Shown here piece by piece: positions 1 through 24,314 of a DNA stretch of 24,314 bases; position 1 is the stretch's first letter, and each line of letters opens with the position of its first letter. The DNA is taken from positions 1-24,314 of the IMG/VR virus record IMGVR_UViG_3300022200_006824. The stretch is one strand, 5' to 3'. Under the pieces are notes generated by a model. That model was given only the letters and a program-made list of their open reading frames with translations, did not search any database and was not told where the DNA came from. Made by a program: the position numbers and the translations under genes. The stretch is from a virus.

Positions 1-900
1 GAGTTACAAGAAGCTAAAAATCATGTAGCTGAATTAGAAAAATCAATATCAGAAGAGGCTGACCTTGAAAAGGGGAAGATGAAAAAGTCTGATGATGAAG
101 ATGAGGATGATAAACCAGGTAAAACTGAAACAGAGGATTCAGATGAAGATGATGCAGATCCAATGGAGAAGGCAATGTCAGAAGATGAAGACTATCAGAA
201 GTTGCGCAAAGCAATGGAAGAGTATAAAGAAAAGTTTAAGGATAAATTCGAAAAAGGAGAAGTTACAGGTTATCCAGTAGCTCCAGGAGCTAAAGCTGAA
301 ACAATGATAGGAGATGAAAATGCTGCTTCCATTGGTAAAGAAGGTGAATTTATTAAGAAATCAGAAGATTATAACCTTAGTGGATCCGCAGAAGTAGCAG
401 ACCTTATTAAGGGTATTGAAACTACAATGTCTGGAGCCATCGAAAGAGGGTTAGGTGAGACAGCTAGTTTGATTTCTAAGTTGGCTGAAATTACCCAAGA
501 AGTTCTTAATAAGAATGATGACCTTGAGAAATCTTTAGATGGAGTTAATAAGACTAATGATGATCTAAAGAAAGCTTTAGATGATACAATAGCTGAAGTA
601 AAGAGAATTGGAGATACTCCAATCCCATCTAAATCAGTTACGGCCACTAACTACAGAAATCATCCAACCTTAGAGAAGTCTATGGATGCTGATCAAGTAG
701 TTTTACACCAAGATAATGATCAAGCTAGAGCTAAAATAATTGATCTTTTAGATAGAAAGTCTGATTTAGGTGGAGCTAATCCAAATATGAAGTATGCTAA
801 AGCAATGACTGCATTTGAAGCAGCCGGACGAGGTGGTAGATTAGAAAAATCTATCATTGATGACCTTCAGAAGTCAGAGAATATTAAAATTATAGGATAG
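1..900 (+). CDS. Prohead scaffold or protease-scaffold protein, 3' part (5' truncated)
   Basis: The frame is open from base 1, so the start lies upstream; the first in-window ATG (79) is probably internal. About 299 residues are visible. Roughly residues 25-60 are a very acidic Asp/Glu tract, followed by a charged helix and a predicted coiled coil around residues 165-205 with heptad-like Leu/Ile spacing. There are no Cys residues, and Lys and Glu are abundant. A short LEKS-type peptide recurs five to six times. Acidic, helical, low-complexity composition immediately upstream of a major capsid gene is the classic profile of a phage scaffold, which fills the procapsid and is then expelled or cleaved. 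In several phage groups the scaffold is the C-terminal part of an XkdF-like or gp21-like protease; whether that holds here depends on sequence outside the window. The role is inferred from position and composition, not from a recognised catalytic motif. Confidence 0.72.
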   Translation, partial: ELQEAKNHVAELEKSISEEADLEKGKMKKSDDEDEDDKPGKTETEDSDEDDADPMEKAMSEDEDYQKLRKAMEEYKEKFKDKFEKGEVTGYPVAPGAKAETMIGDENAASIGKEGEFIKKSEDYNLSGSAEVADLIKGIETTMSGAIERGLGETASLISKLAEITQEVLNKNDDLEKSLDGVNKTNDDLKKALDDTIAEVKRIGDTPIPSKSVTATNYRNHPTLEKSMDADQVVLHQDNDQARAKIIDLLDRKSDLGGANPNMKYAKAMTAFEAAGRGGRLEKSIIDDLQKSENIKIIG

Positions 901-907
901 AAATATA

Positions 908-926
908 AAGGGGGTAATTCCCCCTT
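908..926 (+). other. Hairpin in the capsid gene leader
   Basis: Seven base pairs (AAGGGGG at 908-914 with CCCCCTT at 920-926) close a five-base loop. No T tract follows, so it does not look like an ordinary intrinsic terminator. It begins 7 bases after the scaffold stop and lies upstream of the capsid start. It could stabilise or mark the 5' end of a processed capsid mRNA, or slow polymerase. The structure is seen in the sequence; the role is inference. Confidence 0.5.
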
Positions 927-936
927 ACCTTCCGAC

Positions 937-942
937 AAGGAG
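937..942 (+). promoter_or_regulatory. Strong Shine-Dalgarno-like AAGGAG
   Basis: This is the only strong SD-like hexamer I found ahead of any start in the window. It sits 9 bases before a GTG at 952 that opens a 12-codon frame, and 65 bases before the capsid ATG, too far to serve that start directly. The capsid frame has no ATG, GTG or TTG between its upstream stop at 948-950 and 1008. The SD therefore points to the mini-ORF, or is chance. Confidence 0.4.
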
Positions 943-951
943 AATTGTAAA

Positions 952-990
952 GTGATCGTTTCAGATCCAAGATTGGTAAAAGAATTATAA
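952..990 (+). CDS. Possible 12-codon leader peptide before the capsid gene
   Basis: A GTG start, well spaced from AAGGAG, opens a 12-residue frame (MIVSDPRLVKEL) ending in TAA 17 bases before the capsid ATG. It is in a different frame from the capsid gene, so it is not an N-terminal extension. If translated it could deliver ribosomes that restart at 1008, where no SD exists. A frame this short carries no statistical weight of its own; the only support is the SD and its spacing. Confidence 0.22.
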   Translation: MIVSDPRLVKEL

Positions 991-1007
991 ACAAAATTTA
1001 CCAAAAA

Positions 1008-2501
1008 ATGGAAAATTCAAGTATCAATTTAGCGAACTACGGTCATAGTGCCGGATTCGGAGATGATGCACTTTCACAAGCTCCACAAACTGCGGAAAGC
1101 GTAGCGGAACTTAGTAAAGCCCTTGAAGCTGGTTCAATCACAGGTCGTGAGACTACTGATTTAACTACTGCATCAGGTGCTCCATTGAAAGTGGAGAGTC
1201 TAGAGAAAAATTTAAAGGTGCTGACCTTCTCTGAGTCAGACATCAAAATGTGGAAGAGAATTCCTAAAGCTCCTGCCTTTAACACAGTGGAAGAATACCT
1301 ACAATTGGATTCTTACGGTGCTGAGAGAGGTGGTTTCAACAACGAAGGCGAGTTGCCGGAAGAAGAAGATGCTACTTACATCAGAAAAGCAGAGTTAGTG
1401 AAGTTTATGGGTGTTACTAAGTCAGTAACTCATCCAATGACCTTAGTGAAAAACTACATCGGAAACGCTGTACAACGTGAAGTAACTAATGGTATTCAAT
1501 GGATCCTCCGAAAAGCTGATCGAGCTTTATTTAGAGCTGATGCCAACATCGTTAGCCAGGAATTCAATGGTTTATACACTCAGCATAGAGTGAACGGTAG
1601 CTACGCTACTTTAAATGACTATCAGTTAAATAACGACTTGGTAGTGGATCTTAGAGGTGCACGATTAAAAGAAGAGAATATTGAATCAGCAATGCTTTCA
1701 ATCATTCGAAATTATGGTCATGCAAATCTTTTAATTGGCCCACCATCAGTAGTTTCTAACTTCGTTAAAAACTTCCATGACAAAAAGTTGATTTCCCCAT
1801 CTACAGTTCAAGTAACTGGAGCAACAATGGGTCAAAAAGTAAACAACTTTGCTTCTCAATTTGGAGAAATTGAACTTGATTACGATATATTTGCTGCAAA
1901 AGCTGCACCTAAAAAATTAACAGATTCTGCTGAAGCTAATAAAGCTCCTGCCTCTCCTGTTGCTGGTGTAACTACTACTCCTGTAGGAGCAACTTCACAG
2001 TTTGCTGCTGCTGATGCTGGAGATTACATCTATGCTGTAACTGCTAAGAATAGATTCGGTGAATCTGCTCCTACTCAGTTAGGTGGAGGTGCTGTAACAG
2101 TTGCCGCTGGTGATGTTACCAATCTTATTTTCACTGCAGGTGCTGGAGCTTATTCTCCAACCGGTTATGTAATTTACAGAAGTAAATTAGATGATACTGC
2201 GGCTGGATCTTATGTGTACCCATTATTCGAAATATCTGTTGCTGAGTTAGCTGCAGGTTATGATGGTGGAGCTGCATTATCTGTTAACGATTCCAATCGT
2301 TGGTTACCTGATACAGAAGAAGCATTACTTTTAGAGTCTAACCAAAACATCTACGAATTCAAGCAATTGGCTCCGTTGATGAAAATGCCTCTTGCGCAGT
2401 TAAGTCCTGCTCAAAGGTTCATGGTTTTACTTTATGGTACGCCAATCCTTTATCAACCAAAGAAAATGGTTAGATTTATCAATATTGGTACTGCTGTATA
2501 A
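1008..2501 (+). CDS. Major capsid protein (HK97-fold, SPO1/Twort-like)
   Basis: This 497-residue protein forms the icosahedral shell. It has a variable N-terminal arm (about 1-60), an HK97-type core (about 60-300), an inserted Fn3/Ig-like beta domain at roughly 300-430 (it includes YAVTAKNRFGESAP and GYVIYRSK), and a C-terminal stretch with LAPLMKMPLAQ followed by YQPKKMVRF. From memory, staphylococcal Twort-like capsid proteins have the same layout: an inserted beta domain, then a MMKLPLAQ-like segment and APKKW near the end. That likeness is the main basis for the call. The ATG at 1008 is the only standard start after the in-frame stop at 948-950 and has no SD, only A-rich bases before it. 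Transcription probably stops at the terminator at 2531-2561. The fold assignment rests on family resemblance; no alignment was run. Confidence 0.92.
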   Translation: MENSSINLANYGHSAGFGDDALSQAPQTAESVAELSKALEAGSITGRETTDLTTASGAPLKVESLEKNLKVLTFSESDIKMWKRIPKAPAFNTVEEYLQLDSYGAERGGFNNEGELPEEEDATYIRKAELVKFMGVTKSVTHPMTLVKNYIGNAVQREVTNGIQWILRKADRALFRADANIVSQEFNGLYTQHRVNGSYATLNDYQLNNDLVVDLRGARLKEENIESAMLSIIRNYGHANLLIGPPSVVSNFVKNFHDKKLISPSTVQVTGATMGQKVNNFASQFGEIELDYDIFAAKAAPKKLTDSAEANKAPASPVAGVTTTPVGATSQFAAADAGDYIYAVTAKNRFGESAPTQLGGGAVTVAAGDVTNLIFTAGAGAYSPTGYVIYRSKLDDTAAGSYVYPLFEISVAELAAGYDGGAALSVNDSNRWLPDTEEALLLESNQNIYEFKQLAPLMKMPLAQLSPAQRFMVLLYGTPILYQPKKMVRFINIGTAV

Positions 2502-2530
2502 TAAACAGTTGAACCTGGAAATAATTACTA

Positions 2531-2561
2531 AGAGGCAAGAACAATCTTGCCTCTTTTTTTT
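2531..2561 (+). terminator. Intrinsic terminator after the capsid gene
   Basis: A perfect 10-bp stem (AGAGGCAAGA at 2531-2540 pairing with TCTTGCCTCT at 2545-2554) closes an ACAA tetraloop and runs directly into a T tract. It lies 30 bases after the capsid stop. This is a textbook Rho-independent terminator. It would separate the abundantly needed capsid transcript from the connector genes downstream. Confidence 0.93.
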
Positions 2562-2566
2562 ATGTT

Positions 2567-2591
2567 TATTTTTAACTATATTTACTAAATA
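2567..2591 (+). promoter_or_regulatory. AT-rich promoter-like motif, copy 1
   Basis: A 25-base element reads TATTTTT, then AAC, TATATTTA, C and TAAATA. It matches the element before the sheath gene (6420-6444) at 22 of 25 positions. It contains the palindrome TATTTA-C-TAAATA. It lies just after a terminator and 23 bases before a gene start, where a new promoter would be expected. The core TATATTTA resembles the Bacteroidota -7 consensus TAnnTTTG except at the last base. Promoter function is inference. Confidence 0.5.
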
Positions 2592-2614
2592 TAAAAACAT
2601 AAAATCGTAGTAAA

Positions 2615-3076
2615 ATGAAAATCAGAACAAGTAAGCCAAATAGAAAAAATATTAGCGTCCAATTATTGGACGGAGTAATTGTAGCTTTCAACCAAGAATT
2701 GGTGGGTGAGTTAGAAGACGAATCAAGAATTGAAGAACTTATGTCAAGGGATTTATCCATTTCCTTAGTTGAAGATCATATGGTAGATCGTACTGAAGAG
2801 GAAATTTACGAAAATCCCTTAGTGGAGGGTGAAATTATTGAAGCTGAGGTAAGTGATATTGAAGATGCAGTAGATGTTGACTCCACTACTATGAATCTTG
2901 ATAATGATGAAGATTTGGGATCTATAACTGAAGAGGATGTGGAGGAGTATGATATGGATGACATGACAGTAGCTGAGTTGCAGCAACTCTGTAAAGATGC
3001 CGGTCTTAAAAATAAAGATTGGAAAGATCTTAGAAAACCGGAATTGATTGATTTTGTTAAGAAAAACATAGAATAA
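2615..3076 (+). CDS. Acidic capsid-proximal protein with SAP/Rho-N-like C-terminal domain
   Basis: The protein has 153 residues. The N-terminal part (about 1-55) looks like a small beta-rich domain (RKNISVQLLDGVIVAFN). Residues 60-115 are strongly acidic and probably disordered. The last ~37 residues (MTVAELQQLCKDAGL, then DLRKPELIDFVKK) fit the helix-extended-helix SAP/HeH/Rho-N pattern, a small nucleic-acid-binding fold. A short gene directly after the capsid gene occupies the same slot in SPO1/Twort-like phages. It may be a head decoration, or a protein bridging capsid and DNA. It is the first gene after the post-capsid terminator and the promoter-like motif, and ends 13 bases before the adaptor gene. 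The C-terminal fold is a pattern match by eye; the role is not established. Confidence 0.6.
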   Translation: MKIRTSKPNRKNISVQLLDGVIVAFNQELVGELEDESRIEELMSRDLSISLVEDHMVDRTEEEIYENPLVEGEIIEAEVSDIEDAVDVDSTTMNLDNDEDLGSITEEDVEEYDMDDMTVAELQQLCKDAGLKNKDWKDLRKPELIDFVKKNIE

Positions 3077-3089
3077 TAAATCCAATTAG

Positions 3090-3872
3090 ATGCCCTCACT
3101 TACTCTTAAATGCCCGTATAAGCAAAATGAATTGATAATGTCTCCAACAGAGTTGTTAGAGACATATTTCTATGGTATTAAGATAACTGATAATGATGGT
3201 AAGTCAATGTCTGATCAGATGCTTAAATTTTATATTCAGTCTGCAACACTAGAGGTGGAGCAAGCATTGGATCTTAAAATAATACCACAGATTATCCAAG
3301 AGGATCAGGATTTTTGGTTGCAGGACTATAAGTCGTGGGGGTATGTTAAATTTACATATCCAATTAGGAAGGCTTTTTCATTACAAGGTTTTATAAATGA
3401 TGTAAAGCAAATTTCATATCCAACTGAATGGTTAAGTTCTAGGAAGACAAGTGATGGGAAAATGTATTTCCGTAACTTATATATGGTTCCAACAAATGGG
3501 GCCGCCACAACCAACTCAGTAGTATTTAGTGGGATAACTCCTCACTTAGGTTTCTTTGGTAACAAGATGATCCCTAATTATTGGAATGGGATATATTGCA
3601 CCGGTTTTGATACTGCACCAAAAGATTTGGTTAACTACATTGGGAAGTTGGCGGCTATTAATGTATTTCATATTTTAGGGGATATTATTATAGGAGCAGG
3701 TATAGCTTCACAGAGTATTGGGATTGATAGTTTAAGTCAGTCAATATCTACAACATCATCAGCAACCAATGCCGGTTATGGAGCTAGAATAACAGGATAT
3801 CTTAGAGACTTAAAGCAGTCCTGGCCAATGATGAAGTCATATTACAAAGGATTCACTATGCAATCTTTATAA
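3090..3872 (+). CDS. Head-tail adaptor (connector) protein
   Basis: This 260-residue protein is the first large gene of the connector block. Residues about 40-70 (MSDQMLKFYIQSATLEVEQ) form a helix typical of adaptors that dock under the portal. The central part is rich in aromatic residues. A Ser/Gly-rich segment near residues 205-235 (IGIDSLSQSISTTSSATNAG) resembles a stretch I associate with phage head-tail connector proteins, often just before a final helix (ITGYLRDLKQSW here). Adaptors of the gp6/gp15 type form a ring between portal and stopper. It has no SD and starts 13 bases after the previous stop, so translation is likely coupled within one transcript. The call rests on order and this motif. 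Confidence 0.68.
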   Translation: MPSLTLKCPYKQNELIMSPTELLETYFYGIKITDNDGKSMSDQMLKFYIQSATLEVEQALDLKIIPQIIQEDQDFWLQDYKSWGYVKFTYPIRKAFSLQGFINDVKQISYPTEWLSSRKTSDGKMYFRNLYMVPTNGAATTNSVVFSGITPHLGFFGNKMIPNYWNGIYCTGFDTAPKDLVNYIGKLAAINVFHILGDIIIGAGIASQSIGIDSLSQSISTTSSATNAGYGARITGYLRDLKQSWPMMKSYYKGFTMQSL

Positions 3873-3875
3873 AAT

Positions 3876-4661
3876 ATGGCAGATGAAAAAGCGATAACCA
3901 AACAAGTACCACCAAGCTTAATACAGAAGCCAGAGGTAAATATGGTCAAGTCGGACTTCGATGCCCTGATTCAACAAAAAGGGTACGATGTTTATCATGA
4001 TCATGCAGTAAAGTGTCCATGTTCAAGTAAGGATGGGGCAGCCCCGCAACCAACTTGTCAGAATTGTGGAGGATCCGGATGGTTCTATGTAAATAGAATA
4101 AAGACTAGGATGGTGTTTCAGTCAATGAATGTTAATACTAAGTTGAAGGAGTGGTCACAGGAAAGACTTGGGACAGTAAATATAACAGCTAGATCTGAGG
4201 ATAGAATATCCTTTATGGATAGACTTACACTAATAGATAGTGAATCTGAGCATAGCCAGGTTGTATTTTTAAAGAAGCAGCCGGACACAACAAAGCTGTA
4301 TGGTACCTTGAGGTATAATCCAATTGAGTTCTATAGTGTATTTTTGTATAAGGGGGTATCTCAGAAACATCAGCTATTAATAGAGGGAGTAGATTTTACT
4401 GTAGATAGAAATCAGATTAAGTTATTACTTATAGATGATGGGGATATGGCAAACCCTACAATTTCTATTAGATATAAGCACCAAGCAGAATATACAGTAT
4501 TGGACCTTCCTAGAGATGTAATGGTAGCTACTATAAAGGATGAGTGTACAAGGAAAAATAAAGATGTTCAGTTCCCTATATCGGCAGTAGGAAGAAGAAG
4601 TCACTATATGATTGATAGAAATAACTACAATAACGATAATTTACTAGATAATAGTTTTTAA
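3876..4661 (+). CDS. Neck/connector protein with Cys4 zinc-ribbon-like knuckle
   Basis: The protein has 261 residues. It carries C47-x-C49 and C61-x2-C64 with a following GGSGW turn, which looks like a small zinc-binding knuckle of the DnaJ/zinc-ribbon kind (CxxCGGSG). The rest is beta-rich with segments such as RLTLIDSESEHSQVVFL and DFTVDRNQIKLLLIDDGD, suggesting a beta-barrel or sandwich. The gene lies between the adaptor and a gp10-like neck protein, where contractile-tailed phages encode the stopper or a neck protein. It begins 3 bases after the adaptor stop and ends one base before the next ATG. Zinc binding is inferred from Cys spacing. Head-closure function is inferred from order. Confidence 0.55.
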   Translation: MADEKAITKQVPPSLIQKPEVNMVKSDFDALIQQKGYDVYHDHAVKCPCSSKDGAAPQPTCQNCGGSGWFYVNRIKTRMVFQSMNVNTKLKEWSQERLGTVNITARSEDRISFMDRLTLIDSESEHSQVVFLKKQPDTTKLYGTLRYNPIEFYSVFLYKGVSQKHQLLIEGVDFTVDRNQIKLLLIDDGDMANPTISIRYKHQAEYTVLDLPRDVMVATIKDECTRKNKDVQFPISAVGRRSHYMIDRNNYNNDNLLDNSF

Positions 4662-4662
4662 C

Positions 4663-5436
4663 ATGTTTCCACCAATTCAAATAGATACTCGGGCATTAAG
4701 CCAAGAATTTGATCTCACAAAGGATGACATTGATCATTTGAAGGAGGCAGTGGTAAAGACTGTGACCAAAGTTGTTCATACTGAATGGAGGAACCAGGCC
4801 AAAAGAGGGCTGACTAATTCCAGGAGTCAGTACATGAATAGTATTATAGCTAGTGAAGTAGGTAGGTTTACAAATGTCCTTACCTTAGTGGGTACTGTAC
4901 CTAATATGATCGAGCAGGGAGCAAGCTCCTTCGATATGAAAAAAGGATTTGAGAATAGTAGCAAGAAGATTATAACCAGGGGAGCAGATGGAACATTGGG
5001 GTGGTACTTAACAATACCATTTTCTTGGGCACAACCCGGAGCATTGGGGGAGAGTTCTAAATTTACTGGGGTACTTCCAAATGATGTATTTAAGATTCTC
5101 AAGGGAAAGCAGAAGGCAAATCCGGATGCTAAGTTAAATTTATCCGATATTCCGGATGAATATAAGATCCCTAAAATGACTTCTAAATTAAATTTACTTG
5201 ATGATCAACTCATCCCAGAGTACAAGAGTATATATGAGGGGGTGCATCAAGTAGGGGGTGCAGGAAAAGGGGGACCGATAATGTCCTTTAGAAGAGTTTC
5301 CAAAAAAAGTTTGGAAGAATCTTGGATCCATCCTGGGATTAAAGCTAGAAATTTTGCTGAGAAAGCTTGGGATGCAGCAGAAGTACCAACTGTAGTGGGA
5401 GATGTAATTGACAACTTCCTAGACCAAATAATGTAA
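4663..5436 (+). CDS. Neck / tail-completion protein, HK97 gp10-like
   Basis: This 257-residue protein begins with a long helix (about 15-50) containing basic residues and a WRNQAKRGL motif. The C-terminal part has a SWIHPGIKARNFAEKAW segment (about 221-237), which resembles the short (H/K)PGxKAxxF motif near the end of HK97 gp10-family neck proteins. These proteins sit at the head-tail interface beside the stopper and tail terminator. The middle contains a poly-basic loop and a Pro-rich segment without an evident motif. It is packed one base after the upstream stop and 3 bases before the next start, consistent with one operon of connector proteins. Assignment is by motif and position. Confidence 0.58.
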   Translation: MFPPIQIDTRALSQEFDLTKDDIDHLKEAVVKTVTKVVHTEWRNQAKRGLTNSRSQYMNSIIASEVGRFTNVLTLVGTVPNMIEQGASSFDMKKGFENSSKKIITRGADGTLGWYLTIPFSWAQPGALGESSKFTGVLPNDVFKILKGKQKANPDAKLNLSDIPDEYKIPKMTSKLNLLDDQLIPEYKSIYEGVHQVGGAGKGGPIMSFRRVSKKSLEESWIHPGIKARNFAEKAWDAAEVPTVVGDVIDNFLDQIM

Positions 5437-5439
5437 GAT

Positions 5440-6183
5440 ATGATACCTGATATTCATTTACATGAAATAGTTAAGTCCTGCTTAAAAGCTATAAGAGCTG
5501 ATTATGCAGCAAATAGTGGAGTACCATCTACTACTATACTGTGGTATTTACTGAATGAAACAAAACAAGCAGACACAGGGAAATTCCAATGGTATGAAGA
5601 AGCAGTAGAAATATTTATAAATAGAAATGTAGATCACCCAAAATATCTAGATAGTAGACTATTCTTTGATAGAGAGAGGGCTAAGATTCCGACTATCCAT
5701 GTTATGATGGCAGGGGAAGATAAAGGAGCAGATGGAATTGGTATCGATCAAGGATATATTCCTGAACAAGTAATAGGTACTACACAGAGGCCTGTACTGA
5801 ATAGACAATTTTCAATGAATGCAAACATTATCGTAACTTCTAACAATAGTTTTGAGACGGTAATTATCTATCATGTAATAAAATCTATGTTGATTTCATT
5901 ATATGAACATATACAATTATTTGGATTTATTAATCCAATAATTAGTGGTAGAGATATTCAATTGAGTCAAGAAGTAGCTCCTGCAGGTATATATGCAAGG
6001 TCAATTAACTTTCATGCTTCATACGAACTAAATGTACCCGAAGTTATCTTGAATACAATTGGTAGTCTTGTATATCTTCAGATGAGTAAAATTAATGACC
6101 AAACAGTTACTCCCGTTATAGGTCCTGGACCGATAAGTGGGGATACAATAATTGATACTGAGGAAAACCCAATAGGGGGATAA
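5440..6183 (+). CDS. Putative tail terminator protein
   Basis: This 247-residue protein is the last large connector gene before the sheath, the usual place for the tail terminator, which caps tube and sheath and provides the head-binding surface. It starts with a helix (HLHEIVKSCLKAIRADY), has a central beta segment (QFSMNANIIVTSNNSFETVIIYHVIKSM) in which a strand leads into a long helix, and later strands (INFHASYELNV). This alternation agrees with the alpha/beta fold of gpU/gp15-type terminators. The last ~40 residues are Pro/Gly/Thr-rich and probably flexible. It has no SD. Confidence rests mostly on gene order. Confidence 0.55.
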   Translation: MIPDIHLHEIVKSCLKAIRADYAANSGVPSTTILWYLLNETKQADTGKFQWYEEAVEIFINRNVDHPKYLDSRLFFDRERAKIPTIHVMMAGEDKGADGIGIDQGYIPEQVIGTTQRPVLNRQFSMNANIIVTSNNSFETVIIYHVIKSMLISLYEHIQLFGFINPIISGRDIQLSQEVAPAGIYARSINFHASYELNVPEVILNTIGSLVYLQMSKINDQTVTPVIGPGPISGDTIIDTEENPIGG

Positions 6184-6200
6184 TATAAAAACAAGGAATT

Positions 6201-6419
6201 ATGGCAAAAAAGAAAATTAGGGAGATCAAAGAAGTAAGGTCTTCATCCCCTAGTAACGAAAAAATGACTAAAGAGCTTACATATACAGCGGATGCTTATT
6301 GTAATATTATTGGTGCACAGGATGGTATTAGATATGTTGCAAACCTTAAATTTAGGGGTGCGGACAAAAAAACCATCAAAGAATGGAAAGAAAGCTTCAA
6401 AAAAGAGGCATTAATCTAG
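6201..6419 (+). CDS. Small conserved-position protein before the sheath gene
   Basis: The 72-residue protein has a basic N-terminus (MAKKKIREIKEV), a central segment with one Cys (ADAYCNIIGA) and a Lys-rich C-terminal helix (KKTIKEWKESFKKEAL). AAGGA lies 5 bases before its ATG, one of the few weak SD-like matches in the window. A protein of about 70 residues directly before the sheath gene is also found, as I recall, in Twort-like phages. It may be a minor sheath- or neck-associated factor. I recognise no domain. The lysine runs suggest contact with an acidic partner or nucleic acid. Confidence 0.7.
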   Translation: MAKKKIREIKEVRSSSPSNEKMTKELTYTADAYCNIIGAQDGIRYVANLKFRGADKKTIKEWKESFKKEALI

Positions 6420-6444
6420 TATTTTTCATTATATTTAGTAAATA
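6420..6444 (+). promoter_or_regulatory. AT-rich promoter-like motif, copy 2 (before the sheath gene)
   Basis: This element reads TATTTTT, CAT, TATATTTA, G and TAAATA. It matches 2567-2591 at 22 of 25 positions and contains the palindrome TATTTA-G-TAAATA. It fills most of the 38-base gap between the 72-residue gene and the sheath gene, ending 13 bases before the sheath ATG. A promoter here would boost sheath and tube, the most abundant tail proteins. It could alternatively be a translation-enhancing AT-rich leader. Confidence 0.5.
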
Positions 6445-6457
6445 ATTTCAAAAAGAT

Positions 6458-8104
6458 ATGGCAACGAATTTCACATTCAACAATAAAGTTATAGAGTTAC
6501 CGGGCTCTTACTCGCAGTTTATATCAGGAGTTACCAACCCTGCTTTATCATTATCTTATGGTAATGTACTGCTAATAGACACAGGTTCAGGAGCAGGCTA
6601 TGGAGCCGGATCCGGAATTGTAGGAGATATATCCAGCGGAGCTGATTCAATATATGAAGCAGGGACATTAGCAGAATTTAGAAAGGCTATTGGTGGTGGT
6701 ATCCTTTGGGATATAGCACAGTCACTTTTTCAGCCAAATGGAGCAGGAGGAGGAAACGGTATTTCTAAATTATTTTATGCTAGAGCAGCTACCACAGCAG
6801 CAGCAACTGTAACATTAAATTACACTGCAGGAACTAATGGAGGAACAGCAGTTATTCAAGCTAAAAATGAAGGTCTCGTAGGTAATGGAGTAGAAACTTC
6901 TTCAGTTCTTACACAAGGGTACGCAGTAACTTTAGGAGCTGGAGTAGATGATATTACTAAGTATATAGTTAAGTTTTGGAGAGGGACATTTAAAGGTAAT
7001 GATCCAAATGGATATCCTTGGGATGAGGTGGGGGCAGCTGACACGCTTCCTGAACTTGTAGTATCTTCTCCCGAATTTACAAATATTGCAGAACTACATA
7101 CATGGATGGAAACCGATGCAAGATTTGGTTCATCCTTTAAACTAAGTTCTAAGACAGTTGTTCTTACAGGTGCAATGGATCCAGCGGATATCGTTGCTAA
7201 TGCAGGAAATACATTATTTGCTGCTGGTACTGAGACATATGATACAGCTAGAGTAGATGAAATATTGGCTCAGGTGCAAAACTTAGATTACTCATTAGTA
7301 TTAGCAGATGGATACGGAGCAGGTGCTCAATCTGTTGATAATGGGAAAATCCTTGCTCACATAGCTGATGGTGATACATTTGGGGATAAAATAATGGTAG
7401 TTGGAGGTGGAGTGGATGTAAATTCATTTGCCCTAGGAACTACTAACTCATCTATTGATACGGCAGTTTATTATGACAATGATCGAGTGGTTGTTTGTCA
7501 TGGAGGTCCTATTAAAAATTCTACGCTTACAGCGGATGGATATGTTCCTAGAACATCACTTCATAAAGCAGCTGTGGTATGTGGAAGATTGGCCGGATTA
7601 GAGCCACAAATTCCTATTACCTTCAAGAAAATTAAAATAGATGGAGAGATCCATAAGTTGTCATTGAAAGAACAGAAACAAGGACTTAAGTATGGTGTAC
7701 TTATGTCTCATTCAGATGGGCAATCATTTAGTGTAATACAGGGTGTGAATTCAATTCAAAACAATTCATCTTTAGTTAATCCAAACGGAACTACTCATTC
7801 AATTCAATTGAGACGTATGGTGGCTCAAGTGAATAGAGAACTTGTAGTAAATGCTACACAGCAATTACTTAAGAATCCTGATGGAACAAACAGAAATACA
7901 TTAAGTGCTTCTGATATTAAAACATTCACAGAAGGATATTTAAAAGGGAAGACGGCAACAACTACAGCAGATAATTTGATTATCTCCTTTAGAAATGTTA
8001 ATGTTACCATAGATAATGATGCCTACAAAGTTACTTACGATGTAATTTTCAATACAGAAATTACTAAGTTGTTCTTCACAGGTACCATTTTCTTAAACTT
8101 TTAA
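6458..8104 (+). CDS. Tail sheath protein
   Basis: This 548-residue protein forms the contractile sheath around the tube. The N-terminal region carries the beta/Gly-rich start typical of sheaths (ELPGSYSQFISGV, then Gly/Ala/Ser-rich loops), a variable middle domain, and a conserved C-terminal half. That half includes YVPRTSLHKAAVVCGRLAGLEP, a helix (RMVAQVNRELVVNATQQLL), and final strands (ITKLFFTGTIFLNF) that form the intersubunit mesh in known sheaths. Its length is close to SPO1/Twort-type sheaths. It is followed 42 bases later by the tube gene and preceded by a promoter-like motif, which fits high expression. The first ATG follows AAAAAGAT with no SD. Confidence 0.93.
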   Translation: MATNFTFNNKVIELPGSYSQFISGVTNPALSLSYGNVLLIDTGSGAGYGAGSGIVGDISSGADSIYEAGTLAEFRKAIGGGILWDIAQSLFQPNGAGGGNGISKLFYARAATTAAATVTLNYTAGTNGGTAVIQAKNEGLVGNGVETSSVLTQGYAVTLGAGVDDITKYIVKFWRGTFKGNDPNGYPWDEVGAADTLPELVVSSPEFTNIAELHTWMETDARFGSSFKLSSKTVVLTGAMDPADIVANAGNTLFAAGTETYDTARVDEILAQVQNLDYSLVLADGYGAGAQSVDNGKILAHIADGDTFGDKIMVVGGGVDVNSFALGTTNSSIDTAVYYDNDRVVVCHGGPIKNSTLTADGYVPRTSLHKAAVVCGRLAGLEPQIPITFKKIKIDGEIHKLSLKEQKQGLKYGVLMSHSDGQSFSVIQGVNSIQNNSSLVNPNGTTHSIQLRRMVAQVNRELVVNATQQLLKNPDGTNRNTLSASDIKTFTEGYLKGKTATTTADNLIISFRNVNVTIDNDAYKVTYDVIFNTEITKLFFTGTIFLNF

Positions 8105-8146
8105 GGGGTAAATAATTAATAATATAAAAATTTAAAACTACATAAG

Positions 8147-8650
8147 ATGGCTCAAGTATTAACAGGCGCATTAGCTATAATCAAACTAAATGGTAAGCCA
8201 ATTGGTAAGATGCGTAACATCCGAGTTACTGAGAATATTAATAGAGGGAGAGTATCAGGAATTGGCGAGTTAACTCCACAAGAGTTACCTGCAACCCAAT
8301 GGAATGGTACTGTATCTTGCTCATTCTATTCAATTCAGTATGTTTCTGATGGAGTAGCGGGAATCGATGGATCTCCTGATTTAGGTATCACAAGAACAGC
8401 AACTTCAGTAGCACAGTGGGTAGAGCATGTACTCTTGCAGGAAGAGGGTGTAAGTCTTGATATCTTTAAGAAAATTCAGGATGCAATAGATCCAGTAACC
8501 GGGCTATTGTTAAATAATACTCCTGAGCCATTTGCAAGAATTGAAGGTATGTTCCTTGACAGAGATGGATTTGATATTACTGAGAATGGAATCTCGGGAA
8601 GAGATCAGGACTTTACTTATAAAAATCCAATCATAATTATTCCGTCTTAA
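8147..8650 (+). CDS. Tail tube protein
   Basis: This 167-residue protein builds the inner tail tube. It shows the beta-barrel pattern of tube proteins: an N-terminal GALAIIKLNGKPIGKMRNIRVTE hairpin, a central NGTVSCSFYSIQ strand, a helix (ATSVAQWVEHVLLQE), and a C-terminal strand pair ending in DQDFTYKNPIIIIP. Size and position directly after the sheath gene agree with gp19-like tubes. The 42-base AT-rich spacer before it has no SD and shares GTAAATAATT with the motif before the sheath. A terminator follows 33 bases after the stop, so sheath and tube may form their own strongly expressed transcript. Confidence 0.9.
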   Translation: MAQVLTGALAIIKLNGKPIGKMRNIRVTENINRGRVSGIGELTPQELPATQWNGTVSCSFYSIQYVSDGVAGIDGSPDLGITRTATSVAQWVEHVLLQEEGVSLDIFKKIQDAIDPVTGLLLNNTPEPFARIEGMFLDRDGFDITENGISGRDQDFTYKNPIIIIPS

Positions 8651-8683
8651 TAGTAGGAATACACAAGTAAAATTGATAATTTT

Positions 8684-8710
8684 AAAGGCGGCATAACTGC
8701 CGTCTTTTTT
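8684..8710 (+). terminator. Intrinsic terminator between tube and chaperone genes
   Basis: A 10-bp stem (8684-8693 with 8698-8707, one G-U pair at 8688:8703) closes a TAAC loop and merges into a run of six T. It lies between the tube, needed in many copies, and the tail-assembly chaperones, needed in few. Complete or partial termination here would set that ratio. No copy of the 25-base motif is seen in the 24 bases between it and the next start, so downstream genes may depend on read-through. Confidence 0.88.
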
Positions 8711-8734
8711 GTTAATAAATAAATCAAAATTGTA

Positions 8735-9145
8735 ATGGAAAGAAGTAAAGAATTAATTGTAAAGACTCCGGATTCAAAGGTGGAGAACAAATACACAGTT
8801 GAGTGGCCAACCATTCAACAAATGATTGACATTGAGTCAATGAAACTAATGCTATCCAAGGGGAAGTACACTGATATGATTCTCACAGGTACTGTATGGA
8901 TGTCAAGAGCATTAAATTATATCGATTTAATTGCGTATTTCTCTGTATTGTCTCCAAGTCTTTTAAAAGACTTAAAGGTAGATATTAGAAGTATAGAGGT
9001 CTCAGACACACATAAGGGATTACTGAAAGTATATCAAGAACAATTTTTACCTTGGTGGAATGATTATGAAGACATGATCAGAAAACTTGATGAACCGGAA
9101 GAAGAAATCAAGATTGAGAAAGATGACAAAGGATCAACTGACTAA
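8735..9145 (+). CDS. Tail assembly chaperone, first frame (gpG-like)
   Basis: The protein has 136 residues. It is mostly helical, with a hydrophobic middle (TVWMSRALNYIDLIAYFSVL) and a strongly charged tail of Glu, Lys and Asp. Its place between tube and tape measure, its size and the overlapping second frame match the tail assembly chaperone pair of long-tailed phages (lambda gpG/gpGT and equivalents). That pair coats the tape measure protein and recruits tube subunits, and is usually absent from the mature virion. The acidic C-terminal tail overlaps the second frame from 9078 to 9145. Family sequences diverge strongly, so the call comes from context rather than motif. Confidence 0.72.
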   Translation: MERSKELIVKTPDSKVENKYTVEWPTIQQMIDIESMKLMLSKGKYTDMILTGTVWMSRALNYIDLIAYFSVLSPSLLKDLKVDIRSIEVSDTHKGLLKVYQEQFLPWWNDYEDMIRKLDEPEEEIKIEKDDKGSTD

Positions 9146-9455
9146 GTATATTGTATCTTGGAACCTTAAATATCCATACGACAAGACTTGGAGGAGTAAA
9201 TACCAAATACCAATTTTCTCCCCTAGTCATAAGCAAATGTGCCTGGTAGATATATGGATGGAGATTGAAGAAGAGAGGTTGTATGATGAAGCTGTAGAAG
9301 ATTACATAGCAAACAAGAAGCAAGAGGAAGAGGGTTCAGTTACATCATTAAGGGATAGGCCATATATTAAGGGGTATGGTAATTGGTTATCGGCTTCAGA
9401 AGATAAGATGTCGCAGGAGGAGAAGGATAAACTATTTGATAAAATACAACTTTAA
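9090..9455 (+). CDS. Tail assembly chaperone, second frame (T-like extension)
   Basis: This frame is open from 9078 (after TGA at 9075-9077) to the stop at 9453-9455. Possible starts are TTG 9087, ATG 9090 and ATG 9123; the last follows a purine-rich GAGAAAG. From residue 12 the protein reads as a folded domain (DQLTKYIVSWNLKYPYDKTW, then KYQIPIFSPSHK) with a long charged helix. Relative to the first frame it lies in +1 (equal to -2), and the -1 frame stops at 9115. It is most likely made as an extension of the first frame by frameshifting, giving roughly 235-240 residues, or else translated on its own. Its stop overlaps the tape measure start by one base (TAATG), implying coupled translation. 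Confidence 0.7.
   Translation: MNRKKKSRLRKMTKDQLTKYIVSWNLKYPYDKTWRSKYQIPIFSPSHKQMCLVDIWMEIEEERLYDEAVEDYIANKKQEEEGSVTSLRDRPYIKGYGNWLSASEDKMSQEEKDKLFDKIQL
9119..9131 (+). other. Candidate +1 frameshift sites in the chaperone overlap
   Basis: In the first frame, AAA at 9119-9121 and AAA at 9128-9130 are each followed by G. A P-site lysine tRNA with anticodon UUU could slip one base from AAA to AAG with full pairing and enter the second frame. The overlap runs from 9078 to the first-frame stop at 9143-9145. Only a +1 or -2 shift joins the frames; -1 is blocked by a stop at 9115. Which site is used, if any, is inference. Confidence 0.3.
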
Positions 9456-11200
9456 TGGGCAATACTGTAGATAGAGAAATTAGAATTACAGCATCTGATA
9501 CCGGGGTTGCTGATAGACTCAGTAAACTAAAAGAAGGTGCCCTAGCTTTAGGTAGAGGTATAGCAGAGGATGCTAAGAAGCAAGCAACAAGTTCAAGAGA
9601 ACTTATTAAGCTGATGAATGAAGAGATTTCAGCCATTGAGAAGAGAAATAAGCTTAATAAAGAACAAAGAGAGTTAGAAGCTAGACAGAAGCCTGGGAAT
9701 ACAGGTGTAATGGGTAAGACTCAACTAGCAAAAGATCTTCAGAAAATATCTATTGAGTCCAAAGAAGATAAGTTACAGACTGATTTACTTAAGCAGATAC
9801 TAGATGCAACTCTAAAAACTTCAACTGCTGAGATTACTGCAAATAGAGATGCTGTTAAATCAAAGATTTCTTCTGATAAGGAGATAGATACAATGGAAGA
9901 TCATGAACAGGCCTTGAAGCAGACCTTCCAAAAACAGATGTTAAAAGATACTGAACCTGACGATGGAGATGGGAAGTCAAATAAGACAACATCAGTTATT
10001 TCTTCAATGGGTCGGTTTACACAGCCCGGAGATTTATACTCAATGGGATTGAATTCATCATCAGGCTATATGCATAAGAAAGCAGCTAGACAGGAAAATG
10101 ATCTTGCTAGAAATGCTTTACTAGCAGGGGGAATAGCTCTTGGAGGAGCAGGAATGTCAATACAAGCAGGTAGTGATTATTATGGTGCACTAGATGAAAT
10201 TGCAGAACTTACAGGAAATGCACACCCTACTCAATATGATGATGTACATAAAGGGACAGATCTTACAAGAGCACAGGCAATAAAGAGAGCAGCTGCATTG
10301 ATGAAATCAAGTGGAGGTACAGTAACAGATCCTACAGAGATGAATAGGGTAGCTGCTTTAGAACAAGGATTTGGTATTAATGGAGAAACACTTGGGAGAA
10401 CACGAAGATTTGGAGATGCTACCGCTGTAGAAGCAATGGGAGCTGCTAGGATGGTAATGACTGATAAAGACACAGTATTACATAGAGCAAGAACAGAGGA
10501 GTTACTAGAATTACAACTAGAGATGACTGAGAAACAGTTCATGGCTACAGGTGAAGGTTCTACTTTTAAAAATATGGCAATCATTCAACAGATAATGTCA
10601 GGACAGACAGTAAAAGATGTTGGAAGAGCTAAGCAGACAATTGGTAAACTTGATGCAATGGCATCAGGAGGTAGTGAAGAACTTAGAGCATTAAAACTTT
10701 CTGAGTTTCAGAAGAATGGAGGAGGAAGTTATTGGGACTTTCTTAAAGAAGAAGAAAGGGGTGCAAGTGGACAACTTGATGATTTGATGATTAGTAGAGT
10801 ACTAAATAGTGATCAAAGTGACTTTGAAAAGAAAATGTCCCTGAAGTATATGGGAGACTTTACTACTACAGAAGTAGAAGAGATAATGAGAACAGGTAGT
10901 GTTTCACCTACAAATGAAGGAAAATATAGACGAGGGGCAGGGAGAGTAGGGGAATTATCAGCACAAGAAACTATAACAGGTGGAGTAGGTGTAAATCCAG
11001 TAGCTGAGTCTTCTGCAATGGTAACTAATGCATTAGCACTTTTAGGAGAAGCAACAGTAGAGACTACAAAAACGATATTAAGTTTAGGAGAAGCAGCAGG
11101 TAAAGAAGCTGTTATAAAAGCATTCTCAAGTCTAGGCAAATCTAATTCTACTACTAATCTTAAGAATCCTGCTACAGTAATTATGTCAGGGAGTAAATAA
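9455..11200 (+). CDS. Tape measure protein (short)
   Basis: This 581-residue protein follows the chaperone pair, the standard place for the tape measure, which sets tail length and is ejected with the DNA. The first ~180 residues are charged and helical (for example ITASDTGVADRLSKLKEGA and AIEKRNKLNKEQRELEARQ), fitting a coiled coil. A hydrophobic Gly/Ala segment lies at about 222-240 (NALLAGGIALGGAGMSIQAG), a possible membrane-active stretch. The second half remains helical with many Met and Gly residues, and the C-terminus has small hydrophobic segments (AMVTNALALLGEA). It is much shorter than the >1000-residue tape measures of Twort-like phages. At about 1.5 angstrom per residue it predicts a tail near 85-90 nm. 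I see no lysozyme or peptidase motif. Confidence 0.75.
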   Translation: MGNTVDREIRITASDTGVADRLSKLKEGALALGRGIAEDAKKQATSSRELIKLMNEEISAIEKRNKLNKEQRELEARQKPGNTGVMGKTQLAKDLQKISIESKEDKLQTDLLKQILDATLKTSTAEITANRDAVKSKISSDKEIDTMEDHEQALKQTFQKQMLKDTEPDDGDGKSNKTTSVISSMGRFTQPGDLYSMGLNSSSGYMHKKAARQENDLARNALLAGGIALGGAGMSIQAGSDYYGALDEIAELTGNAHPTQYDDVHKGTDLTRAQAIKRAAALMKSSGGTVTDPTEMNRVAALEQGFGINGETLGRTRRFGDATAVEAMGAARMVMTDKDTVLHRARTEELLELQLEMTEKQFMATGEGSTFKNMAIIQQIMSGQTVKDVGRAKQTIGKLDAMASGGSEELRALKLSEFQKNGGGSYWDFLKEEERGASGQLDDLMISRVLNSDQSDFEKKMSLKYMGDFTTTEVEEIMRTGSVSPTNEGKYRRGAGRVGELSAQETITGGVGVNPVAESSAMVTNALALLGEATVETTKTILSLGEAAGKEAVIKAFSSLGKSNSTTNLKNPATVIMSGSK

Positions 11201-11208
11201 TAAAATAA

Positions 11209-13491
11209 ATGGCAGATACTTATACATATTATACTCTAGGAGACTACTACGATACTACAGAAGAAGTTGTTAGTAATGATACACTATTTGTAGGAATCTC
11301 TGGGAGTGATCTTCTGTCATTCAAAGATAAATGGAATACCACTAACCTAGAAAGAATATTTAATCAATATACTCCTAATAAGAAAGAAGAATATAGAGCA
11401 GCTTTTGAAGTTCAATTAGTAAATATTGCAACAGGCCAACAGGTAACTTGGAAAGAGAAATTTATACCCGGAACTGTTATTTTTCTCCCTAAAGATAAAA
11501 TTAATAGGGCTGTAGCAGCAAGAGATGGAGGGAGAAATCAAGTTATAGGCAGTGACAGTAAGAACCGTAATACAAATACTCTCTCATATCTATCTGATGA
11601 AGTAGATAAGATTATAAATGATGATACCTATCAGCAGACAGTTATTACCGAATCTACAAGAGATGGGAGTACAGTAACACAAGCTGTTCCGAATGCTAGA
11701 GTTAAGATATGGAGTAGAGCAATGTCCTATATCGAAGGGCAACCAAAGAAGAATAAAGAAACAGAGTTACTAGGGAGATGGATAGATGTATCTAGATATG
11801 TACAGGTAATGCAGACACATACAGATAAGATGGGAGGAAATTTCTCATTTACTCTTGTTCCCGTAATGTCAGAATATAGTGAAGCAAGTAGTACTTGGGA
11901 GTCTGATAGATCTACAATAAGTAATGCTGGTGATGATATGATTGCACAGTCAACTGTCTTTACTAAGAATAAGTCAGGAGATCTTAAAAGAGGTAACTAT
12001 ATATTCAATATGGCCCTGCAGGAGAATGATATTGTATATATTGCTTTTGAGCCACTAGATAATGAAATAGATGAAGAGAGATCTTTTATACAAGATGGGA
12101 TCTCAGAAGCAGCAGGAGATAACACAGCTCCTTGGGGCTTTGGATTATATGATATGATTGGTCTCATTGATAGTGTATCACAGAGTTTTAGTCCAGGAGA
12201 TAATGATATAACAATTGATGTACAAGGTAGAGATTTATCCAAGTTGCTGATTGAAGATGGGTCATATATGTATTCAAATCTATGGGAAGGGCATAACTTC
12301 TTCCTAGAAAAAGAAGATGGATTATTAAAGAGATCATTCGGTCCAGGAGGCAGACAAGCATATAATTTCTATGCCGAACCTAGATATAGAAGTGTTCAAG
12401 AAGCAGTACTATTTATCATTAATGTATTGTCAAACATTACTGTTTGCCCTGATGAAACTACAAATGGTAATTCTGAAGGGAGTGTTATTACAACTACAAG
12501 TAAAAATGATGCTACATCAGAATTTATTACACAAAGTGGAAATGGTATTTGGAGATCTGTAAAACTAGGTTTTGATGAAAATATTAAGGAGAGACGATTA
12601 GTAGATACTGGTTTAGGTACACCGGATGGGTCATTACTTGATTTAATCTTCAACTATGCACAAGAGCCTTGGATAGAGACTATAATGGATACTTACAATA
12701 AGCATTGGCATCTGATATTCAGAATGCCTCCTTTTGATAAGAAGAGAGTGAAGGAGTTTATTGACATAGGGTACTTTACTAATGTCTTTGTAGATAATAA
12801 AGATGTACTAAATGAATCCCTAGATTGGGAAACTGAAGTGTATAGCCTATATCAATTAGATTATAAGGCAGCAACAGGTGGAAAAGAAACGGTCTTCTCA
12901 GTTATCCCAACTGTTCCATTACCTGATTACGCAGAAATGTATGGTACAAGACGATGGAAAGGGTCTTCAAATATGATCCCTGTAAGTCTAGTAGATGATG
13001 CTAATGGTCCGGATAATGCTGCATATGTAAGAAGTCAAGGAATAAATGATTTAACTTGGGTAATAGAAACACATGCTTATCTTCCATTTACAAGGAGAGG
13101 GACAATTTCTATAAATGGAGACAGGCGATTTAAGAAGAATACATGGTTTCATTATAAACCAACCAATGAGATATTTTATATCACAGGAGTTACACATAAT
13201 TTTAATGGAGGTGGCCCAATAGATAGAACAACGATATTAACTGTAACAAGAGGAATGGTTCTTGACTATGTAACAGGAGAAGAAACAGTCCCTGGCACAG
13301 GAGAAGAATTATCATACTTTAATATCATTAGTATTGAAAAATTAAATAACTTTCTAAAAAATCAGTTAAAGGTAAATGATAGTACAGATGGTACCTCTAA
13401 GAATTCACAAGGGAGTACAGCAACTAATTTTAGAGTGAATAGAGAAGTATTTAATTTCTTTAGAACTAGAAGTCAATTTAAAGATAAATAA
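11209..13491 (+). CDS. Baseplate hub protein (gp27/gpD-like)
   Basis: This 760-residue protein lies between the tape measure and the spike. The N-terminal ~110 residues are a separate domain, joined by a Ser/Asn-rich linker to the main body from about residue 160. Body motifs include LLGRWIDVSRYVQVMQTHTD, NDIVYIAFEPL, and SFSPGDNDITIDVQGRDLSKL (a beta strand ending in QGRDLSKLL). In many phage hub proteins this last type of sequence marks the tube-like domain that gpD/gp27/gp44 share. A later segment (RRGTISINGDRRFKKNTWFHY) followed by YITGVTHNFNGGG is typical of the hub domain next to the spike. The protein should trimerise as the bridge from hexameric tube to trimeric spike. It starts 8 bases after the tape measure stop. 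Confidence 0.78.
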   Translation: MADTYTYYTLGDYYDTTEEVVSNDTLFVGISGSDLLSFKDKWNTTNLERIFNQYTPNKKEEYRAAFEVQLVNIATGQQVTWKEKFIPGTVIFLPKDKINRAVAARDGGRNQVIGSDSKNRNTNTLSYLSDEVDKIINDDTYQQTVITESTRDGSTVTQAVPNARVKIWSRAMSYIEGQPKKNKETELLGRWIDVSRYVQVMQTHTDKMGGNFSFTLVPVMSEYSEASSTWESDRSTISNAGDDMIAQSTVFTKNKSGDLKRGNYIFNMALQENDIVYIAFEPLDNEIDEERSFIQDGISEAAGDNTAPWGFGLYDMIGLIDSVSQSFSPGDNDITIDVQGRDLSKLLIEDGSYMYSNLWEGHNFFLEKEDGLLKRSFGPGGRQAYNFYAEPRYRSVQEAVLFIINVLSNITVCPDETTNGNSEGSVITTTSKNDATSEFITQSGNGIWRSVKLGFDENIKERRLVDTGLGTPDGSLLDLIFNYAQEPWIETIMDTYNKHWHLIFRMPPFDKKRVKEFIDIGYFTNVFVDNKDVLNESLDWETEVYSLYQLDYKAATGGKETVFSVIPTVPLPDYAEMYGTRRWKGSSNMIPVSLVDDANGPDNAAYVRSQGINDLTWVIETHAYLPFTRRGTISINGDRRFKKNTWFHYKPTNEIFYITGVTHNFNGGGPIDRTTILTVTRGMVLDYVTGEETVPGTGEELSYFNIISIEKLNNFLKNQLKVNDSTDGTSKNSQGSTATNFRVNREVFNFFRTRSQFKDK

Positions 13492-13492
13492 G

Positions 13493-14356
13493 ATGTTCGA
13501 AGGTGTAATACGAAAGAAGGGTATTGAAAGAGAATATTGTGGTATCTCAACTGTAATAATCCCGCCTAACTCAGATAGAGCTAAGCATCTTAAGCATTGC
13601 TATCAAACTGCTACTATATCAATGTTGGGTAAAGAGAATATGGATGTTGTACATGATGTAGATATAGACCCAAGTTTATTACAGAGACTTAAATTTCCGG
13701 AGGATGATGAGTCATTAGGTTCTTATGTAGTGTGGGTAAATATTCCTATATTGAACCGGCCAATTGTTGTTGCGATATTAGATGGTAAAGATGAGATGTC
13801 ACAGATTGAAGAAGGTGAATTTAAGTTCATGCAGGATGGAGAAGATGGGACGGTTACAATACAAGGATTAGCAAGAGGGGCTCAGATAAATATATCTGCT
13901 AACTCATCTAATGGGAAAGGTGGGTCAATGAGAATAAATGTTGGAAATACAAATGGAGAAGGTACTCTAGATATTTCAGTTTCAGGAGCTTTACTTATTG
14001 ACTCAATTACAAGTAGACAAGTAGCAACTGTTTCACATGAAATAGTAGTAAACAGTGGTAAAGAAGGAGTAGGGAGTACATTTATTAATATGACTTCTGA
14101 CGAAATAGATAGTAGAATCAAAGAAGGTACGAGTGGATATAGTTTCACTCAAGAAGGATTTGAGATTGGGAATGGAACTGAGAAAGCAGTATTAGCAAAT
14201 GCACTCAAGACGTTCATGGAAAGTTTAATCGATGTAATAGCCTCACAGACTACAGTTACTAGTCTAGGTCCTCAACCATTAGTTAATGCAGCAGGCATTA
14301 GCGCAATGAAGGCTCAAGTGAGTACATGGATTAGTGAATACTTAAAAATACAATAG
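13493..14356 (+). CDS. Baseplate central spike protein (gp5/gpV-like)
   Basis: This 287-residue protein is encoded one base after the hub stop. Residues about 1-110 are beta-rich and fit an OB-fold that docks on the hub (GSYVVWVNIPILNRPIVVAIL). From about 120 to 215 short repeating strands with Gly/Ser/Asn turns (FMQDGEDGTVTIQG, GGSMRINVG, GTLDISVSGALLI) look like a triple-stranded beta-helix, the puncturing needle. The C-terminal ~65 residues are helical (AVLANALKTFMESLIDVIAS, then LGPQPLVNAAGISAMK), like the tails of several spike proteins. No lysozyme domain is present, unlike T4 gp5. The call rests on gene order and strand pattern. Confidence 0.73.
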   Translation: MFEGVIRKKGIEREYCGISTVIIPPNSDRAKHLKHCYQTATISMLGKENMDVVHDVDIDPSLLQRLKFPEDDESLGSYVVWVNIPILNRPIVVAILDGKDEMSQIEEGEFKFMQDGEDGTVTIQGLARGAQINISANSSNGKGGSMRINVGNTNGEGTLDISVSGALLIDSITSRQVATVSHEIVVNSGKEGVGSTFINMTSDEIDSRIKEGTSGYSFTQEGFEIGNGTEKAVLANALKTFMESLIDVIASQTTVTSLGPQPLVNAAGISAMKAQVSTWISEYLKIQ

Positions 14357-17300
14357 ATGGCCTGTAAGTCACAATTAGAAAAGAATTTTGTAGAATTTCT
14401 CTTAAGTTTACAAGATGTTGAAAATCTATCAGATGAAGCCTTAATTGCTATCCAGAGTTATTCTGGAGGGTTTGTAAATTGGACAATAGAATCTGTCACA
14501 CAGATTATCACAATTATTAATGAAGCGGCAGCAAATGAAGCTGTAGAATTAGTACATACAGGAGACGTTATTGGGAGTACTAATCTTACTTTAGAGAGCA
14601 TAGCTATTACACGTAGAGATCTTGAGACTATCCAAGGAGAAGATTATATTCTTATTGCAGATGCAAGTGATGGTTATGAACTGAAGAAAGTACTAGCTTC
14701 TGATTTGTTAGTAGAACTTCCTCCTCCTGTTGCAGTAGTAGTTCCCGGAGGTATAGAGCAGAGTATTCAAGTACATGGACCTGATGGAACCTTTGCTGGG
14801 TATAATGATTACTTGTGGGATAATGTAACCAAGAAATTACAGGTATCTGGATTTGCATTAAGATCTGTAGATAATAGGATAGAAATATATGATGACTCAA
14901 CTAATCACTATGCAACACTTATTGGTAGTGGATCTGTAGTAGAAAAGGCATTAGATTTTATAGACCCCGTAAGATTTGACATATTAGTTAAGGATACTGT
15001 ACCAAGTACTAAAGCAACCTTTACTTTACAGCCTGATAAATCAGATGCTCTTAGCTATATATCTGCTAATGATAGATTGATTAGGTTTAGGACTACTACT
15101 AGTGATCTTAAGATAGAACTATTCCCTGTAGTAACTCTAAATACGGTTCCTGTAGGAGATGCTACAATGGAAGCATTAGTATGGGATCCAGTATCATTTG
15201 AAATAAAGAAATGGACTATAGCATCAGGTGGTGGAGCACTTGACACTCTTACTGTAAATAATAGTACATTTATTAATTTAGTTGATGGAGGTACAATCAC
15301 AGACCCAAGTATTACAGCGAGCTTATCAGCAACGGGAACTCCTGATTCTACAAAATATTTAAGAGGAGATAACACATGGGCATCTTTACCACCTGCAGGA
15401 GCTGAGATTAATGATCTAACTTCAGCTGTAACTTGGGCAAATGTACCGGATGCAAATATTACACAGACGAGTGTAGTCCAACATCAAGCAGCATTAACTA
15501 TTACAGAATCACAAATTAGTGATCTAAATCACTTCTCCCCTAGTACATTATTAGCAGACTATGGCTTTACAGATAATAGTACTAATTGGAATACTGCTTT
15601 CGGATGGGGAAACCATGCTGGACTATACTTACCTGTAGCAACTCAATTACCGATTACAAAGGCACTAGTAGCAGGGGAATATTTTACTTCCTATGACTCT
15701 ATAACTGGACTATTCACAAGTGCTACACCTCCTGATACAATATATACTCACCCTACCTATACTGCATTTAGTATTGACACAGCAGGTGCTGAGGTAATAG
15801 ATTTACTAGTTACTAATACTATTGGTAGTGTAACCAATGTAACTAAAAGGACGATGACTTTGTCCGATTTAGGTTATACTGGAGACACTAATGCAAATGA
15901 ATATATTCACCCTACAGGGGATGGCAATTTACATGTTCCTGCAAACAGTACAACAAATAATGGTAATGTACTAACAGCTACAGCAGTGGCAGGAGTATAT
16001 ACATGGCAAACTCCAGCTACTGTTATAACAGATCATACACTATTAACAAATATTGGTACTAATACCCATGTTCAAATAGATTCTCATATAGGAGATGCGA
16101 CTATCCATTTTGTAGAAAATCCAAATTGGAATACAGCTTACTCTTGGGGAGATCATGCTGGACTATATGACTTATATGGGTCATGGAATCTTAAGACAAA
16201 TAATATACAGAGAACTACTGTAATAAGTGGTGGAAACCTAGACTTAGTTGAAGGTGCAAATGTAACAATAAGTTACAGTGCTGGTGGAGTAGTTACAATA
16301 GCTTCAGCAGATACAGTCTATACACACCCTGCTTACACAGCAAGAAGTATTGATACGTCTGGAGCTGAGGTACTAGATATTTTTACTTCTGATACAATAG
16401 GTTCTGTTACAAGTATTACTAAAAGGACGATGACCTTAGCTGATTTAGGCTATACCGGGGATACTAATGCAAATGAATATGTACATCCGACCGGAGACGG
16501 TAACCTGCATGTGCCTGCTAACAGCACTACGAATAATGGTAAAGTCTTAACAGCTTCAGCAATAGCTGGAGTGTATACATGGCAGACACCTGATGTAGTG
16601 ATCACAGATCATACAGGTTTAACAAGTATAGGTATAAATACTCATGCACAGATAGACACTCACATAGGTGATACATCTATTCACTTTACTGAGAATCCAA
16701 ATTGGAATACAGCCTTTAGTTGGGGTGATCATGATGGTCTTTATTTACCTATTGCAACACAACTTCCAATTACAAAAGCTCTAGTAGCCGGAGAATTTTT
16801 TACTTCATATAATTCTGTCACAGGATTATTTACAAGTGCTACTCCAGTGGATACCAATAACTATGTAACGGGACTATCATTTGCAACAGGGACAGGGATT
16901 TTAACTGCCACAAGAAGTGGATTAACAGACCTAACTGTTGATTTAGATGGAAGATACCTAGAATCAGAATCAAATTCATTTGGAACATTTTCATCAGTAA
17001 CAGATGTAGGGTTTACATGGGGTTCAGCAGATGTGGTAGCAGACAATGCATCTGACACGTTAAAATTGGTTGGTGGTACAGATATAATCATCGAGACAGA
17101 TTCTGCAGGAGATGCAATAAGAATTAGATACTCCGGGTCAGCAGGAGCGAGTACATTTCTTAATTTATCAGATACACCTTCTACTTATGTTGGACAAGCA
17201 TTAAAAGGAGTAAGAGTAAATGCTGCAGCCAATGCTTTAGAATTCTATACAACTACAGATGCTAACGATAATGACTTCTTAGATGGAGCTACTTTTAATA

Positions 17301-20300
17301 CAGGGACAGGAGTAATAACATTTAGTGTTAGTTTACAGCCTGATGTAACAGTAGATATTGATGGTAGATTCTCCTTATTAGGACATACACATGTAGTTGG
17401 TGATATTACAGATTTAACTGCTACGGCAGGTGAATTAAACATACTAGATCTATCTGCTACAGCATTGACTGCCGGATGGGGATATTTTGCAGACGGGATA
17501 TCTACAGCATCATGGAGAAAATTATTGGGATCTGAGATTACGAATGATTCTGGATGGACAGATAATCTAGGGATTGTAGAAAGTTTGACTACAACAGGAA
17601 CTAGTGGAGCCGCAACATTATCATTAGGGGTTCTTAATATCCCTAACTATGCCAATGATAACTTCTATGTAACAGGATTATCATTTGCTATCGGTACAGG
17701 TATACTAACTGCAACAGTATTAGGAGCTTCTAACCCTACTGTAGATTTAGATGGAAGATATAGCTTATTAGGTCATACACATCTAGAGGCAGATATCACA
17801 GATCTACAGGCATATTTACTCGATATCACTGCAGAACCACTAAGTGATTTATTAGATGTAACTATTACTACAATAACAACAAATGAGATTCTTAAATGGA
17901 ATGGGACAATATGGGTTAATAATACCCTAGCAGAAGCAGGGATATCAGCAGTAGGCCATACCCACTTAATAGGAGACATCACCGACTTTACAGATAATTC
18001 AACAAATTGGAATACGGCATTTGGTTGGGGAGATCATTCATTAGTAGGATATCTAACAGCAGAAGTACCATATACAGCAACTTCACCAATAGTAGTTACA
18101 GGTCAAGTTATAAGTCATCTAGATACTGATGGGAATAGACATGTCCCTGCAAATAGCACTACAAATAATGGTAAAGTCTTAACAGCAGGAGCTACAGCAG
18201 GACTATATACATGGGAAACTATACCTGCTGGAGTTACAGATCACACGTTACTAACAAATATTGGTACAAATACACACGTACAAATTGATACTCACCTAGG
18301 ACTAGTTAATGAACATATTGATTGGACAGTTGATCAAGGAGCAACAAATATTCATGTAGGTAATTACATAGATACTGTATATACTCATCCAAATCACTCA
18401 GGAGATGCAACGTCTGTAGCAGATGGAGCAATTACACTAGCAACAGTGAATGCAAATGTTGGTTCATTTACCAATGCTAATATCACAGTAAATGCTAAGG
18501 GTTTAATAACTGCAGCATCCAATGGTACTGATAATAATGAGAATTTCTACCTAACTGGACTAAGTTTTGGAACAGGTACAGGTATCTTAACGGCTACTGT
18601 ATTAGGTGCAACAAATCCAACAGTAGATCTAGATGGTAGATATGAATTAATAGGCACTAATGATAATTATGGAAGTTGGAACCTAAGAGATGGAGATATT
18701 ACTATTGTTACGATCGGTTCCGGAGAACAAATAAATTTAATTGAAGGAGCAAATATAGATATCAATTGGACTGATACTGTTGGACCTATTTATGGACTTA
18801 CAATAACGGCAACAGATACAGTATATACACATCCAACCTATACAGCTAGAAATATAGATACATCAGGGGCACAGGTACTAGATATCTTCACATCAGATAC
18901 GATAGGAGCTGTTACAAATATCACTACAAGAACAATGACCTTAGCAGATCTAGGGTATACAGGATCGCCTACAGCAAATAACTATGTCCATCCTACTTAT
19001 ACAGCTAGGAATATTGACACTAGTGGTGCACAAGTATTAGATATTTTTACGTCAGATACAATAGGGGCAGTTACAAACATTACAACTAGGACAATGACCC
19101 TAGCTGACTTAGGATATACTGGATCGCCTACAGCTGATAACTATAATAATTGGAAACTAAGGGATGGAGATACTACTGTTGTAACCTTATTATCAGGGCA
19201 ACAGGTAAATTTAGTTGAAGGTGCAAACATAGATATTAATTGGACAGATACAGTAGGGCCTACATATGAGCTAACAATAACAGCAACAGATACAGTATAT
19301 ACACATCCAACTTTTACGGCATTCTCTATTGATACAGTAGGAGCTGAAGTTATAGATCTTCTAACCACTAATACTATTGGTTCAGTAACTAATGCTACCA
19401 AGAGAACGATGACCCTAGCAGATTTAGGGTACACAGGAGCTACAAATGCTAATTTCTATGTACACCCAAATCATAGTGGACAAGTAACTTCAGTTGCAGA
19501 TGGAGCCACAGCATTACATGTTTCATCAATTACTGCACAGACTGAGTTAATTACTGGACTAGTAGGGACAGATGAATTACTAGTATCAGATGCAGGGGTA
19601 CTAAAGAGAATGGACGTAAGTGTAATGAACGCTTACTTTAATGCCAATCTAGGTTTTGTAACTTCTGTAACAGGGTCAGGTTCAGCTAGTGGAATAACAT
19701 TAACACAATCAGGTACAGCAACAGCCCCGATATTAACATTAGGGGGTTCTGCTTCAATAAATAATTCAAATTGGTCTGGAACAGATTTATCTGTTTTAAA
19801 TGGTGGTACGGGAGCTTCTACATTAACAGGTGTATTGATAGGGAATGGGACATCTCCTGTAACAGCAATTACTGGGACACCACTACAGATGTTAAGAAGA
19901 AATGCTGGTGGTACTGCATATGAATTCTTTACTCCTAACTATGGGGATGTATTCAAAGTAGGTACTCCTGTAAATAACCAAGTAGGGGTTTGGACAGGAG
20001 ATGGTACAATAGAGGGAGATGTCGGACTAGTATATGATTCGATAACACAGTTTCTAACACTTGGAAATGGAACTCTATCATCGTATTTTGTTATGGATTC
20101 ATCAGCAAATAACCATATACAATTTAAGGTTGCTGGTGTTGATGCTGTATCTATAACTGGATCTGCTACTTCACTTAATCTAATTGGGGCAGGAAATTCA
20201 TTAAGCATTGGTACTGCTAATAATCAATTTAAGAAAGCAGTAACTTCTGTTGACTCTAATACAGGATTCTACTTAGGAGTAACAGGTTCGGCAACCAATC

Positions 20301-22756
20301 CACAATACTCAACAAAAGGATCTTCTGCAGGGTATGGCATAGATCAAATAACAGGAGAAATGGCATGGGTTAATGGTTCTTTAAGAGCCATAACTTCAAC
20401 TGTTACAGGAGCTAGAAATAATTTAGAATTACTTGGGACAACAACATCCGGTTCATTTGGAGGAACAGTAGCAGGAGTAGGAGTTATTAGAATAAATGAA
20501 GTAACAACAGCCCCAACAGGGACTGTAGTAGGTGGTGGATTATTATATGTCACAGGGAATGATTTAAGATACTTAGATGCTGCAGGTACGAATAGTTCTT
20601 TATTAGGAGGAGTAGATAACAACTTTTACTTAACAGGCTTATCATTTAATACCACTAATGGTATACTAACAGCTACAGTATTGGGAGCAGCAAACCCAAC
20701 AGTTGATCTAGATGGCAGATATTCATTAATACAAACTTATGATTATAGTGCCCTGGCATTGACAGGAGCAGTTGTGTTTGATGATATAAATGTTCTTAAT
20801 GGATTTGTAGATAGTGTAACCACAAGAACCTTAACTTTAGCAGACTTAGGGTATACAGGCTCAGTTACAGCGAATGACTATACACACCCTAATCATTCCG
20901 GGCAAGTTACATCAACAGGTGATGGTGCAACAGTAGTTACAGTTTCAGCGATCACAGCGCAAACAGCTCTAACTACCGGATTAGTTGGAACAGATGAGAT
21001 ATTAATATCAGATGGTGGAGTAATTAAGAGAATGGATGTAAGTGTATTCAATGCTTATTTCAATGCTAACTTAGCTTTCACTAACAATACTGGAACAATA
21101 ACTGAAGTTATAGCTGGAAATGGGTTAACAGGAGGAGGAACTTCGGGAGTAGTAACTGTAGATATAGTTGGTGGACTTGGAATTGACTTAGGTGTAAATA
21201 ATATTCAACTAGACTATAGTACAACAAGTAATAGTGTTATAGCTGCTGCAACTGATGGAACAGCTGTAACATTTATAGATACTGACTTAATTCTAATTAG
21301 GGATGCAACCAATAGTATTGTTTATAAAGCTGCAATTAATCAATTGCCATTTAATGACTATATTCACCCTAACCATAGTGGACATGTATCATCAGTAGCA
21401 GATGGAACAACTACATTACTAGTAGCCTCGATCACAGGACAAACTGCTCTAACTAGTGGGTTAATCGGAACAGATGAACTTCTGATAAATGATGGAGGTG
21501 TAATTAAAAGGATGGATGTAAGTGTAATGAACGCTTACTTCAATGCTAATTTATCATTCAATAACTACGTACACCCAAATCATAGTGGGGATGTTGTATC
21601 CACAGGAGATGGCATAACAACAATACAGCCAGGAGCAGTAGACATAGCAATGCTAAGTGCAATAGGAACACCTTCTGCTACTACTTTCCTTAGAGGAGAT
21701 AATACGTGGGCAGTCCCATCAGCACCTGCTCATACACTTGATTCACACTCAAATGTTACTATAACAACTAATACAAGTGGTGAATTATTAAAATGGAATG
21801 GTACAGCTTGGATTAATAACACCTTAGCTGAGGCAGGTATATCAGCAACAGGACACACTCATGCTATACTAACGGCAGGTACAGGTATTACTAGTTTAAC
21901 ATATAATGGTTCAACAGCTAGAACATTTAATGTAGTTGCTACAGTGGGAGGACTAGGGAATGCTGCAGGTGGATTGACTGTTCTTGCTGATAGTATACAT
22001 ATAGACTACGAACAGACACCTACCAATAATGTAGTAATGTCTGCAGCAGTACTGAATTCGCCAATTAGTGGAGACTATATATTATATCATGATTCAAGTG
22101 GGGGAAGAGTTGTTAGAGCAGATATATCAACATTACCTTATGTAAGTAATGTAACTGCAACTTCTCCAATAGTTTCATCAGGAGGATCTACTCCTAATAT
22201 TACACATTTAAGTACAGCAGGGAATAAACATATACCAAGTGGTGGTGATGCTACTAATAACCTTCTAAGATGGTCAGGTGTTTCGGGAACAGCAGTATGG
22301 GGTCAAGCGTCATTTAGTGAATTAGATAACGATTCAGCAGTTCTTACAGCAGGAGTTGGATTATCTTCTGCTGGAACCTTTAATGGCTCTACTAATAGGA
22401 CATTTACTTTAGACTTAGCCAATGCTAATGCTTGGACTGCTCAACAATGGTTTGAAGCTGGAACTATAAGTAGTGGTGCAGGTACAGTAACTTGGAATTG
22501 TTCTACGCAACAAACAAGAATAGTAAGTGTTACAGGAAATTGTACCATTGCAGCAGCAACAAATCAGCAACCAGGCGCAACATATATTATAATACTAAAA
22601 CAAACTGGTAGTTTTACAGTAGCTTGGAATAGTAACTATCAATTTCCTGGTGGTGTAGATCCAACAATGACAACAGGAGCAGGTAGGGTAGACATTATAA
22701 CTTGTGTATCTGATGGTACACTTATGTATGCCGTAGCTACTCAAAACTTCGCATAA
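14357..22756 (+). CDS. Giant modular tail fibre / receptor-binding protein (2,799 residues)
   Basis: It fills about a third of the window and starts directly after the spike stop. Residues 1-320 form an N-terminal attachment region with a helical start. From about 320 to 1860 and 2090 to 2560 the protein is made of interleaved repeat families: A (VTNITTRTMTLADLGYTG), B (GNLHVPANSTTNNGKVL with THAQIDTHI and WNTAFGWGDH), C (GLSFGTGTGILTATVLG), D (HPNHSGQVTSVADG with LKRMDVSVMNAYFNANL), E (LVEGANIDINWTDTVGP) and F (LKWNGTIWVNNTLAEAG). Residues about 1860-2090 are a non-repeated module (NQVGVWTGDGTIEGDVG). The last ~110 residues (AWTAQQWFEAG to YAVATQNFA, with GATYIIILKQTGSFTVAWNS) match a C-terminal beta domain common in phage fibres. 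Four GHTH motifs suggest metal sites. The fibre should trimerise and bind the host surface; the receptor is unknown. Confidence 0.85.
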   Translation: MACKSQLEKNFVEFLLSLQDVENLSDEALIAIQSYSGGFVNWTIESVTQIITIINEAAANEAVELVHTGDVIGSTNLTLESIAITRRDLETIQGEDYILIADASDGYELKKVLASDLLVELPPPVAVVVPGGIEQSIQVHGPDGTFAGYNDYLWDNVTKKLQVSGFALRSVDNRIEIYDDSTNHYATLIGSGSVVEKALDFIDPVRFDILVKDTVPSTKATFTLQPDKSDALSYISANDRLIRFRTTTSDLKIELFPVVTLNTVPVGDATMEALVWDPVSFEIKKWTIASGGGALDTLTVNNSTFINLVDGGTITDPSITASLSATGTPDSTKYLRGDNTWASLPPAGAEINDLTSAVTWANVPDANITQTSVVQHQAALTITESQISDLNHFSPSTLLADYGFTDNSTNWNTAFGWGNHAGLYLPVATQLPITKALVAGEYFTSYDSITGLFTSATPPDTIYTHPTYTAFSIDTAGAEVIDLLVTNTIGSVTNVTKRTMTLSDLGYTGDTNANEYIHPTGDGNLHVPANSTTNNGNVLTATAVAGVYTWQTPATVITDHTLLTNIGTNTHVQIDSHIGDATIHFVENPNWNTAYSWGDHAGLYDLYGSWNLKTNNIQRTTVISGGNLDLVEGANVTISYSAGGVVTIASADTVYTHPAYTARSIDTSGAEVLDIFTSDTIGSVTSITKRTMTLADLGYTGDTNANEYVHPTGDGNLHVPANSTTNNGKVLTASAIAGVYTWQTPDVVITDHTGLTSIGINTHAQIDTHIGDTSIHFTENPNWNTAFSWGDHDGLYLPIATQLPITKALVAGEFFTSYNSVTGLFTSATPVDTNNYVTGLSFATGTGILTATRSGLTDLTVDLDGRYLESESNSFGTFSSVTDVGFTWGSADVVADNASDTLKLVGGTDIIIETDSAGDAIRIRYSGSAGASTFLNLSDTPSTYVGQALKGVRVNAAANALEFYTTTDANDNDFLDGATFNTGTGVITFSVSLQPDVTVDIDGRFSLLGHTHVVGDITDLTATAGELNILDLSATALTAGWGYFADGISTASWRKLLGSEITNDSGWTDNLGIVESLTTTGTSGAATLSLGVLNIPNYANDNFYVTGLSFAIGTGILTATVLGASNPTVDLDGRYSLLGHTHLEADITDLQAYLLDITAEPLSDLLDVTITTITTNEILKWNGTIWVNNTLAEAGISAVGHTHLIGDITDFTDNSTNWNTAFGWGDHSLVGYLTAEVPYTATSPIVVTGQVISHLDTDGNRHVPANSTTNNGKVLTAGATAGLYTWETIPAGVTDHTLLTNIGTNTHVQIDTHLGLVNEHIDWTVDQGATNIHVGNYIDTVYTHPNHSGDATSVADGAITLATVNANVGSFTNANITVNAKGLITAASNGTDNNENFYLTGLSFGTGTGILTATVLGATNPTVDLDGRYELIGTNDNYGSWNLRDGDITIVTIGSGEQINLIEGANIDINWTDTVGPIYGLTITATDTVYTHPTYTARNIDTSGAQVLDIFTSDTIGAVTNITTRTMTLADLGYTGSPTANNYVHPTYTARNIDTSGAQVLDIFTSDTIGAVTNITTRTMTLADLGYTGSPTADNYNNWKLRDGDTTVVTLLSGQQVNLVEGANIDINWTDTVGPTYELTITATDTVYTHPTFTAFSIDTVGAEVIDLLTTNTIGSVTNATKRTMTLADLGYTGATNANFYVHPNHSGQVTSVADGATALHVSSITAQTELITGLVGTDELLVSDAGVLKRMDVSVMNAYFNANLGFVTSVTGSGSASGITLTQSGTATAPILTLGGSASINNSNWSGTDLSVLNGGTGASTLTGVLIGNGTSPVTAITGTPLQMLRRNAGGTAYEFFTPNYGDVFKVGTPVNNQVGVWTGDGTIEGDVGLVYDSITQFLTLGNGTLSSYFVMDSSANNHIQFKVAGVDAVSITGSATSLNLIGAGNSLSIGTANNQFKKAVTSVDSNTGFYLGVTGSATNPQYSTKGSSAGYGIDQITGEMAWVNGSLRAITSTVTGARNNLELLGTTTSGSFGGTVAGVGVIRINEVTTAPTGTVVGGGLLYVTGNDLRYLDAAGTNSSLLGGVDNNFYLTGLSFNTTNGILTATVLGAANPTVDLDGRYSLIQTYDYSALALTGAVVFDDINVLNGFVDSVTTRTLTLADLGYTGSVTANDYTHPNHSGQVTSTGDGATVVTVSAITAQTALTTGLVGTDEILISDGGVIKRMDVSVFNAYFNANLAFTNNTGTITEVIAGNGLTGGGTSGVVTVDIVGGLGIDLGVNNIQLDYSTTSNSVIAAATDGTAVTFIDTDLILIRDATNSIVYKAAINQLPFNDYIHPNHSGHVSSVADGTTTLLVASITGQTALTSGLIGTDELLINDGGVIKRMDVSVMNAYFNANLSFNNYVHPNHSGDVVSTGDGITTIQPGAVDIAMLSAIGTPSATTFLRGDNTWAVPSAPAHTLDSHSNVTITTNTSGELLKWNGTAWINNTLAEAGISATGHTHAILTAGTGITSLTYNGSTARTFNVVATVGGLGNAAGGLTVLADSIHIDYEQTPTNNVVMSAAVLNSPISGDYILYHDSSGGRVVRADISTLPYVSNVTATSPIVSSGGSTPNITHLSTAGNKHIPSGGDATNNLLRWSGVSGTAVWGQASFSELDNDSAVLTAGVGLSSAGTFNGSTNRTFTLDLANANAWTAQQWFEAGTISSGAGTVTWNCSTQQTRIVSVTGNCTIAAATNQQPGATYIIILKQTGSFTVAWNSNYQFPGGVDPTMTTGAGRVDIITCVSDGTLMYAVATQNFA
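15908..18310 (+). repeat. Fibre repeat family B (three copies)
   Basis: Copies begin at about 15908, 16484 and 18128. Each has NLHVPANSTTNNGKVL (or NRHVPANS), a YTWQTP/YTWET segment, then ITDHTLLTNIGTNTHVQID. The first two continue into a WNTAFSWGDHAGLY motif. Copies 1 and 2 follow an A repeat at the same spacing, so A+B formed a larger unit of 576 bases (15749 to 16325) before divergence. Confidence 0.85.
18662..19300 (+). repeat. Fibre repeat family E (two close copies; a third weaker one near 16172)
   Basis: Copies at about 18662 and 19138 share WxLRDGD, (L/I)(I/V)EGANIDINWTDTVGP and LTITATDTVYTHPT. A more divergent copy near 16172 has WNLKTNN and LVEGANVTISY. Each is directly followed by a family A unit, so E+A is a recurring pair. 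Confidence 0.8.
18830..19147 (+). repeat. Tandem duplicate of repeat A with scrambled synonymous codons
   Basis: Two adjacent 53-codon units (18830-18988 and 18989-19147) encode the same residues over the first 49 positions. By hand comparison, 28 of those 49 codons differ synonymously, including AGT versus TCA for serine and TTA versus CTA for leucine. Units this similar in protein but this different in DNA cannot be a recent duplication. Confidence 0.9.
19463..21553 (+). repeat. Fibre repeat family D (three full copies, 63 residues)
   Basis: Full copies lie at 19463-19651, 20885-21073 and 21365-21553, the last two with a 480-base period. The pattern is HPNHSGQVTSVADG, then TAQTELITGLVGTDELL, then LKRMDVSVMNAYFNANL. 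Shorter fragments with only the HPNHSGD start occur near 18389 and 21570. The conserved NAYFNANL end may be a helix or trimer contact. Confidence 0.87.
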
Positions 22757-22757
22757 T

Positions 22758-23432
22758 ATGTTTACATTCCCAACATCACATTTTTCTAGCGATATTAACC
22801 TACGTAAAGGTATGTTACATTATTGGGAATTAGATGAGGCATCAGGTACAACAGCCTTTGATACGATGGGAAATTCAAATGGAACACATACTAGTGTAAG
22901 TGTAAATGAAGCTCCAAAAACAGGAAGTGCGTCATGCGGTTATCTTTCTGGGAGATATACAACAATAGGAACAGATAGTTTTGTTGCAGGATTAGCTAAT
23001 ATTACTATATCAGCGTGGGTTAAACAAACTAATTTAACTGGAACACAAGGTATTTCTGGAGCTTGGGCAACGGCTGGAAATAATAAATTTATATTAAGAA
23101 CTGCTACTACTCAATTACAATTTTATACTACAACTACATCAGGACAAGTTGGTGGAAACATAACTGCTGCTCCAACTGCTGGAAGTTGGTATCATGTAAT
23201 AGCTGAATATGATGGCTCTAATATGAGATTATTCGTTAATGGCTCACAAGCAGGAACTACACCAGCTCAAACAGGAAATATTCAATCCACTACGGGTTCT
23301 GCTTTCTATATAGGTAGAGCGACAACTGTATCTTTAATTGGAAATTTAGATCAAGTATGTATTTGGAATAGAGTATTGACATCAGATGAAAAAGCTATTG
23401 TATATAATAGTGGAACAGGGAGAGTTCTTTAA
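22758..23432 (+). CDS. LamG/concanavalin-like jelly-roll protein, probable fibre tip or adhesin
   Basis: This 224-residue protein starts one base after the fibre stop. Residues about 20-220 follow the LamG/laminin-G jelly-roll pattern: LHYWELDEASGTTAFDTMGN at the start, ITISAWVKQ in the middle, SWYHVIAEYDGSNMRLFVNG in the third quarter, and a closing GNLDQVCIWNRVLTSDE. These motifs are typical of the large LamG_3 family, which often binds sugars or proteins. There is no signal peptide. Its place after the fibre gene suggests a virion protein that adds carbohydrate contact, perhaps at the fibre tip or baseplate. Ligand and location are not shown by the sequence. Confidence 0.82.
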   Translation: MFTFPTSHFSSDINLRKGMLHYWELDEASGTTAFDTMGNSNGTHTSVSVNEAPKTGSASCGYLSGRYTTIGTDSFVAGLANITISAWVKQTNLTGTQGISGAWATAGNNKFILRTATTQLQFYTTTTSGQVGGNITAAPTAGSWYHVIAEYDGSNMRLFVNGSQAGTTPAQTGNIQSTTGSAFYIGRATTVSLIGNLDQVCIWNRVLTSDEKAIVYNSGTGRVL

Positions 23433-23445
23433 TTATATATAATTA
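23430..23445. repeat. 16-bp perfect AT palindrome
   Basis: TAATTATATATAATTA is fully self-complementary. It overlaps the last three bases of the LamG gene (stop TAA at 23430-23432) and extends into the gap. It could be a protein-binding site or chance in AT-only sequence; no T tract or GC stem makes it a terminator. Confidence 0.4.
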
Positions 23446-23464
23446 TAAATAGATTTTTATTTGT

Positions 23465-23508
23465 GGTATAAAAATTATATATTTATGGGATAAAAACTAT
23501 ATATTTAG
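23465..23508 (+). repeat. Tandem 22-bp direct repeat in the gap before the 105-residue gene
   Basis: Two units (23465-23486 and 23487-23508) match at 19 of 22 positions: GG(T/G)ATAAAAA, (T/C), then TATATATTTA. Each contains TATATTTA, the core of the element before the sheath gene. They lie 23 bases before the next ATG. A doubled promoter or operator is possible; function is inference. The rest of the 98-base gap is AT-rich with nothing else I can support. Confidence 0.55.
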
Positions 23509-23530
23509 TTAAAAAATATAAGATAGAAAA

Positions 23531-23848
23531 ATGAAAGGAATACTAGTAGAACTTAAGGTAAAAAATAAGTCATTCAATGAGGATGTAAAGGAACTTGACT
23601 TCCCTTTTGATTTACTCTCAGGATTTGAATCTATTATTAAAGAAGCCTTTGATAAGAAATTTAAGTATAAAAGCGTAAATACTGAGGGTCAAACCTTTTT
23701 TAGCTTTACAAGGAGTAAAGAAGTACTAATGATAAATGTTTCTGATGAAAATTTGACCATTAGACATTTTGACATCATAGATAAGAAAAGAAAATTAAGG
23801 GTTTTATACGTAATCAAACCATCAGAGCGGGATTTTAAATTATTATAA
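23531..23848 (+). CDS. Unrecognised 105-residue protein
   Basis: I do not recognise a family. The protein is Lys/Phe/Asp-rich, with no Cys, no signal peptide and no membrane segment. Predicted pattern: an N-terminal strand (ILVELKVKNK), a helix (LLSGFESIIKEAFDKKF), then several strands (TFFSFTRSKEVLMINVSD, LTIRHFDII, LRVLYVIKP), consistent with a small alpha+beta fold. It follows an AT-rich gap holding a tandem repeat, so it may begin a new transcript together with the gene that starts 12 bases later. It could be non-structural, given the break in context, but nothing decides this. Confidence 0.7.
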   Translation: MKGILVELKVKNKSFNEDVKELDFPFDLLSGFESIIKEAFDKKFKYKSVNTEGQTFFSFTRSKEVLMINVSDENLTIRHFDIIDKKRKLRVLYVIKPSERDFKLL

Positions 23849-23859
23849 ATTAAAAAGAT

Positions 23860-24314
23860 ATGGCATTTGTATTAGCTGATTGGAGCATAACAAGAAATGG
23901 TGGAGCATTAGATGTTCGCTATATTGGGGACGCACACGCTGGAACAGCCCCTACCTACGCAAAAACAATTGAACTCCACAGGGGATTATCAGCACTAGCT
24001 GATGACGAACAAGATGTTGGAGATGATGAACTATCAATCATCGACCAAACACCATCCGATCGTGGAGGTGCAGATACAAACATTTCGCTTATAAACGGAT
24101 GTAATGTAGATGATGCTGCTTCTGAACACATTTATGATGGTTCACTTACACAAGCAGCTGGAGCAGAAATTTATGATGGTATTCAAGTTTTTGGTAACTC
24201 AGATAGTGTTCAATTAATACAAGATGGTGCTAGATTAACCAATGACTTTTGGAATGAGCCTAAAATGAAGACAGCTGTCTCAGATCCTCTATCTTCTACT
24301 ACTCACAGATTCTT
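23860..24314 (+). CDS. Partial gene, unrecognised, probably abundant structural protein (3' truncated)
   Basis: The frame opens at ATG 23860, has no stop to the end of the window, and gives 151 residues. The protein begins MAFVLADWSITRNGGALDVRY and contains two near-repeats of IYDG (EHIYDGSLTQ and AEIYDGIQVF), with many Asp, Gly and Ala residues, suggesting a beta-rich surface protein. I have a weak memory of similar openings in uncharacterised phage virion proteins, which I cannot confirm. Codon use differs from the fibre gene: C-ending codons (GAC, CAC, TAC, ATC) are more frequent, as in the capsid gene, which may reflect high expression. Start context is TTAAAAAGAT with no SD, like the sheath gene. 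Confidence 0.75.
   Translation, partial: MAFVLADWSITRNGGALDVRYIGDAHAGTAPTYAKTIELHRGLSALADDEQDVGDDELSIIDQTPSDRGGADTNISLINGCNVDDAASEHIYDGSLTQAAGAEIYDGIQVFGNSDSVQLIQDGARLTNDFWNEPKMKTAVSDPLSSTTHRF

Follow-up and report, generated by a model that had tools for sequence, protein, structure and literature searches.

What are the two nearly identical AT-rich elements that stand between genes in this phage genome, and which genes might they serve? The window, meaning the whole stretch of DNA analyzed here, is the record of a tailed phage, 24.3 kb long. Its capsid and sheath have relatives in Bacteroides phage DAC16 and in Chryseobacterium phage MA9V-3, and the capsid is also related to SPO1-like capsids. 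A sequence-only reading had described a 25-base motif, identical at 22 of 25 positions between two places, each directly before a gene start. Both copies lie exactly where it put them (Table 1), the next genes encoding 153 and 548 aa, and the TATTTA-S-TAAATA palindrome it reported is found in both. The conserved part is narrower than that motif, however, and comes down to TTTT-N3-TATATTTA.

Table 1. Features of the window discussed in the text
Feature	Position	Strand	Sequence or family	Basis or remark
Major capsid protein gene	1008..2501	+	phrog_752	PHROG match
Intrinsic-terminator-like hairpin after capsid gene, just upstream of copy 1	2530..2555	+	11 pairs, then T run	consensus match only
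Putative promoter, copy 1 (25-base motif)	2567..2591	+	TATTTTTAACTATATTTACTAAATA	sequence match
Copy 1, T-tract	2569-2573	+		
Copy 1, -7-type box	2577-2584	+	TATATTTA	
153-aa gene, first after capsid, putatively served by copy 1	2615..3076	+		weak SAP-domain match, under Pfam cut-off
Putative promoter, copy 2	6420..6444	+	TATTTTTCATTATATTTAGTAAATA	sequence match
Copy 2, T-tract	6422-6426	+		
Copy 2, box	6430-6437	+	TATATTTA	
Tail sheath gene, 548 aa, putatively served by copy 2	6458..8104	+		name from the sequence-only reading
167-aa gene downstream of sheath	8147..8650	+	phrog_3776	PHROG of unknown function
Intrinsic-terminator-like hairpin, 3' of gene following sheath	8684..8707	+	10 pairs	consensus match only
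Possible weaker promoter region	23478..23530	+	two TATATTTA boxes	A-run in place of T-tract

The explanation we favor, at a probability of roughly 0.77, is that both copies are promoters of the Bacteroidota primary-sigma type, laid out as a T-tract followed by a box. Both are presumably active and very probably turn on the phage's head and tail genes, with a member of the Bacteroidota as host. Each would drive rightward transcription of a block of virion genes. Two parts would do the work, the box at -12 to -5 and, separated from it by 3 nt on the upstream side, the T-tract at -20 to -16, with the -33 element absent. Copy 1 would restart transcription past the capsid terminator to serve the block that follows, while copy 2 would add transcripts beginning just upstream of the sheath gene. 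Host RNA polymerase would presumably read both, alone or with the help of a phage protein. Transcription is predicted to start at ~2589 (leader of ~26 nt) and ~6442 (leader of ~16 nt), since the spacing from box to start was taken as the 4-5 nt given in PMC6847099.

How firm is the gene context? The only matches to the window sheath gene were genes without annotation or labeled "hypothetical protein," and PHROG and Pfam searches with its protein gave no match. The 167-aa gene that follows is, by its position, probably the tail tube gene. A plus-strand scan between the two terminator-like hairpins (2555 to 8684) listed a single hairpin, of 6 pairs and within a gene (3528-3546). The possible weaker promoter region near the end of the window has its boxes 45 and 23 nt upstream of a 105-aa gene starting at 23531.

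The sequence-only reading likened the core to the TAnnTTTG -7 element of Bacteroidota. Primary-sigma promoters of this phylum (sigma-ABfr or sigma-A) are described as carrying TTTG at -33 and TAnnTTTG at -7 (PMC7366714, PMC6847099, PMC9723704). For Flavobacterium, PMC6847099 places the box at -12 to -5, the start 4-5 nt further on, and an AT-rich motif at -18; in F. johnsoniae the -33 element is much less evident and the G at -5 nearly invariant. Set against this layout, both window copies have TATATTT, which fits TAHHTTT, and TTTTT at -20 to -16, that is, an AT-rich tract centered at -18. No TTTG column at -33 appears in a profile of 31 clade sites. The likeness thus holds for the TA..TTT core and the layout, but not at -5, where both copies have A rather than G.

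Could two such copies arise by chance? Searched across the window, the combined pattern occurs without mismatch at these two places only. Up to 3 mismatches, it gives 4 matches (shuffle mean, 0.01), the two extra ones being reverse-strand reads that overlap copies 1 and 2. Six upstream regions have gaps of 25 nt or more, 482 bases in all; in these, exact TTTTNNNTATATTTA is found twice, against a mean of 0.005, and none of 400 dinucleotide shuffles reaches 2. These window tests are not independent, because the pattern was derived from the same two copies, whereas those in relatives are independent. The short core by itself, TATATTTASTAAATA, is weaker, with 18 matches at up to 3 mismatches where 8.3 are expected and 1 of 100 shuffles as high.

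Single-protein queries of viral_contigs (the sheath and the protein of 3090-3872) returned no relatives, and a three-row sheath alignment used as the query found 45 loci. Three phages were compared, namely, the window with its overlapping record L007, G003 with G001, and G004 with G002. TTTT-N3-TATATTTA recurs in them, exact or altered, at syntenic places: upstream of a head-block gene, after the capsid gene, and before the sheath gene. The pre-sheath copy is also present in G001 (L077), G002 (L081), and G006 (L035). Over seven contigs, exact TTTTNNNTATATTTA has 11 copies, all in the sense orientation, and 9 of them are intergenic, 5-59 nt upstream of a start. With the window left aside, 60 upstream regions of relatives hold 8 matches (at most 1 mismatch); the shuffle mean is 0.37, and none of 400 shuffles reaches 8. 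Nor is the motif scattered inside genes as it is between them, an outcome that would have spoken against the promoter reading: in five close-relative contigs, density is 0.498 per kb in intergenic DNA versus 0.017 per kb in coding DNA (8 intergenic-upstream and 4 coding matches; reversed pattern, 0 and 0). Two exact matches within genes (L007 3998-4012 and G003 4910-4924) are explained by coding, as both fall where one and the same gene encodes a conserved EIFNYIY stretch.

Which bases are actually held in common? Among 11 sites, the T-tract has an identity of 0.82 when the two sites compared stand at the same position (11 pairs) and of 0.79 when they do not (44 pairs). From -44 to -33, the figures are 0.44 and 0.23, respectively, and from -4 to +12 they are 0.33 and 0.34, with 0.34 expected from composition. 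The sites were chosen for carrying the box, so box identity is 1.00 by construction, and the degenerate post-capsid site of G004 (TACATTAG) was excluded. G004 with G002 is the weakest case of the three phages. G004 has no exact core, and the T-tract is broken at its head-block site, as it is at the baseplate-J site of G001. When G002 and G004 were scored with a matrix built on 8 sites (window, G001, G003, and G006), the G002 sheath site came first in its contig (19.8 versus a best reversed-matrix score of 14.9), as did the G004 site before a 131-aa head-block gene (13.6 versus 11.1). The G002 baseplate-J site comes third and, at 14.4, is not above the best reversed score; 6 of the 9 G002 matches listed sit within genes or point away from them. 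Among the 9 matches listed for G007 and G013, only one, in G013 and within a gene, lies close before a start.

Further out, the pattern fades. The looser box TAHHTTT[AG] is found in 18 of 35 distinct sheath upstreams (reversed pattern, 10; antisense, 8) and in 7 of 22 baseplate-J upstreams (reversed, 6; antisense, 4), counts near enough to their controls that promoter positions are not generally conserved beyond the close clade. DAC16 and MA9V-3 have no such box upstream of the sheath gene. Motif discovery yielded varied boxes in G012, G014, and G015 (TATCTTTA and TATTTTTA) and no box-like element in G007, G010, or G013; in the pooled close set, early-block elements of G004 dominate.

Might the copies be late promoters, as the sequence-only reading proposed? 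The promoter half of that idea is borne out by syntenic copies, sense orientation, nearness to starts, the hairpin upstream of copy 1, and the published layout. The late half is plausible: in the window clade, most copies stand before structural genes. There are exceptions, as the best-scoring site of G012 precedes a DnaB-like helicase gene and a weaker site of G002 stands before a gene with a UvsY-like match. A stricter version, which we consider possible but doubtful, is a phage-specific late promoter, recognized solely by an RNA polymerase bound to a phage sigma or cofactor, as in SPO1-like or Twort-like phages, with A at -5 as the discriminating letter. This version falls within the promoter reading, and the odds of the two overlap. 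In its favor, TTTTNNNTATATTTX before starts in the window clade has A as X in 9 cases and G in 1, and the capsid is SPO1 related, as mentioned. Kayvirus late promoters, too, have a long -10 box (TGTTATATTA), lack a -35 element, and lie mainly in the virion-gene region, and the authors conclude that they rely on a phage sigma (PMC7698491). In G004, moreover, early-block genes are preceded by a different element, TTAAACAAANTTGTTTANCTTAG (11 sense matches at up to 4 mismatches, 2575 to 9521).

Several results count against such dedicated machinery. The SPO1-type late sigma, phrog_1025, was found in 0 of 15 records at E values up to 1 (SPO1 control, 2.6e-51), these being the window, relatives, DAC16, and MA9V-3, of which the window and several relatives are fragmentary, so that such a gene may have been missed. 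Above-threshold matches to PF04542, PF08281, phrog_351, and phrog_1740 were confined to DAC16, G015, G019, and the SPO1 control; G012 has one stretch at E 0.026, under the PF08281 cut-off. The motif's place before the G012 helicase gene also fits poorly. In IMG/VR at large, the core lying 12-42 nt upstream of ATGGCAAC has 59 matches, several of them near-identical to one another, of which 53 open a frame of at least 60 aa (reversed control, 16 and 4). These counts favor the promoter reading itself, but the form with G at -5 is commoner than this A form (at least 120 versus 59). What about other candidate factors? A conserved 159-aa protein adjoining the polymerase genes gave a structure model with a mean pLDDT of 78 and no PDB match at E <=0.001, with weak Tudor/KOW-like matches only. 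In the search for a single-subunit RNA polymerase, no control gave a match.

A bolder and still less probable proposal is that the clade has shifted its promoters to A at -5, making them poorly read by the host holoenzyme and dependent on activation by a phage protein, with some baseplate transcripts leaderless (starting 0-2 bases from the codon). Sense distances from box to start codon begin at 4 nt, with 20 at 4-6 nt and 1 at 0-3 nt, which is only suggestive of transcription starting 4-5 nt past the box; the corresponding controls at 0-3 and 4-6 nt are 7 and 2 (reversed) and 7 and 18 (antisense). A general leaderless peak was discarded, given that the antisense control rises too at 4-6 nt. 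Separately, the baseplate-J box stands 5-6 nt before conserved starts, the sole leaderless lead kept.

The palindrome had also been taken as a possible phage regulator site, and an operator on which a dimeric regulator binds TATTTA-S-TAAATA to control both blocks must be judged very unlikely. The arms are perfect in both window copies, and the right arm keeps 6 of 6 bases in the G002 sheath copy and 5 of 6 at G004 14098, but only 1-3 of 6 in the remaining 9 of 13 sites listed. A further copy, in near-identical record L007 (1278-1292), continues as AAAGTCAG without the right arm, and identity over -4 to +12 is, as seen above, at composition level. The operator is not supported, because the right arm is at background. 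No more likely is an RNA-level leader element, either a translation enhancer or a processing site: exact intergenic copies do lie upstream of starts, but at distances that vary widely, the baseplate-J boxes lie 5-6 nt from their starts, copy 1 comes right after a terminator-like hairpin, and no part of the window scores at or above the gathering cut-off of any Rfam family. Coincidence is strongly disfavored and the least credible of all, for although intergenic DNA is AT-rich and look-alikes of the short core are common, the shuffles, the reversed pattern, the strand bias, and the syntenic recurrence all argue against it.

Overall, the primary-sigma-type promoter reading makes the element an ordinary Bacteroidota-like promoter with one consistent letter change, a useful annotation and not a new kind. 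It offers a consensus that can be tested on the transcription units of little-studied Bacteroidota myophages, a group for which no published promoter consensus was found in open-licence PMC text, and the preference for A at -5 gives a simple handle on whether such phages redirect host polymerase. How does it compare with known systems? With Bacteroidota primary-sigma promoters it shares the TA..TTT core, the AT-rich -18 tract, and a weak or missing -33 element, the start spacing being assumed the same; it differs in the clade's preference for A over G at -5. DAC16, with homologous capsid and sheath, likewise has T-rich columns (-17 to -15) upstream of a TA..TTT box at its promoter-like sites, but uses TTTG (TAHHTTTG, 34 sense versus 4 antisense; TTTA, 36 versus 39). 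The strict A form was not found before a start in DAC16, and a motif common to both phages was rejected (one-mismatch matches, 16 forward and 46 reverse; reversed control, 19 and 37). The TGTTATATTA element of Kayvirus, a distantly related Twort-like myophage, resembles the window element as a single long -10-type element with TTATATT before morphogenesis genes; the sheath copy has TTATATT, and copy 1 reads CTATATT. It differs in the letters downstream of TATATT and in the phage sigma held to be used there, of which none was found here.

The window takes in the entire 24,314 bases of its IMG/VR record, and all 19 of its genes, as delimited by a simple ORF caller, run rightward. The window capsid protein shares 47% identity with its counterpart in the Bacteroides phage DAC16 and 41% with the one in the Chryseobacterium phage MA9V-3, the capsid kinship of SPO1-like phages being more distant, and the sheath protein matched eight records, namely these two phages and six others. 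Because capsid and sheath both match DAC16 and MA9V-3, we infer that the host belongs to the Bacteroidota. Relatives were collected by a capsid search and a three-row sheath alignment. L007, a record that reaches further leftward, is 99.94% identical to the window over a 1,748-base overlap, the related contigs G003 and G001 join through a 123-base identical overlap, and G004 and G002 agree at 99.4% over a 2,068-base alignment. Three phages can therefore be compared by position.

The sequence-only reading described two 25-base copies of an AT motif with a palindrome; within the motif, a T-tract is followed after 3 nt by a -7-type box. Both copies are exactly as described and are not expected by chance; directly upstream of the first lies a terminator-like hairpin that follows the capsid gene. 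Before the gene following the head-morphogenesis gene, the motif is exact in L007 and G003 and has a broken T-tract in G004. After the capsid gene, it is exact in the window and G003 and degenerate in G004 (TACATTAG). Before the sheath gene, it is exact in the window, G001, G002, and G006 alike, and before the baseplate J gene, it is exact in G002, with a broken T-tract in G001.

Positions of the motif copies and of other features in the window and related records
Feature	Record	Position (strand)	Remark
Motif copy 1	window	2567-2591	before post-capsid gene
Motif copy 2	window	6420-6444	before sheath gene
Promoter core	L007	1278-1292	before 178-aa head-block gene; without palindrome arm; record near-identical to window, extending leftward
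Baseplate J gene	L080	16045-17244 (-)	box 5-6 nt before conserved start
Baseplate J gene	L077 (G001)	1706-2905 (-)	box 5-6 nt before conserved start
Baseplate J gene	L088	10583-11782 (+)	box 5-6 nt before conserved start
TTAAACAAANTTGTTTANCTTAG copies	L082 (G004)	2575-9521	11 sense copies with at most 4 mismatches, in front of small early-block genes
TTAAACAAANTTGTTTANCTTAG-element match	G002	25654-25676	one of two further matches; the other lies in the G004 overlap
AT-rich gap	window	23433-23530	two similar TATATTTA-bearing repeats; upstream of 105-aa gene with no PHROG or Pfam match
Probable tail-fibre gene	window	14357-22756	2,799 aa; function a guess; many internal repeats, mostly 60-80% identical
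Head-morphogenesis gene	L005	222-2204	660 aa; seeming intein-like insert, by eye, relative to 313-aa relative in L006

Which part of the motif is conserved? When 11 sites were aligned on the box (the degenerate G004 post-capsid site excluded), T-tract identity was about 0.8 against a composition expectation of 0.34, and flank identity was 0.23-0.44 upstream and 0.33-0.34 downstream, versus the same 0.34. Because the sites were picked for carrying the motif, the contrast that counts is between T-tract and palindrome arm. The right arm shares none of the T-tract's conservation, being 6/6 in three sites, 5/6 in one, and 1-3/6 in nine of the 13.

Does the motif keep to gene starts? With one mismatch allowed, TTTTTNNNTATATTTA has 12 matches in five close-relative contigs, window excluded, of which eight are intergenic before a start (two overlapping at one place) and four are coding; the reversed TTTTTNNNTATATTTA has none in the same contigs. 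Seven contigs together hold 11 exact copies of the core TTTTNNNTATATTTA, every one in sense and nine of them between genes; the remaining two occupy the same codons of orthologous genes. Upstream regions of close relatives hold eight matches versus a shuffle mean of 0.37. A matrix built from eight sites (window, G001, G003, and G006) was run on other records, with the reversed matrix as control. Its best site is intergenic before a start in G002 (19.8, sheath; reversed best 14.9), G004 (13.6, a 131-aa head-block gene; 11.1), G012 (20.1; 14.6), G010 (16.1; 13.4), and G014 (16.9; 11.1), and lies inside a gene in G007 (13.5; 13.9) and G013 (16.6; 11.5). The baseplate J site of G002 ranks third at 14.4, below the reversed best.

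When IMG/VR was searched for the core 12-42 nt upstream of ATGGCAAC, 59 matches were found, several near-identical to one another; 53 open a reading frame no shorter than 60 aa, and in 41 of these the motif and the ATG are also separated by an in-frame stop. The reversed core gave 16 matches, four opening a frame, all four with the stop too. Two of the 59 precede sheath relatives, both in records already among the relatives, and none of the 12 window proteins compared with the other 57 matched there. The putative promoter element is thus not peculiar to the window clade.

What kind of promoter might this be? According to PMC6847099, the -7 box of Flavobacterium johnsoniae, TAHHTTTG, covers -12 to -5 with starts 4-5 nt downstream, and AT-rich motifs lie at -18 and -28, the -33 element being much less evident. 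The likeness of the core to this Bacteroidota element, proposed from the sequence, stands for the layout, with the T-tract at -20 to -16, but not for position -5, which is A. The strict form before starts has nine A to one G in the window clade and four A to no G in other relatives; DAC16 uses G (34 sense versus 4 antisense). The G form is also commoner in IMG/VR, with at least 120 matches versus 59 (among 80 listed, 70 open a frame and 58 have the in-frame stop). With A prevailing in the clade and G commoner in IMG/VR, the -5 A is a preference of the clade inside a broader promoter type. The window element is best read as a putative host-type promoter, perhaps helped by a phage protein. The 34 TAHHTTTG sites before DAC16 genes (L026, L028-L030) show T-rich columns at -17 to -15, -30 to -28, and -41 to -38, about one helical turn apart.

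Is it a late promoter, as the sequence-only reading suggested? With "early" and "late" assigned from gene content, most copies in the close clade precede virion or head-block genes (head-block gene, post-capsid gene, sheath, and baseplate J, the last assigned by phrog_6 and PF04865), and in G010 the genes downstream of the two best sites are head-protease-like and baseplate-wedge-like. Strict lateness is weakened by G012, whose top-scoring site stands before a DnaB-like helicase gene, and by G002, in which a weaker site lies before a gene with a UvsY-like match. The TTAAACAAANTTGTTTANCTTAG element of G004 differs from the window motif; its palindrome overlaps a TATCTTAG-type box, and its repeats look like a repeated early promoter with an operator.

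The J proteins of G001, G002, and G012 are 399 aa long and 50-64% identical in alignments that begin at residue 1, with the TTTA-type box ending 6, 5, and 5 nt, respectively, before the ATG. By the published box-to-start spacing, the J transcript would start at the ATG or at most 2 bases from it. Leaderless mRNAs are uncommon in the Bacteroidota, at 5.5% in F. psychrophilum, with leaders under 10 nt at about 3.7% in B. thetaiotaomicron. Any such box precedes J in 7 of 22 distinct upstream regions (reversed, 6; antisense, 4). Because most other J orthologs lack the box, leaderless J transcripts in the three contigs are a lead only.

A SPO1-type late sigma factor was not found in 15 records, nor a multisubunit polymerase in 14; several records are fragments, and a diverged factor could escape the models. 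Sigma families rose above threshold only in DAC16, G015, G019, and the SPO1 control, a stretch in G012 being sub-threshold. Among known systems, the Bacteroidota primary-sigma promoter has the same layout as the window element, which departs from its consensus at -5 and -33, and the Kayvirus late promoter (PMC7698491) is likewise a solitary long box of the -10 type that precedes morphogenesis genes. Because -5 and -33 differ from the host consensus and no phage sigma of the SPO1 late type was found in these records, the window element is kept out of the phage-sigma class and placed with the Bacteroidota-type phage promoters.
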